A stretch of DNA of 64,000 nucleotides from Phaeospirillum sp. (GTDB taxonomy: Bacteria; Pseudomonadota; Alphaproteobacteria; Rhodospirillales; Magnetospirillaceae): positions 19,693 through 83,692 of the forward strand of contig JAVBXM010000165.1 of NCBI GenBank assembly GCA_030824585.1. The letters are read 5' to 3'. Both the position numbers and the translations under genes were made by a program. This document shows positions 1-64,000 of the stretch, piece after piece. The notes beneath the pieces are model-generated. The model was not told the DNA's origin, searched no databases, and saw nothing but the letters and a program-made list of their open reading frames with translations. Within the stretch, counting starts at the first letter, position 1, and each line of letters opens with the position of its first letter.

Positions 1-635
1 GCCGTGTGGCCGTCATTATACCGTCCCATGCGCCGCGCATTTTCGAAGTGACCAAGGAGAGCACGGGAACGTTCACCGTTAAGGAGATCGCTCCACCGGG
101 TCATTTCGCCCGTGCCAAGGACATGCTCTTTCGCCAGGAGCGCCCTCAACACGGCGGGTGAGAAACTGGAGGGCTCATCCCGGAAACGGGACTGGGACGC
201 CACACGGGGCAGCCAGAATACATGGGGCAAGGATGCCAGGGACAGGGCGGCGGTCAGCCGCCCCAGTTGTTCGGCTCCCATGGCGAGATGCAGAAACAGA
301 TCGTCGTAGAGAAGGGTGGTTGTCCCCTGGCAAACCGCGGCCTCTCCGAGGCTGAGCGGATTGCAGAAAGGCCATGGATGCGTATGGGGTTCTATGTATC
401 CAGGAACCGCGACACGACCCGTTGCGTCGATGATTGTCGTGGTATCGCCCACAGGACCGGACCAATTGCCGACCCTGGCGATCCGGTCCCCGCATATGGC
501 GATGTCGGCTGCCGGGCTTTCCCCGGTGAAGGCATTCCAGACCGAGGCTCCCAGGATCAGGGTATCGGGTGCCGATTTTTCCTGCGCCACGTCGAGCAGG
601 CGGACACGAAGCTCCACATCGCAAGGTATGACCAT
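1..635 (-). CDS. Adenine deaminase-like amidohydrolase, partial (runs off window start)
   Basis: Manual minus-strand translation from ATG at 635: MVIPCDVELRVRLLDVAQEKSAPDTLILGASVWNAFTGESPAADIAICGDRIARV...VPGYIEPHTHPW; metal-dependent hydrolase signature EPHTHPW; open to window edge. Confidence 0.7.
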   Translation of the reverse strand, partial: MVIPCDVELRVRLLDVAQEKSAPDTLILGASVWNAFTGESPAADIAICGDRIARVGNWSGPVGDTTTIIDATGRVAVPGYIEPHTHPWPFCNPLSLGEAAVCQGTTTLLYDDLFLHLAMGAEQLGRLTAALSLASLPHVFWLPRVASQSRFRDEPSSFSPAVLRALLAKEHVLGTGEMTRWSDLLNGERSRALLGHFENARRMGRYNDGHT

Positions 636-639
636 GCCG

Positions 640-1647
640 CTATTCCGTTCCGATCGATGCCGTGAAAGGAGAGCCCAGGCGAGCAAGGCGCGACACTGCC
701 TCCCGCGCCTCCCGCTCCATGGTGTCGACGATGGCATTCAGGGGTTGGACTCGATCGATGAAGGCCACTGCCTGCCCCACGGAAAGGGCCCCATGGTTGA
801 AGTCGCCATCTTGGTAGGCTTGTCTGGCAATACGTCCCGCCGCCAACGGCAGAATCTCGTCCAATCCGGCGTGGGATCGCTCAAGCGCCTGAATTCGCGC
901 GGATGTCTCATTGCTCAAGACCCGCATGGTATTCCGCAGGGAGGACAGAATCGTCGTGGTGTCCGATTCCGTCGCGGCGACGAGGCGCGCCTTGTAATCA
1001 GGATGCGCCCCGATCTCCTCGGCAGCCAGAAAGCGCGTGCCAACCAGAACTCCATCGGCGCCCATGGCCAATGCCGCGACCAGTTGGGCCCCCGTCCCGA
1101 CTCCTCCTCCCACCAGATAGGGAATCCTTAGCTGATGCGCCGCGAGACAGGCTTGGACGAAGGTGCCCGCCGCCTCTCCCGGGTGCCCGCCGCATTCGCT
1201 ACCGACGATGGCGACCAAATCGACACCGATCTCCTGTGCCTTCAGGGCGTATTTGAGTCCAGGCACCTTATGCATCACCAGCGCCCCAGAGGCATGGAGG
1301 CGATCGAGATAGGCCTCCGGGTTCCGCCCGGAGGTTTCCACCATGGATACCCCTTCGTCGGCGACCACATTCACCATCGACTCAATACGGCTGTCGGAAG
1401 CCCCTTTCGGGAGCATGGAGATATTGACCCCGAAAGGCTTGCCATCGCAGAGCCTCCGGCATTCGCGAATTTCCCGGCGCAAGGCCTGGTCATCCTCGAA
1501 GCTTGCCGCCGTGATGAATCCCATGATGCCGGCCCGTGCGGCGGCGGCGACATAATGGGCATCCGCCAGCCACTGCAGCCCTCCCGCCAAGATTGGCAGT
1601 CGGAGATTGAGCCGTTCCGTGATCTCAGTCCTGAAAAGCTTCGGCAT
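640..1647 (-). CDS. Nitronate monooxygenase / 2-nitropropane dioxygenase family
   Basis: MPKLFRTEITERLNLRLPILAGGLQW...IVGSECGGHPGE...VGGGVGTGAQLVAALAMGADGVLVGTRFLA: NMO family FMN-binding barrel motifs. Confidence 0.85.
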   Translation of the reverse strand: MPKLFRTEITERLNLRLPILAGGLQWLADAHYVAAAARAGIMGFITAASFEDDQALRREIRECRRLCDGKPFGVNISMLPKGASDSRIESMVNVVADEGVSMVETSGRNPEAYLDRLHASGALVMHKVPGLKYALKAQEIGVDLVAIVGSECGGHPGEAAGTFVQACLAAHQLRIPYLVGGGVGTGAQLVAALAMGADGVLVGTRFLAAEEIGAHPDYKARLVAATESDTTTILSSLRNTMRVLSNETSARIQALERSHAGLDEILPLAAGRIARQAYQDGDFNHGALSVGQAVAFIDRVQPLNAIVDTMEREAREAVSRLARLGSPFTASIGTE

Positions 1648-1675
1648 TGTGTACCCGTCGATAAAAAGGGGCTTG

Positions 1676-3124
1676 TCACGCACCGGTCTTTGGGGGGAGT
1701 TCGACCATCATCGTCTCGGCGGGTTCGTCGTGCGTGGCCGGCGATGTGTGCATGTTGAGATGGTAGATTCGGCCCATGGTGAAGATGGCGAGACCCGCGA
1801 TGAACAGGGGGGCGCCGCAGGCCATGAAGACTTCCGTTGGATGCCAGCCCCTTTCCAGCAGCCAGCCAAAAATCAGAGGGCCGAAAATGCCTCCCAGGCG
1901 GCTCATTCCGAGTGCCCACCCGACCCCGGTGGAGCGGATGGAAAGCGGGTAGTACAAGGCGGAAAGGGCGATGCCGCTCTTTTGGCCGCCGCTGACGCAG
2001 AAGCCGGCGAGGAACGAGGTCAGCATCAGCAGGGGGAGAGACCATCCCAACGCCTGACCGAGGCCTCCTACCAGGATGCACCCGGCAAAAAACAATCCCG
2101 CCACGGTCATATAGGGGTTGGTGCGATCCATCAGGGGGCCCACGAACAGCACCGCGACGATGCCTCCGGTGGTGGACAGGCCGGTGACAATGGCGATGTT
2201 GCCGATGGAATGGCCGGCATTGGTGAGAACCGTGGGAAGCCAGCTCTGGAGTGCGTAGAACACCCCAAGGTTCATGAAGAAGGCCACCCAGATCAGCAGG
2301 GTTCCGAGCACGCGGTTGCGCTCGAAAATCACGAAGATCGGTGCTTTTGTGGCCTTTTCCGTTTCACTTACGAAGACCGTCCCGGCCTTGATCTCCAATT
2401 GGGGGAAGAGCCTGTGGACGATTTTCCGAATGACCTTTTCCGGATGGTGCTTCGCAACCATGAAACTGAGGGAATCTGGCAAAAACAGTAGAAGAAGGAA
2501 GCTCAGCAATAACGGCATTCCGCCGCCAACCCACAGCAGGGATTTCCATCCGAAAGCTGGCGCCAATTGTGCTGCCACGAGGCCGGCAATGACAAACCCC
2601 AGTGAGAAGCCGCAATAGATGACGAGGACCGAGGTGGCGCGGATCCGCTTCGGGCTGTACTCACTGGTCAAGGCCACCGCGCTCGGTGTCACGCCGCCTA
2701 GCCCGATGCCGGTCAGGAAACGGAACCAACCCAACTGAGTAACGTCGGATGCCAGGGTTGTCATGAAAGTGAACACGGAAAAGACCAGGGTGCACCCGAC
2801 CAGGATACGCTTGTGCCCCAGTTTGTCGGAAAGTGGGGCGAAGATCAGAAATCCGACCATCAGGCCCGCAAGACCCAGCGAGAACACCGGGCCCAGGGCA
2901 GTCTTGGCGATTCCCCATTCCTTGGCGACCAGGGGCCCAATATAGCCAATGATCATCATGTCGAAGCCATCGAGCAGCATGACGAAGCCGCACAATGAAA
3001 TCGTGAAAATCTGATAGATACCCAGTTTTCGAGAGTCGATGACGCTCGTGATATTGAGGATGGTGGTTTTATTGGTCAGCGCACTGTCTCCAGGTGACGC
3101 TCCTGCATTGAATGTAGTGGCCAT
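1676..3124 (-). CDS. MFS transporter, aromatic acid:H+ symporter (AAHS)-like
   Basis: 12-TM profile; GFDMMIIGYIGPLVAKEWGI; DKLGHKRILVG; RBS upstream of MATTFNAG. Confidence 0.85.
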   Translation of the reverse strand: MATTFNAGASPGDSALTNKTTILNITSVIDSRKLGIYQIFTISLCGFVMLLDGFDMMIIGYIGPLVAKEWGIAKTALGPVFSLGLAGLMVGFLIFAPLSDKLGHKRILVGCTLVFSVFTFMTTLASDVTQLGWFRFLTGIGLGGVTPSAVALTSEYSPKRIRATSVLVIYCGFSLGFVIAGLVAAQLAPAFGWKSLLWVGGGMPLLLSFLLLLFLPDSLSFMVAKHHPEKVIRKIVHRLFPQLEIKAGTVFVSETEKATKAPIFVIFERNRVLGTLLIWVAFFMNLGVFYALQSWLPTVLTNAGHSIGNIAIVTGLSTTGGIVAVLFVGPLMDRTNPYMTVAGLFFAGCILVGGLGQALGWSLPLLMLTSFLAGFCVSGGQKSGIALSALYYPLSIRSTGVGWALGMSRLGGIFGPLIFGWLLERGWHPTEVFMACGAPLFIAGLAIFTMGRIYHLNMHTSPATHDEPAETMMVELPPKTGA

Positions 3125-3181
3125 AGACGTCCTCCTCCTGTGGTTTTTCATTTGATTTCATGATTATCTTGGCGCATGTTC

Positions 3182-4528
3182 TTATTTTTTACGTAGGTCC
3201 GTGACATATCTATTCTTGGTTCGTGCGGCGATCTGCTCGGGCAAGGTCAGGCTGCCCACGGGGTGCAGGGTGACATCGGCTGAGCATCCGGCCTTTTCCT
3301 TGACGGCGCGGACAATCCGCTTGGACATCGCCTCCCTGTCCGAGGCTGCGCCTAGGTCGCATTCGACGCGCACTTCCAGCGAGTCGACGCCATGCGAGTC
3401 GCGGTCGACGATGATACGAAATTCCGAACTCAGTTCGGGAAATGTCCGCAGGGCGCCTTCGATGGCAGTAGGGTAGACGACGGCGCCTCGGATCTTCAGC
3501 ATATCGTCGATTCGGCCCCGGATCGGGCTCAGGCGGCGGAAGGGGCTACCACAAGCGCAAGGCTCCGACCGGATGGATGCAATGTCTCCGATCATGTAGC
3601 GAATGATCGGGGAAGCTTCCTTGAACAGCGAGGTCATCACCACCGCGCCCTCCTGCCCATCCGGCAAGGGCTGAAACGTTTCCGGATCGACGATTTCAAA
3701 CACATAGGCGTCTTCATTAAAGTGCATGCCGTTCTGATGGCTGCATTCCCAGGCGGGGGCGCCGGTTTCGACGCTGCCGTAGTTGTTGTAGGACTTGCAG
3801 CCCCAGAGTTCCTCGATCCGTTTCCGGGTCTCTTCCACCAGAGGTTCTCCGGTGTGATACATCACCCGGATATTGAAATCGCGCTTGAGGTCAAAGCCGT
3901 TTTCTTCGGCCACGTTGGCAAGATGGAGGGCATAACCGCCAGTGGTTCCCATGACGGTGACGCCCCAGTCTCTGGCCAATTCCAACTGACGGGTCGACGG
4001 CGTGACGGCGCCACTGCCGGTCGGGATCACCAGGGCGCCGAGTTTCATCGCTCCTTCGAGTGACGTGAAACCGGGGATGAACAGTGCGAAATTGAAGGCG
4101 ACCTGAACCCGGTCTTGCGCCGTCACGCCTTGAGCTGCGAGGCGGCGTGCCCACAGATTGGTGATATTTTCCCAGTCATTGCGAGTGTGCAGGATGGGTT
4201 TCGGCTTGCCGGTGCTTCCGGAACTCCCCTGAAGGCGGATCACCGGAAAATCGCCTTGCAGCGATCCGAAGGGGGGATGGGCGATCAGATCGGCTTCCAG
4301 GTCCTGCTTGCGGACAATGGGGAGTTTCCGAAGGTCCGACACGCAACGGATGCTGCCTGGGTCAATGCCGTGCGCGCTCCACAGGCGGTGGTAGAATTCC
4401 ACGTGATGCCATGCGCGCGCGATTGCCTGGGGCAAAGCACGGTCCTGATAGGGGCGAATCTGATCTTTCGTCAGAAGCACTTCCGGAGAAATTTGCAGTG
4501 GCTTCGCTGCATCACCAAGGGCATTCAT
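3182..4528 (-). CDS. Phenylacetate-CoA ligase-like AMP-dependent ligase
   Basis: QGSSGSTGKPKPILHTRNDWEN (P-loop), YNNYGSVETGAPAWEC, RGRIDDMLKIRGAVVYPTAIE: PaaK-family motifs. Confidence 0.88.
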   Translation of the reverse strand: MNALGDAAKPLQISPEVLLTKDQIRPYQDRALPQAIARAWHHVEFYHRLWSAHGIDPGSIRCVSDLRKLPIVRKQDLEADLIAHPPFGSLQGDFPVIRLQGSSGSTGKPKPILHTRNDWENITNLWARRLAAQGVTAQDRVQVAFNFALFIPGFTSLEGAMKLGALVIPTGSGAVTPSTRQLELARDWGVTVMGTTGGYALHLANVAEENGFDLKRDFNIRVMYHTGEPLVEETRKRIEELWGCKSYNNYGSVETGAPAWECSHQNGMHFNEDAYVFEIVDPETFQPLPDGQEGAVVMTSLFKEASPIIRYMIGDIASIRSEPCACGSPFRRLSPIRGRIDDMLKIRGAVVYPTAIEGALRTFPELSSEFRIIVDRDSHGVDSLEVRVECDLGAASDREAMSKRIVRAVKEKAGCSADVTLHPVGSLTLPEQIAARTKNRYVTDLRKK

Positions 4529-4625
4529 CGTCCATTTCCTCTGGGCTCAGGGAATCGGCCAACTACTATTTATGAATATTGTTCCGTAGAGCGCGGCCAA
4601 CCCTTCCTGTATTATTATGATTTTG

Positions 4626-4661
4626 ATTGGCCTGCCCTGCGTCACCACAGGGCAGGCCAAT
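4626..4661. terminator. Perfect 14-bp inverted repeat ATTGGCCTGCCCTG / CAGGGCAGGCCAAT with 8-nt loop
   Basis: Read directly; lies between the ligase gene and the small ubiD-linked gene; no clear poly-T tract. Confidence 0.6.
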
Positions 4662-4687
4662 CCTTCACAGTGATGGTGCGTAGAGTT

Positions 4688-4990
4688 CTATCTCTCGGCA
4701 CGCTCCATGGCGTCGAAGTAGTCGGTATACGGGGCGCCCTTGAACACATCGGGCATGTTCTCGACGATCCTTACGCTGAAAGGGTCGGGAAATTTGACGC
4801 CGCAGACCGAACGGACCCAAAGCATATCCTCGCCTTGACGCGGGGGTTGCGACACGACGGCACGAACATTGATACCCTTGTATTTCTTGCGCCCAGGGGT
4901 CAGGTCCCTGAGGCACATCACGATTTCGCGACCGTTCAGCAGCCGGGAAACATCGCGGACGAAGCTTTCATACACCTTGCTCATTTTCAT
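4688..4990 (-). CDS. Small protein (100 aa) directly downstream of ubiD; unknown
   Basis: MKMSKVYESFVRDVSRLLNGREIVMCLRDLTPGRKKYKGINVRAVVSQPP...; 7-nt gap to upstream ubiD. Confidence 0.7.
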   Translation of the reverse strand: MKMSKVYESFVRDVSRLLNGREIVMCLRDLTPGRKKYKGINVRAVVSQPPRQGEDMLWVRSVCGVKFPDPFSVRIVENMPDVFKGAPYTDYFDAMERAER

Positions 4991-4997
4991 CTTCTCC

Positions 4998-6425
4998 TTA
5001 CTTCAGTCCCATCGCCTGCCAACGGCGGAGAACCTGTTCTTGCATCGCGGGGGAGTACATCTGATCCAAGGTGGCGCGGATCGGAGTCGTCCCGACCGGC
5101 CATTCCGGCGGCCAAGTCACGTCGAACGCGACGCTGGCACCCAGGCGTTTGGCGCGTTCTTCCTGGCTGTAGGCCGGGGTGAGGGCATTGGCGCGACCGG
5201 TGTAGGTGTGAATGTGGGTGCCGCGCTCCGGGTGGCACTTGGTCGCAAAGGCATGAAGAACGGCCGGGATGTTGAAGACATCGCAATCGTCGTCGACCAC
5301 GATGACCTTTGAAATCAGGGCGCGGCGCTGGGTGAGCACCTCCACCACCTGCTTGGCGACGGCGGCGCCGCCGCGACGGACGGAGACGATGGCCAGATGC
5401 ACGCCGCCCTCGGGGGGGACATAGACGTCGACCACGGGAACGCCGTGCTTCTCCAGGCGCCGTTTGATGGCGATGGCGCCGGAAATGGAGGTGGTGGTCG
5501 CGCTGGAATCCATGAACCCGGTGGTGTCCAGGGTGAGGATGGGGTCCTTGCGATGGGTGATAGCGGTCACCCGGCAGCAGAGGGCATCGCCCATCTCGCC
5601 GCTGCGATAGCCGGGATATTCACCATAGGGGCCTTCCTGGGCGATCCCGTCGGGGAGAACCTCGGCCTCGATCACGATCTCGGCGTTGGCGGGAACCATC
5701 AGGTCGTTGCTGTGGCACTTGATCAGTTCCACGGGACGCCCCGCCAAGCCCCCGGCGAGTTCGGCTTCATCACCATTCAAGCGGAACGTCGCGGCGGCGG
5801 CGAAGTGGCTGTTGACGTCGGCGCCGATAACGATGGCGATGGGCATGGGCTTGCCCTTGGGCACGTAGCCGTCGAGCAGCATCTTGCCCAGATGGCTGGT
5901 CGGACGCGGATAGCCGGTCAGGTACTTCTCGTTATGCACCATGAAGCGATACATGCCCCAGTTGACCCAGTCGCTGTCGTGGTCCTTGGACACCACGATG
6001 TCCCAGGTTCCGAGATAGCGACCGCCGTCGCCTTCGTGGACCATGGGCGTGGGAAGGTCGAACAGGTCCACCTTGTCTCCCTCGATGATGACCTCCTTGC
6101 AGGGGGCATCCTTGACCACCACCGGGGGGATGGTCTTCTGTTCCCGCTCGGCATAGATCTCGTAAAGGCGGCGCACCGACGTATCGGCCGGTAGTCCCAG
6201 GGCAACCGCCATGCGGCGCCATGTGGCGATGGGGTTGGTGGTTACCCGCCATCCGCCATAATCCTTCACATTGTTGAACATGAAAGCCGGGCCCTGGCGC
6301 TCGCAACTCAGGCGGCCCAGACCGGCGAGTTCCTCGTCCCAGTCCACCTGACCATTAACGGTGACCAAGTCCCCGGACTGTTCGATGGCCTTGAGAAACG
6401 CCCGCAAATCATTTGGTGCAGTCAT
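4998..6425 (-). CDS. ubiD: UbiD-family (prFMN-dependent) decarboxylase, copy 1
   Basis: Motifs NWGMYR and EGPYGE correspond to the R and E...E catalytic residues of UbiD/Fdc1; start likely MTAPNDLRAF. Confidence 0.9.
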   Translation of the reverse strand: MTAPNDLRAFLKAIEQSGDLVTVNGQVDWDEELAGLGRLSCERQGPAFMFNNVKDYGGWRVTTNPIATWRRMAVALGLPADTSVRRLYEIYAEREQKTIPPVVVKDAPCKEVIIEGDKVDLFDLPTPMVHEGDGGRYLGTWDIVVSKDHDSDWVNWGMYRFMVHNEKYLTGYPRPTSHLGKMLLDGYVPKGKPMPIAIVIGADVNSHFAAAATFRLNGDEAELAGGLAGRPVELIKCHSNDLMVPANAEIVIEAEVLPDGIAQEGPYGEYPGYRSGEMGDALCCRVTAITHRKDPILTLDTTGFMDSSATTTSISGAIAIKRRLEKHGVPVVDVYVPPEGGVHLAIVSVRRGGAAVAKQVVEVLTQRRALISKVIVVDDDCDVFNIPAVLHAFATKCHPERGTHIHTYTGRANALTPAYSQEERAKRLGASVAFDVTWPPEWPVGTTPIRATLDQMYSPAMQEQVLRRWQAMGLK

Positions 6426-6498
6426 ATCGTCCTCGTGTGTTGGGCGGTTGGATGTCCGCCGGGTCAAAATTCACGGAGCCTTTAGCGGCGGCCGCAAG

Positions 6499-6511
6499 TA
6501 CGCAGTGCGCA
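6499..6511. promoter_or_regulatory. Candidate IclR operator TACG-CAGTG-CGCA
   Basis: TRCG-N5-CGCA motif in ubiD1/iclR divergent region; same motif recurs at 6576, 10149 and 10233. Confidence 0.45.
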
Positions 6512-6575
6512 CATTAATGTGTTGAATGAGGCTAGAAAGCGTGATAACTCCTGTCAATCAGGATATTTTAAAGCG

Positions 6576-6588
6576 TGCGTAATGCGTA
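6576..6588. promoter_or_regulatory. Candidate IclR operator TGCG-TAATG-CGTA
   Basis: Reverse complement is TACG-CATTA-CGCA; close match to 10233 site. Confidence 0.45.
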
Positions 6589-7364
6589 CAAAATCTGAAG
6601 ATGCGATGCGGGACGTTGGTCGAGACTTCGTGGGCGCCTTGGAAAAGGGCCTGCTGGTCATCGAGGCCTTGGGGGCTGGCACCCCCAAGCTCACCTTGAG
6701 CGGCGTCGCGCGCCGAATCGGCATTACCCGCGCGGCAGCGCGGCGCCACCTGCTGACCCTGGTCGAGCTGGGATACGCGGAAAGCAACGGAAAGCTGTTC
6801 TGGCTGGCGCCTCGCGTCTTGCGGCTGGGGAGCGGCTACATCATCGCGGCGCCGCTGCCTAAATTGGCGCAGCCTGTCCTTGACCGAATTGGCGAGCGCA
6901 CGCGGGAAACCGCCTCCATCGCCATCCTCGAGGCCAACGACATCGTCTTCCTGGCCCATTCCCTTCGGCGGGGAATTCTCGCCGCCAACACACAGATCGG
7001 GGTGCGTGTTCCCGCGTTCTGCACGGCCATGGGCCGGGTCATGCTGGCCCATCTGGATGACGTCAAGATCGAGGAATTTCTGGAGGCCTCGGAGATCCGG
7101 AAGCTGACGGTCAAGACAATGACCAGCCGCCAGGATCTTTTGCAGGAGATCAGGAAGGTGCGAGCCGACGGCTACTCGATCAGTGACGAGGAGATCGAGA
7201 TCGGTTTGCGGTCCATAGCCGTCCCGATCACCAATTCGCGGGGGCAGGTGGTGGCCGCCATGAGCGTCAGCCTGCAGGCCGGTCGGATGGGTGTTTCGGA
7301 CATGATCGAACGGCTTCTTCCGGAATTGGAGGCCGGTCGGCGGGAGATCGTCAGGCTGATATGA
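6582..7364 (+). CDS. IclR-family transcriptional regulator (PcaR/PcaU-like)
   Basis: ALEKGLLVIEALG...LTLSGVARRIGITRAAARRHLLTL HTH; IclR effector domain (CTAMGRVMLAHL). Start could be 6582 or 6603. Confidence 0.88.
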   Translation: MRTKSEDAMRDVGRDFVGALEKGLLVIEALGAGTPKLTLSGVARRIGITRAAARRHLLTLVELGYAESNGKLFWLAPRVLRLGSGYIIAAPLPKLAQPVLDRIGERTRETASIAILEANDIVFLAHSLRRGILAANTQIGVRVPAFCTAMGRVMLAHLDDVKIEEFLEASEIRKLTVKTMTSRQDLLQEIRKVRADGYSISDEEIEIGLRSIAVPITNSRGQVVAAMSVSLQAGRMGVSDMIERLLPELEAGRREIVRLI

Positions 7365-7446
7365 CGGCGCGGGGGATGCCCGCGATCCGTCGTGTCGCCG
7401 CCGCATTTGTTAGCGAGTTTTTTGGCTCTGGAGGCGTGAGGTTAAC

Positions 7447-8013
7447 ATGAAAAAGATCATCATCGGCATGTCGGGGGCTTCTGGCGCCATCTATGGCATT
7501 CGCTTGCTGGAGGCTCTGAAGGCGATCGAAGGGGTGGAAACCCACCTCATCTTGTCCCCCTCGGCGGGCCGGACGGTGGCGGAGGAGACCGACTACAAGC
7601 TGGAGTATGTTCGCTCTCTGGCCGACGTCGTCTATCCGCATGGCGACATCGGCGCGGCGGTGGCCAGTGGGTCCTTCCGCACCGCCGGCATGATCGTGGC
7701 TCCGTGTTCGATCAAGTCGCTCTCGGGGATCGTCCAGTCCTATAACGACAATCTTCTGACCCGAGCCGCCGATGTTTGCCTGAAGGAACGGCGCCCCTTG
7801 ATCCTGATGATCCGCGAGACGCCGCTTCATCTCGGGCACCTGGAATTGCTGGCCCAAGCGGCGCGCTATGGCGCCGTACTGCTGCCGCCCGTGCCGGCGT
7901 TCTACAACCGCCCCCAGACGCTGGACGACATCGTCAATCACAGCGTCGGAAAGGCCCTCGACCAGCTTCACATCGACCACAATCTGTTCCGTCGCTGGAA
8001 GGAAGCTGGATGA
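7447..8013 (+). CDS. ubiX: UbiX flavin prenyltransferase, copy 1
   Basis: IIIGMSGASGAIYGIRLLEAL; VASGSFRTAGMIVAPCSIKSLSGI; RETPLHLGHLELLAQAARYGAVLLPPVPAFYNRP. Confidence 0.93.
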   Translation: MKKIIIGMSGASGAIYGIRLLEALKAIEGVETHLILSPSAGRTVAEETDYKLEYVRSLADVVYPHGDIGAAVASGSFRTAGMIVAPCSIKSLSGIVQSYNDNLLTRAADVCLKERRPLILMIRETPLHLGHLELLAQAARYGAVLLPPVPAFYNRPQTLDDIVNHSVGKALDQLHIDHNLFRRWKEAG

Positions 8014-8052
8014 CGGATATCCATGGGCACCGAACACGGGGAGTGAGACGCA

Positions 8053-8511
8053 ATGCCGGTACCCGGCGAAATGGCTTCGTCTCATGTGGCTTCTGACGCG
8101 GGGGGTGAAGGGCATCTACTCAAGTGTCTCGTCCGCGTTCCCATGCCCCTCGATCAGGCGGAGTCCACCCAGCTCCTGGCGTTTCGGCCCGATGACGGAG
8201 GCCTGGAAAGTCTCGCCCTGATCGTCGGCTCGCCCTCCTTTCATGGCGAAATTCCGGTCATCGTTCATTTTCAGAATGTGGCCGGCGATCTGGTCGCCAG
8301 CCTGGAGCCGGGTCTTGGCCCGCTTCGCCAGGCCGTCGCCAGGCTGGCGGCTCTCGGAGGGGGCGTATTGTTGTACCTGGCGGTCAACGGGGACAAGGCA
8401 GCAGGGATCGTATCGGCGATACTGCGTCACCTTTCCATCGCCCAGCCCAAATTTCTCGCGCCCCTGGAGCCAGGCCGGGTGAGCCCCATAGGGACACGAA
8501 AGCATGAATGA
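8053..8511 (+). CDS. Short degenerate GTP cyclohydrolase II-like protein lacking Zn-ligand cysteines, copy 1
   Basis: VPMPLDQAESTQLLAFRPDDGGLESLALIVGSPSFHGEIPVIVHFQNVAGDLVASLEPGLGPLRQAVARLAALGGGVLLYLAVNG aligns by eye with RibA ...[43 protein letters not shown] at 27493-28596. Confidence 0.7.
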   Translation: MPVPGEMASSHVASDAGGEGHLLKCLVRVPMPLDQAESTQLLAFRPDDGGLESLALIVGSPSFHGEIPVIVHFQNVAGDLVASLEPGLGPLRQAVARLAALGGGVLLYLAVNGDKAAGIVSAILRHLSIAQPKFLAPLEPGRVSPIGTRKHE

Positions 8512-9007
8512 CAGACTCAATGCCGCATACGGCTTCCTCGCCCGCAATCACGTCGTCTCCTTGGCGCTCTGCCGCGACGATACCCCGTCGGCCTGCTCGC
8601 TGATGTATGCGCACCGGGGATTCGAACTGTTCTGGGTCTCGGACCCGAGCTCAACGCATTCGCAAATCATCGACGCCAGGGCGGGTCGGCGAGCCGCCGC
8701 GACCATTGCCCCCGATTATGATGAGTTCGCGCAAATCCAGGGACTTCAACTGTCCGGCATAGCCTCGAGGGTCGATGGGGCGGCTGAAATGGCCGGGGCC
8801 ATGGGGCTGCTTGCTCGACGCTATCATTTCCTGTCCGATCTCCGCGACCGGCCCGTGGCCCTCGCCGCAGCGATGCTGAAATCCAGGATCTATCGCTTCG
8901 TGCCGGACCGGGCGGTCTTTATCGACAACACCCTTGGCTTCGGCAACAAGACGATCTTCGGCCCACAGGAGCTTGCCTCCGACGACTTGCGTAAGGGTGG
9001 CGAATGA
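8504..9007 (+). CDS. PNPOx-like FMN-binding split-barrel protein, copy 1
   Basis: YGFLARNHVVSLALCRDDTPSACSLMYAHRGFELFWVSDPSSTHSQII...; paralogue at 32603; overlaps preceding ORF by 8 nt. Confidence 0.75.
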   Translation: MNDRLNAAYGFLARNHVVSLALCRDDTPSACSLMYAHRGFELFWVSDPSSTHSQIIDARAGRRAAATIAPDYDEFAQIQGLQLSGIASRVDGAAEMAGAMGLLARRYHFLSDLRDRPVALAAAMLKSRIYRFVPDRAVFIDNTLGFGNKTIFGPQELASDDLRKGGE

Positions 9008-10122
9008 TGAAGGCTGGGACGGGCGCCCCCTGCTTTACCCTGTCTTCCATCGAGGAGATCATCGAGGAAGCCCGCCAGGGCCGCATGTTCATCCTGGTGG
9101 ATGACGAGGATCGCGAGAACGAGGGCGATCTGGTCATTCCCGCCGTGCATGCCGACGCCGAGGCGGTCAACTTCATGGCCCGCTATGGGCGTGGTCTGAT
9201 CTGCCTGTCCATGACACGGGGACGCAGCGAGGAACTGGGCCTGAGGCCCATGAGCTCGGACAACGGCACCCGCATGCAGACCGCCTTCACCGTCTCCATT
9301 GAGGCCTGCGAAGGGGTGACCACCGGCATCTCCGCCGCCGACCGGGCGCGGACCATCCAGGTGGCCATCGATCCCGGCAAGGGCCGCTACGATATCGTCA
9401 CGCCGGGCCATGTCTTCCCCCTGGTGGCGCGGGAAGGCGGCGTACTGGTGCGCGCCGGCCATACCGAGGCGGCGGTGGACATTTCCCGGCTGGCGGGCCT
9501 GAACCCGGCGGGCGTCATCTGCGAGATCATGAACGACGACGGCACCATGGCCCGCATGCCGGATCTGGTGAAGTTCGCCCAGCATCACGGCCTGAAGATC
9601 GCCACCATCGCCGATCTCATCGCCTATCGCCGCCGCAACGACAAGATCGTGGCGCGCGAGCTGGAGGCGCCGTTCCATTCCCAATGGGGCGGCGACTGGA
9701 CGATGATGGTCTATGTCAACACCGTCTCCTATGCCGAGCACATCGCCCTGGTGAAGGGCGACCCCGCCGCCGGCGCCCCGGTGATGGTGCGCGTCCACGC
9801 CGTCAATATCCTGGACGACGTGCTGGGCGACCAGGGTTCGGGCAAGGCCGGCCAGCTTCATTCAGCCATGGAGATGATTGCCGAGCATGGTACCGGCGTG
9901 ATCGTCCTGGTGCGCGAGCCGCGCCCCACCAGCCTGTCGGACCGGGTCCGCGCCCAGCTGGAGAACCGCCCGGCGGCGCCCGAGTTGCGCGATTACGGTG
10001 TCGGCGCCCAGATCCTGCTGGATCTCGGCATCCACGAGATGATCCTGCTGTCCAACACCAAACGCTCCATCATCGGTCTGGATGGCTATGGCCTGAAGGT
10101 GGTCGAGCAGCGTTCTGTGTAG
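9004..10122 (+). CDS. ribB: RibBX: 3,4-dihydroxy-2-butanone-4-phosphate synthase fused to degenerate GTP cyclohydrolase II domain, copy 1
   Basis: DDEDRENEGDLVIPA...AGHTEAAVDISRLAGLNPAGVICEIMNDDGTMAR intact; C-terminal RVHAVNILDDVLGDQGSGKAGQLHSAM lacks the CxxCxC of RibA. Confidence 0.9.
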   Translation: MMKAGTGAPCFTLSSIEEIIEEARQGRMFILVDDEDRENEGDLVIPAVHADAEAVNFMARYGRGLICLSMTRGRSEELGLRPMSSDNGTRMQTAFTVSIEACEGVTTGISAADRARTIQVAIDPGKGRYDIVTPGHVFPLVAREGGVLVRAGHTEAAVDISRLAGLNPAGVICEIMNDDGTMARMPDLVKFAQHHGLKIATIADLIAYRRRNDKIVARELEAPFHSQWGGDWTMMVYVNTVSYAEHIALVKGDPAAGAPVMVRVHAVNILDDVLGDQGSGKAGQLHSAMEMIAEHGTGVIVLVREPRPTSLSDRVRAQLENRPAAPELRDYGVGAQILLDLGIHEMILLSNTKRSIIGLDGYGLKVVEQRSV

Positions 10123-10148
10123 GGCGAAGATGCCAAGAATGAGATATG

Positions 10149-10161
10149 TGCGAATAACGCA
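10149..10161. promoter_or_regulatory. Candidate IclR operator TGCG-AATAA-CGCA
   Basis: Upstream of substrate-binding protein gene; same motif as 6499/6576. Confidence 0.45.
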
Positions 10162-10232
10162 CACACAATTATCATTGTATATCATTGTATATCGCGTAAA
10201 ATATGTGAGAACTGCAGATATACAAAAATAAG

Positions 10233-10245
10233 TGCGCATTACGCA
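10233..10245. promoter_or_regulatory. Candidate IclR operator TGCG-CATTA-CGCA
   Basis: See above; 84 nt from the 10149 site. Confidence 0.45.
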
Positions 10246-10348
10246 CGACTATCATTGATCTCATGGAGATACGGCGGAGGTCTCGAAACCGATGCGTCCG
10301 GCGCGGACAAAGCCCGGGCGCCGCGTCAAAGACAGGAGGAACGACGCC

Positions 10349-11521
10349 ATGAGAGTGCCGCAACTTGCCGGAGCCACCTTGGCTCTGACCATGTATTTCG
10401 CCGGCCCCGGTCTGGCTAGCGCCGCCGAGGACATCAAGATCGGTGTTTTTTTGTCGGAAACCGGGGTGATGTCCCCAATGGGCGGCCCAGAACGGGCCGC
10501 TCTGGACATGATGGCCGAGAAAATTAACGCCGAGGGCGGAGCCCTTGGCCGTAAGATAAGCTTGATCTCCTATGACGATGCCTCCGAGCCTGAAAAGGCG
10601 CGAACCTTCGTGAAGCGTCTGATCGAGCAGGACAACGTGGATTTGATCATCGGCGGATCCGGAACCCCAACCAGCCTGGCGGTGATCAATTTGATCGAGC
10701 GGGCGGAGATTCCCTATATCTCCTTGGGTGGAGGCAATGCCATCGTCGAGCCGGTGCGCAAGTGGGTGTTCAAGATTCCCCCCTCCGACAAGGTCGCGGC
10801 GGACCGCATCCTCGAGGAACTCAAGGCCCGAGGATTGACCCGGCTCGCCATGCTCTCGGAAAGCGGCGGCTATGGGAAATCCGGCCATGACCAAACATTG
10901 GCCCTGGCGCCTAAATACGGCATCGAGATCATTGCCGATGAAACCTACTCGCCGAAAGATCCTGACGTTAAGGCGCAGCTGACCCGAATTCGATCCAATC
11001 CCGCCGTGCAGGCCCTGTTCGTGTTTGGAACGGGCAGTGGTCCGGTGGTGGCCACGAAAGCGATCAAGGAAATGGGGCTATCATTGCCCCTTTATCAATC
11101 GCCGGGCGTCGGGTCGCGTGATTTCCTGAAATTGGTGGGAAACGCCGCCGATGGTATGCGCTTGCCTTTGGGGGCGCTGCCCCTGGCCGGGCAATTACCC
11201 GCGGGAGATCCGCAAAAACCGGTCGTCCAGGCCTTCAAGCAAATGTACGAGGATCGCGCCAAGCAAGAGGTCAGCACCCTGGCCGGCAATGGTTGGGACT
11301 CCCTTATGATGGGGGTCGAAGCGATCAAAAGGGCCGGGGGGACCGATAGGGCCAAAGTGCGTGAGGAAATCGAGAAGACACGGAATTTCGTCGCCAATTG
11401 CGGCACGTTCACGATGTCGCCCGACAATCATAGCGGCCTTGATGGGCGTGCCTACCATATGGTCGAGGTGCGGAATGGGGGTTGGGTAATCAGCGATACC
11501 AAATTCACCACCGGGAAGTGA
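10349..11521 (+). CDS. Branched-chain amino acid-type ABC transporter substrate-binding protein (LivK-like)
   Basis: Signal peptide then EDIKIGVFLSETGVMSPMGGPERAALDMMAEKINAEGGALGRKISLISYDDASEPEKA. Confidence 0.9.
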   Translation: MRVPQLAGATLALTMYFAGPGLASAAEDIKIGVFLSETGVMSPMGGPERAALDMMAEKINAEGGALGRKISLISYDDASEPEKARTFVKRLIEQDNVDLIIGGSGTPTSLAVINLIERAEIPYISLGGGNAIVEPVRKWVFKIPPSDKVAADRILEELKARGLTRLAMLSESGGYGKSGHDQTLALAPKYGIEIIADETYSPKDPDVKAQLTRIRSNPAVQALFVFGTGSGPVVATKAIKEMGLSLPLYQSPGVGSRDFLKLVGNAADGMRLPLGALPLAGQLPAGDPQKPVVQAFKQMYEDRAKQEVSTLAGNGWDSLMMGVEAIKRAGGTDRAKVREEIEKTRNFVANCGTFTMSPDNHSGLDGRAYHMVEVRNGGWVISDTKFTTGK

Positions 11522-11566
11522 TGCATGGTGCGGTCGGGCCTTACATCCCGTCAATGCGCGTGTCTT

Positions 11567-11594
11567 GGCTGGCTATGCCCCGGCATAGCCAGCC
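11567..11594. terminator. 13-bp perfect hairpin GGCTGGCTATGCC/GGCATAGCCAGCC between convergent genes
   Basis: Read directly. Confidence 0.65.
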
Positions 11595-11662
11595 GCTCCG
11601 GAAAATAAGGAAAAGCCCAGAAACACAGGAACTCAAGCTACCCTCGCGGCGATAGGGGCTCC

Positions 11663-12970
11663 TCATCGGCTGTAGAGGATGTCCGGCAGCCACATGGCAA
11701 TTTGAGGAAACAGCAGCAGAAGGACGATCAGCGCTCCTTGCGCCACCAGGAACGGCAGGGTCCCCAAGTAGATGGCCTTGAGGCTTATATCGGCGATCTG
11801 CGACCGGATGACGAACAGATTCATCCCCAACGGCGGATGGATCAATCCGACCTCGATCACCACCACCAGCAAGACACCGAACCAAACCGGATCAAAGCCG
11901 TTCTCCACGACCAGGGGGTAGAAGATGGGAACGGTCACCAGGATCATCCCGATACCGTCGAGAAAACAGCCCAGAACGATATAGATCATCACCAGGGTGG
12001 TCATCACCGCCAGGGGGGACAGGCCCATGTCCCTGACCCAGGTGGCCAAGCCGACCGGGACCTGGGTCAGAACGGTGAAGTAGGAGAACACATAGGCGCC
12101 GATGATAATGAATATCAGCATGGCCGTGGTCTGCACTGCTTTCGTGGCACATTCCCACAGTCCCGCCGGGGTCAGACGTCCGGTGGCCATGGCGAGCACG
12201 ATGGCGGTGAAGGCGCCGATGGCCGCGCCTTCGGTGGGGCTGAACCAGCCGATATACATTCCGCCGATGGACAGGCCGAACAGGAAGGCGATTTCCCAGA
12301 GGGCAGCCAGATGACCAAGGCGCTCGCGCCAGTTCAACAGGTCGTCTCCGCGCGCCCAGGTCGGAAAGGCCTTGATCACCAGCAGGACGGTCAGGAGATA
12401 AAGCGCGGTCAGAACCAGCGCGGGGGTCAGGCCGGCGGCAAACAGCTTCAACAGCGATTGTTGAGCAACGACGGCATAGATGACAAAGATGATCGACGGA
12501 GGAACCAGGATGCCCAGGGTTCCTCCCGCCGCCACGACGCCGGCTGACAGACGGTCGTCATAGCCGTATTTGCGCATTTCAGGGATGGCGACCTGGCTCA
12601 TGGTTGCGGCGGTGGCCAGCGACGACCCACAAATGGCCCCGAAACCGGCGCAGGCGCCGATGGTGGCCATCGCCTCGGCCCCTCGGAACCCGTTGAAGAT
12701 CGATTTGGATGCCTTGAACATCTTGGTGGACATGCCCGCCTTGGAGGTGACCTGTCCCATCAGAATGAACAGAGGGAGCACCGACAGGGCATAACCCGAA
12801 GCGACCTCGAACGGGGTGGTGCCGACGATGAGCAAGGCCTTCCCCCAGCCCTCGATGGCGGCGTAACCGACCATGCCGACGACAGCCAGGGCCACGGCCA
12901 CCGGGACGCGGATGAATATGAGCACCAACAGCACAAGCATGCCGATGACGCCGATCATTTGTGGAGTCAT
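11663..12970 (-). CDS. dctM: TRAP transporter large permease (DctM)
   Basis: MIGVIGMLVLLVLIFIRVPVAVALAVVGMVGYA...FGAICGSSLATAATMSQVAIPEMRKYGYDDRLSAGVVAAGGTLGILVPPSI. Confidence 0.93.
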   Translation of the reverse strand: MTPQMIGVIGMLVLLVLIFIRVPVAVALAVVGMVGYAAIEGWGKALLIVGTTPFEVASGYALSVLPLFILMGQVTSKAGMSTKMFKASKSIFNGFRGAEAMATIGACAGFGAICGSSLATAATMSQVAIPEMRKYGYDDRLSAGVVAAGGTLGILVPPSIIFVIYAVVAQQSLLKLFAAGLTPALVLTALYLLTVLLVIKAFPTWARGDDLLNWRERLGHLAALWEIAFLFGLSIGGMYIGWFSPTEGAAIGAFTAIVLAMATGRLTPAGLWECATKAVQTTAMLIFIIIGAYVFSYFTVLTQVPVGLATWVRDMGLSPLAVMTTLVMIYIVLGCFLDGIGMILVTVPIFYPLVVENGFDPVWFGVLLVVVIEVGLIHPPLGMNLFVIRSQIADISLKAIYLGTLPFLVAQGALIVLLLLFPQIAMWLPDILYSR

Positions 12971-13494
12971 GACATTTCCCTCGACTGGAGTAGTTTTCTA
13001 GCGTCCGACCAGATCAATGTCGTCACGGCCATGAGCGAGCAAACGGTCCCGACCAGGAGCGGGATCCACAAGACAGCGAGTGGGATCATCAGATCCGAAG
13101 TGACGTCGCCCAGTTCATGGGCGTCCCAGGCTTCGCCCCACATGACCCAGAGCATCACCGCGAGTAGGCCCAGCCCGCAGACTTCCCCCAGCATCTCCAT
13201 CCAGAGGAGCGGTCGCTCGCCCACCAGATGATCGATCACATCCACCTGGACATGCCGGCGATGGAAAAACGTCTGCGGTATCGCCAGCGAGACCAGATAG
13301 GCCATAACGATCTTGACCAGTTCGATCGCGCCGACGATGGGTTGGTTGTAGGCGTTGCGCATGAAGACATCGACCACCGTGATCAGCATCATGATGATCA
13401 GCGCGGACGAGGAGATTCCTTCCAGCCATCCAACCACGCGGGAGGCGCTGGTGGGAACACCAGCGGGACCTCCCCCGGAGACCGGCGGCTTCAT
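12967..13494 (-). CDS. dctQ: TRAP transporter small permease (DctQ)
   Basis: VVDVFMRNAYNQPIVGAIELVKIVMAYLVSLAIPQTFFHRRHVQVDVI; 4-nt overlaps both sides. Confidence 0.9.
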   Translation of the reverse strand: MKPPVSGGGPAGVPTSASRVVGWLEGISSSALIIMMLITVVDVFMRNAYNQPIVGAIELVKIVMAYLVSLAIPQTFFHRRHVQVDVIDHLVGERPLLWMEMLGEVCGLGLLAVMLWVMWGEAWDAHELGDVTSDLMIPLAVLWIPLLVGTVCSLMAVTTLIWSDARKLLQSREMS

Positions 13495-14516
13495 TGGGCC
13501 TTGCCCTTGGTCGAAGCCATGCGGTCCTTGAAAGCCGAGACCATCTGTTCGGCCTTCATCCCCTTCTTCTGCTTGTCGGCAATCAGTTCCGCCATTGCGC
13601 TTCGGGTGGCGGCTTCGAACGCCTTGCGCTCGTCGGCGGTGAGTTCGATGACATCCATGCCGTTCTTTCGCGCCCACTCCTTGCCTTCCACGGCGGAGTC
13701 ATCGGCAATTTTTCCGATGGTCCAGGCGACGGATGGACCGCTGTTGTTGTCGATGACGGCCTTCAGCTCGGGAGACAGACGGGCATAGGTGGCCGGATTC
13801 ATCACCATGGCGAAGGTCGTGACATTGCCGTCCCAGTCGATGGCGTATTTGGCGCTGACCTGGAAGGACTCCAGGGCCTCCCACGCCAGCAGGGCCCCGT
13901 CGATGGTGCCCTTGCTCATGGCATCGGCGATCTGGGCGGTTTCAGTGTAGACCGGTACCGCGCCGAGGGCGGCCAGGGTCGCGGCGGCGACGGAGTCCGG
14001 GTGGCGGATGCGCAGCCCCTTCAGATCCTCGGGCTTGCGGGCCGCGACCTTGTTGGTCAGCAGGGCAAGGGGTGTCCCGGCGGTTAGCGCCAACACTTTG
14101 ACTCCCTTGTGCTCCTCTCCCAGATAGTCAGGAAGAAGTTCGGTCAGCGCCGCCGAGGCGGCGGCAGCGTTGGGGACGATGAACGGGATGTGGGATAGCT
14201 CCGACAACGGAAAGCGACCGGGTGTTCCGCCGTGCATGGCAACGGCCACGTCGGCGATGCCGGTCCGGGCAAGATCGTATTGACGCGGCATGGCGCCAAG
14301 CTGCCCGGAGGGGTAGACGGTTCCCGTCAGCCGATTGCCCGATTGCCGCTGCAGGGAATCGACCCACTTCTGCAGCCATTGGGTATTGTGGTTGTTGAGG
14401 GGCTGGAAGGTCGACACCTTCAGCTCTATGGATTGCGCGTCGGCCCGAGACGGTGCTAACGCCGACATAAACATGACGGCCAACGCCGCCATCAGAATCA
14501 TTGTCCTGACGTTCAT
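13491..14516 (-). CDS. dctP: TRAP transporter solute receptor (DctP)
   Basis: Signal peptide; LKVSTFQPLNNHNTQWLQKWVDSLQRQSGNRLTGTVYPSGQLGAMPRQYDLARTGIADVAV. Confidence 0.93.
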   Translation of the reverse strand: MNVRTMILMAALAVMFMSALAPSRADAQSIELKVSTFQPLNNHNTQWLQKWVDSLQRQSGNRLTGTVYPSGQLGAMPRQYDLARTGIADVAVAMHGGTPGRFPLSELSHIPFIVPNAAAASAALTELLPDYLGEEHKGVKVLALTAGTPLALLTNKVAARKPEDLKGLRIRHPDSVAAATLAALGAVPVYTETAQIADAMSKGTIDGALLAWEALESFQVSAKYAIDWDGNVTTFAMVMNPATYARLSPELKAVIDNNSGPSVAWTIGKIADDSAVEGKEWARKNGMDVIELTADERKAFEAATRSAMAELIADKQKKGMKAEQMVSAFKDRMASTKGKAQ

Positions 14517-14590
14517 GGTCCACTCCCTAGTTCACCCCATTTTCAGGGCAGTCGATGCCGGTTTGTCCGGCCTTGGCTGAAACGCGAAGT

Positions 14591-14625
14591 CTCTCCGCCG
14601 GCTATCCACAACCGCCGGCGGAGAG
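14591..14625. terminator. 12-bp perfect hairpin CTCTCCGCCGGC/GCCGGCGGAGAG between ubiD2 and dctP
   Basis: Read directly. Confidence 0.55.
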
Positions 14626-14635
14626 AGCCGTCCCG

Positions 14636-16087
14636 TTACTCCAGCATCTTGGAGCCGAAGAAACGGGGCGCCAGTGACCGCACGATGTCGAGCGAGCCGG
14701 CGGCGGCAAAGTCCTTCAGCCGCAGTTGCGGATTGACGGGGCGGATGCGTTCGAACTCCGCCCTTGCCTTGGCGTCGCAGGGTGGCGGGATGGTGGCGTC
14801 GATCAGCATCTTCGAGCCCTTCCGCTGCCACAGAGCGGTGCCGGGAGCGCCCAGTTCCGGCAAGCTGGCGTCCATGGCGTGATTGTGGGTGCCGGGAATG
14901 ATCACCACGTCCTCGGCCGGGTTAACGCGCGTGGTCAGCGCCCACATCAGTTCCGCCGGATTGAAGATGTCCACATCCTCATCCACGGCGATCACCACTT
15001 TCGGGTGCTGGTACTCCGACGACAGGGCGCTCAGCATCAGATTCTTCGCCTCGCCGTAGGCGCGCTGGGTCATTTGGACAACGACACCGAACACACCGGG
15101 CAGAACCATGACGTTGTGCAAGATGGGGCCGCCGCCGATGTCCTTGAGACGCCGATAGATGGTCGCGCTCATGGGAATCTTGTGGAAGACGCAGCCTTCC
15201 ATCTCGGAGCCGTTCTGCAGGTTCTTGAAGATGGCGTCCTTGCGATGGGTCAAGCACTGGTATTCGACGACCGGATTTTTGCCGGTGCCGGTCACGTAGT
15301 AGTCCTGGAACTCCGAGAACGGGCCTTCCTCCTCGCGGTAGTGGGGAGGGATATGGCCTTCCAGGACCAGCTCGGCATCCGCCGGCACCTCTAGATCCAC
15401 CGTCTTGCACTTGACCATGCGGACCGCTTCGTTCAGGTAGCCGCCGGCGATCTCGAATTCGTCGAGGCCGTAGGCGGCGGTGGTGGCGGCGGCGGCATAG
15501 TAGGCCGGATGGTGGCCGATGAAGATGGCCACCGGCATGGGCTCGTTGCGCTCCTGGTACTTGACGTAGTTTTTCCAGGTATGGCGCGGATAGAGAAGGA
15601 TGCCCGATTTATCCGGTCCCTTGATCTGCAGACGGTGGAAGCTGACGTTGCGCTGCCCGGTGTCGGGATCCTTGCTGATCACCAGTCCCGAGCCGATGAC
15701 CGGACCTCCATCGCGCTGTCCGGCGATATGGACCGGCAGGTGAGTCAAGTCGAACTCACCTTTGTGAAACACCTTCTCCTGAACCGGCGCGTCGGTGATC
15801 ATCTCGGGCTTGATCAGCTTTCCCATGCCCTCGGCCACCTTGCGCACCACGGTTTCCTCGGTGGCACCGAAGGCCAGGGCGGCGTGGCGGACGTTGGCGG
15901 GGGCCTGGCCGAGAGACCGCCACCCATGGGGCAGGTTCTCGAAGAGGACCGCTTTTTCCCGTGACTGAAACAGCAGGGAACCCATCTGGGTCAGCGGATC
16001 CACCGGCTTGTCGACTCGGATCAATTCACCCGCCGCCTCAAGGTCGGCAATCCAGGTACGCATGGTTTTCGGTGTCGAAGACGTCAT
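14636..16087 (-). CDS. ubiD: UbiD-family decarboxylase, copy 2
   Basis: RNVSFHRLQ and EGPFSEFQDYY (catalytic R and E...E); typical UbiD C-terminus. Confidence 0.9.
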   Translation of the reverse strand: MTSSTPKTMRTWIADLEAAGELIRVDKPVDPLTQMGSLLFQSREKAVLFENLPHGWRSLGQAPANVRHAALAFGATEETVVRKVAEGMGKLIKPEMITDAPVQEKVFHKGEFDLTHLPVHIAGQRDGGPVIGSGLVISKDPDTGQRNVSFHRLQIKGPDKSGILLYPRHTWKNYVKYQERNEPMPVAIFIGHHPAYYAAAATTAAYGLDEFEIAGGYLNEAVRMVKCKTVDLEVPADAELVLEGHIPPHYREEEGPFSEFQDYYVTGTGKNPVVEYQCLTHRKDAIFKNLQNGSEMEGCVFHKIPMSATIYRRLKDIGGGPILHNVMVLPGVFGVVVQMTQRAYGEAKNLMLSALSSEYQHPKVVIAVDEDVDIFNPAELMWALTTRVNPAEDVVIIPGTHNHAMDASLPELGAPGTALWQRKGSKMLIDATIPPPCDAKARAEFERIRPVNPQLRLKDFAAAGSLDIVRSLAPRFFGSKMLE

Positions 16088-16139
16088 TGCCCGTATCTCC
16101 AGTCACTAGGCTGCGAAAGAGGGAAGCTACCCACAAAAT

Positions 16140-16156
16140 GTTCTGCTTGACAGAAC
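16140..16156. promoter_or_regulatory. Candidate IclR operator GTTCTG-CTTGA-CAGAAC
   Basis: Perfect 6-5-6 inverted repeat in the ubiD2/iclR2 divergent region. Confidence 0.45.
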
Positions 16157-16239
16157 GACGTTCTAATTTATAAAATGACGTTAGCATCGGCTCGATGAAC
16201 GAGTCAAAATGTTTGTCGCATCAGGGAGCGATGGGCTGA

Positions 16240-16998
16240 ATGGACGTGCAGGGGAAAAGCAATCGACCGCAAGTCGAAACCAGCGGGCAAGGCGGCGTGG
16301 CGGCGCTGGAGCGCGGCTTGGCGATTCTCGACGCCTTCACCAGCGGGCGGGCGATTCTCAGTTTGGCCGAACTGGCGCAGGCGACGGGGCTCTACAAAAG
16401 CACGATCCTGCGTCTTCTCACGTCCTTGCTCCGTCGCGGCTATGTCCAGCGGCTGGATGACGGGCGCTATCGGCTGGGGGCCGCCGCCTTTCATTTGGGG
16501 CGCATTTATCAGGGGGCCTTCAATTTGCGGGAGGTGGTCGAGCCCGTGCTGCGCAGCCTGATGACACGGACGGGCGAGACCGCCTCGCTCTACGTTCGCG
16601 ATGGCGATAACGAGGTTTGCCTTCACCGCGTGCCTTCGGCCAATCCGGTGCGCGACGCCGGCCTGGCCGAGGGGGACCGGTTCCCCATCGACGACAGCGC
16701 TTGTTCGCAAGTAATTTCCGCCTTTGGAGGCGCGGGGGGGGCAGACTATGACGCCATCCGGCGCAGGGTCGTGCTGGTCGCTCGGCCCAGCCGGCGGGTG
16801 CCCGGTGTCGCCGCCGTCGTCTGCCCGGTCATCGGGGGGGATCAGAAGCCGATCGGGGCACTGATCCTGTCCGGCCCGGAGGCGCGCTTCACCGACACCG
16901 CCGTCGCGCTGATGGAGGTGGCAATTTTAGACGAGGCCAGCGCCCTGACGCGTCGCCTGGGCGGGAATCCCGGCCTTCTGGTCCCATGCCAAGCATGA
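16240..16998 (+). CDS. IclR-family transcriptional regulator 2
   Basis: VAALERGLAILDAFTSGRAILSLAELAQATGLYKSTILRLLTSLLRRGYVQRLDDGRYRLG. Confidence 0.9.
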   Translation: MDVQGKSNRPQVETSGQGGVAALERGLAILDAFTSGRAILSLAELAQATGLYKSTILRLLTSLLRRGYVQRLDDGRYRLGAAAFHLGRIYQGAFNLREVVEPVLRSLMTRTGETASLYVRDGDNEVCLHRVPSANPVRDAGLAEGDRFPIDDSACSQVISAFGGAGGADYDAIRRRVVLVARPSRRVPGVAAVVCPVIGGDQKPIGALILSGPEARFTDTAVALMEVAILDEASALTRRLGGNPGLLVPCQA

Positions 16999-17035
16999 GA
17001 ACGGGGCGGTCGCCAACTGAGACGGCTTGGCCTGA

Positions 17036-18511
17036 TCAGTGCCCCACTTCGATATGAATCCCCTTCGTATTCACGGAGAAATACCGTGTGCCGCTCACTT
17101 TAAGGGCTTCGGAGATAAGGGTCACAAGGGGGGAACCGGGAGAGGTGTACTGAGGCTTGGCGTCGAGGCCAACGCCCCTCATCATTCGGATATCCTCATC
17201 GCTGCCGATAATGTAACGCAGCAGGAGCTCGTCATCCGATAAGCCGGTTCCGCCGAATTGGGCCCGCACCTGATCCAGCGAAGGCTCTGGCGGCTCCCAA
17301 TCCCTGAGTTCCTTGGTCCTCGGCAGGGACATGATTGTGTCCATGACCTCCGGATCGATGGAAGAGGCGGCATCCTGGCCCCAGAAGCCCAGGGCGTAAT
17401 AAATCAGGTCGTCAACCACCTGCTTGTAGCGCTCGCCCACGACGACGTTGATGGAGGCCTGCGTGGCCACGAATTGCGAGAACGGCGTGACCATGATCGG
17501 ATAGCCGAAATCCTTCCGGACTCGAATGCATTCGTCGATCACCTGAGGCAAACGATCAAGCAGTTTCAACTGCGCCAACTGACGCCGAAGATTGCTGATC
17601 ACGCCCCCCGGGATCTGGTGAATGTATTGATAGTGATCGTATTCCAGCGGCGAGCCGATGGGGCGGCCTTCCCGTCGGGCAATGAATTCGAAGTGGTCGG
17701 TGACCGCCGCGAGTGGGGATTCGTCCATATGGGGCTCGAACCCCAAATGGCGGAGGTTGCTGGCGATATTGAAGACGGAAGGTTGGCCGGCTCCGTTGGC
17801 CAGTGGCGGAATGGCGGTGTGGAGGGTCCGGATGCCAAGCCGGGCGGCTTCGAGGTAACACAGCGGGGCCAGGCCGGTGGTGCAATGCGAATGGAATTCG
17901 ATGGGACTGTCGCCGATATGGCTCAAAATCACTGGGACCAAGGCGCGGGTCCGTTCCGGGGTAAGTAGGCCACCGGGATCCTTCAGAAAAACGGAATCCG
18001 CCCCGCTGGCGGCGGCCTCTGCGGCTTTGGTCGCGTAGTATGCCTCGGTGTGCTTTGGCGAGATGGAATAGATCAAGGCCAGATTGACCTCGATTCCGGC
18101 AGCCTTGGCGAACTTAATGTAATCCGGGACGCGGAGGCTGTAATCATTCGAAGCCTCCATGAGATGCAGCCGCCGAACACCATTGGCGGCCAATCGCTCC
18201 ATCCAGAGCTTGACGAGGCACTGCGGCACAATTCCGAAACCGGTGATGCTGCATTGCTGCATCACCGCCAGGGGAGTCTTGGTGATCAGCCGCGATGCTT
18301 GGCGGATGCGTTCCCAGGGATCATCGCGCACATCGCGAACGATGGTCTTGAAGTGAGCTGGCGCCATGATCTCTATGGCGGAATAGCCCGCCTCGTCGAG
18401 CCGGGATGCGATTGGCAGGATCATGTTGGTGGACATGAGCAGCGCCCAAAGAGACTGGTTGCCATCCCGCAAGGTGGTGTCCACGAAATGAATGTCGGTT
18501 CCGGCGGTCAT
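17036..18511 (-). CDS. Carboxyltransferase-domain protein of a biotin-dependent carboxylase (pyruvate/oxaloacetate CT family)
   Basis: IHFVDTTLRDGNQSLWALLMSTNMILPIASRLDEAGYSAIEI...DSVFLKDPGGLLTPE...EFHSHCTTGLAP; no BCCP lipoyl-like motif at the C-terminus. Confidence 0.8.
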   Translation of the reverse strand: MTAGTDIHFVDTTLRDGNQSLWALLMSTNMILPIASRLDEAGYSAIEIMAPAHFKTIVRDVRDDPWERIRQASRLITKTPLAVMQQCSITGFGIVPQCLVKLWMERLAANGVRRLHLMEASNDYSLRVPDYIKFAKAAGIEVNLALIYSISPKHTEAYYATKAAEAAASGADSVFLKDPGGLLTPERTRALVPVILSHIGDSPIEFHSHCTTGLAPLCYLEAARLGIRTLHTAIPPLANGAGQPSVFNIASNLRHLGFEPHMDESPLAAVTDHFEFIARREGRPIGSPLEYDHYQYIHQIPGGVISNLRRQLAQLKLLDRLPQVIDECIRVRKDFGYPIMVTPFSQFVATQASINVVVGERYKQVVDDLIYYALGFWGQDAASSIDPEVMDTIMSLPRTKELRDWEPPEPSLDQVRAQFGGTGLSDDELLLRYIIGSDEDIRMMRGVGLDAKPQYTSPGSPLVTLISEALKVSGTRYFSVNTKGIHIEVGH

Positions 18512-18532
18512 AATGCGCCTCACATTGCCTGT

Positions 18533-18937
18533 TTATGGGAGAGAAGCCGCCCCACGGGCCAGCAAGGCCTCGATCCATCGGACATGCGTCCGTCCGTCGC
18601 GGAATTCAGGCTGCTGGATGACGGTCTTGAGGAAGGGAATGGTGGTCTGGATGCCCTCGACGGATATGCCGTCAAGGGCGGTCTCCATTCGGGCGATCGC
18701 CGCCCCCCGCGTCTCCGCGTGAACGATGATCTTGGCCAGCATCGAATCGTAATACGGCGGGACCAGATAGCCGGCATAGCAGTGGGTGTCCACCCGAAGC
18801 CCACCTTGCTCCGGGATAATCCAGGTCCGGATCCGACCGGGACTGGGACGAAATCCCTGATCGGCCGCCTCGGCGTTGACGCGACACTCGATGGAGTGTC
18901 CACGGGGCTGAATATCGGCTTGGCCGAAGCTTAAAGC
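18533..18937 (-). pseudogene. Biotin carboxylase C-terminal remnant (N-terminal ATP-grasp region absent)
   Basis: LSFGQADIQPRGHSIECRVNAEAADQGFRPSPGRIRTWIIPEQGGLRVDTHCYAGYLVPPYYDSMLAKIIVHAETRGAAIARMETAL equals the C-terminal region of AccC; homology stops next to the livH start. Confidence 0.8.
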
Positions 18938-18958
18938 CAACACGGGGGAAGACGTATC

Positions 18959-19849
18959 GTGGATCTTGGTACATTTCTTCAACTTCTGCTGTTTGGAATT
19001 AGCTGGGGTGCCCTGTACGCGCTGATCGCGACCGGCCTCAATCTGATCTACGGCGTCATGAAGATTCTCAACATCGCGCACGGCGAGCTGCTGATGTTTG
19101 GGGCCTACATCACATTCTGGCTTTTCACGCTCTGGGGAATCAGCCCGATCGTAAGCGTTCCCCTAGCCGCCGTGGTGATGTTCCTGTTCGGAGTCTTCAT
19201 CCACAAGGGGCTGGTCGCCCTGATACAGGCGAAGAATCCGTCGCATGAGGCTTTCGAGAACGCGACGCTTATCATCTTCTTCGGCGTTCTGCTCATCTTG
19301 CAGAATACGGCCCTGCTGATGTGGTCGGCGGATTATCGCATAGTCACTTATATGACCGGGCTGGTTTCGGTGGGGGACATCTCCATCGCCGGCAATCGGC
19401 TGCTAGTGGCGGCGGTCGCTTTCGCTCTCACCGCAGCCATGTATGCCATGATGCGATTTTCACTGTTCGGAAAGGCCATCCGTGCCGTCAGCCAGGATCG
19501 TCCTACGTCGCAGTTGATGGGCATCAACATTGATCGGGTCGGGCTGCTTGGCTTCGGAATAGGGTCGGCCATCGCCGGCGCCGCCGGCGGCCTGGCCAGC
19601 ACGATCTACGTCATCACACCGACGATTGGCCTGCTGTTCACCATCAAAGCCTTCACGGTGATGGTGGTCGGCGGCCTGGGAAGCCAAATCGGGACATTAG
19701 TCGCTGGGGTGTCGCTGGGGATCCTGGAAGCGTTCGCGGGCGTGACGATCGGCTCCGAATACAAGGATGTGGTCGGATACGCCTTACTGATCGCCTTCAT
19801 CGTCTTTAAGCACCGAGGTGCCTCCAGCCGGGGAAGTGAGATAAAATGA
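18959..19849 (+). CDS. livH: Branched-chain amino acid-type ABC permease LivH
   Basis: LLFGISWGALYALIATGLNLIYGVMKILNIAHGELLMFGAYI. Confidence 0.92.
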   Translation: MDLGTFLQLLLFGISWGALYALIATGLNLIYGVMKILNIAHGELLMFGAYITFWLFTLWGISPIVSVPLAAVVMFLFGVFIHKGLVALIQAKNPSHEAFENATLIIFFGVLLILQNTALLMWSADYRIVTYMTGLVSVGDISIAGNRLLVAAVAFALTAAMYAMMRFSLFGKAIRAVSQDRPTSQLMGINIDRVGLLGFGIGSAIAGAAGGLASTIYVITPTIGLLFTIKAFTVMVVGGLGSQIGTLVAGVSLGILEAFAGVTIGSEYKDVVGYALLIAFIVFKHRGASSRGSEIK

Positions 19850-20796
19850 GCGGAAAATATCTTGTAGTCGCTTCCATTATAATTGCTGCGATTATCTCGC
19901 TGCCAATATGGGGATCATCGTATTACATATCATTCTTAATTAATATGTTTATGTATATAGTGATGGCGTCGAGCTGGAATCTATTCTCAGGCATGACCGG
20001 CTACGCGTCTCTAGGGCAAGGTCTTTTCTTCGGGATCGGCGCGTATGCCTTTGCAGTTTCCACGGTAACGCTGGGACTTCACCCCATCACAGGGTTTCTC
20101 ATGGCGGCGGTCTTCGCGGCCCTGGGGGCCCTGATCCTTGGCCTGACGTTGCTCTCCACCCGGATTCGGGTCGCGTATTTCGCGATTGTCATGCTCGGGT
20201 TCAACGAGATCTTCAAGACCCTGGTCGCCAACACTAAGTCGCTCGGATCTTCATACGGCTTAACCCTGCCAGCCTTGTCGAGCAGCCTGATCGCCTATTA
20301 CTTCCTTCTTGGTCTATCCATCTTCGTCGTGGCGGCGGGAACGATGATCGCGCGGCACCCACTGGGCCTCGGCTTGCGGGCCATCGTCGCCGACGAAGTG
20401 GCCGCCGAGGTCAGCGGCATGAACACCGCGGGGCATAAGATCGGCATGTTCGTCCTGAGCGGCACGCTGATCAGCCTGTGCGGCGGCATGATCGCCTGGT
20501 ACTGGAGTTATATCGACCCCTTCATGGCGTTTGATCTGGCGCTGTCCTTCGAGATGCTGGTCATGGCCGTGTTCGGCGGCATCGGAACCGTCCTGGGGCC
20601 GGTTCTGGGGGCTGTTTTCATCTGCCTCGTGAAGGAGGTGCTGTCGACCAGCATCCCTCATCTCCACACCATCGTCTTTGGCGTCTTGGTCCTGGGACTG
20701 ATCATCTGGCGTCCCGGCGGCTTGATCCAGGTGGTTGATACCGTGGCGGCGCGTTTCCGGCGTGCCCGCGAGGCAATCGAGGAGGAGGCGCGATGA
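19846..20796 (+). CDS. livM: ABC permease LivM
   Basis: MASSWNLFSGMTGYASLGQGLFFGIGAYAFA; 4-nt overlap with livH. Confidence 0.92.
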   Translation: MSGKYLVVASIIIAAIISLPIWGSSYYISFLINMFMYIVMASSWNLFSGMTGYASLGQGLFFGIGAYAFAVSTVTLGLHPITGFLMAAVFAALGALILGLTLLSTRIRVAYFAIVMLGFNEIFKTLVANTKSLGSSYGLTLPALSSSLIAYYFLLGLSIFVVAAGTMIARHPLGLGLRAIVADEVAAEVSGMNTAGHKIGMFVLSGTLISLCGGMIAWYWSYIDPFMAFDLALSFEMLVMAVFGGIGTVLGPVLGAVFICLVKEVLSTSIPHLHTIVFGVLVLGLIIWRPGGLIQVVDTVAARFRRAREAIEEEAR

Positions 20797-21545
20797 CCGA
20801 CGAAGTTCTGGACGTCAGGAACCTTTCGATCAATTTCGGTGGAGTCATGGCACTGCGGGATGTCAGCTTCCGGATCGAACCGGGGCGAATCATCGGCATC
20901 ATGGGGCCGAATGGCGCCGGCAAGACCACGCTTTTCAATCTCGTCTCCGGGGTCTATCGGCCCACATCCGGGAGCATCCGCTTTGGCGGCAGACAATTGG
21001 CGGGGCTGAAGCCGTGGAAGGTCTGTCGGTCAGGCATCGGTCGGACGTTCCAGAGCGGACGGCCCTTCACCAATCTCACGGCACTGGAGAATGTGCTGGT
21101 GGGGCTTCGTTATGGCAAGCCGGGCGAGATCCTCGGCGGCAAGGATGCGCACCGGGAAGCCCAGAGAATTCTCGGGTTCGTCGGTCTGGACGGCCATGGC
21201 GACCGCCATGTGTCCCAACTGAACCTCATGGAACGCAAGATCGTTGAATTGGCGCGGGTGCTGGCGACCCGGCCCAAGGTTCTTCTCCTCGATGAACTCC
21301 TCGCGGGCCTTAATCCCATGGACCTGGCACCGGCCATTCATGTGATCCGCAAAGTAAGGGACGAGATGGGAATCTCTGTGGTTTGGATCGAGCACATCAT
21401 GAAGGTCCTGATGGAAACCTGCGAGCACTTGATCGTGCTGCATCATGGGGAAAAGCTGGCCGAGGGGACCCCGGCGGAAATCGCGACCGACACCGTCGTG
21501 GCGGAAGCCTATTTCGGCAAGAAGGGGGGACGCGGCTTTGTCTGA
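20793..21545 (+). CDS. livG: ABC ATP-binding protein LivG
   Basis: MGPNGAGKTTLFNLVSG (Walker A), LLDELLAGLNP. Confidence 0.92.
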   Translation: MTDEVLDVRNLSINFGGVMALRDVSFRIEPGRIIGIMGPNGAGKTTLFNLVSGVYRPTSGSIRFGGRQLAGLKPWKVCRSGIGRTFQSGRPFTNLTALENVLVGLRYGKPGEILGGKDAHREAQRILGFVGLDGHGDRHVSQLNLMERKIVELARVLATRPKVLLLDELLAGLNPMDLAPAIHVIRKVRDEMGISVVWIEHIMKVLMETCEHLIVLHHGEKLAEGTPAEIATDTVVAEAYFGKKGGRGFV

Positions 21546-22251
21546 TCTGCTGAAGATTGATGCCATCGACGTTTCCTATGGAGACGTGCAGGTCATCAAC
21601 AGCCTGTCCTTGACTGTGCCGCAGGGAGAAATCGTTGCCCTGTTCGGAGGCAACGGCGCCGGTAAGACGACGACGCTCCGTGCCGTATCGGGTTTGGTAA
21701 AACCCCGTTCAGGTGGAATCCAGTTTTGCGGCAACGAGATTTCACGGATGCCGGCCCATACCTTGCCGGAGCTTGGTTTGACCCACGTTCCGGAAGGTCG
21801 CCATGTTTTCCCGCACATGACCGTGAGGGAGAATCTGGAATTGGGCGCCTACACACCCAGGGTCCGAGGCCGGATGCGCCAGAACATGGAGGCGGTCTTT
21901 GACCTGTTTCCCGTTCTCAAGTCGCGAAGCAACAGCCCCGCCGGGGTCCTGAGCGGTGGGCAACAGCAGATGGTGGCTATCGGAAGGGGATTGATGGCCG
22001 AGCCGAAATTGCTGCTGCTGGACGAGCCCTCTTTGGGACTGGCGCCAGCCATCGTCGATACGATGTTCGAGACGATCAAGCGGATCAGGGACCTTGGCGT
22101 CACGGTGCTGCTGGTGGAGCAGAATCTATGGGAATCAGTCGCTATTGCCGACCGCTATTACCTGATGGCGACGGGGCGGATGGTGTCTTGTGGCTTGCCC
22201 CAGGATCTTGCGGCGGATGAGGCCTTTCAGAAGGCCTATCTCGGCATCTGA
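21538..22251 (+). CDS. livF: ABC ATP-binding protein LivF (TTG start proposed)
   Basis: FGGNGAGKTTTLRAVSGL; LSGGQQQMVAIGRGLMAEPKLLLLDEPSLGLAP; TTG at 21538 overlaps the livG stop. Confidence 0.9.
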   Translation: MSDLLKIDAIDVSYGDVQVINSLSLTVPQGEIVALFGGNGAGKTTTLRAVSGLVKPRSGGIQFCGNEISRMPAHTLPELGLTHVPEGRHVFPHMTVRENLELGAYTPRVRGRMRQNMEAVFDLFPVLKSRSNSPAGVLSGGQQQMVAIGRGLMAEPKLLLLDEPSLGLAPAIVDTMFETIKRIRDLGVTVLLVEQNLWESVAIADRYYLMATGRMVSCGLPQDLAADEAFQKAYLGI

Positions 22252-22261
22252 AATTTCTGGG

Positions 22262-23029
22262 ATGGAGGTGCACATGCGATTGTCGGGGAAGGTGGCCATC
22301 GTCACTGGTGGCGGGAATGGCATCGGCTGGCGGTACGCCGAGAGGCTGGCCGCCGAAGGGGCAAGGCTTGTCATCGCGGAGATCGACGAGGCGGCAGGTC
22401 GCGAGGCGGCACGCCGGATCAATGCCGCCGGCGGCCAGGCCATCGCGGTACGGACGGATGTCAGTTCCGAACCGGACACTCTCGGCGTAGCAAGAGCGGC
22501 GATCGAGGCGTTCGGCGGAATCGATATTCTCGTCAACAACGCCGCGCTGTTCGCCAACATCTCCGTGAAGCCCGTCGAGGAGCTCGGTGTCTCGGAATGG
22601 GACCGGGTCATGGCCGTCAACCTGCGGGGCACGTTCCTGATGGCGCGGGCCGTCCTGCCGAGCATGAAGGCTTGCGGAAGCGGTAAGATCGTCAATATCT
22701 CCTCGAATACCGTGTTCAGCGGTGGCCCCAGCATGTCCCATTACGTGGCGTCAAAGGCCGGAGTCATCGGCTTGACCCGCTCTTTGGCGCGTGAAGTCGG
22801 CCCATTCGGTATCTGCGTCAACGTCATTACTCCCGGACTGACCGACACCGCCGCGGCGGAGCAGACCATCTCCAAAGACCGGTTCGACGTCGTGGTTGGC
22901 GCCCGATCAATCCGGCGCCGGCAAGCTCCCGACGACCTTGCCGGCACGGTCGTCTTCCTGTGCTCCGCGGACAGCGATTTCATTACCGGCCAGATCATCA
23001 ACGTGGATGGCGGCCACATTCTTCATTGA
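22262..23029 (+). CDS. SDR-family oxidoreductase
   Basis: KVAIVTGGGNGIGW, NNAALFAN, SHYVASKAGVIGLTRSLA. Confidence 0.9.
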   Translation: MEVHMRLSGKVAIVTGGGNGIGWRYAERLAAEGARLVIAEIDEAAGREAARRINAAGGQAIAVRTDVSSEPDTLGVARAAIEAFGGIDILVNNAALFANISVKPVEELGVSEWDRVMAVNLRGTFLMARAVLPSMKACGSGKIVNISSNTVFSGGPSMSHYVASKAGVIGLTRSLAREVGPFGICVNVITPGLTDTAAAEQTISKDRFDVVVGARSIRRRQAPDDLAGTVVFLCSADSDFITGQIINVDGGHILH

Positions 23030-23056
23030 CCCAAAGGGGCGATCCGGGAGAGTCAG

Positions 23057-24553
23057 ATGGCAGGTTCTGATTGCGCGTCCGTTCGACGCCGGGCCTTGGG
23101 CGCCGGCAACTTCCTTGGACAATATATCGAAGGGGAATGGCGCCCCGGTCGCAGTGGAAGGGTGTTCGAGGATCAAGATCCCTTTTCCGGAGACGTCGTG
23201 GCCGAACTGGCCTTGGCCTCGGTCACCGATCTGGACGACGCGTATCAGGCCGCCGCCAGGGCCCAGCCCGCTTGGGAGCGTACGCTTCCATCGGAGAGAG
23301 CCAGAATCCTTCGCAACGTGGTGTCTGTACTGGAGGCGCGAAAGGACGAAATTGTCTCTTGGCTGATCCAGGAAACCGGCAGCACCCGTATCAAGGCGGA
23401 GTTGGAGTGGCGCTCGGTTCAGGCACAGGCCATCGAGGCGGCATCGCTGCCCCACCGTATGGACGGACGTATCTTGCCCATCGACGTTCCGGGAAAGGAA
23501 AGTCGCGTCTATCGCCGGCCAGTGGGCGTGGTTGGGGTCATCAGTCCCTGGAACTGGCCGATGACCCTATCCCACCGCTCGCTGTCGGCGGCCGTGGCTC
23601 TCGGCAACGCAGTCGTCCTGAAGCCGGCGGACGACACCCCGGTAAGCGGCGGCCTTCTCCTCGCTCAGATTTACGAAGAGGCGGGGCTCCCTCCGGGCCT
23701 TCTGAATGTCGTGGTGGGAGCGGTCGAGGAAATCGGCGACGCTTTCACCCTGCACCCTGTGCCGCGCGTCATCTCCTTCACCGGCTCGACTCTGGTGGGC
23801 CGGAGGATTGCCCGCCTCGCTGTGGAGGGGCGCATCAAGAAAGTGGCGCTGGAACTTGGGGGCAATGCCCCCTTGGTCGTTCTTGATGACGCGGACCTCG
23901 ATCAAGCGGTCAAAGCGGCGGTTTTCGGTCGTTTCTTCCACCAAGGTCAAATCTGCATGAGCACCAACCGCGTGATCGTGGACGGAAAAGTCTATGACGA
24001 GTTCGTCGCACGATTTGTCGAACGCGTGCGTGGCCTGAAGGTTGGCGACCCGTCGGAGAGCGATACGATCATCGGCCCGCTGATAAACAAGCGCCAGTTC
24101 GATCGGTTGGTTGCGACGATCGATCAGGCTCGAAGGGATGGGGTGCGGTGTGTGGTTGATGGCGAGGCTGAAGGTTTGGTTCTGCCACCCCACGTTTTCC
24201 GCGATGTGCCCAATGAGTCCCATTTGGCCCAGACCGAGTTGTTCGGGCCGGTCGCCCCCCTTATCCGGGCCGAAAACGAAGCCGATGCGATGAGATTGGC
24301 GAACGCCACCGAGTATGGTCTGAGCAGCGCCGTCTTCGGCCGCGACGAGGAACGAGCGCTCCGGTTCGCCGCGGGCCTGGAGGTTGGGATGACTCATCTG
24401 AACGACACCACCGTGAACGCCGCGGTCAACAATCCGTTCGGAGGTGAAAAGAACAGCGGGCTTGGCCGTTTCGGTGGGGAGTGGAATATCCACGAGTTCA
24501 CCCGAGACCACTGGGTGACGGTTCAGCATCAAATCCGGAGTTATCCATTCTGA
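23057..24553 (+). CDS. Aldehyde dehydrogenase
   Basis: VGVISPWNWPM, VALELGGNAPLVVLDDADLDQ, FFHQGQICMSTNRVIV. Confidence 0.93.
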   Translation: MAGSDCASVRRRALGAGNFLGQYIEGEWRPGRSGRVFEDQDPFSGDVVAELALASVTDLDDAYQAAARAQPAWERTLPSERARILRNVVSVLEARKDEIVSWLIQETGSTRIKAELEWRSVQAQAIEAASLPHRMDGRILPIDVPGKESRVYRRPVGVVGVISPWNWPMTLSHRSLSAAVALGNAVVLKPADDTPVSGGLLLAQIYEEAGLPPGLLNVVVGAVEEIGDAFTLHPVPRVISFTGSTLVGRRIARLAVEGRIKKVALELGGNAPLVVLDDADLDQAVKAAVFGRFFHQGQICMSTNRVIVDGKVYDEFVARFVERVRGLKVGDPSESDTIIGPLINKRQFDRLVATIDQARRDGVRCVVDGEAEGLVLPPHVFRDVPNESHLAQTELFGPVAPLIRAENEADAMRLANATEYGLSSAVFGRDEERALRFAAGLEVGMTHLNDTTVNAAVNNPFGGEKNSGLGRFGGEWNIHEFTRDHWVTVQHQIRSYPF

Positions 24554-24568
24554 CGTCGGAAGGACCTG

Positions 24569-25351
24569 ATGCACGGATCCCCCTTGTTCTCGTTAACCGG
24601 TCAAGTCGCCCTGGTCACTGGAGCCGCCACCGGTCTTGGGCGCGCCATTAGCGAGGCGCTGCTGGAGGCGGGTGCGGATGTCGTGTGCTCGGACAAGGAT
24701 GTGACGCGACTGACGGAGACCGTGGAGCAACTTCGCGCGATCCGCGAAAACGTCATTGGGCTTGGCTGCGACGTGAGCAAGGCTCGCCAGGTGAAGGCTC
24801 TGATCCGCCAAACCCGCGACCGTCTGGGCCGCCTGGATATCCTTTTCAACAACGCCGGGATATCCCAGCGCCGCCCTGCCCGGCTCCATGAAATTTCGGC
24901 GGCCGACTGGAATCGCGTCATGGCCGTGAATCTGCAGGGGGTTTACGCCTGTTCGCGCGAAGCCCTCAAGATCATGATCCGGCAGAAAAGCGGCAAGATC
25001 ATCAACATCGCCTCCATTTGGGGGCTGGTCGGATCCTCCGGCATCAAGCCGCTGCCAGCCTATAATGCGTCGAAGGGGGCCGTGGTCAATCTCACCAGGG
25101 AAATGGGGATTGAATACGCCGCCTATGGAATCAACGTGAACGCCATCTGTCCTGGATTTTTCAGTACGCGTTTGGCGGATGGTGCCTATGACGACCCACG
25201 GTTCGTGCAGGCTCTGCGTGATGCCACGCCAATCCGGCGCATCGGCAAGCCCGAGGAGATCAAAGGGGCGGCGCTTTTCCTGGCGTCTCGAGCTTCCGAT
25301 TTCATGTGCGGACAGATGATCGTGCTCGATGGAGGCGTTCTCGCTCAGTAG
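24569..25351 (+). CDS. SDR-family oxidoreductase
   Basis: QVALVTGAATGLGRAISEALLEAGADVV, LFNNAGISQ, PAYNASKGAVVNLTREM. Confidence 0.92.
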   Translation: MHGSPLFSLTGQVALVTGAATGLGRAISEALLEAGADVVCSDKDVTRLTETVEQLRAIRENVIGLGCDVSKARQVKALIRQTRDRLGRLDILFNNAGISQRRPARLHEISAADWNRVMAVNLQGVYACSREALKIMIRQKSGKIINIASIWGLVGSSGIKPLPAYNASKGAVVNLTREMGIEYAAYGINVNAICPGFFSTRLADGAYDDPRFVQALRDATPIRRIGKPEEIKGAALFLASRASDFMCGQMIVLDGGVLAQ

Positions 25352-25556
25352 ACGGCGGGGTCACGCCCGTTTCGTCGGCGTCTCCTCGCAAGCCTACGCC
25401 CTGGGGCGAAGGGGGGCGTCGTGTGTCCTCGAACTGAACGATTCCACCAATCCACCCCTCGTGCCTTCTCGTTCAAGGCCCGGCTCTCGGCCACGACAGC
25501 CTGCCTGGGCCGCAATCTTGAGCTTGCAATTCTTAACATCTAAGCTTAGATCTGCA

Positions 25557-25571
25557 TTAGGTCTTATCTAA
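25557..25571. promoter_or_regulatory. Candidate GntR/FadR operator TTAGGT-CTT-ATCTAA
   Basis: Near-palindrome just upstream of the GntR gene; related sites at 29153, 29259 and 34348. Confidence 0.45.
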
Positions 25572-25588
25572 TAAGGGGCGACGCCAGC

Positions 25589-26365
25589 GTGACTGAGAAT
25601 TTTGATAGCACGACCGGATCGATCGACGCTCCCATCTTTCTCCCCCTGGGAAGAAAAAAGGCCTACGAGGAAGTCAGCGACGAAATCCGCAAGTTGATCC
25701 ACACCCGTCGGCTACAGCCCTCGCACCGCTTGCCGACGGAAAGGGAGCTGGCGGAGCAGTTCGGGGTCAGCCGCATGGTGGTCCGGGAGGCGATCCGGAC
25801 ACTGGAGCGTTCTGGATTACTGGCGGTCAAGAAGGGCCCTCGGGGTGGCATTTTCGTCACCCAGCAGTATGACCGACCGATAACGGACTCCATCGCCAAT
25901 CTTCTGGCCGGCGGAGGCGCCAGTTTGGCCAATCTTTTTGAGATGCGCCAGCTGATCGAGCCTTTCGCGGCATCACGGGCGGCCGAGCTGGCTTCCACCG
26001 AGGAACTAGACCAATTGGTGGCGCTGCTGCATGAAGCCGACAAAACCAGTGAAAGCCTTCCGGATCTGCGTTCGCATAATATCGAATTCCACCGCACGAT
26101 TCTGCGCATCTGTCGAAACCCCGTCATGGGCATGATCGGTGACGCGGTTCTGACCATTCTGAGTAACCGGATCAGGGGTGTTCTCAGTCCGGATACCTCA
26201 CATCAAGCGCTGGACATGCATCGCAAAATTCTCGAGGCGATGCGCAAGCGCCAGTCGGGAAAGGCTAAGACCCTGATGGAGGAAGATATTCAGGCCACGG
26301 GTCGCCGTTTGGCTGAGTTGGGACCCGAGGCCCTCCGACAGCTGGCTGCCTTTGACGCGGGCTGA
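25589..26365 (+). CDS. GntR/FadR-family transcriptional regulator
   Basis: [56 protein letters not shown] domain. Confidence 0.92.
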
Positions 26366-26400
26366 GCGGGATCAGCCGTGCGCGAGTAGCGGGAGAGATC

Positions 26401-27489
26401 ATGACCGGCAGTTCCTTCGGCCATATATTCCGCTACGCCACCTTCGGTGAAAGCCACGGGCCGGCGATCGGGTGCGTTGTCGATGGAGTTCCTCCACGCA
26501 TTCCCCTGAACGAAGCCGATATCCAGTTTTGGCTGGATAAGCGCAAGCCTGGCCAGAATCGCTTCACGACCCCGCGTCGAGAGCCAGATCGGGTGCGAAT
26601 CCTGTCTGGTGTGTTCGAGGGGCTGACCACCGGCACCCCTATCGGACTGCTTATAGAAAATATCGACCAGCGCTCGGGGGATTACGGCGAGATCAAGGAT
26701 AGCTTTCGCCCCGGCCATGCCGACTGGGTCTATCAGCAGAAATACGGCATCCGTGACTATCGCGGCGGCGGGCGCTCCAGTTCTCGGGAAACCGCCATGC
26801 GAGTGGCGGTGGGGGCGGTGGCCCGCCGGATTCTGGCCGTCTTGACGCCTGATGTCCTCATCCGTGGCGCCATGATTCAAATGGGCGCCCATGCCATCGA
26901 CCGTGACGCCTGGGACTGGGATCGTGTCGAATCAAACCCCTTTTGGTGTCCGGATGCACAAGCCGCCAAGGCATGGGAAGTCTGTTTGGACGGAGTCCGC
27001 AAGGCCGGGTCTTCCGTTGGCGGGGTCATCGAGGTGGTGGCGTCGGGCGTTCCGATAGGTCTGGGGGCGCCAGTCTACGACAAATTGGATGCCGATCTGG
27101 CCAAGGCGATGATGAGTATCAACGCGGTCAAGGGAGTGGAGATCGGCGCCGGTTTCGAGGCGGCCTGCCTTTCGGGTGAGAGCAACGCCGACGAGATGCG
27201 CATGGGCGGCGACGGGCGCCCCATGTTCCTCTCCAATAATGCCGGCGGTATCCTGGGCGGCATCTCGACCGGGCAGGATGTGGTGGTCCGGCTTGCGGTG
27301 AAGCCGACCAGTTCCATCCTGACGCCAAGGAAAAGCATCAACCTTCGAGGCGAAGAGGTGGATATTTCCACCAAGGGCCGCCACGACCCCTGTGTTGCCA
27401 TCCGCGCTGTGCCGGTGGCTGAGGCGATGATGGCGGTGACGTTAACCGACCATCTGCTCCGGCATCGAGCGTTGAACCGCCGCTCTTGA
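26401..27489 (+). CDS. aroC: Chorismate synthase
   Basis: [32 protein letters not shown]...[24 protein letters not shown]. Confidence 0.95.
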
Positions 27490-27492
27490 ACG

Positions 27493-28596
27493 TCAGAACA
27501 GATGGCCGCTCCGGCTGGCTTTCGTTTGTAGATAGGCGCCGTTATGCCGGTTGGATGGAAAGATATGAGGAACTCGTTCGGTGACATCGATCCCGAACCG
27601 CCTTACCGCATCGACCTTCTTGGGATTGTTGGTCATGAGCCGAATGCTCGTGACTCCCATGAGGCCAAGTATTTGAGCTGCCGGAATATAGCTGCGCTCA
27701 TCCTCCTCGTACCCTAATTGCAGGTTGGCATCGATCGTGTCAAAACCCCGGTCCTGAAGCCGATAGGCCCGGAGCTTATTGGTCAACCCGATGCCTCTTC
27801 CCTCCTGGGCGAGATAGAGCAGCACGCCCTGGCCGTGCCGTGCGATCTCGGCGACGGCTCCCCTTAGCTGCTCTCCGCAATCGCAACGCAGGGAGCCCAG
27901 CAAGTCCCCGGTGAAACATTCGGAATGCATCCGAGTGAGGATGGATTGGCCTGTGTCGATCCGACCGATGACGATGGCGAGGTGCTCTTCCCCGCCCCCA
28001 AATGCCCGGAAAACGATGGTGCGGGCCGGGCCGACACCAGGAATTGTCACGGGAACGTTCTTCCGCTTGATAAGTGGCGCACAGTCGTGATCAGGAAAAA
28101 CATCCGATGCGGCGATCGCGGGGATCGGTTCGGGAAGTGGCGGGCTTGCGGGTGTCAGTATGATCGCCGGCAGCAATCCCGCTTGCTTGGTCAAAGCGAT
28201 GCAGGCTTGGTCAAGCGGATGGGACGGGAGGACTCTCAGCTTCGGCAGGACCAGTCCGGGAGAAGCGTCCGCCGACGGGTCGATCAGGGATGTGATGATT
28301 TGAGCATTCAGCCCCTCTGGATATGCGATCCGGATGATGTCCCTGCCGGACCGGGGCAGCCCCACCGCGGCGCCTCGGTGCCCTGAAATGGCCAGCACGG
28401 TGTCTTCGGGCGCGTGGCTCTGAAGTCGGGCCAGCATGTCGTGGCGGATTGTCTCGCACGCCAGGATGGTTGCCGAGGCTTCCGCGGAATGGACCAAGAC
28501 GGGCTGACCGCGACGCAGGAATTCGACGGCGGTGCTCAGATTCCGCCGCTGCCGGTTTGTAAGGGCATAGTCATGAGGCGGTATGGGAGAATGCAT
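27493..28596 (-). CDS. ribA: GTP cyclohydrolase II with N-terminal extension; Zn cysteines intact
   Basis: MHSECFTGDLLGSLRCDCGEQLRGAV...LAQEGRGIGLTNKLRAYRLQDRGFDTIDANLQLGYEEDERSY...MTNNPKKV. Confidence 0.93.
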   Translation of the reverse strand: MHSPIPPHDYALTNRQRRNLSTAVEFLRRGQPVLVHSAEASATILACETIRHDMLARLQSHAPEDTVLAISGHRGAAVGLPRSGRDIIRIAYPEGLNAQIITSLIDPSADASPGLVLPKLRVLPSHPLDQACIALTKQAGLLPAIILTPASPPLPEPIPAIAASDVFPDHDCAPLIKRKNVPVTIPGVGPARTIVFRAFGGGEEHLAIVIGRIDTGQSILTRMHSECFTGDLLGSLRCDCGEQLRGAVAEIARHGQGVLLYLAQEGRGIGLTNKLRAYRLQDRGFDTIDANLQLGYEEDERSYIPAAQILGLMGVTSIRLMTNNPKKVDAVRRFGIDVTERVPHIFPSNRHNGAYLQTKASRSGHLF

Positions 28597-28612
28597 TTCT
28601 CGATCCACGTGG

Positions 28613-29128
28613 CTACAATCTGAAGAAGGAAGGCATCTCCAGGGCATAGAGCCGGAGCCAAGGCGTGATGAAATCAAGATTTGCCCCATCCTTGAAGTAG
28701 TCCTGGGAAACCCATTTCAGATCCATGACCTCCATTGGATCGGGGCTTATGTCGCCCTGATGGTAGCCATGAAAAAGATGCACGTACTCGTTCTCGACAA
28801 GACCGTTCCCCACCTCCGTCTGGTAGCGGAAGAAGCCGACGCAGGCCAGTTCGACGTGAATGTTCAATTCCTCGTGGAGGCGTCGTTTGGCGGCCTGTTG
28901 CGTATTCTCCTGCGGGCGTGGGTGGCCGCAGCATGAGTTGGCCCACAGTCCGCCACAATGATATTTCCCAAGTTGCCGCCGCTGTAGCAGCAGGTTGCCC
29001 CGTCCATCCCCGATCATGATCGAGAATGCGCGATGCAGGGCCCCTTGTCGATGCGCGGCGAGCTTTTCCATGCTGCCGACGGGGAGGTCCTCTTCGTCGA
29101 CGATGATGACGGCTTCGGGCGCGGTCAT
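28613..29128 (-). CDS. idi: Isopentenyl-diphosphate delta-isomerase (type 1)
   Basis: HRAFSIMIGDGRGNLLLQRRQLGKYHCGGLWANSCCGHPRPQENTQQAAKRRLHEELNI; Nudix-like IDI motifs. Confidence 0.92.
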   Translation of the reverse strand: MTAPEAVIIVDEEDLPVGSMEKLAAHRQGALHRAFSIMIGDGRGNLLLQRRQLGKYHCGGLWANSCCGHPRPQENTQQAAKRRLHEELNIHVELACVGFFRYQTEVGNGLVENEYVHLFHGYHQGDISPDPMEVMDLKWVSQDYFKDGANLDFITPWLRLYALEMPSFFRL

Positions 29129-29152
29129 GATCAACCCTCATAGATTTTTACA

Positions 29153-29167
29153 AAAGGTATAACCTAA
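29153..29167. promoter_or_regulatory. Candidate GntR operator AAAGGT-ATA-ACCTAA
   Basis: Upstream of idi; palindromic AGGT-N3-ACCT. Confidence 0.5.
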
Positions 29168-29258
29168 TACCATTATCGTCAATGGATTTTGGGATCAGGA
29201 TCGGAGCGGTTCTCGTCATCCTGTGGGTGCCATATTGGGAGGCCCTGTCGCCTTGACA

Positions 29259-29273
29259 ATAGGTATGACCTTA
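29259..29273. promoter_or_regulatory. Candidate GntR operator ATAGGT-ATG-ACCTTA
   Basis: In the divergent idi/ABC intergenic region. Confidence 0.5.
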
Positions 29274-29457
29274 TATAGGTTAGTTGTAACTCTGGTGTTG
29301 CGGAGGTTGGTATCGCTTCCGGACGAAAGGGAGGGCATGATCGGGTATTGAGGAGATAACTGGCCGAGCGGAAATGTATCGGCGAGGGGATGTCTGAATA
29401 TATTTGTTTGTGTATAAAAATAAAAAATACCAATAACGTCCAGATCAGGAGAGGGCC

Positions 29458-30513
29458 ATGTCTATCTCAATCGGCGTCCAGCGAATGGCTGGGCGTGTTG
29501 TGGCGCTGCTTATTTATTTCTATGTGTTGCTATCCATGGTCCCTGCGTCTGCGGCAGACGTCAGGGTTGGTCTGGCAAATACGTCAAGCGATGTCGCGTT
29601 CTTCATTGCTGACAAGAAGAAATATTTTCAGGAGGAGGGAGTCTCGGTCACCTTCACTCCATTCGATACGGGATCGAAGATGATCGCTCCGCTCAGCACG
29701 GGGCAATTGGACGTTGGTGCTGCCGCTCCGTCCTCAGCTCTCTACAACGCTGTCGCTCGCGGGGTCGATCTGCGGATCGTTGCCGATAAGGGGCAAACTC
29801 CGCCAGGTTACGGCTATCAGCCTTTGCTGGTCCGCAAGGATCTGTGGGACAGCGGCAAGGTCCGGACGCTTGCCGACCTGAAGGGCCGGAAGATCGCCGC
29901 GGGTGGCGTGGGCATCAGCACCTCGGTGACCCTTAACGAGGCTCTCGTGAAGGGCGGGTTGAGCTCGACGGACGTTTCGACCGTGACCATGGGGTACCCT
30001 CAGCACATGATCGCCCTTCAGAATGGCGCCGTGGATGCCTCCCTGACCGTGGAACCCACCGCGACGCTGGCCGTCAACCGCGGTATCGCTGTGCGCATGA
30101 TGGGGGATGACGAGATCTACCCTTACCACCAGCTTTCGGTGGTTTTTTTCTCCGCTGACTTCATCAAGAAGCGGCCGAAGGAGGCGAAAGGCTTCATTCG
30201 TGCCTATATCCGCGCCGTCAGGGACTACAACGATGCGCTTCGTGACGGGCGACTCGCCGGCTCCGGTGCCGAGGAGATCGTCTCGATATTGACTGAATAC
30301 AGTGTCATCAAGGATCCGGCGATCCTACGCGCCATGATCTCGCATGGCTATGATCCCGATGCCCGGTTGAATATCGCGAGTCTCAGAAAGGATCTCGATT
30401 TCTTCAGGTCGCAGGGCTTGATCCAGGGAGAGGTCAGCATCGAGAAGGTTGTCGATTCCAGCATCGTCGAAGGCGCCTTGGCCGAGCTTGGGCCCCACAA
30501 CAAGCGTCAATAG
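29458..30513 (+). CDS. NitT/TauT-type ABC transporter substrate-binding protein
   Basis: Signal peptide; VRVGLANTSSDVAFFIADKKKYFQEEGVSVTFTPFDTGSKMIAPLSTGQLDVGAAAPSSALYNAVARG. Confidence 0.88.
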   Translation: MSISIGVQRMAGRVVALLIYFYVLLSMVPASAADVRVGLANTSSDVAFFIADKKKYFQEEGVSVTFTPFDTGSKMIAPLSTGQLDVGAAAPSSALYNAVARGVDLRIVADKGQTPPGYGYQPLLVRKDLWDSGKVRTLADLKGRKIAAGGVGISTSVTLNEALVKGGLSSTDVSTVTMGYPQHMIALQNGAVDASLTVEPTATLAVNRGIAVRMMGDDEIYPYHQLSVVFFSADFIKKRPKEAKGFIRAYIRAVRDYNDALRDGRLAGSGAEEIVSILTEYSVIKDPAILRAMISHGYDPDARLNIASLRKDLDFFRSQGLIQGEVSIEKVVDSSIVEGALAELGPHNKRQ

Positions 30514-30519
30514 GGGGGA

Positions 30520-31371
30520 ATGCAGATGAATCTGGTAGCCGATGTCCGGCCAACGGAGTACGAGGCCTCGGCCGTCTCCCCGGCCAAGATCCGAATCAAT
30601 GACCTGCGCAAGGAGTTCAGGGCCAAGGCGGGCAAGGCCTTTGTCGCGCTTGACGGAATTTCCGTTGATATCGACGCGGGGACCTTCTTCGTCATTGTCG
30701 GCCCCAGCGGTTGTGGCAAGACGACCCTTCTGCGGATTCTGGGGGGATTGGAGGCCCCGTCCTCCGGGTCTGCGGTCATTCGCCAGTCCCAGCCGGACAA
30801 GCCGCTCAATTCCATGGTTTTCCAGGGGGACTCGATCTTTCCCTGGATGACGGTATGGGACAATGCCGCCTATGGGCTGACCTTGCGCAACGTTCCCAAG
30901 GGCGAGATCAGGGATATTGTGGGACATTATCTCGAGCGGACCCATTTGACCAAATTCGCCCATGCCTATCCGCATCAGCTTTCCGGCGGCATGCGCCAGC
31001 GCGTCTCCATCGCCCGGGCCTTCGCCAACGATCCGGAAGTGCTGCTGATGGATGAGCCGTTCTCGGCGCTGGATGAGCAGAACAAGACCATTCTTCAGCA
31101 GGAGCTGCTCCGGATCTGGGAGGAGCACAAGAAGACCGTTCTTTTCATCACCCACAGCGTCGACGAGGCGGTGACCCTTGGCGATAAGATCATGGTGATG
31201 ACGGCCCATCCCGGTCGAGCCAAGGCGGTGATCGATGTTCCCTTCGCACGCCCGCGAAGCGTTCTCGAACTGCGTTCAACGCCGGAATACGGCGAGCTCG
31301 TCTACAGAATTTGGGGATATCTCCGCGAGGAGGTCCAGCAGGCAAGGGCCGAAGCGGATGGGGAGAAGTGA
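30520..31371 (+). CDS. NitT/TauT-type ABC transporter ATP-binding protein
   Basis: VGPSGCGKTTLLRILGGLEAP; LSGGMRQRVSIARAFANDPEVLLMDEPFSALD. Confidence 0.93.
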   Translation: MQMNLVADVRPTEYEASAVSPAKIRINDLRKEFRAKAGKAFVALDGISVDIDAGTFFVIVGPSGCGKTTLLRILGGLEAPSSGSAVIRQSQPDKPLNSMVFQGDSIFPWMTVWDNAAYGLTLRNVPKGEIRDIVGHYLERTHLTKFAHAYPHQLSGGMRQRVSIARAFANDPEVLLMDEPFSALDEQNKTILQQELLRIWEEHKKTVLFITHSVDEAVTLGDKIMVMTAHPGRAKAVIDVPFARPRSVLELRSTPEYGELVYRIWGYLREEVQQARAEADGEK

Positions 31372-31374
31372 CAA

Positions 31375-32214
31375 ATGACCACCATTCAAAGAATGCAGTG
31401 GCGGGTTCGGGTCGCCCAATCATGGAGTCTTACCCTGAGGAGGCTGACCACCATCCAACCGGCCAAGCGTGATCGCCTGATCGGCTTGCTGTCGCCTTTC
31501 GTACTGATGTTGCTATGGGAGTGGGCGGCCCGGGCGGGCCTGATCGACATCCGCTTCTTTCCCGCTCCCAGTCAGATTTTCGGTACCTTCGTCAAGATGG
31601 CGGAGGACGGCACTCTGTGGGCCAATACATGGGCCAGCCTGCAACGCCTGTTCTGGGGGGCCTTGCTCGGGGGCATTCCGGCGTTGGTGCTTGGGGTCGC
31701 CATGGGGCTGTTCCGTCCGTTGCGGGCCGCCATCGACCCGCTGGTGGCACTGACCTACCCCATTCCAAAAAGTGCCATCCTGCCCCTCATCCTGCTTATC
31801 TTTGGCTTGGGCGAGGCGTCGAAAATCGTGATGGTGGCCATTGGCGTCTTCTATCCGATCTGTATCAACGCAACGGCCGGCGTGCTGGAAATCAACAAGA
31901 TCTATCTGGATGTCGGACGGAACTTTCGGGCGACCCGCTGGCAGACGTTCCGGACGGTGGCGCTTCCCGGAGCGTTGCCTTTCATCATGTCCGGCCTGAA
32001 GCTGGGGGTCGGAATGGGGTTGATCCTGATTGCCATCGCCGAAATGATCGGAGCCAAGAGCGGACTGGGCTTCATGATCTGGAACGCCTGGGAAATCCTG
32101 GCGGTGGAGATGATGTATATCGGCCTGATCATGGTTGCCCTGATCGGTTATCTGTTCAACATGCTGCTGACCGAATTGGAGCAGGTGCTGATACCGTGGA
32201 AGGCGGATAAATGA
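31375..32214 (+). CDS. NitT/TauT-type ABC transporter permease
   Basis: LLWEWAARAGLIDIRFFPAPSQIFGTF...EASKIVMVAIGVFYPICINATAG. Confidence 0.92.
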   Translation: MTTIQRMQWRVRVAQSWSLTLRRLTTIQPAKRDRLIGLLSPFVLMLLWEWAARAGLIDIRFFPAPSQIFGTFVKMAEDGTLWANTWASLQRLFWGALLGGIPALVLGVAMGLFRPLRAAIDPLVALTYPIPKSAILPLILLIFGLGEASKIVMVAIGVFYPICINATAGVLEINKIYLDVGRNFRATRWQTFRTVALPGALPFIMSGLKLGVGMGLILIAIAEMIGAKSGLGFMIWNAWEILAVEMMYIGLIMVALIGYLFNMLLTELEQVLIPWKADK

Positions 32215-32606
32215 CGAGTGTCGGCGAGCAACGGGGCGAGGTCCGGGATATGTGGACCCGGACCGGTGAACTGACGCTGGTTACCTCGGCCCGTGTTCCT
32301 CTATGCCAGGCCGAGGATTCCTGTCTGTTCGCGTTCAGGCCGGAGGACGGCGGCGACGAAGTCATCGCCGTCCGTGTCGGGCGGGTGGATGGGGCGGACA
32401 GTCAGCCGCTTGTCATTATTCATCACTTCGACCGGGTCGCGGATGTGGTCGGCAGCCTGGGCGCTGGCCCGGGGCCTCTGCAGGCCGCGGTTCGTCGGCT
32501 TGCCGAGGCCGGAGGCGGCCTTCTTCTTCTGTCCCCCCGCTCCGAGAGGTGGCTGGCCGGCCTGGCCGACGAGATTCTCACCATGCTTCCTGCGTCGATC
32601 CCATGA
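32211..32606 (+). CDS. Short degenerate GTP cyclohydrolase II-like protein lacking Zn-ligand cysteines, copy 2
   Basis: TSARVPLCQAEDSCLFAFRPEDGGDEVIAVRVGRVDGADSQPLVIIHHFDRVADVVGSLGAGPGPLQAAVRRLAEAGGGLLLLS; paralogous to 8053-8511. Confidence 0.7.
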   Translation: MTSVGEQRGEVRDMWTRTGELTLVTSARVPLCQAEDSCLFAFRPEDGGDEVIAVRVGRVDGADSQPLVIIHHFDRVADVVGSLGAGPGPLQAAVRRLAEAGGGLLLLSPRSERWLAGLADEILTMLPASIP

Positions 32607-33091
32607 CAGACTCCTTGCGCCACGCCCTCGCCTTCCTCGAGGCGCACCACGTCATGGCCCTGGCCCTGGCCGTGGACGGATATCCGCATTGCTGTTCGCT
32701 GATGTATGCCAACCAGGGCTTCACCCTTTATTGGGTTTCGGACCCCGCGACCCGGCATTCCACCATCGTCGATGCCCTGCCGGAAACCGAGGCCGGGGTG
32801 ACGGTCGCGCCCGACTACCAGCATTTCGGAGATATCCGAGGCCTGCAGATGTTCGGCACGGCGGCACGGGTGTCCAGCCCGGCCGAGGTGGAGGCGGCCA
32901 TGTCGGCGTTGAAGGGGCGCTTCAGCCTGTTCCGGGAATTCAGCCGCGCCCCGGTCGCCGTCGCCGCCGCCATGGCCAGGGCCAGGGTCTACCGATTCAG
33001 GCCCCATACGGCGGTTTTCATCGACAATACCGCCGGGTTTGGAACCAAGGCGAAATTCACCACCAAGGAGCTTGCATCCGTCGGCGGCTAG
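32603..33091 (+). CDS. PNPOx-like FMN-binding split-barrel protein, copy 2
   Basis: MTDSLRHALAFLEAHHVMALALAVDGYPHCCSLMYANQGFTLYWVSDPATRHSTIVDA; ATG overlaps the upstream TGA. Confidence 0.75.
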   Translation: MTDSLRHALAFLEAHHVMALALAVDGYPHCCSLMYANQGFTLYWVSDPATRHSTIVDALPETEAGVTVAPDYQHFGDIRGLQMFGTAARVSSPAEVEAAMSALKGRFSLFREFSRAPVAVAAAMARARVYRFRPHTAVFIDNTAGFGTKAKFTTKELASVGG

Positions 33092-33100
33092 GGGGGCTTC

Positions 33101-34291
33101 GTGTCGAGACAAATCGTCGTCGCCATCGGTGGCGTGTCGGCGATGCTGAGTCTCAGCATCGGGATGCGTCAGAGTTTTGGCCTGTTCATGGCTCCCATCA
33201 CCCAGGCCATCGGGCTGAATACGACCGAATACACCTTGGCCATCGCGGTTCAGAACATGGCCTGGGGGCTGACCGCTCCCTTCATAGGCTGGTTGTGCGA
33301 CCGGTTCGGGTCCCTGGGGGTGATGATCATCGGCGCTCTGCTGTATGCCGCCGGTCTCATCGTCACCATCCATGCCACGGGTGTCGGTACCCTGCTGCTG
33401 GGAACAGGGGTTCTGGTCGGGCTGGCCCTGTCATGCACAGGGTCGAGCATCGCCATGAGCATCGCCGCCCGCGTGACCCATGAAAACCGGCGCAGCACGG
33501 TTCTCGGGCTGGTAACCGGACTGGGGTCCTTGGGAACGTTCCTGGCGGCCCCCATGGCCCAGCAGCTGATGGCGTCCGAGGGCTGGAAAGCGGCGTTATG
33601 GAGCTTCACCGCTCTGGCGCTCCTGATGCTGCCATTCGCCGTAATGGCGGGAGCCGTGGACCGGAGTACTTCCGGCCGGTCGGCCGGTCAGCCTGTAGCG
33701 GCCCTGCTGCCGGTGCTTATCCAGGCATCGACGCACCGCGGCTACGTGGTGACCGCCCTGGCCTTCTTCGTTTGCGGCCTGCAACTGGTGTTCATTACCA
33801 CCCACTTGCCCAATTACCTGTCCATCTGCGGCCAGGACCCCATGCTCGGTGCCCAGGCCATCGCGGTGTTGGGGGGATTCAACGTCATCGGAGCCTGCGT
33901 GTTCGGCTGGCTCGGGGGGCGCTATCCGAAGCACCTGCTGCTGGGCGGTGTCTATATCGCCCGGTCGATGGCGGTGGCGCTCTATTTCCTGGTTCCACCG
34001 ACTCCCGCCAGCACCCTGATATTCGCCTCGGCCATGGGCTTTTTGTGGCTGGGGGTGGTGCCGCTGGTCAACGGCTTGGTGGCACAGATGTTCGGACTTC
34101 GGTTCATGGCCACGTTGACCGGCCTTGCCTTTCTCAACCACCAGCTTGGGTCATTCCTGGGTGCTTGGGGCGGAGGCATGATCTTCGACGCCTTCGGCTC
34201 CTATGACATGGCTTGGCGCTTTGGCGTCCTGATCGGCCTGGTTGCCGGCCTGGCGCAAATGCTGATGCCATCCCCCCACCCGCGAGGCTGA
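33101..34291 (+). CDS. MFS transporter
   Basis: MRQSFGLFMAPITQAIGLNTTEYTLAIAVQNMAWGLTAPFIGWLCDRFGSLGVMIIGALLYAAGL. Confidence 0.88.
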   Translation: MSRQIVVAIGGVSAMLSLSIGMRQSFGLFMAPITQAIGLNTTEYTLAIAVQNMAWGLTAPFIGWLCDRFGSLGVMIIGALLYAAGLIVTIHATGVGTLLLGTGVLVGLALSCTGSSIAMSIAARVTHENRRSTVLGLVTGLGSLGTFLAAPMAQQLMASEGWKAALWSFTALALLMLPFAVMAGAVDRSTSGRSAGQPVAALLPVLIQASTHRGYVVTALAFFVCGLQLVFITTHLPNYLSICGQDPMLGAQAIAVLGGFNVIGACVFGWLGGRYPKHLLLGGVYIARSMAVALYFLVPPTPASTLIFASAMGFLWLGVVPLVNGLVAQMFGLRFMATLTGLAFLNHQLGSFLGAWGGGMIFDAFGSYDMAWRFGVLIGLVAGLAQMLMPSPHPRG

Positions 34292-34347
34292 ACCTCTCCA
34301 CCGCGTCAGAATCGGCTTGACGAGTATGGCGTTGCTGTATATGGGTA

Positions 34348-34362
34348 TTAGGTAAGACCAAT
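34348..34362. promoter_or_regulatory. Candidate GntR operator TTAGGT-AAG-ACCAAT, merging into palindrome AAGACCAA-TGT-TTGGTCTT (34354-34372)
   Basis: Upstream of ubiD3; perfect 8-3-8 palindrome. Confidence 0.5.
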
Positions 34363-34426
34363 GTTTGGTCTTAGTTTTCTACGCGCGGGCCGATCAGAAT
34401 GCCCGCCAACGCTTAAGGAGAAGGCC

Positions 34427-35944
34427 ATGGATGGCGATAGGAAGGTTTCGGCCGAGAAGGAAATCAGCTGCCTGGGCGACTGGATGGCGCAGGTCGAGGC
34501 GATCGGTGAGCTCAAGCGCATCACCGCTCCGGTGGACTCGGATCTGGAAATGGGGTCCATCACCTACATGAACGGCAAGACCGTCGGCGGTCCCACCCTG
34601 CTGTTTGAGAACATCAAGGGGTATCCGGGCGGCAGGCTGCTGTTCAATCCTTATGGCACCAGCCTCAATCGCGTCGCCATTTCGATCCGCGAGGAGATGG
34701 GCAAGAGCCCGATCGAATACGTCCAGATTCTGGCGGAGAAGATGAAGCGGCGTATTCCGCCGAAGTTCATCGATGCCAAGGACGCACCGGTCAACCAGAA
34801 CATCGATCGCGACGGCAAGGTCAACGTCAACAAGTTCCCGGCGCCGAAGATGTGGCCGCGGGACGGCGGCAAGTACATCGGCACCGCCGATTCGGTGATC
34901 ACCCAGGATGCCAACAGCGGCCGCATCAACATGGGTACCTACCGGCAGATGATCAAGAGCGACAAGGAAGTCGGCTTCTATGCCTCGCCCGGCAAGGATG
35001 CCGTCCTGGACCGCGAGACTTGGTGGGTGCAGGGCAAGCCGGCGCCGGTGGCGGCGGTCTATGGCCAGGATCCGCTGCTGTTCCTGACCTCGGCCACCTC
35101 GTTTCCCAAGGATGTGTCCGAGTACGAGTTCGCCGGCGGCATCAACGGTGCACCCATCGAGGTGTTCAAGAGCGACGTCACCGGCCTGACCCTGCCGGCC
35201 AATGCCGAGATCATCATCGAGGGCTTTTCCTACCCCGACAAGACCTTCGAGGAGGGGCCGTTCGGCGAGTTCACCGGCTATTACGGCCGGCCCGGCGGTG
35301 CCACGCCCTATATCGAAATCAAGGCGATCCGCTATCGCAACAACCCCATCGTGACCAGCGCCCTGATGGCGGACTTCCCGTCCAACGAGTGCGGCACCAT
35401 GTGGGCGATGGCCAAGGCCGCCAAGGTGTGGAACGACCTCAACGCGCTGGGCGTGCCCGGCATCAAGGGCGTGTGGTCCCCGCCCGAAGGGGCCGGCTGG
35501 GGCATGACCGTGGTCTCCATCGAGCAGAAGTACGCCGGCCACGCCGCCCAGGTCATGGCGCTGGCGGCCCAGTGCATGGGCGGTGCCTATTTCACCAAGT
35601 ACGTGGTCGTCGTCGATGACGACGTGGACCCCACCAACCTGTCCGAGGTGGTGTGGGCGATGGTCACCCGGTCTCGGCCGGCGCAGACCATCGAGATTCT
35701 GCGCGAAACCTGGAGCACCTATCTCGATCCCAGCCTGAACCCGCCGGAAATCCGCCCGTGGGGTTCCAAGTGCCTGATCAACGCCTGCAAGGAGTTCAAG
35801 AACCTGAACGTGTTCTCGCCTCGCAACCTGCTGAAGAAGGAAATGTACGAGCAGGTCTGCACCCGCTGGGCCGAGTTGGGCTTTGAAGGCAAGCCGCCGA
35901 AGATCACCAACTTCGAGCCTTTCAAGGGGGCTCATATCGGCTAG
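34427..35944 (+). CDS. ubiD: UbiD-family decarboxylase, copy 3
   Basis: RINMGTYR and EEGPFGEFTGYYGRPGG; RBS AAGGAGAAGG before ATG at 34427. Confidence 0.92.
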   Translation: MDGDRKVSAEKEISCLGDWMAQVEAIGELKRITAPVDSDLEMGSITYMNGKTVGGPTLLFENIKGYPGGRLLFNPYGTSLNRVAISIREEMGKSPIEYVQILAEKMKRRIPPKFIDAKDAPVNQNIDRDGKVNVNKFPAPKMWPRDGGKYIGTADSVITQDANSGRINMGTYRQMIKSDKEVGFYASPGKDAVLDRETWWVQGKPAPVAAVYGQDPLLFLTSATSFPKDVSEYEFAGGINGAPIEVFKSDVTGLTLPANAEIIIEGFSYPDKTFEEGPFGEFTGYYGRPGGATPYIEIKAIRYRNNPIVTSALMADFPSNECGTMWAMAKAAKVWNDLNALGVPGIKGVWSPPEGAGWGMTVVSIEQKYAGHAAQVMALAAQCMGGAYFTKYVVVVDDDVDPTNLSEVVWAMVTRSRPAQTIEILRETWSTYLDPSLNPPEIRPWGSKCLINACKEFKNLNVFSPRNLLKKEMYEQVCTRWAELGFEGKPPKITNFEPFKGAHIG

Positions 35945-35953
35945 TCGTGCCGC

Positions 35954-35979
35954 CCGGCCCGGCGGAGACGCCGGGCCGG
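35954..35979. terminator. 11-bp perfect hairpin CCGGCCCGGCG/CGCCGGGCCGG between ubiD3 and ubiX2
   Basis: Read directly; no poly-T. Confidence 0.5.
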
Positions 35980-36007
35980 CCTTTCCGGGTTACCGCAGGA
36001 GATCGAG

Positions 36008-36595
36008 ATGACCCTACCTCTGGTTGTGGCAATCACCGGTGCGACCGGTGTCATCTATGGCGTCGAGATTCTCCGGGCGCTGAAAGACATCGGCCACCCG
36101 ACGCACCTGATCCTCAGTGAGGCGGCGGTCCGCAATTTCGAAATCGAGACGGATATCGATGTCGCCGATGTCGCCGCCCTGGCCGACGTCGTTCACAGCA
36201 CCAGGAATCTCGGCGCCTCCGTCGCCAGCGGGTCGTTCAAGACCAAAGGGATGGTGGTGGCTCCCTGCTCGATCAAGTCGCTTTCGGGAATTGCCAATTC
36301 CTTTAACGACAATCTGGTGGTGCGTGCCGCCGACGTCTGTCTCAAGGAGCGTCGGCGGCTGGTTCTGATGGTGCGGGAAACGCCACTGCACAAAGGACAT
36401 CTCGATCTCATGAGCCGATGCGCCGAGTTGGGAGCGACCATACTGCCCCCCATGCCGGCATTCTATCACGGTCCGCAGACCATCAAGGAAATAGTCAACC
36501 AAAGTGTTGGAAAGACACTCGACCAGTTCGATATCGAGCATAATTTATTCCACCGTTGGAGCGGCAAGATGGACATGAAGCCGGCTCCCATCTGA
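36008..36595 (+). CDS. ubiX: UbiX flavin prenyltransferase, copy 2
   Basis: VAITGATGVIYGVEILRALK; SGSFKTKGMVVAPCSIKSLSGI; RETPLHKGHLDLM; PPMPAFYHGPQT. Confidence 0.93.
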   Translation: MTLPLVVAITGATGVIYGVEILRALKDIGHPTHLILSEAAVRNFEIETDIDVADVAALADVVHSTRNLGASVASGSFKTKGMVVAPCSIKSLSGIANSFNDNLVVRAADVCLKERRRLVLMVRETPLHKGHLDLMSRCAELGATILPPMPAFYHGPQTIKEIVNQSVGKTLDQFDIEHNLFHRWSGKMDMKPAPI

Positions 36596-36823
36596 CTGCC
36601 GTCAGCATATCATTCTGAACATTCTGCATTTCTGCGGCCCACCTCCCACCATTATTGGCCGCTAACTTGGGGGTGGCGTGAGTTACGTCTTCGTTCCATG
36701 CCACCTCCATTATTTACGCGAATAACTTAATTGCATGGGGCCATCCTTATCCGCTTTAGCGCAGAGAGGCGGCAGCGGCGAGAAGAGGGACGGTGCCGTC
36801 GTTGGAATTGGGCGAGGCAAGAC

Positions 36824-38923
36824 ATGAAGCACTATATTGATGGCATTTCGGTGAGAACATTGCTGAACATCGTCATATGTCTTGGCGGCGCCATTCTTGT
36901 CGTGATCTGCCTTTACGCTTTTTCCGTGGCGCTCTCCGAGACGGCCACTGTCCGCCGGACATCGGCCATCGCCATTTCCGCCAGGAACCTTATCCAGTCC
37001 TACGAATCCGCGCGGGTATTCCGTGCTCGCGTCTATGCCGTACTGGAGGCGGATCAAAGGATTTCCCAGGATGACGCGGGCTGGATCGCCGCCAGGCACG
37101 TCGAGATCGGGGATACGCTCAACGCGGCCATCGCCGCCCTGCAGGGAGAAGAATCAGAGTTTGGTGCGACCATGACGGCGGTGCGCGATGGGTTCGCGCT
37201 GGTCGAGCGGATTTTTCCAGAGGCCGTCGCCGCATCGCGGCTAATCAAGACGGAACGCCATCCCGACCTGTCGCGCACATGGAGCGCCGCCGGAGGAAAG
37301 CTGCTCGAGGCCATGGAGAAACTCGGGACACAGCTGGATGTGGCAAACCGGGGAAGCGACGCGCGGATCGACCATCTGCTGTCGATCCGACAGGCAGCGG
37401 CGGCGACCCGGGTCAGCGCCGGCAACGAAACCATCCTGATTTCGCGCTCCCTATCGGGAAACCGGCTGTTGAGCGGTGAACAGATGGAGGTGGTGCATCG
37501 GCTACGGGGCGAGTTTACCGCTACCTGGGCGCTCACGAAGCGTCAGGGAGAGGCCCGTGGCACCCCCCGTCGAGTTGCGGACGCCATCGCCCAGGCCGAA
37601 GGCAGCTTTTTCAGGCAGGCCATGCCGCAGCATGAACAGATAGCTGCGGCATTGTCGCGAGGAGAGGACGTCAAGGTGCGGGGGCTCGATTTCTCGCGCC
37701 AGGCGGGAAGCGATCTTAACGCGATCAGCGCCGTAGGTATCGAAGCCATGGCGGCCGTGGTCGAGTACACCAGGGAACGCGCCTTGTCGGCCCGCAATAC
37801 GCTTCTTGCCGCATCCGTGTGTCTCTTTGCCTCCATTGGGTACTTCGTGTTCAGCACCCGTCTGATCGCACGGCGCGTCAGTCGGCCTCTCGATCAGTTC
37901 ACCCAAACCATCGTCGCGTTCGCCAACCAGCGCTACGACGTTGCCGTAACCGAAATTTCCACCCGCGACGAGTTGGGACGGATGAGCGCGGCATTACGCG
38001 AACTGGCTGACAACGGCCGCAAGTTCCAGGAACTCCAGGAGCAGCGGATTCACGAGCAACAGCGGGTGACGGCGCGGGCGGAGCAAGTTGAGGCCGCATG
38101 CCGTTTGTTCGAGGAACGGGTCCAGCAGGGCCTGTCCGATCTTGATCAAGCCATGGCGCACGTCGATCAATCGGCAGAAGACATGAATGCCTCCGCAAGC
38201 GAGGCGTGCCGGGCATCCCGGACGGTCGCCACCGCGTCGGAACAAGTATCGGCCACCATGGGCAGCATGGCGGCGGCTAGCGACCAGTTCTCCGCTTCCG
38301 TCAGGGAAATCAGCCGGCAAGCCGCGCAATCCACCGAAATCGCCGCCGATGCGGTCGCCAAGGCGGAACGGACAGATGTGACCATCCGCGGATTGGCGGC
38401 GGTCAGCGGCAAGATCGGAGAGATCGTCTCGCTCATCCATGGGATCGCCGCGCAGACCAATCTCCTGGCTCTGAACGCGACCATCGAGGCGGCGAGAGCG
38501 GGCGAGTCCGGTAAGGGATTCACCGTTGTCGCCAGCGAGGTCAAGGGGTTGGCCAATCAGACGGCCATGGCGACGGATGAGATAACGACGCAGGTTCAGC
38601 AGATACAGAGCATGACCCTGGAAGCGGTGGACGACGTGCATGTCATCGGTTCGGTAATTCAGAATATGCGTGAAACCACCACCAATATTGCCATCGCCAT
38701 CGAGCAACAGGGCGCCACGACGCAGGAAATCGCCCAAAACATCAACGAAGCATCCACCGCGACCCGGATCATCTCATCGGGAACGGCGGGCCTCGTCGAC
38801 CAAACGGAACAATCGACCGAGAGGGCCAAGGGCATCAAGACGGCATCCGCATCCATGCGCGATGAGGTTGCAACCGTGCGCGCGGAAGTATCCGAATTTC
38901 TCGAGGGGATTCGCAACCTGTGA
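36824..38923 (+). CDS. Methyl-accepting chemotaxis protein (periplasmic sensor, HAMP, MA domain)
   Basis: KIGEIVSLIHGIAAQTNLLALNATIEAARAGESGKGFTVVASEVKGLANQTAMATDEI. Confidence 0.93.
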   Translation: MKHYIDGISVRTLLNIVICLGGAILVVICLYAFSVALSETATVRRTSAIAISARNLIQSYESARVFRARVYAVLEADQRISQDDAGWIAARHVEIGDTLNAAIAALQGEESEFGATMTAVRDGFALVERIFPEAVAASRLIKTERHPDLSRTWSAAGGKLLEAMEKLGTQLDVANRGSDARIDHLLSIRQAAAATRVSAGNETILISRSLSGNRLLSGEQMEVVHRLRGEFTATWALTKRQGEARGTPRRVADAIAQAEGSFFRQAMPQHEQIAAALSRGEDVKVRGLDFSRQAGSDLNAISAVGIEAMAAVVEYTRERALSARNTLLAASVCLFASIGYFVFSTRLIARRVSRPLDQFTQTIVAFANQRYDVAVTEISTRDELGRMSAALRELADNGRKFQELQEQRIHEQQRVTARAEQVEAACRLFEERVQQGLSDLDQAMAHVDQSAEDMNASASEACRASRTVATASEQVSATMGSMAAASDQFSASVREISRQAAQSTEIAADAVAKAERTDVTIRGLAAVSGKIGEIVSLIHGIAAQTNLLALNATIEAARAGESGKGFTVVASEVKGLANQTAMATDEITTQVQQIQSMTLEAVDDVHVIGSVIQNMRETTTNIAIAIEQQGATTQEIAQNINEASTATRIISSGTAGLVDQTEQSTERAKGIKTASASMRDEVATVRAEVSEFLEGIRNL

Positions 38924-38972
38924 TTGGAGGCCGTTTTTTCTTGAGGACGGCATGGAATGGAGGCAGACGGCC

Positions 38973-39566
38973 ATGTTCACCGGCATCGTCACCGATCTCG
39001 GCGTGGTGCGCCGCATCGTTCGCGACGAGGGGCGGGAGGCCCGCTTCGAGATCGCCAGCGGCTACGACACCAGCACCATCGCCATCGGCGCCAGCATCGC
39101 CCATAATGGCGTGTGCCTGACCATCATCGAGGTGGGGCCGGACTGGCACGCGGTGGAAGCCTCGGCCGAGACCCTGTCCAAGACCACCCTGGGCGGCTGG
39201 ACGGAAGGCTCCAGGGTCAATCTGGAGCGGGCGTTGAAGGTGGGCGACGAGCTGGGCGGCCACATCGTCTCCGGCCATGTGGACGGCGTCGCCAAGGTCG
39301 TCGACATTCGCCCCGAGAACGAATCCCTGCGCTTCACCTTCGAGACCCCCGCCGACCTGGCCTGTTTCGTCGCTCCCAAGGGTTCGGTGGCGCTGGACGG
39401 CGTGTCGCTCACCGTCAATGAGGTTGATGGGCGCCGGTTCGGCATCAACGTCATCCCCCATACCCAGGCGGTGACCACCTTCGGCACCTATCGTCCCGGC
39501 GACGAGGTGAATATGGAAATCGACATGCTGGCGCGCTATGTGGCCCGGCTGCTGGGAAGGGAATAA
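38973..39566 (+). CDS. ribE: Riboflavin synthase alpha chain
   Basis: MFTGIVTDLGVVRRI...IAHNGVCLTIIEVG...GGHIVSGHVDGVAKV...SVALDGVSLTVNEV. Confidence 0.95.
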   Translation: MFTGIVTDLGVVRRIVRDEGREARFEIASGYDTSTIAIGASIAHNGVCLTIIEVGPDWHAVEASAETLSKTTLGGWTEGSRVNLERALKVGDELGGHIVSGHVDGVAKVVDIRPENESLRFTFETPADLACFVAPKGSVALDGVSLTVNEVDGRRFGINVIPHTQAVTTFGTYRPGDEVNMEIDMLARYVARLLGRE

Positions 39567-39570
39567 GATC

Positions 39571-40686
39571 TTGGCTACGCAATATAGCGATCAGCTTTCC
39601 AGTATCGAGGACATCATCGAGGAGGCCCGCCAGGGCCGCATGTTCATCCTGGTGGATGACGAGAACCGCGAGAACGAGGGCGATCTGGTCATTCCCGCCG
39701 AGATGGCCAACGCCGACGCCATCAATTTCATGGCCCGTTTCGGGCGCGGGCTGATCTGCCTGTCGCTGACGAGGGGGCGCTGCGAGCATCTGGGCCTGAA
39801 GCCCATGAGCGCCGACAACGGCACCCGCATGGAAACCGCCTTCACCGTCTCCATCGAGGCGCGGGAAGGCGTCACCACCGGCATCTCGGCGGCCGACCGG
39901 GCGCGGACGGTGCAAGTCGCCATCGACACCGGCAAGACCCGCTACGACATCGTCACGCCGGGCCACGTCTTTCCGTTGATGGCCCGCGACGGCGGCGTTC
40001 TGGTGCGCGCCGGCCACACCGAGGCGGCGGTGGACATCTCGCGTCTGGCCGGGCTCAACCCGTCCGGCGTGATCTGCGAGATCATGAACGACGACGGCAC
40101 CATGGCCCGCATGCCCGATCTGGTGAGGTTCGCCCAGCATCACGGCCTGAAGATCGCCACCATCGCCGATTTGATCGCCTATCGCCGCCGCAACGACAAG
40201 ATCGTGGCGCGCGAGGTGGAGGCGCCGTTCCATTCCAAGTGGGGCGGCGACTGGAAGATGATGGTCTACACCAACACGGTGGCCTATGCCGAGCACATCG
40301 CCCTGGTCAAGGGCGACCTGAATGCCGAAGGCCCGGTGATGGTCCGCGTCCACGCCGTCAACGTGCTGGACGACGTGCTGGGCGACCAGGGCTCGGGCAA
40401 GGCCGGCGAGCTCCATTCCGCCATGGAAATGATTGCCGGCCATGGTTCGGGCGTGATCGTGCTGATCCGCGAGCCGCGCCCCACCAGCTTGTCCGACATG
40501 GTCCGCGCCCATCTGGAGCGGCGCCCGCCGGCTCCGGCGCTGCGCGATTACGGCGTCGGCGCCCAGATCCTGCTCGATCTCGGCGTGCACGAAATGATTC
40601 TGCTGTCCAACACCAAGCGCTCCATCGTCGGCCTGGAAGGCTATGGCATGAAGGTGGTGGAGCAGCGGCCGATTCCGGTCGGCTGA
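39571..40686 (+). CDS. ribB: RibBX: DHBP synthase fused to degenerate GTP cyclohydrolase II domain, copy 2 (TTG start proposed)
   Basis: Nearly collinear with 9004-10122; RVHAVNVLDDVLGDQGSGKAGELHSAM lacks RibA cysteines. Confidence 0.9.
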   Translation: MATQYSDQLSSIEDIIEEARQGRMFILVDDENRENEGDLVIPAEMANADAINFMARFGRGLICLSLTRGRCEHLGLKPMSADNGTRMETAFTVSIEAREGVTTGISAADRARTVQVAIDTGKTRYDIVTPGHVFPLMARDGGVLVRAGHTEAAVDISRLAGLNPSGVICEIMNDDGTMARMPDLVRFAQHHGLKIATIADLIAYRRRNDKIVAREVEAPFHSKWGGDWKMMVYTNTVAYAEHIALVKGDLNAEGPVMVRVHAVNVLDDVLGDQGSGKAGELHSAMEMIAGHGSGVIVLIREPRPTSLSDMVRAHLERRPPAPALRDYGVGAQILLDLGVHEMILLSNTKRSIVGLEGYGMKVVEQRPIPVG

Positions 40687-40702
40687 ACGGTACCGACGAG
40701 GG

Positions 40703-40725
40703 CCGGCCCCGTCTTGCGGGGCCGG
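40703..40725. terminator. 9-bp GC hairpin CCGGCCCCG-TCTTG-CGGGGCCGG between ribBX and ribH
   Basis: Read directly. Confidence 0.45.
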
Positions 40726-40820
40726 AATGAGGAGGCAAGCCCAAGGGGCGCCGCGGCTTATGCCGCGAAAGCCAAGCGAAGCGCCCGGCGCTTGAGGGCT
40801 ATGTTAAGGAGAGTTCTCAA

Positions 40821-41270
40821 ATGGCGAAGGTTCTCATCATCGAGGCCCGCTTCTACGATCACATCGCCGACGGCCTTTTGGCCGGGGCGCGCGCCGAACT
40901 CGACAAGGCGGGCGTGGCCCACGACCTGCTGGTAGTGCCGGGCATCTTCGAACTGCCTGCCGCGCTGAAACTGGTGCTGACCGCCGCCGAGCAGGGTAAC
41001 AACAAGGCCCGCTACGACGGCTTCGTCACCCTGGGCTGCGCCATCCGGGGCGAATCCGACCATTACCACCACGTGGGCACCGAGTGCGTGCGAGGGATAG
41101 CCGATCTGGCCATGGCCTATGACCTGGCGCTGGGCAACGGGCTGCTGACCGTGCACAACGAGGCCCAGGCCCTGGCGCGGTCCGATCCGGCACGCAAGAA
41201 TCTGGGGGGGCAGGCGGCGCGCGCCTGCCTGCGCATGATGGCGGTGAAGAAAGAGCTGGGGCTGGCCTGA
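40821..41270 (+). CDS. ribH: 6,7-dimethyl-8-ribityllumazine synthase
   Basis: [47 protein letters not shown]. Confidence 0.94.
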
Positions 41271-41385
41271 TGAGCGTCAATCCCTCCATCGCGCGGCGCA
41301 GTTCGGCCCGCCTCTCGGCGGTCCAAGCCCTCTATCAGATGGAAATGACGGGCATCGACGCCGAGCAGGCCCTGGCCGTGAACTC
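41270..41385 (+). pseudogene. nusB: 5' fragment of nusB (transcription antitermination factor), truncated
   Basis: [36 protein letters not shown] is the NusB N-terminus; downstream sequence in the frame is unrelated and antisense to a DUF2399 remnant. Confidence 0.8.
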
Positions 41386-41389
41386 CTGC

Positions 41390-42183
41390 GGGGCCTTATT
41401 AGGCACCATTAAGTTGCTATATAATCCCTCGAAATCATTGATCAGGTCGTCGACGTTTCCTTCCTCGGCAATGGCCATGCCGTGGGCGCGAAGTGCTGGC
41501 GCCAATCCGTCATCCCAGCAGGCGGTGACCGGCTCCCCCTCCAATTGATAACCTGACTGTGCTCCACCCCGCAGGGCGAGGTTGTAGTCCTCAGTGCAGA
41601 ACCTCCAAGGGATCGCTCCGAAGCTGCCGATCATTTGGTTGGCAATGGTGATGCCGGGCCAGTCGAAATCACCATGGTACAGAAGGTGGACGACTCGAAT
41701 CAATTGGTGGCAAGCGTCGCTGAACAGGATCAGGCCATTTTCGATGGCCTGCAACACTTCGGACTCGACCGGCAGCCCCAAGTCCTTGGCGTCCCATTCC
41801 AGGGTATCCCTTGGCGATGTCTTCCAATGCCACTGCCTGAAGTTCAGCCCGCCGCCGCATGGTCGCCTCGAAGGTTGCCAGCGCCGCCTCGATAGCCTCA
41901 CCCCCTTGGGAAAGGCGGTAAAGATACCGGGCTCGATAGAAATCGTTGATCGTCTGTACTCGCGCCGAATCGTGCTGCGCCTCAAGATTTCCCCAGGCAG
42001 TCAATTGCGTCAGTGCGAGGTTGAGTTCTTCGATACGCGGCGAAGCCCCCGGCCATCGGGCTTCGGCCAAAATCTCGTCCGGTCGCAGTTGGAGCCGGTA
42101 TTGCCGCTTAGCTGCGGCAAAGACATCCATGATGACCCGATAAAATTCAGCCTTATCGGCACTTACGTGCCGGAACAGATCGG
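41390..42183 (-). pseudogene. Fused relic: DUF2397 (TIGR02677) N-terminal part joined out of frame to DUF2399 (TIGR02679) C-terminal part; Wadjet-type/TIGR02677-02680 locus remnant
   Basis: Frame A: LFRHVSADKAEFYRVIMDVFAAAKRQYRLQLRPDEILAEARWPG...LEAQHDSARVQTINDFYRARYLYRLSQGGEAIEAALATFEATMRRRAELQAVALEDIA. Frame B: VVHLLYHGDFDWPGITIANQMIGSFGAIPWRFCTEDYNLAL...[26 protein letters not shown]. Confidence 0.75.
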
Positions 42184-42435
42184 CTGAGTGTCTCGTCGCC
42201 GAATCGAGTGGTTCCTCGCCGTTTCCAGGTTAGTTCGCATTCCACATGGCGAAGACGTTCTACTCCAGATCGCGTGCGCCTTATGGTGGATTGTTTTTTC
42301 GACGTTCCCGCTTCACGACCGGGTTTTGGAATGGCTGAGTCAAACCACCATAAATATCCATTCGCGGTTGCGCCCGCCCTTGCAGCCTTCTAATGTACCG
42401 ATGTTTGATGATGATCGGTTTAATGGGCGACGCGG

Positions 42436-42681
42436 ATGGACTACGCCACGCTGACCACTTTGCGAAAATCGCATCCCGGCTGGCGTCTATTGGCAGCCAG
42501 CAATGCCGTCCTGCTGGCGAGTTTTCTACATCGCGCCTTTATCACCCCAAATCAACGTTCCATGGTTCAACCTGATCTGGCGACAAAGCTCGATGATTTT
42601 CTGTTCGAAGTCGGCCGCGAGGACTATCCTCGTGCCGCCAGCGATTACCTCGACGAGTGGGCGTCCGACCGCAATGGCTGA
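42436..42681 (+). pseudogene. N-terminal remnant of DUF3375 (Wadjet JetA-like) protein ending at an in-frame TGA
   Basis: MDYATLTTLRKSHPGWRLLAASNAVLLASFLHRAFITPNQRSMVQPDLATKLDDFLFEVGREDYPRAASDYLDEWASDRNG* resembles the DUF3375 N-terminus. Confidence 0.7.
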
Positions 42682-42947
42682 CTGCGCTGGAGGCACAGCT
42701 GATCGGGCAGTACATGCGCTCCAATCAGTCGAAGCACGGCATTCTTGCCGTTGCCAACGCCGATCCAAACCACAGGTGGAAGCCCGGTGATGGCCGCCGC
42801 CTCACATTTGTCGAGTTGACGGAAGATCTCACGGCCCGCGCTGCCGAGCTGTTGCAGAGACGATGGGATATCGAGGGCTTGTCCGTGGTCAGCATCGACT
42901 TCTCATCGGCCACAGCTCCAACTGGTGGGGTAAATACGGGAGGGTGA
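42675..42947 (+). pseudogene. C-terminal fragment of an unidentified large protein fused after the DUF3375 relic
   Basis: WLTALEAQLIGQYMRSNQSKHGILAVANADPNHRWKPGDGRRLTFVELTEDLTARAAELLQRRWDIEGLSVVSIDFSSA; coding-like but lacks a proper start. Confidence 0.45.
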
Positions 42948-43043
42948 GGAGCTATTCCGAATATCTGCGGCGCTTCATAAATCCATCTCCTGGCTTGGAC
43001 TGACTCTACCTCAAAATGGGTACATTTTCAGGGAACAGGTCAC

Positions 43044-43460
43044 ATGGACTTCGAGTTCAGAATTGACACTCCGCTCGGGGTGTTTGAGAGCCCCGTGAAA
43101 TTCGATTTCTACGCCAAGGGAAAGTTACCCCCGAAAGGTGAGGCCCACGGCCTATACATCCTCTGCAAACGCCTCACTTTGAATCGCTTCGAAGTCCTCT
43201 ATGCTGGAGAGACCGAAGACTGTTGGAGCCGTCTAAAGCAACACGAAATCAAAGACTGGACGCATGTCTTCCACGAGTATGGGATGACTTGGCGTTCAAG
43301 GCGTTATTGGGAAGCGGCACTGATCCTCGGGCTCAAGCCGCCGAAAAACGTGCAGGTGGTCAGGTGGGTGAAATCCAAGGGGGAAACGCCGGAGAGGGGG
43401 CGGCAAAAACTATTCTCGGCTCTTCCAAGCTTTCCGAGCTTATCAACGCCAGCGAGATGA
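43044..43460 (+). CDS. GIY-YIG nuclease-like small protein
   Basis: GLYILCKRLTLNRFEVLYAGETEDCWSRLKQHE...YWEAALILGLKPPKN resembles the GIY...YIG...R...H...E...N order. Confidence 0.5.
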   Translation: MDFEFRIDTPLGVFESPVKFDFYAKGKLPPKGEAHGLYILCKRLTLNRFEVLYAGETEDCWSRLKQHEIKDWTHVFHEYGMTWRSRRYWEAALILGLKPPKNVQVVRWVKSKGETPERGRQKLFSALPSFPSLSTPAR

Positions 43461-43805
43461 CCGCGGATTTCAAGCTCATTCACCCCCCAAACTGGAAACC
43501 GGAACTCGCCATCCGCGGCGGACGATTGATCTTCAACGGGGGGAAAGGATGACTTGTTCGAGTGCTCGCGCACGGGGCGGTAATCCGTGCAACGCGGGCC
43601 GCAGCTCAGTGAGTGCTATTATGGCTTCTCGGCTGCGAAAGCCTCTTCTCTTAATGGAGTAATGTTATCTCAGTGCCTTGATGAGATTGAGGGAATCATT
43701 TCTGCCGGCCTCAATCGGCAAGATGCTAGCGCTGCCTCAAGACTCTCATAGGGTGGTTGTCGAAGCCTTTCGCTTGGCAACGTTAGCAGGCTCAACAAAT
43801 TTACC

Positions 43806-45323
43806 GTGAGAAAGATCATGCCCAATCTTCCCGCCATCCTTTTGCAATTGGCCCACAGCCTTCGCCAGGACGGCGCCGATGTGGGCGGGCGCCCACTCGA
43901 GGTGGTTTCGGCGGTGATGTCTTTCCTGCAGGCGGGTGGCAACAGCCTCGACGATGAAATCGCTGCTGCGGCCTATCTGACGGCACAGCTGATGCCCCTA
44001 GAAGCACGGAACGCAGCTATCGCCCTAGGCGTTCCAGCGGGGTTGATCCCACAGTTGGAGCCCACGCCCACCGGTGCCGACCAACAGCTTGCCCTCGCGC
44101 TCGCCCGCGGGAATCGCCAACAAGCGACTATCGCCGCCTCCGTTTTATACGCCTGGCATGCCGTCGCCACCGACCACAAGCGGGCGGCATCCTTGCGGGA
44201 ATGCGCTTCCATCGCCCAGTCCGGAAGCAAACATCCCGATCTCGCGGCTATGCTGGTGGCGGAAATGGCGAAGATTTTGCCGCTGCCGCAGGCGCCGCAC
44301 CCTCTTGGCAGCCGTTATTTCTCGATTTCCATCGACCTGTGCGGTTCGACGGAAGCGAAGACGCGGGCCACGCGAGTGGCAGATGAAGATTCGGCGCGGA
44401 TCGATAAACTCAACGCAGATATTTGCCGCGCGTTTTTCGGCATTGAGCGGCAGTTCTACCAGAATGCCGCGAGCCGATACGGCGCCTACCCCGCCATCGA
44501 TCCTGCCCAATTCTTCGTGGTCAAGGGGATCGGCGATGAAATCTGGATCATGTGCGAGCCATCGGATTCGATGCTGGCTCAGACCGGTCACGCCCTGATC
44601 GATGCCGGCCTCCAAGTGGCATCTAAGGTCGTCGAGTTGGTGGCGACGCGGCATGAGGATGGGCCTAGCTTCAACCCTGATTTCGACTGCGGAAACGTCG
44701 ACCCCATCCAGTCGCCGGTTAAGGTGTTCATGGATCTGATGGATCAGGCCACATGCTTGGGCACCATGCGAGACGATGCACTTAGGGACGCTGTTCCCGA
44801 ATTACTGAGATACTTTCACGGCCGCGAACCAACCAGCGTGGAAGAAGCGGATGTCACCCGCCGGCTGTGCTTGGCCGACAATGAGCCGCTGGGCTGGTGG
44901 AAGATCGGCCGGTGGCGCGCGGATTACGTGGGGCACGAGATCGATCGCTTCTTCCGGGCTTCCAAGGCAGCGCTCCCCGGCACGGTCACCATCGGTGCCG
45001 CGATGGTCAAGGGACTGGGATTGAGCTTTCGGCCGACCGCTGTTGACGCCCAAAGCGTCTGGACTGGCCCCGACACACCGCTACGCGGCGGCACGCCCAA
45101 CGACCCTGTGCATGCCGTCACCCGAACGCTGGACTCGGAGCAGATGAAAGGGATCGGCTACCCCTATGACACCCACACGCTGTTTGCGCCACGCTCTCTT
45201 TCCGCAAACTACGCTCATATGGCAGCCAACAGGTTGAATGGGTTTCCAACAGCTTCGTTCGACGACACCGCCGAGGAGATTCCGCCCGAGGTGGCGCGGC
45301 ACGTGGTCATTGGGAACCGATGA
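43806..45323 (+). CDS. Class III nucleotide cyclase-domain protein (candidate Pycsar-type or other signalling cyclase)
   Basis: RYFSISIDLCGSTEAKTRA...FFVVKGIGDEIWIMCE...YVGHEIDRFFRASKAALPGTVTIGAAM: two metal-site Asp motifs and cyclase-like C-terminal segment. Confidence 0.6.
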   Translation: MRKIMPNLPAILLQLAHSLRQDGADVGGRPLEVVSAVMSFLQAGGNSLDDEIAAAAYLTAQLMPLEARNAAIALGVPAGLIPQLEPTPTGADQQLALALARGNRQQATIAASVLYAWHAVATDHKRAASLRECASIAQSGSKHPDLAAMLVAEMAKILPLPQAPHPLGSRYFSISIDLCGSTEAKTRATRVADEDSARIDKLNADICRAFFGIERQFYQNAASRYGAYPAIDPAQFFVVKGIGDEIWIMCEPSDSMLAQTGHALIDAGLQVASKVVELVATRHEDGPSFNPDFDCGNVDPIQSPVKVFMDLMDQATCLGTMRDDALRDAVPELLRYFHGREPTSVEEADVTRRLCLADNEPLGWWKIGRWRADYVGHEIDRFFRASKAALPGTVTIGAAMVKGLGLSFRPTAVDAQSVWTGPDTPLRGGTPNDPVHAVTRTLDSEQMKGIGYPYDTHTLFAPRSLSANYAHMAANRLNGFPTASFDDTAEEIPPEVARHVVIGNR

Positions 45324-45984
45324 TATCGAGCTATCCCTGTTTACCTGCCAGATATTCCCTGTTCAGCTGGTAGGGAATTTTCTCGGCCAACGGCCAAAAC
45401 TGCCGCTAAAACTACCTGTACGTTGGCATGAACAGCGTCCCCTCCTCTCATTTCCCTGCATTTTCCCTGAAGATCAGGGAAAAGACCCCGGAGACCGGTT
45501 CGCCCCAGACTGCGTCCTCCGCCATTAATTCCAAAGAATAGATTCTCTGATGCCGAGTGCCTGGGGTGAAATCCCCAGGTTCCGCGCCGTTCGCGGCCAG
45601 TGGCTGTTGACCGTGTAGTCTTGTGGCGACCGAACTTCGGCCAATTTTCTCTTCTCTCCGCCCCGTATTCTCCAGCGGCTGTTAACTGCACCCAAAAGGT
45701 ACGGGTTTTAAAAGTCACGTTATTTCAATTGCTTGCAACTCGAAAAGCCGTTGATCTTTCCGCACTTATTATTGATGGGCGGGGGAGCCTGGGGTCGAAT
45801 CGGGCGGTCAACAGCCCAGATCTCGTTCCCCGTTGATGGCCTACGCCAACCGTATGATACAGGGTGGTCGATGGCGGTGACGTCGACAGCTCCAACAATG
45901 CCCTGAAGGCATGCGTTAACGGTTTCTAAGCCAGCCCCCCATAACCTATCAACTTGGACGCCCTGTTGTCGGCGGGAGAGGCGC

Positions 45985-46734
45985 GTGAGCACCAGTTCTA
46001 AAATCGAGTGGACGGAGCAGACGTGGAACCCGACAACGGGTTGCACCAAGATTTCGCCTGGCTGCAAGCACTGCTATGCGGAGGTGATGGCCCGTCGCCT
46101 CCACGCCATGGGCGCTGCCGGCTACGAAAGCGGATTCAACCTCGCCCTACACCCTGAGCGCACTGCTCAGCCGCTGGCGCGCAAGAAGCCGACAGTCTAT
46201 TTCGTCAATTCGATGAGCGACCTGTTCCACCACGACATCCCGGACACGTTTCTGGATGAAGTGTTCGGGGTGATCTCCCAGACCCCCCAGCACACCTACC
46301 AGATTCTGACCAAGCGGGCGGAGCGGCTACCTCAGTATTTCTCCTCTCGCCGTTGCCCGCCGAACGTCTGGCTGGGCGTATCCGTGGAGGACCGCGCCTA
46401 TGGGCTGCCGCGCATTGACCATCTGCGCCAGGTCGATGCAGGCGTCCGGTTCCTTTCGATCGAGCCATTGCTGGAAGACCTCGGTTCCTTCGACCTCACC
46501 GGCATTCATTGGGTGATTGTCGGGGGAGAGTCCGGACACAAGGCCCGGCCGATGGAGGAGGCTTGGGTCGAGAACATCAAGCGCCAGGCCGACAGGACCG
46601 GCGTTGCCTTCTTCTTCAAGCAGTGGGGCGGTTGGGGCGCCGACGGCGTCAAGCGCCACAAGAAGGCGAACGGGCGGGTGTTCAAGGGGCGGACGTGGAA
46701 CGCCTATCCGGAAGCTACGGCTACAGCGCGTTGA
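45985..46734 (+). CDS. DUF5131 / phage Gp37-Gp68 family three-Cys-motif protein
   Basis: SKIEWTEQTWNPTTGCTKISPGCKHCYAEVMARRL (C-x6-C-x2-C)...PTVYFVNSMSDLFHHDIP...WLGVSVED...FLSIEPLLEDLG...WVIVGGESG. Confidence 0.88.
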   Translation: MSTSSKIEWTEQTWNPTTGCTKISPGCKHCYAEVMARRLHAMGAAGYESGFNLALHPERTAQPLARKKPTVYFVNSMSDLFHHDIPDTFLDEVFGVISQTPQHTYQILTKRAERLPQYFSSRRCPPNVWLGVSVEDRAYGLPRIDHLRQVDAGVRFLSIEPLLEDLGSFDLTGIHWVIVGGESGHKARPMEEAWVENIKRQADRTGVAFFFKQWGGWGADGVKRHKKANGRVFKGRTWNAYPEATATAR

Positions 46735-47593
46735 TGACGCCCTTCGCTATCTTAATCGCGAGCCCAAATGCCCTCGGGCTTGGGTTTGATGCAGCAAAAT
46801 ATAAAGCAAAAAGGGGCGCTCCGGTTGACTGACAGAATATCTTCGGCTCGCTGACAGCCGGGAATACTCCCTTGAGGCGTTCCGACACGTATTTCAGCAT
46901 CTGGCTGTGACTCGCGGCCCTGGTCTCGCCCTCATCGCCAAAAATCGACAGCTGCTTTTCCGGTTCGTAGAACTTTTTTCGCCAGTCGTCAGTCCCAAGA
47001 ATGCGGGTAATGGCCGCCTCCTTTTCGGGATCAATGTTCTCGGCCTTTTTTGCGGCCTGCCGATAGAGGCCTGAGTATGGAAAGAGATACCAGACGTCGA
47101 TAGCTTTCGTGTCGGCAATCGCTTGCAGCGTCGCCCATTCAACGTGCAGCCCATACGGGTCGAGAAATAGAACGGCGCGCGTGTTCCGCCAGTCGAACTT
47201 TCCGCAAAGATCACGTAATGCCGAGTTGGCATCGCCATGAATGATCTCGATGGAGCGGTCGGAATACTCTGTCGCCAAGGATTGAAGGGCCGCAAGCTTT
47301 TTGGGCGCAAGTTCCATAAAGCAACAGTGGTCGAAGGGCGGATTGACCTGCAACGCAATACGCGCAGATCCATCAACAGTCGTTGTGCTGCCAGCCATTT
47401 TCACGTCACAACGCCCGGTGCCTGCAAAGGCATCGACATAGACCAAGCGGAAGTTTTGGTTCTTCAGAGCAACTGTGAATGCCGACAAATAATTCTCAAG
47501 AACTGCAAGCTTTAAGAGCGTCCATGCTCCACCGAAGCTATGCCGGTCCTTGAGTCCATTCATCTCCCCTGAACAAGCGGTTTCCTCCAGCAA
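46721..47593 (-). CDS. tcmP: Three-Cys-motif partner protein TcmP
   Basis: KLAVLENYLSAFTVALKNQNFRLVYVDAFAGTGR...LFLDPYGLHVEWATLQAIADTKAIDVWYLFPYSG; convergent with 14-nt overlap to the DUF5131 gene. Confidence 0.85.
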   Translation of the reverse strand: MLEETACSGEMNGLKDRHSFGGAWTLLKLAVLENYLSAFTVALKNQNFRLVYVDAFAGTGRCDVKMAGSTTTVDGSARIALQVNPPFDHCCFMELAPKKLAALQSLATEYSDRSIEIIHGDANSALRDLCGKFDWRNTRAVLFLDPYGLHVEWATLQAIADTKAIDVWYLFPYSGLYRQAAKKAENIDPEKEAAITRILGTDDWRKKFYEPEKQLSIFGDEGETRAASHSQMLKYVSERLKGVFPAVSEPKIFCQSTGAPLFALYFAASNPSPRAFGLAIKIAKGVINAL

Positions 47594-47611
47594 GCTTCGA
47601 ACTCCGACTGG

Positions 47612-50293
47612 TCATGGAACAACGAACTGCCTCTCCAACCCTGCAAGGGTCATATTCTCGGCGATGACATCATGCGGGATGAGCAGGTATTTCCAGGGCT
47701 TTCCGCCATAGCTCTCGGCGTGGTCGCTAGCATGGCGGCACCATTTGACCGCCGCGTCACGCTTGGCCAGGACATCCTCGTCCGTCATCTGGTTGGCGGC
47801 CTTGGGTTCCAGCATGTAGATCGTGTCGGCAGTTTCAGCGACGAAGTCCGGCTGGTATTCCGGGTGGTCGGCGCCCCGCTTGTAGAAAATCTGGAACTGG
47901 CCCTTGGTCGGCTTGAACCATTTCAACGCTTCCCGTTCCAGGATCACCGACATCTTGCGTTCCGCGTCGGACTGGAACTTCTGCACCGGGTAGAGGCACT
48001 TCTGGAAGCCACCGAAGATGTATTTAGCCATGTTGCTCTTGTCGGCAGGCGATGTGCGGAAATCCATCGGCGGCTCGGTCGCCGAAGTGGTGAAGGCGCT
48101 GGACCTCAACTCGGTGAAGCCCTTGCTTACCACGACTTCGTAATCGACCGCCTCCTCCCAGTAGTGGCCCTGCATCTGGGCGTGGACGAAACGAGCGATC
48201 TCCCGCTGATAGAGGCGCAGCACCCGACGCGCGTCCTCCGCCGAGAGATATCCCAGAAGATGTCCCGTCACCTGGCCAGCCAGGTCGTAGAGAAGATCGG
48301 CATGGTCGTCGTAGGCGATATCGTCGAAGTCGATCAGACCGCCGACGATATAATCATCCAGGCGGCTCTCCTCGATCCCGCCATGACCAAGGCCGATGAT
48401 TTCCAGGTGGTTGGTCCGCAGGTGCTGGACCCACAATTCCTCCGACGGCGCCTGATAGTTGATCTTGGACAGGTCCAACGTGAACGGCCTGAAGCCCGAA
48501 CGGACTTCACCCTTGGGAACCACTAGAATGCGCGGAATGTCGATGGTCTGCAGGACCACCAGTTCCGTGGTCTTGGCCACGACAGCCGCCAAGTCTAACC
48601 TGCTCACCCCCTCCAACTCCAACTGCTGGGGACGGTATTGCGCTGCCACCTCGCGCAGGACCGTTTCCTGAACCTCCGGGTTCTGAAGATAGGTCACGCT
48701 GGGGAGCTTGCCCGGTTGGTTCTCCAGCTTGCGGATCACCTCATAGGTAATCTGGGCGACTTTTTGCTCCTCGGGCGTATTGAAGGCTGGCGCCTCGCCG
48801 CCGGAAACCACGCTCGTACTGGCGGTCACCTGCTCGGGCTGGAAACCCAGCTTGTTCGCCAGCCGCGACTGCGAAACCACGGTGGCCGTCTTCTGCTGAA
48901 TCTGCTCGGGGTTCAGGATCACCTGCTGAAGTCGGATGGTCGAGTTCGGACGGTTGGCCTCCTCGACAATTTCCTGGAACTTGTCGTGGGCGATGATATT
49001 GAGGCGATCCACGGAGGTGACGCCGGTGCGCTTGCCATAGGGCAGACGCAGGCCCCGGCCGATGGACTGCTCGATCAGAGTGCGGGCATTGGCCGCCCGC
49101 AGGGGCACGATGGTGTAAAGGTTGGTGACGTCCCAGCCTTCTTTCAGCATGTTGACGTGGATGACAATCTCGGTCGGCTCCTCGGTGTGTTCCACCTTCA
49201 GCAGCCGCTCGACCATCTCGTCTTCCTCGGCCCCGGTCTTGCTGGAATCGACCTGGATCACCTTGTGGGCGTAGCGCCCCTCGAAGAAAGCGTCAGACTG
49301 GATCAACTGCATGAGCTGCCCGGCGTGGGTGGTGTCGCGGGCGATGACCAGCACGAACGGCTTGACGATGGCGTTGCTGGTCTCGCGAGCATAGGTCTCC
49401 AGTTCGACCTTAACCCCCTCATGCAGGCGCACGCCGTCTTCCAGCTTCAGTCGCTCGATCTCCTCGACCGACATGCCGGTCGGGTTGAAGTCCTTGCGGG
49501 TGACCACCGCCGGTTCCTTGACGAAGCCATCCTCCATGGCGCGGCCCAGGGGGTAATCGAGAATGACGTTCTTGAACGCCACCGGCCCCTTGTTGGTTTC
49601 CACGAACGGGGTGGCGGTCAGTTCCAGGCCCAGGACCGGCTTCAATTCGTTGATGGCGCGCACCCCGGCCGAGGCCCGATAGCGGTGTGATTCGTCCATC
49701 AAAAGGACAAGATCGGGCAGATTGGCGAGGTAATCGAAATAGCTCTCGCCGATGTACTCCGACAGCCGCTTGATACGCGGTGACTTGCCGCCCCGGACTT
49801 CGGAATTGATCTTCGAGATGTTGAAGATGTTGATCTTGCAGCGGAGCAGATCGTTCAGCAGCATGCCGCGCGATTCGTAGTTGTCGCCGGTGATGACCTC
49901 GGGGGCCTCGCTGGCGAATTCAGCGATGCCCTTGAACACGTATTTGGGTGTGTTCGGGGTAAAATCGGCAATCAGCTTATTGTAGATGGTCAGGTTCGGC
50001 GCCAGGACGAAGAAATTGTTGATGCCGTGCGCCAGATGCAGATAGGTGATGAAGGCGCCCATCAGACGGGTCTTGCCGACGCCGGTGGCCAGCGCAAAAC
50101 ACAGGCTGGGGAAATCGCGCTCGAAATCGGTGACGCTCGGGAACTCGGCCTTGATGGCCTCCAGCGCCACTGCCACATCGGACGCCTTCCTGGGCGGAAT
50201 GACCTCGGTGATCCGGTCGAGAATTTCGAGAGACTGCCGCTGAGGCGGGCGCAGACTGAGACGGCCAGCGATGGCGTTGACATGACGGTTCAT
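47612..50293 (-). CDS. Type III-like restriction endonuclease/helicase (Res)
   Basis: LCFALATGVGKTRLMGAFITYLH (Walker A), LLMDESHRYRA, MLKEGWDVTNLYTIVPLRAANARTLIEQSIGRGLRLPYG; C-terminal FVAETADTIYMLEPKA nuclease-like. Confidence 0.88.
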   Translation of the reverse strand: MNRHVNAIAGRLSLRPPQRQSLEILDRITEVIPPRKASDVAVALEAIKAEFPSVTDFERDFPSLCFALATGVGKTRLMGAFITYLHLAHGINNFFVLAPNLTIYNKLIADFTPNTPKYVFKGIAEFASEAPEVITGDNYESRGMLLNDLLRCKINIFNISKINSEVRGGKSPRIKRLSEYIGESYFDYLANLPDLVLLMDESHRYRASAGVRAINELKPVLGLELTATPFVETNKGPVAFKNVILDYPLGRAMEDGFVKEPAVVTRKDFNPTGMSVEEIERLKLEDGVRLHEGVKVELETYARETSNAIVKPFVLVIARDTTHAGQLMQLIQSDAFFEGRYAHKVIQVDSSKTGAEEDEMVERLLKVEHTEEPTEIVIHVNMLKEGWDVTNLYTIVPLRAANARTLIEQSIGRGLRLPYGKRTGVTSVDRLNIIAHDKFQEIVEEANRPNSTIRLQQVILNPEQIQQKTATVVSQSRLANKLGFQPEQVTASTSVVSGGEAPAFNTPEEQKVAQITYEVIRKLENQPGKLPSVTYLQNPEVQETVLREVAAQYRPQQLELEGVSRLDLAAVVAKTTELVVLQTIDIPRILVVPKGEVRSGFRPFTLDLSKINYQAPSEELWVQHLRTNHLEIIGLGHGGIEESRLDDYIVGGLIDFDDIAYDDHADLLYDLAGQVTGHLLGYLSAEDARRVLRLYQREIARFVHAQMQGHYWEEAVDYEVVVSKGFTELRSSAFTTSATEPPMDFRTSPADKSNMAKYIFGGFQKCLYPVQKFQSDAERKMSVILEREALKWFKPTKGQFQIFYKRGADHPEYQPDFVAETADTIYMLEPKAANQMTDEDVLAKRDAAVKWCRHASDHAESYGGKPWKYLLIPHDVIAENMTLAGLERQFVVP

Positions 50294-51987
50294 CACTTGC
50301 CCCCCCCTTTGCCGCCGAACAGGTCCGGCTGTCCCGCAGCCTTTTGGTGCGTGGGAGCCGGCGCCGGCTCGGGCCGGGGCGACGCCTTGGGCAGGTTTTC
50401 GACCTTCAGGCTGTAATCGTCATGCCCCCATTCGCAGCGGTTTTTGATGTGGCTGGGGATCTTCCGGACCGTAAGGTTCGGCCACCGATCCGCTGCCCCC
50501 CGGAAGGCGGCGCAGAGAACCAGCAGGCTGCGATCCGGCCCGACCTCATCGCTCAACTGCTGAAGCTGGTCCGGCCCCAAGGTCTGAGTGGTGACATAGA
50601 TGAAGTCGCGTTCGGTGGAATGGCCGTGCTGCCAGTAGACCGCGTCGCTGGGGGCGTAGGTGAAGTTCTCATGCTTGCACATCGCTTCGGCCAGCATTTC
50701 GGCGTTGTAGGCTTTGTTGATGACCTCGCGGCCCCACTTGTCGGTCTCCAGCAGCGACGGCGCCAGGTGGAAATAGCGGAACCCGCCGCCACCCTGCCAA
50801 CCGACCGCCTCGGTGACGCCGCCCTTGTCCTCGCCGTCGATGACCTTCTTCAGACGGGGGATGATGTGGGTATGGCAGTGCTCGCCCAGTTCCACCATGA
50901 TCCAGCGCCGCCCCATCTTGTGGGCGACGGCGCCGGTAGTGCCAGAACCGGCAAAAGAGTCGAGAACCAAATCCTCCTCGGTCGTTGATAGATCGAGAAT
51001 GCGCTGCATAAGGTTTTCAGGCTTGGGGGTGGAAAACACGTTATCTGGACCAAAAAGCTCTTTCTGATGCGCCTTGGCCTGACGCATTGAGTGAAGATCA
51101 GCCCACATCGTTGGGTAAGGACGGGTCGGTGACTCCGGTGCCCACTCACGGGTATATGGAACCCACCGCTCGCGATCGAACACGAACCGCCGCTTCCAGA
51201 CGATCTTCCCCTCCTCAAGGAGCCTGAAAACTGCCTCCTTCCCCAAGGACCAACGCGCTTCTCGTCCGTCATCATGGATCGGAAACACGTCTTCTCCATC
51301 TGGATCGGGAATGCCATAAAACATCGACGGCCGATCAGATCGAAGACTGCTTGCACCATTCTTTTTTAGAAGGCGATCCCGATAGCGCCTTCCGTTTTCA
51401 TCAACTTGACCATAAGCGAGAGCAAGTTCCGGATCAGCTTTCGGCTTAAGGAGAGACTTGGCTCGATTCTTGGCGTAGCAGAAAATAAATTCATGGTCTG
51501 GCGTAACTGCGCCTTTGTTGTCGTTTGGGCTATCAACCTTTCGCCAAATGAAATTCGTAATAAAATTTGGGCGCCCAAAGACTTCATCCATAACAACTTT
51601 CAGATAATGAGCCTCATTGTCGTCGGCTTGGCAGAAAATATGGCCATCTTCTGAAAGCAAATTTGATAGAACCATCAGGCGATCACGCATCAGTGAAAGC
51701 CACAGCGAATGCTCGACCCCATCGTCGTAATGTTCGAAGGCACTTCCGGTGTTGTAGGGCGGATCGATGTAAACACACTTCACCCTGCCGGTGAACTCCT
51801 GCTCCAGAGCCTTCAGTGCGAGCAGGTTGTCGCCGAAGATCAGGCGGTTGTCGAAGATGTCGTCGTCGGTGACGCGGGCGGCCGCGTGATACGACTTCTC
51901 CGGGTCTTCCAGCAGGATGCGCGGCTCCAGCCTTGGCCGATCCTCCTTACCGATCCATGTCAATTCGAGTTTTTGTTTCTTGCTCAT
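50293..51987 (-). CDS. Site-specific DNA methyltransferase (Mod, beta-class amino-MTase)
   Basis: DPPYNTGSAFEHYDDGVEHSLWLSLMRDRL; VLDSFAGSGTTGAVAHKMGRRWIMVELGEHC. Confidence 0.92.
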   Translation of the reverse strand: MSKKQKLELTWIGKEDRPRLEPRILLEDPEKSYHAAARVTDDDIFDNRLIFGDNLLALKALEQEFTGRVKCVYIDPPYNTGSAFEHYDDGVEHSLWLSLMRDRLMVLSNLLSEDGHIFCQADDNEAHYLKVVMDEVFGRPNFITNFIWRKVDSPNDNKGAVTPDHEFIFCYAKNRAKSLLKPKADPELALAYGQVDENGRRYRDRLLKKNGASSLRSDRPSMFYGIPDPDGEDVFPIHDDGREARWSLGKEAVFRLLEEGKIVWKRRFVFDRERWVPYTREWAPESPTRPYPTMWADLHSMRQAKAHQKELFGPDNVFSTPKPENLMQRILDLSTTEEDLVLDSFAGSGTTGAVAHKMGRRWIMVELGEHCHTHIIPRLKKVIDGEDKGGVTEAVGWQGGGGFRYFHLAPSLLETDKWGREVINKAYNAEMLAEAMCKHENFTYAPSDAVYWQHGHSTERDFIYVTTQTLGPDQLQQLSDEVGPDRSLLVLCAAFRGAADRWPNLTVRKIPSHIKNRCEWGHDDYSLKVENLPKASPRPEPAPAPTHQKAAGQPDLFGGKGGGK

Positions 51988-51989
51988 GA

Positions 51990-53816
51990 TCAATTCGTAC
52001 CGGATGAAGATGATATCGTCGAGGCGTTATCGATGGTTGTGGGTTGGGTTGGCGGCGATCCGGACACCGGTGCCGTCAAGGCGTCCGCCAGTGCCAGCCG
52101 GGTGAGAACGTTATCGGCCAGCGGCTGGGCGTCGGTCAGATTGCGGAAGATCGAGAGGTAGCCCTTGCTGACCAGCAATGGCTGGGACAGGGCGTAGATC
52201 AACTCGGCCAGTTCGTTGACCTTCTGCGATAGGGTTGTCCGGTCAACCTCCGACAAAGCCAGCTCCGGGCGATTGAGGACGTCCCGCACCCGGTGGGCGA
52301 CGAAGGCCATCACGAAGTAACGGCCGTGGCGGAAGAACATGCGCCGGGCATAGGCGACTTCTGATCGCTCCGAGGCGGCGAGAATTTGGTCAATGAACCG
52401 GAAAACACGGACGGCGCGACAGACACGCAAGCCGGAGAGGGTGGGCGTGAAAATCTGTCCATAATGGGTGCCGTCCTGTTCCCACAGCCGTCCGATCTCC
52501 TTCTTCGCAGTCACCACCAGATCGACAGCGTTCGGGTGCGTCCGGCGCGGCGCCGGTTGAACGTCGCGGCTGTGGACGACGGGGAAGGACAGGCAGGACA
52601 ACGCCACGGCGGCTTCCTCCAGGGTGAAGGCATCTTCCCGCCGTGCTCGCGCTTCCGCCGAGGGCCGGTAATGGTAAGTGATGCCCGCCAGGGCCAGTTC
52701 CTGCCGCAACCGCTCCTGGTTGGGGTCGAGCGCCGCGAAGTCCACGCCGCGCACCACGTTCTGGTGATTGCGCGCCCGGGTGATTTCCAGGCCGAACTCG
52801 CCAACCCCGGCGCCCACCTCGATGACGGTGATCAGCACCTTGGCGTCGGGGGAAATGATGCCCACGGCGGCGACGGTTCCCGCCGTCTGCGCCCCATTGA
52901 CGATCGAAAGTTTCTTGAAGCCGAAGGCGCACCGGGCGGCGGTTCCCGCGGCCTGAGTGATTTCCTCCGCGACCGCCGTCAGGCCGTTATTGAGGTAGAA
53001 GAAATCCCCTGGCCGCCCCCGAACCGTTTTTCCGATGGCCACGTTGACGCCAACGGAACCGAGGTAATGACGGATGTTCCGCTCGAACAGCGCCTTGCCA
53101 TGGGTCTCGACCAGTTGGGCCAGTGCCGCCGCCGAAATCTGGCCGTACACCGCTTTGCGCGGCGCCGTGATCCCTGACCAGTTCTCCAGCGTGACCTGGG
53201 CATCGACGGCCACCGGAGTCTGCTCGGCGATCAGCCAGCCATGAATCCTGGAAAGACCCGCGGCCTCCCACGCCATGCGGGGGCTGAGGCGGTTCATGTC
53301 GGCCTGAAGGGCATTCAGATCGGCAATCGCATGCGGACCAAGAGTCTCGCCGAGAAAAGCGGGCACCACTTCGATCCGAACACCCGCTGTGTCGAGGGCC
53401 TCCTCGATTTCGTCCAAGCGCCCCTGGATTGCTTGATTGAAGTCTCCGAACCGCCGTTCCTGGAGCGCCTTGATCCCGTTGATGGTCTTGAGAACTTCCT
53501 CCTGGGACGGAGCCGCGCCGCCGCGCTTGAATTTTGCCTGCACGAAGACGAGACGATTGCCTGCGCGATCGAAGAACAGGGCATCAATGCCGCCGTCGTT
53601 CTTACCGTCGGTGATCGCCCCTACCGCCATGGCGTCGTCGATGTCGCACAGCCCCACAATCGCGTAAGCGCCCAGCGCCCGAGAAAGACGGTCGGTGTCG
53701 TGCTGCTCCTCCGACCAGTTGACGCGCTCTGGCGTTGTGATCTTCGGCACCAGCGGGAAGAACCGCCGTCTGAGCGCAGCTTCAATCTGGGCAACTTGTT
53801 CCTGGGGCGTCGGCAT
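51990..53816 (-). CDS. AIPR family protein (abortive infection phage resistance)
   Basis: DGGIDALFFDRAGNRLVFVQAKF; LFERNIRHYLG...GDFFYLNNGLTAVAEEI...LSIVNGAQTAGTVA. Confidence 0.85.
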   Translation of the reverse strand: MPTPQEQVAQIEAALRRRFFPLVPKITTPERVNWSEEQHDTDRLSRALGAYAIVGLCDIDDAMAVGAITDGKNDGGIDALFFDRAGNRLVFVQAKFKRGGAAPSQEEVLKTINGIKALQERRFGDFNQAIQGRLDEIEEALDTAGVRIEVVPAFLGETLGPHAIADLNALQADMNRLSPRMAWEAAGLSRIHGWLIAEQTPVAVDAQVTLENWSGITAPRKAVYGQISAAALAQLVETHGKALFERNIRHYLGSVGVNVAIGKTVRGRPGDFFYLNNGLTAVAEEITQAAGTAARCAFGFKKLSIVNGAQTAGTVAAVGIISPDAKVLITVIEVGAGVGEFGLEITRARNHQNVVRGVDFAALDPNQERLRQELALAGITYHYRPSAEARARREDAFTLEEAAVALSCLSFPVVHSRDVQPAPRRTHPNAVDLVVTAKKEIGRLWEQDGTHYGQIFTPTLSGLRVCRAVRVFRFIDQILAASERSEVAYARRMFFRHGRYFVMAFVAHRVRDVLNRPELALSEVDRTTLSQKVNELAELIYALSQPLLVSKGYLSIFRNLTDAQPLADNVLTRLALADALTAPVSGSPPTQPTTIDNASTISSSSGTN

Positions 53817-53819
53817 GGT

Positions 53820-56126
53820 TCAACTCGGCCTAATCAGCGGATGGAGCCGACGCAGATCGCCGCTCGTGGCCCAATGGGTTCCGGATTTCTTGCTGCTGGG
53901 CCAGCCGTCCTCGGGATGGGTCAAGGCGTCCATCAAAGCGACGACGCCACGGGCAAAGCCGAGGGCATCGGCATCAAGCAATTCGAAGGAAATGGCCTTG
54001 AAATGCGCCCCGAAGGCGTTCCGCGCCTGGGCGATGCGCTCGATTTCATCCAGGATGGGCTTCAACGCCACCGTCCGCACGATCGAGCCGCCCCGCGCGT
54101 CCAGGATTTCCGCTTTGAGCGCCGCACGCAGCTTTCCGCCGGTGGCGGGAAGAAGGTCGCCCAAGGTGTAGGCGTTTCCTGGACGCCTGGGCACGGCGCA
54201 TTCGTATTTCTGCGTCAGGTAATCCAGCGCCGCTTCCAGGATCACCCCCGCCTTGGAGCAGATCGCCTGGAGGTCGGGCTGGTCTTCGGCAAGCAGCTTC
54301 TTCAACCGCTCGGTTTCGGGCAGGCTGCTAGCGATCCGCAAGCCTCTCGGTAAATCCCAGCCAGCGAGTTCGACGAACTGGCACTGGCCGTTCCGGAGCC
54401 AGCCCCAGCGGAATTTTTCCCGCCAGGGACGATAATGGGTGGTGACGATGCAGTGCCGGAACTTCTGGCTGTACTCGTAGATCGTCTCGATCACCCGCTC
54501 GACATGGGGTTCGTCAATACTTCCGACCACGTCGTCGAGAACGAGGATGGTTTCGCCCGGCTTGTCGCGGAGCGCCAGCGCCATAAACACGCACAGGCCA
54601 AGGGTGTCCAGATGGGACTGGCTGAAGTAGGCCTGCGGCGGTGCGGCCTGATCGCAGAATTCGGAATGCAGGTCGAGCGATGCGCGTCGGCTCGGATCGA
54701 GTTGGAGGCTTATTTTGTTAAGCCCTTCGCCCGGGTGAATGGCCTCGTAGATCGTCCCAACATCGTCGGCTATGCCCTTGATGATCCTGTCCGTGAATGC
54801 TTGGCGCTCTTCGATGGCTGCGGCGTGCGCCTGCTTGACCCGGGGAATTTGCAGTTCAAGCTGTTCCTGGGTTTTTAGGTTGTCGGAGTACTGGTCCACC
54901 GCCTTCTTGAGGTTTGCGAGAGACCGCTTTTCTCCCTGCCATTCCCCTTCAACAGCTTGCCAAGCGGGCGATAATCCTTCATTCGCGGCAAGCCATGCCC
55001 CCAGGCTCTCGATGTCTTCTGGGGGCGGTGCGGCAGGGAGCTTGACCGTCACGGGCCAGGCGTGCCCGGCTTGGGCGGCGATGAAAGCCGACCGTTGCCA
55101 CCCGAAGCGTTCGGTCAGGCTGGCGAGGGCTTGTTGCCGCCTTTCGTGCTCCTGGCGACACTTGGCCACGGTCTTGTGGGCCTCTTCCAGCGCCGAAAGA
55201 GTTTGGAGCTTCGTTTGGACCCGATCACCAAGGCCGACGATGTTTTCCGCGCTGTCGCACAACGGGCATGTCGCCGTCGCCGGGTGATCATGCAGGAACT
55301 TGGCCCCGGCCTGGAGAAGCCCCAGAAGTTCGCCGGCTCCGCTGCCCGCCTGGGCGGCAGCGATGTTTGCCGCCTCTGTCGCCACGTCCAGGTCGGCCTT
55401 GGCCGTCTCCAGGCTGTTTCGGGCTTCCTGGTATTGGGTCGGAAAGCCTTCCAGGTCCTGGAACGCCGAACGCAATTTCCCGATGGCGCCGATGTTGGCG
55501 TCGAGTTGCTGTTGGGGCTCCGCCAATCGCGCCTGGGCCCACGCCAGTGGTGAAGCGGCCGGGGGCTTGCCGGCGGTCTCGTGGAACGACTCCAGCGCCT
55601 TGAGGTTCTCGGTGAGGGCGGTAATGGACTGCGCCTGCCGGTTCTCCAACGTCTGGATGAGCTTCTTCAGTTCGTTCTCGGACGTTTCGACCGCATCGAT
55701 ATCGATAAACCGCTTAATCTCCTCGTACCGCTTGGCGGGCTGCGTCTCGACGATCCTGAGTATCTGGTTGCGGCGCAAAATCGCCGCGCGCGGGCGACGC
55801 TCCGCAGGAGCGACGCTGGCCTTCTTTCCCTGGACAGTTCCCGAGCAGGCACCTGACGCCGTTTCGAGCGTGATGGAAATGGCATTGCCTCCATTCCCAA
55901 CGGTCGGCCAGAATTTGTCGAGTTGCGTGCCGAGTCCCTTGTCGTCCAGCGATCCGACCCGGCCATCTGCCAGGAACTCAAAGCCATCGCAAATCGTCGT
56001 CTTGCCCGTCCCGTTTTCGCCGTAGATCAGCGTCAGTTTCTTGCCCTTCTCGAATTCGAGCCGAAACGGCGTGGATGCCCCTCGGAAGGCGGACAGAGAG
56101 AACGATTTGAGAGGCGAGGAGGTCAT
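53820..56126 (-). CDS. SMC/RecF-like AAA ATPase with coiled coil and CPLC hook-like motif
   Basis: LTLIYGENGTGKTTICDGFEFLADG (Walker A); ATCPLCDSAENIVGL mid-protein; SQSHLDTLGLCVFMALAL...ILVLDDVVGSID (Walker B). Confidence 0.85.
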   Translation of the reverse strand: MTSSPLKSFSLSAFRGASTPFRLEFEKGKKLTLIYGENGTGKTTICDGFEFLADGRVGSLDDKGLGTQLDKFWPTVGNGGNAISITLETASGACSGTVQGKKASVAPAERRPRAAILRRNQILRIVETQPAKRYEEIKRFIDIDAVETSENELKKLIQTLENRQAQSITALTENLKALESFHETAGKPPAASPLAWAQARLAEPQQQLDANIGAIGKLRSAFQDLEGFPTQYQEARNSLETAKADLDVATEAANIAAAQAGSGAGELLGLLQAGAKFLHDHPATATCPLCDSAENIVGLGDRVQTKLQTLSALEEAHKTVAKCRQEHERRQQALASLTERFGWQRSAFIAAQAGHAWPVTVKLPAAPPPEDIESLGAWLAANEGLSPAWQAVEGEWQGEKRSLANLKKAVDQYSDNLKTQEQLELQIPRVKQAHAAAIEERQAFTDRIIKGIADDVGTIYEAIHPGEGLNKISLQLDPSRRASLDLHSEFCDQAAPPQAYFSQSHLDTLGLCVFMALALRDKPGETILVLDDVVGSIDEPHVERVIETIYEYSQKFRHCIVTTHYRPWREKFRWGWLRNGQCQFVELAGWDLPRGLRIASSLPETERLKKLLAEDQPDLQAICSKAGVILEAALDYLTQKYECAVPRRPGNAYTLGDLLPATGGKLRAALKAEILDARGGSIVRTVALKPILDEIERIAQARNAFGAHFKAISFELLDADALGFARGVVALMDALTHPEDGWPSSKKSGTHWATSGDLRRLHPLIRPS

Positions 56127-56320
56127 TTTTCGGCAGCCTCCTTGTTCGACAGGTCGATTTCGAGGTTCCAGTCCCCTTCCTTCATTTCACCGGCGGCGAC
56201 CTTCGCGATCAGTTGGTCGCGTTTGACAGGGCGGAGAAGGCCATCCTTGATCAGGCGATCGACGATAAGCGTCGCCAACTGGCTCGCGGGCTTTTCATCC
56301 GTCGTCATTGCAGCGTCCAT
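56123..56320 (-). CDS. Small protein (65 aa) between helicase and ATPase genes
   Basis: ORF overlaps both neighbours (16 nt and 4 nt); MDAAMTTDEKPASQLATLIVDRLIKDGLLRPVKRDQLIAKVAAGEMKEGDWNLEIDLSNKEAAEK. Confidence 0.65.
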   Translation of the reverse strand: MDAAMTTDEKPASQLATLIVDRLIKDGLLRPVKRDQLIAKVAAGEMKEGDWNLEIDLSNKEAAEK

Positions 56321-59169
56321 CGGATGGTGAAGAGGTTCTGGCTGGTGACATTCTGCGCCAGCTTGGCCTCGATCTGGGCGATCAGTTCTTCCCGCTGCTT
56401 GTCCACCTCGTCCTGGGCGTCGAAGAGGCTGCGGCGCTTCTGGTTGCGGATACCTTCGAGGGTCTTAATTTGCTTCTGGCCAGCCAATTTCTCTTCCAGG
56501 GTGAGGGCGGTGGTAGCGGCGCGCCTCGCCTCCTTGATCTGGCGGTCGAGTTCCTTGATCTCGCGTTCCAACCCCACCTTGAGATCGTCAGCCCAGCCGT
56601 CGAGTTTGTCTGCTTCCGCCGCGAAGAACTTGGCGTTGCGCTCCGAGATGTCGCGCTGAATGTTCTTCTGACGACGTTGGACGAAACCATCGAGCGCTGT
56701 TGAGATGTCCGCCGGGGTGGCGGCATCGGCTTCGACCTCGCCCGGAACGGTCAGGAGACGCTGGAGCGCATCCTCGCTCAACTCGCTGCCGGAATCGGTC
56801 ACACCGGCGAACAACAGGTAATCCTCGACCTGATCCATGGACTCGATGGTGAACAGCGACAAGGTCAGCCAGCCCGATTGGCCGCGAAGGTGCTCCAGGA
56901 TACTGACCTTGCCTTCATGGTTCTCGTAATCAAAGCGGACTTCGGCCACCGGCAAATCGCGGCCCTTTGCGTGGGCGACGACAGCGTCGGCCAATGGATG
57001 GCCCAGGCGGTAGAGGTGTGCCTCGCCAGAACGGCGGGGCAATTCATAAAGACCCAGGGGGATATCCTTGGTGCGATCCGGGAACGGGCAGGTCGTAATG
57101 CGGAAGGACGAGCCGTCCGGGAATTCCGCCTTGCCATCCAATTCCTGACGGGTCAATTGCATCAGGCGCTGTTCGAACTTGCTCAGATATGCCTTGGACG
57201 CCTCGTCGCGGACCTTCAGCTTCTCCCGCACCTCGTCATCGAAATTCTCCAGCAATTGTTGGCGGGTGCGAGTCATAGCCTGGTCGATTTCCAGGCTGAG
57301 TTCGAGTTGGAGCTGGTCGAAGGCTGTCTTGATTTCGTCGTGCTGTCTGCATTTCTGATAGATGCTGGCGATGCGTTTCTCGAAATCGACGCCGGACTCG
57401 ATGGCGCCCAGAACCTCGTCGCTGGCCCCAAACACGCCCTCGAACAGTTGGAACTTCTCGGACAGCAGCCGGAAGACTCGCTGATCAGCCTCGTTCTTGC
57501 GGTTGAGGAAGTTCACCACCACCACGTCGTGCTTCTGACCGTAACGATGGCAACGGCCGATGCGCTGCTCGATCCGCTGCGGATTCCAGGGCAGATCGTA
57601 ATTCACCACCAGTGAACAGAACTGAAGATTGATGCCCTCCGCGCCGGCCTCGGTGGCGATCATGATCCGCCCTTCTTCGCGGAAGTAATCGACCAGGGCC
57701 GACCGCATATCGGCCGTGCGCGAGCCCGTTATCCGGTCGGAGCCCTCGTGCCGGGCTTTCCATGCGTTATAGATTTCCTTCGAACGGTCGTCGGTGTTGG
57801 TGCCGTTGAACAGAACGATGCCGTCAGCGAACTGGCTGCCGGCTAGAACCCGAAGCAGATAGTTCTGGGTACGCCGCGATTCCGTGAAGATGATTGCCTT
57901 CTCGGCTGCGCCGATGTCCTTGGCGGTCTTAAAGGCGATGCCCAGCGCCTTGAGGAGCGCTTTGCCTTTCTCGTTGTGTTCGATCGATGTCGCGAGGCGG
58001 GCGAACTCATCGAGATCGGCAATCTCCGCCTCGATGGCCTTGCGGTCAGCATCCGAGAGGGGCTCGTCGGCTTCGTCCTCGTTCCACTCCTCGGCCGTCT
58101 CGTCCAGTGCCTCGTAGTCCTGGTCGAGTTCTTCCTCCAGCGACTGGAGCGGCTCATGCTGGCGCAGCTTTTCTTTCAATCGCCCTGACATGGTCGTCAG
58201 CGCGCCAGCGATGGCGAAAGTCGACGATGCCAGCAGCTTGCGCAGCACCAGCGTCATCAGGGTGCGCTGGCTGGCTGGCAAAGCCTGGAGGTTGTCGCGA
58301 CGCAAGTAGCCGGAAACCAATTCATAGAGTTCGTCTTCACCCTCGCTCGGGGTGAATTCCTCCACCAGCGGCAGACGCTTGGTATAGGGGACATAGGCCG
58401 TCACCTGCCGTCGCAAGGTCCGGTGGCAGATCGGCTTAAGCCGATCTTTCAGGGTATTGAACGTCCGCTCCTGGCCGAGGTTGACGAACTGCTCACGGAA
58501 GCTTTTGAGGTCGCCGAAGGTGTGCTCGTCGATGAAGCTGACCAAGCCGTAGAGTTCGAGCAGCGAGTTCTGGAGGGGCGTCGCGGTGAGCAGCAGCTTC
58601 TGCGCATGCGCAAGGGCACCCTTGAGCGTGTTTGCAATAACGTTGGAAGGCTTATAGACGTTGCGTAGGCGATGGGCCTCATCGATGACGACCAAGTCCC
58701 AGGGCACGGAATGAACGTCCGATGCCTTGTTGCGGGCGAACTGGTACGAGCAGATGACGACAGCGTCCTTGACCTCGAAGGGGCGGAAGTTGCCCTGCTT
58801 CTGCGCCTCCTTGTAGGAGCGGGACTCCAGGATGACGCAGGGCAGAAAGAACTTTTCCCCCATCTCCTGATGCCACTGCTTGCGCAGGTTGGAAGGCGCA
58901 ATAATCAAAATCCGCCGCTTCCGCTCTGCCCACTTTTGGGAAATGACCAGCCCTGCTTCGATGGTTTTGCCGAGACCGACCTCGTCGGCCAGGACAGCCC
59001 CTTTCGACAGCGGCGAGCGAAAGGCAAAAAGGGCGGCATCGACCTGATGAGGATTGAGATCGACCTGCGCGCCCGCCACTGCGCCAGCAATCTTCTCGTC
59101 GCTGTCCGAGGAACAGCGCCGCGTCAGTTCGTGCGCAAAGTATTTCGAATGGTAGGCAGTCAGATGCAT
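56305..59169 (-). CDS. SNF2-family helicase
   Basis: GAVLADEVGLGKTIEAGLVISQKWAERKRRILIIAPSNLRKQWHQEM; LVVIDEAHRLRN; INLQFCSLVVNYDLPWNPQRIEQRIGRCHRYGQKHDVVVVNFLN. Confidence 0.92.
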   Translation of the reverse strand: MHLTAYHSKYFAHELTRRCSSDSDEKIAGAVAGAQVDLNPHQVDAALFAFRSPLSKGAVLADEVGLGKTIEAGLVISQKWAERKRRILIIAPSNLRKQWHQEMGEKFFLPCVILESRSYKEAQKQGNFRPFEVKDAVVICSYQFARNKASDVHSVPWDLVVIDEAHRLRNVYKPSNVIANTLKGALAHAQKLLLTATPLQNSLLELYGLVSFIDEHTFGDLKSFREQFVNLGQERTFNTLKDRLKPICHRTLRRQVTAYVPYTKRLPLVEEFTPSEGEDELYELVSGYLRRDNLQALPASQRTLMTLVLRKLLASSTFAIAGALTTMSGRLKEKLRQHEPLQSLEEELDQDYEALDETAEEWNEDEADEPLSDADRKAIEAEIADLDEFARLATSIEHNEKGKALLKALGIAFKTAKDIGAAEKAIIFTESRRTQNYLLRVLAGSQFADGIVLFNGTNTDDRSKEIYNAWKARHEGSDRITGSRTADMRSALVDYFREEGRIMIATEAGAEGINLQFCSLVVNYDLPWNPQRIEQRIGRCHRYGQKHDVVVVNFLNRKNEADQRVFRLLSEKFQLFEGVFGASDEVLGAIESGVDFEKRIASIYQKCRQHDEIKTAFDQLQLELSLEIDQAMTRTRQQLLENFDDEVREKLKVRDEASKAYLSKFEQRLMQLTRQELDGKAEFPDGSSFRITTCPFPDRTKDIPLGLYELPRRSGEAHLYRLGHPLADAVVAHAKGRDLPVAEVRFDYENHEGKVSILEHLRGQSGWLTLSLFTIESMDQVEDYLLFAGVTDSGSELSEDALQRLLTVPGEVEADAATPADISTALDGFVQRRQKNIQRDISERNAKFFAAEADKLDGWADDLKVGLEREIKELDRQIKEARRAATTALTLEEKLAGQKQIKTLEGIRNQKRRSLFDAQDEVDKQREELIAQIEAKLAQNVTSQNLFTIRWTLQ

Positions 59170-59294
59170 CCGGGGCCACGTATTTGGTCTTGCCGCACAC
59201 GCAACCCTAACTGATTGCATGCCATCCAGCCAGAAATACCATTGATAGGCCGGTGGCTGAGCGGGTCAATGATAGCCGGAAGTACAGCACATGG

Positions 59295-59720
59295 CTATCG
59301 GGTGACCTTCTCTGAACAGAGGGTACCCGCAAATCCCAACTGATCTCGCTGCCGGTCCCATTCCACCGGCATGTCGTCCATCAGATCGGCCAGTTGCAGG
59401 ATGCGGGGCTGGCGGCCGTCGAGGATGGCCTCGACGATGTCCGGGGCCAGCAGGGTCAGGCGGTAGATGCGGGTCAGATAGGACGGGCTGATCTTCTCGG
59501 CCTCGGCCAGTTCATTAAGGGATCGCACATGCCCGGATTCGAGCATCCGCTTCCAGCGATGGGCGCGTGCCAGTGCCTTCAGCAGGGTGTCGTCGGGACT
59601 GGCCTTGGCACGCACGGGCACGCCCTCGCCCTCGGGCACGATCACCAATTTACGGCCGCCGTGGCGGCGGAGCGTCAGCGGCACCCGGACGGTGAAGGTG
59701 TCGATGCGGACGTCGGTCAT
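59295..59720 (-). CDS. ParB/HTH-like small protein downstream of serine recombinase
   Basis: LNELAEAEKISPSYLTRIYRLTLLAPDIVEAILDGRQP; overlaps recombinase stop. Confidence 0.65.
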   Translation of the reverse strand: MTDVRIDTFTVRVPLTLRRHGGRKLVIVPEGEGVPVRAKASPDDTLLKALARAHRWKRMLESGHVRSLNELAEAEKISPSYLTRIYRLTLLAPDIVEAILDGRQPRILQLADLMDDMPVEWDRQRDQLGFAGTLCSEKVTR

Positions 59721-61057
59721 GCCGCGCTCCTGTCGGCGGTCTGGGAGGTGATGTCGGCGACTACGCTGGCCAGCCCTTCGGCGCGCAGGCGGATTTCGGC
59801 GCCGTCGGGGGCGATGGCCACTTTCTCGACCAGAAGCTGAAGGATGCGGGCCTGCTCGGCCGGGAACAGTTCGTCCCACACCGCTTCAAAGCGGTCGAGC
59901 GCCGCGTGCAAGTCGGCCGGCGGAATGGTCGGCGCGAACCGTTCCGCCCGCGCCCGGATCTCGGGGGCGCGCAGCAGGGCACGCACCTGCCCGACCACCG
60001 CCGCCTCGATCTCGCCCGCAGCGATGCTGCGCACCGCGCAGGACTCATGGCCGGAATTGATCGCCCGCATGCAGGTGTAGTAACGGTAGAGCCGCCCCTT
60101 CTTGCGGGTGTGGGTCGGCGTCATCGCCCGGCCACAATGGGCGCACACCACCAGCCCCTTCAGTGGCGCCGGGGTGGTGGCGCGAGTGGCGGCTGCGCGC
60201 TTCCGGGGCGCATTGTCGGTCTTGACCGCCACCACCTTGTCCCAGGTGGCGCGGTCGATGATCGGCGGATGCTCGCCGGGATGGGCGACGCCCTTGTGGA
60301 CCGCCTCGCCGAGATAGACCCGGTTCTCCAGCAGCTTGTAGAGGAAGTTCTTGGTGAACGGCGCCCCTTCGCGGAACTGGCCGCCCTGGGTGGTCCAGGA
60401 CTTGGTGCGGTGGCCGGCGGCATTCAGTTCCTTGACCAGCAGTGTGGCGGAGCCGATCTTGAGGAAGCGGTCGAAGATGTGGCGCACCAGATCGGCCTCG
60501 GGCGCGTTGACCACCAGCTTGCGGGCGACCACGTCGTAGCCCAAGGGCGGCACGCCACCCATCCACATGCCCTTCTTGCGCGAGGCGGCGAACTTGTCGC
60601 GGATGCGCTCGCCGATCACCTCGCGCTCGAACTGGGCGAAGGACAGCAGGATGTTCAGCGTGAGCCGCCCCATGGAGGTGGTGGTGTTGAACGACTGGGT
60701 CACCGACACGAAGGTGACTGCGTTGCGGTCGAACACCTCGACCAGTTTGGAGAAATCCATCAGCGAGCGGCTGAGGCGATCGATCTTGTAGACCACCACC
60801 ACGTCGACCAGCCCGGACTCGATGTCGGCCAGCAGGCGCTTCAGGGCAGGACGTTCCAGGTTGCCGCCGGAGAACCCGCCGTCATCGTAGTGGTCGGGTA
60901 CCGGCAGCCAACCCTCGGCCCGCTGGCTGGCGATATAGGCCTCGCAGGATTCCCGCTGGGCGTCGAGGCTGTTGAATTCCATCTCCAGGCCCTCTTCCGA
61001 GGATTTGCGGGTGTAGATGGCGCAGCGGACTTTGCGGATGGGTTTGGGCGGGGTCAT
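59717..61057 (-). CDS. Large serine recombinase (resolvase, Recombinase and zinc beta-ribbon domains)
   Basis: VRCAIYTRKSSEEGLEMEFNSLDAQRESCEAYI...VDVVVVYKIDRLSRSLMDF...LKGLVVCAHCGRAMTPTHTRKKGRLYRYYTC. Confidence 0.93.
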   Translation of the reverse strand: MTPPKPIRKVRCAIYTRKSSEEGLEMEFNSLDAQRESCEAYIASQRAEGWLPVPDHYDDGGFSGGNLERPALKRLLADIESGLVDVVVVYKIDRLSRSLMDFSKLVEVFDRNAVTFVSVTQSFNTTTSMGRLTLNILLSFAQFEREVIGERIRDKFAASRKKGMWMGGVPPLGYDVVARKLVVNAPEADLVRHIFDRFLKIGSATLLVKELNAAGHRTKSWTTQGGQFREGAPFTKNFLYKLLENRVYLGEAVHKGVAHPGEHPPIIDRATWDKVVAVKTDNAPRKRAAATRATTPAPLKGLVVCAHCGRAMTPTHTRKKGRLYRYYTCMRAINSGHESCAVRSIAAGEIEAAVVGQVRALLRAPEIRARAERFAPTIPPADLHAALDRFEAVWDELFPAEQARILQLLVEKVAIAPDGAEIRLRAEGLASVVADITSQTADRSAA

Positions 61058-61503
61058 CGGCCGCCCTCCAGCTTGCCGTGCTTGCGCAGGCCGAAAAACA
61101 GGGGGCCATTCCAGCGGGTGCCGGTGATGGCGCGGGCGACCGCCGACAGGCTCTGGTAGCGGCGGCCCTGCCATTCGAAGCCATCGGCCAGCGCCGTCAC
61201 CTCGTGCATCACCCCCTGCCATTCGCGGATCAGCTTGGTGCCCGCGATCGGGGCGGTCATATCCTTGGCTTTCGGCTTCTTCTTGCCGTCCAACTCCTCG
61301 ACCAAGTCGTCGAGGCGGCGCTCGGCTTTGACCGATAGGCCGCCGAAGGCCAGTTCCTGGATGCGGTAAGCCAGGCGCTTGACCAGGAAGGTGCGATTGT
61401 AGGGCGGCGGCTCGGTGCCGGTCAGTTCGCGCCACATCGCCTTCAGTTTGGGTGTCTGCATGGTCGGCAACTCGGCCACCTGGGTGAGGATTGCTGTCGT
61501 CAT
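61054..61503 (-). CDS. DUF2924 domain-containing protein
   Basis: LKAMWRELTGTEPPPYNRTFLVKRLAYRIQELAFGGLS...WQGRRYQSLSAVARAITGTRWNGPLFFGL. Confidence 0.85.
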   Translation of the reverse strand: MTTAILTQVAELPTMQTPKLKAMWRELTGTEPPPYNRTFLVKRLAYRIQELAFGGLSVKAERRLDDLVEELDGKKKPKAKDMTAPIAGTKLIREWQGVMHEVTALADGFEWQGRRYQSLSAVARAITGTRWNGPLFFGLRKHGKLEGGR

Positions 61504-61709
61504 TTGCGGGAAGCCCTCCGTTTGCTCTCCCCGCCATACACGCTCTGGCTGGCGGTAAAGTCGACGGAACAGTCTCCGCGCTCAGCAGATAAACGAGTGG
61601 ATTTCCGCGCCATCAGGCGCATGGCGCCAGCCGCCAGGATTTCGGCCACCTCGTCGAGGCGCTCGGCGGCGGTCATATGGTCGGGCGACAATGCAGTGGG
61701 ACCAGACAT
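61500..61709 (-). CDS. Small hypothetical protein of the recombinase cassette
   Basis: MSGPTALSPDHMTAAERLDEVAEILAAGAMRLMARKS; 4-nt overlap with the DUF2924 gene. Confidence 0.6.
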   Translation of the reverse strand: MSGPTALSPDHMTAAERLDEVAEILAAGAMRLMARKSTRLSAERGDCSVDFTASQSVYGGESKRRASRK

Positions 61710-61855
61710 GGTGTTCCGTTGATCTAGTGGCTTATCGATCACCTACCCAGGGGCGCGTGGTTTCGTCCCAGCCATCGCATTTGACTCGACTCCCCAGCCC
61801 ATTTTCGCTTAAGAACCTATTGTGAACATGGGTCGAGGCGTAAGAGGAGCGTCGA

Positions 61856-63100
61856 ATGGCCAAGGATCTGAAAAAGTTCGTCAATCCGCGCTTCACCAAG
61901 ACCGTCGATCTCGGCCTGCTGCGGCGCCTGTTCGAGCGCCAGCCTCCCGATCGGCGCGACTTCGATGTCGCAATCTTCGATGGTGAGGCCGCTGCCGTTC
62001 GGCAGGCGCTGCTCGACTTCTTTGCCGGGCCGGAAAATGGGTTCTCCCAGGGACTGGTGGCCGACCTGCACCGGATCGCTGAACTCGGCAATGAGAACGG
62101 CATGCGCATGCTGCTGGAGCAGGCGCCACGCTACGGCATCGTCATCTACCAGCCCGTCGATGCGACGGGGCAGCCGATTCGGCTCGATCCGAAGCATGTC
62201 GCCCTGCTGATGTTCCTTGATCACCGTGAAGCGTTCGACGCAGCCTCCGATCTGCTGGCGCTCGAGGCCCAGGCGACGCTGACCGAATTCGCGGGCGCGG
62301 AGGAAGGCATCGAGCCCCAGCTTGAGGATCAGATCAAGGAGATGTTCAAGCGGGCGGCTGGCGAGATGTTCGCCCGCGAACTCCAGAGCGACTATTGCCG
62401 CGTCGGCTGGTACGAGGACGACGACGAGGTCAACATTGTCGTCACCTATGGGGCGCCGGTCACCATCACGCCGGTGATCGACGGCGGCGAGGAACGGGTC
62501 ATCAGCTTTCAGGCTGCCGGCCACGCCGTTCTGGCCTATGCGCCAGCAACGGGACGGCTGAAAATCGGCGGCATCGTGAAGGCCCGGCGCGCCGAACTCG
62601 CTTCCATCTTCGCCGCCACCATGCTGGAGCGCCCCGATTTCTTTGCCGGCGCCAACAGCCGCAACCTTTATACCCTGGCTGCGGTCGAACGGACCGGACT
62701 GGGGTTCACGGTGGACCACGCCTTCGATCCCGGCATCGTGCGCGTGCAAATCGTCGAGGTACAGGCGGACCGGATCGCCACCGATTCCCGCACCGACGAT
62801 ATCAAGGTGGTGTGGTCGCTGATCGCGCGCGACAGCCGCGGCAACGCCCTGGCGAGGCTGGCGGAGATGACGCGAGGTCTCGTCTTCGGCCCCGAGAACT
62901 TCCGCCTCGGCCACATGATCCTGCGGGTGCATTTCGCTTCTGGCCGCCCCCAGCCGACCAAGGTCACCATCAAGATCAAGCCGCCGGATACGGCCGCCTT
63001 CAAGCGGCTGATGTTCGAGGGCCGTATCATGGACCTGCTTCGCCGCAACGGATTCTGTCATGACCGAGACGCTGTCGAGGCTGCTGCTGCGGCTGAGTGA
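61856..63100 (+). CDS. Hypothetical protein (414 aa)
   Basis: Long ORF with coding-like composition; MAKDLKKFVNPRFTKTVDLGLLRRLFERQPPDRRDFDVAIFDG... Confidence 0.75.
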   Translation: MAKDLKKFVNPRFTKTVDLGLLRRLFERQPPDRRDFDVAIFDGEAAAVRQALLDFFAGPENGFSQGLVADLHRIAELGNENGMRMLLEQAPRYGIVIYQPVDATGQPIRLDPKHVALLMFLDHREAFDAASDLLALEAQATLTEFAGAEEGIEPQLEDQIKEMFKRAAGEMFARELQSDYCRVGWYEDDDEVNIVVTYGAPVTITPVIDGGEERVISFQAAGHAVLAYAPATGRLKIGGIVKARRAELASIFAATMLERPDFFAGANSRNLYTLAAVERTGLGFTVDHAFDPGIVRVQIVEVQADRIATDSRTDDIKVVWSLIARDSRGNALARLAEMTRGLVFGPENFRLGHMILRVHFASGRPQPTKVTIKIKPPDTAAFKRLMFEGRIMDLLRRNGFCHDRDAVEAAAAAE

Positions 63101-64000
63101 AGCCGAACACCCGGTCTTGTGGGGCCGGGTGGCTGCTCCCCATTTCGGTCGGGATTTCGATCGGCTGCTGGCACAGCGCGTTCTGATCGAAGACCCGCCT
63201 GCCCATTCCTGGGCGGTCTGCAGCGACTGCGAATGCGGCCTCGACGCGCGGCCGATCCAGCATATCAATGACCATCCGGTCGCTGTCTGCCCGCTTGATC
63301 ATCAAGCCGATGCGCATCTGACCGACACCGATATCCGGATCTTTCGCATCGATCCTGCGATGCTGGCACGGATGGTCGGCGCCGCCAGCGGGCTGGACAA
63401 GGACCCGGAGACCATCCTGCCCGGATTGTGGCGCTTGGGAGCGGTGAGCAGCAGCCAAGCTGTCTTCATCGCTATGTCCATTGCTGCTGCCATTCAGCCG
63501 GGGCTCATGGGCATGCTGACGAAAGCGGCCGGGGGCTCCGCAATCACCCTGCTGGTGCCGCAACATCTGCCGTCGGAAAGCCGTCGGCTTTTCGTGGATG
63601 CCGGCATGCATGTCGTGGCGCTGCTTGATGCCCTTGGCGATGATCCAGGCGCACCGTTTGCCTTGCAGCGGGCAAAGCTGGTTCCGACCCTTGCCCCAAA
63701 GCTGCAATTGGACCGGGCGCGGTTCGCCGTCTCCTTGCACGGGGCTGGCGGCACCTTGCCCAAGAGACCGTTCGACCTGCTGTGGATTCTGGCCGAGGCC
63801 GGTGGTGCCATCGTCGAGCGTCGAACCATAGAAACTCACCTGTGGAGCCAACCGGTCGACAAGACCGCCGTCAACGATGCCGTCCGCGATCTGCGTCGCG
63901 GGCTGACGGAGATTGATCGGCGCGGCAAAGACCTGATCGAAACCAAGGCCGGACGAGGCTACCGCGTGGCGCTCGACCCGCGCGAGATCGCCCTGTCGTA
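63060..64000 (+). CDS. Protein with C-terminal OmpR-type winged-helix-like domain, partial (runs off window end)
   Basis: Manual translation from ATG 63060: MTETLSRLLLRLSEAEHPVLWGRVAAPHFGRDF...PKRPFDLLWILAEAGGAIVERRTIETHLWSQPVDKTAVNDAVRDLRRGLTEIDRRGKDLIETKAGRGYRVAL. Confidence 0.65.
   Translation, partial: MTETLSRLLLRLSEAEHPVLWGRVAAPHFGRDFDRLLAQRVLIEDPPAHSWAVCSDCECGLDARPIQHINDHPVAVCPLDHQADAHLTDTDIRIFRIDPAMLARMVGAASGLDKDPETILPGLWRLGAVSSSQAVFIAMSIAAAIQPGLMGMLTKAAGGSAITLLVPQHLPSESRRLFVDAGMHVVALLDALGDDPGAPFALQRAKLVPTLAPKLQLDRARFAVSLHGAGGTLPKRPFDLLWILAEAGGAIVERRTIETHLWSQPVDKTAVNDAVRDLRRGLTEIDRRGKDLIETKAGRGYRVALDPREIALS

Follow-up and report, generated by a model that had tools for sequence, protein, structure and literature searches.

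What could a short protein related to GTP cyclohydrolase II (GCHII, RibA) be doing when it has lost the zinc-binding cysteines of that enzyme? The question is raised by an ORF of 131 aa, here called copy 2 (P0001; 32211..32606, plus strand), in a stretch of 64,000 nucleotides, the window, which corresponds to contig C108:19693-83692 of an assembly of 4.94 Mb in 262 contigs, with contig membership taken as assembled. The ORF is present with the residues quoted in an earlier note made from the sequence, and its assignment draws on the ORF list, a PF00925 match, an alignment with RibA and an AF2 model. As that note had reported, its ATG overlaps the TGA of an ABC transporter permease (31375..32214, plus strand, from ORF and overlap reading) by 4 nt (ATGA). 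Met14 (position 32250) is a possible alternative start, so that the start codon is uncertain; the frame is the only stop-free one of six, with a codon score just above that of one antisense frame.

Copy 2 scores 24.5 bits against Pfam GTP_cyclohydro2 (PF00925; gathering cut-off 23.3), and the match covers only the N-terminal half of GCHII, profile positions 7-94 of 165. Among NCBIfam models it matches PRK08815, a RibA model, best, and its scores fall far short of every NCBIfam RibA cut-off. Aligned with 36 canonical RibA domains, copy 2 carries D/A/P in the Zn-Cys columns, as previously claimed, in place of the GCHII zinc cysteines (HSEC ... RCDCG). The loss of the zinc site alone is an incomplete description: the protein ends at about profile position 94 and also lacks the EGRGIGL loop and the whole C-terminal half with the catalytic Asp/Arg. 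In E. coli RibA, quite apart from the Zn cysteines, the EGR loop and the Asp/Arg residues have catalytic roles. Since zinc ligands, EGR loop and catalytic C-terminal half are all missing, copy 2 cannot be a GTP cyclohydrolase II; judging from the absent residues, GCHII catalysis is excluded.

Structure prediction, which the earlier note had proposed as a check, gave an AF2 model of copy 2 with pLDDT 81 and pTM 0.74 from an alignment that included canonical RibA rows. All Foldseek matches in the PDB with E < 0.01 were GCHII structures (2bz0, 4i14), separated by a clear gap from the rest, and none had the Pba3/4-like fold of LpdD or the HpaC-like fold of PhdC. The best match, E. coli GCHII (2bz0), had a TM score of 0.55 and an rmsd of 7.3, values to be read with the RibA rows of the alignment in mind. 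A GCHII N-half fold is plausible for copy 2, from an alignment biased towards such a fold.

Copy 2 is one of three half-GCHII genes in the host genome, which shares 84% identity in its RibA region with Magnetospirillum sp. SS-4 and Paramagnetospirillum caucaseum. Copy 1 (P0002; 8053..8511, plus strand; 152 aa), found in the window by tblastn and matching PF00925 with 35.1 bits, is 44% identical to copy 2 over 104 aa (tblastn E 1e-17), which places their homology beyond chance. With the starts chosen in our analysis the two differ by 21 residues, not by the 26 stated before, and the earlier count of two copies has to be raised by a third on contig C78 (L007:7331-7714, minus strand), which starts inside the stop of a ubiX gene. 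A fourth member was found in G029, a metagenome-assembled genome (MAG) of the same taxonomic family; this protein of 183 aa starts within a ubiX stop (GTGA). A C-terminal half is still present in degenerate form, the PF00925 match reaching position 163. The protein resembles a stage midway between RibA and the half-length proteins. The zinc site is lost in all four members, in keeping with the suggestion that the copies share the lost site, but the replacing residues, with columns read by eye, differ among them: D/A/P in copy 2, N/P/L in copy 1, D/P/L in copy 3 and G/Q/P in the MAG. The FRPxxGG stretch and GGG are kept in all four. An origin from the GCHII domain of RibBA was considered and rejected; the short genes are nearer in sequence to RibA.

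The neighbourhoods of these genes, which the earlier note had missed, contain genes for making and handling prenylated flavin. In copy 1 the order is ubiX, short gene, PNPOx, ribBA: a UbiX flavin prenyltransferase (7447..8013, plus strand; PRK06029, 268 bits) lies directly 5', a PNPOx/YhbP-like protein (P0004; 8504..9007, plus strand; profile search and gene order) overlaps the short gene by 8 nt, and a RibBA whose GCHII domain lacks the Zn cysteines (RibBX-like; 9004..10122, plus strand; profile search) follows next. Copy 3 shows ubiX, short gene and PNPOx in the same order. For copy 2 the order is ABC operon, short gene, PNPOx, MFS, ubiD, ubiX; its co-translated partner (P0003; 32603..33091, plus strand; PF12900 30.3 bits, PF01243 29.4 bits, and 49.5 bits against the YhbP model, under that model's cut-off) is a PNPOx/YhbP-like split-barrel protein whose start overlaps the copy 2 stop as ATGA, and the cluster continues with a UbiD-family (de)carboxylase (34361..35944, plus strand; TIGR00148, 286 bits) and a UbiX (36008..36595, plus strand; PRK06029, 256 bits). 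UbiX is therefore encoded directly upstream in copy 1, copy 3 and the MAG, whereas copy 2 does not adjoin ubiX but lies inside a ubiD-ubiX cluster. The host genome encodes exactly three PNPOx-like proteins of the relevant subfamily, each directly 3' of one short gene, and codons overlap at all three junctions; in the 16 kb read around the MAG gene, no PNPOx gene was present. Transport-operon coupling, as proposed before, agrees with the ABC overlap of copy 2 but with that copy only, the constant neighbour being the downstream PNPOx-like gene, and transport-operon membership as a general rule is rejected because the other copies follow ubiX. Furthermore, profile searches place precursor genes for prenylated FMN (prFMN) in the window (RibBA twice, RibA and Idi), and translations read as RibE and RibH lie around 38797-41270.

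How widespread are the short gene and its surroundings? Among 297 genomes of the order, no members were found beyond the host and G029. A pattern scan of about 85,000 GTDB species, with sensitivity limited by the pattern, returned 80 loci, of which 79 were ordinary RibA with the C-x-C motif and one was G029; a plasmid collection searched with copy 1 gave no match, and viral contigs held no relative of the short gene. The PNPOx type itself occurs in five other genomes among 385 of the class Alphaproteobacteria, with ubiX within about 2 kb in all five and directly upstream in three. In G008, a relative from the same genus, ubiX runs straight into PNPOx through an ATGA overlap of stop and start, without an intervening GCHII gene, and none of 43 other ubiX neighbourhoods (15 from the class, 28 from the order, G008 included) had a GCHII-like gene within about 1.5 kb of ubiX. 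The ubiX-PNPOx pair is older than the insertion of the short gene, which, given G008, is an optional insert at a junction that works without it and, given its absence from all 43 neighbourhoods, is dispensable for such systems.

Nearly all genomes with the PNPOx/YhbP-like type show a linkage of its gene to ubiX (window 8504-9007 and 32603-33091; L007:6858-7346; L219:6435-6899). Against PDB sequences the protein gave only weak split-barrel matches (best 1rfe, Rv2991, E 1e-4), and its AF2 model, with pLDDT 39, was unusable. By analogy with PhdC and YclD, it is a candidate prFMN maturase or flavin reductase. A PNPOx-family relative also lies near the phenylphosphate carboxylase genes ppcABD of Azoarcus sp. 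KH32C plasmid pAZKH (L043, 8968-9432). In the open-licence papers searched, none was found that united UbiX, prenylated FMN and pyridoxamine.

Given these settings, we tentatively suggest, with a probability of roughly 0.47, that the short protein is a RibA-derived pseudo-enzyme, itself non-catalytic, that serves as an accessory to flavin or prFMN supply through protein contact. It would have arisen from an alphaproteobacterial RibA, retaining no more of the domain than its N-terminal beta/alpha half, and would have entered between translationally coupled ubiX and PNPOx genes or, for copy 2, have been placed just 5' of PNPOx in a ubiD-ubiX cluster. There it may act by protein contact as an accessory in the supply of flavin cofactor to UbiX/UbiD. 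We infer that the short protein is expressed, makes such contacts and has a role in FMN or prenylated-FMN supply; as to partners, the co-translated split-barrel protein, UbiX or RibB/RibA would be our guess. This reading is favoured because the catalytic residues are lost, because RibBX and LpdD/PhdC/YclD offer precedents and because prFMN precursor genes abound in the window; the match of three short genes to exactly three PNPOx-like genes, ubiX upstream, the constraint at codon position 2, the open frames and the predicted GCHII fold support it further. It is weakened by the absence of the gene from all 43 ubiX neighbourhoods, that of G008 among them, and by very long branches, as well as by copy 2 not being beside ubiX and the MAG copy having no PNPOx neighbour.

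The nearest functional precedent is the cysteine-less X domain of RibBX. In Shewanella this domain is reported (PMC10012899, citing Brutinel 2013) to have no GCHII activity yet to regulate the attached RibB. Like the RibX of Shewanella and Aeromonas, the short protein is a GCHII-like domain without Zn or catalytic residues. RibX, however, is attached to RibB and has almost its full length, whereas the short protein stands alone at half length, and its sequence is nearer to RibA than to the GCHII domains of the window's RibBA proteins. RibA itself (PF00925; E. coli 2bz0) resembles the short protein in its N-terminal half, by sequence and by predicted fold, and differs in having the Zn cysteines, the EGR loop and the catalytic C-terminal half. 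Arabidopsis RIBA isoforms (PMC3509567) are likewise paralogues retained after losing one of two activities, but they are full-length plant bifunctional fusions. Small accessories of UbiDX systems form the other precedent, LpdD as a prFMNH2 chaperone (PMC10865409) and PhdC and YclD as prFMN maturases (PMC13040415). All are small proteins from UbiX/UbiD gene neighbourhoods, and they handle the cofactor or enhance UbiD activity; the short gene likewise adjoins ubiX or lies in a ubiD-ubiX cluster. The folds of these accessories (Pba3/4-like; HpaC-like flavin reductase) are unrelated to that of the short protein, and any resemblance to PhdC/YclD would lie with the neighbouring split-barrel protein rather than with the short protein. 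Co-expression of UbiX alone leaves many UbiD (de)carboxylases inactive, and the missing accessories are emerging singly (LpdD, PhdC, YclD). In Alphaproteobacteria, the split-barrel gene linked to ubiX offers a concrete candidate for such an accessory, and the half-GCHII inserted next to it would be a free-standing case of the regulatory RibX idea.

The main alternative, which we consider unlikely without being negligible, is that the short genes are non-functional, decaying RibA duplicates whose open frames are tolerated at the coupled junction because they couple PNPOx translation. Every catalytic feature is gone, lengths vary from 127 to 183 aa across the four members, evolution is very fast in a tiny family that is missing from the same-genus G008, and translational coupling by itself might hold a frame open. 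Nevertheless, in each of the six pairs codon position 2 has diverged significantly less than position 3 (Fisher p 9e-6 to 8e-3, for pairs that are non-independent and with position 3 near saturation); the divergence at positions 1/2/3 is 0.52/0.45/0.67 between copies 1 and 2 and 0.37/0.37/0.63 between copies 1 and 3. No stop interrupts the annotated frame in any of the four members, and its codon score exceeds those of the other forward frames; four intact ORFs are unlikely under free drift: in a substitution-only simulation of moderate drift, at a replacement probability of 0.35, the chances of no stop were 0.34, 0.16, 0.30 and 0.14. Coupling alone would not preserve amino acids, whereas the FRPxxGG and GGG motifs persist throughout. 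These data favour, though not strongly, a selected protein over decay, with fast evolution in a tiny family; some of the constraint could predate the loss of the zinc site. The phylogenetic tree has very long branches and pairs copies 1 and 3 (97/93), but it neither establishes nor rules out a single origin of the four members (AU p 0.34). A selected family rather than random decay, as the earlier note had argued, thus agrees with intact coupled ORFs in several divergent copies and with the position-2 constraint. The same note had held that absence of the ORF from close relatives keeping the operon would speak against such a family, and this is in part what was found, as G008 keeps ubiX-PNPOx without it.

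A rather less probable alternative to the accessory reading is that the short protein binds flavin or prFMN as an LpdD-like chaperone, taking reduced prFMN over from UbiX and passing it on to the PNPOx-like protein, the candidate maturase, or to UbiD. Copies 1 and 3, where the short gene stands between ubiX and PNPOx, would suit such a relay, the split-barrel superfamily of the PNPOx-like partner is one of flavin binders, and LpdD and PhdC show that UbiDX systems have recruited unrelated small prFMN-handling proteins (PMC10865409, PMC13040415). However, flavin binding is not known for the GCHII N-half, the fold is unlike those of LpdD and PhdC, the MAG copy lacks a PNPOx neighbour and G008 manages without the short gene. 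More improbable still, in our estimate, is that the short protein works together with its split-barrel partner as a new two-part device for handling prenylated FMN, chaperone plus maturase, the first part of which would have been recruited from the starting enzyme of flavin synthesis. That the protein is a new enzyme, still able to bind or convert a nucleotide or pterin-like substrate, would agree with homology to a GTP-using enzyme but is most improbable, since Zn ligands, EGR loop and catalytic half are absent in all three host copies and only the MAG keeps a degenerate C-half.

Several other features of the window touch on the same cofactors. Beside the copy 2 UbiD cluster lie an isopentenyl-diphosphate isomerase (Idi; TIGR02150, 117 bits) and a second RibA, in which the Zn cysteines are intact (27493-29134, minus strand); DMAPP and FMN are the two inputs of UbiX, and Idi and RibA are their precursor genes. 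The two RibBA proteins (9004-10122 and 39538-40686) are 87% identical, and both have GCHII domains without Zn cysteines, that is, RibBX-like. A second chorismate synthase gene (26401-27489), 81% identical to the copy on contig C53, lies beside RibA/Idi; reduced FMN is a requirement of chorismate synthase too. Phenylphosphate-carboxylase-like alpha (UbiD family) and gamma subunits are encoded together near the copy 1 ubiX (4688-6467, minus strand). Finally, positions 45985-59220 contain large ORFs, mostly on the minus strand and helicase-, methylase- or AAA-like by eye, possibly a defence or mobile region.
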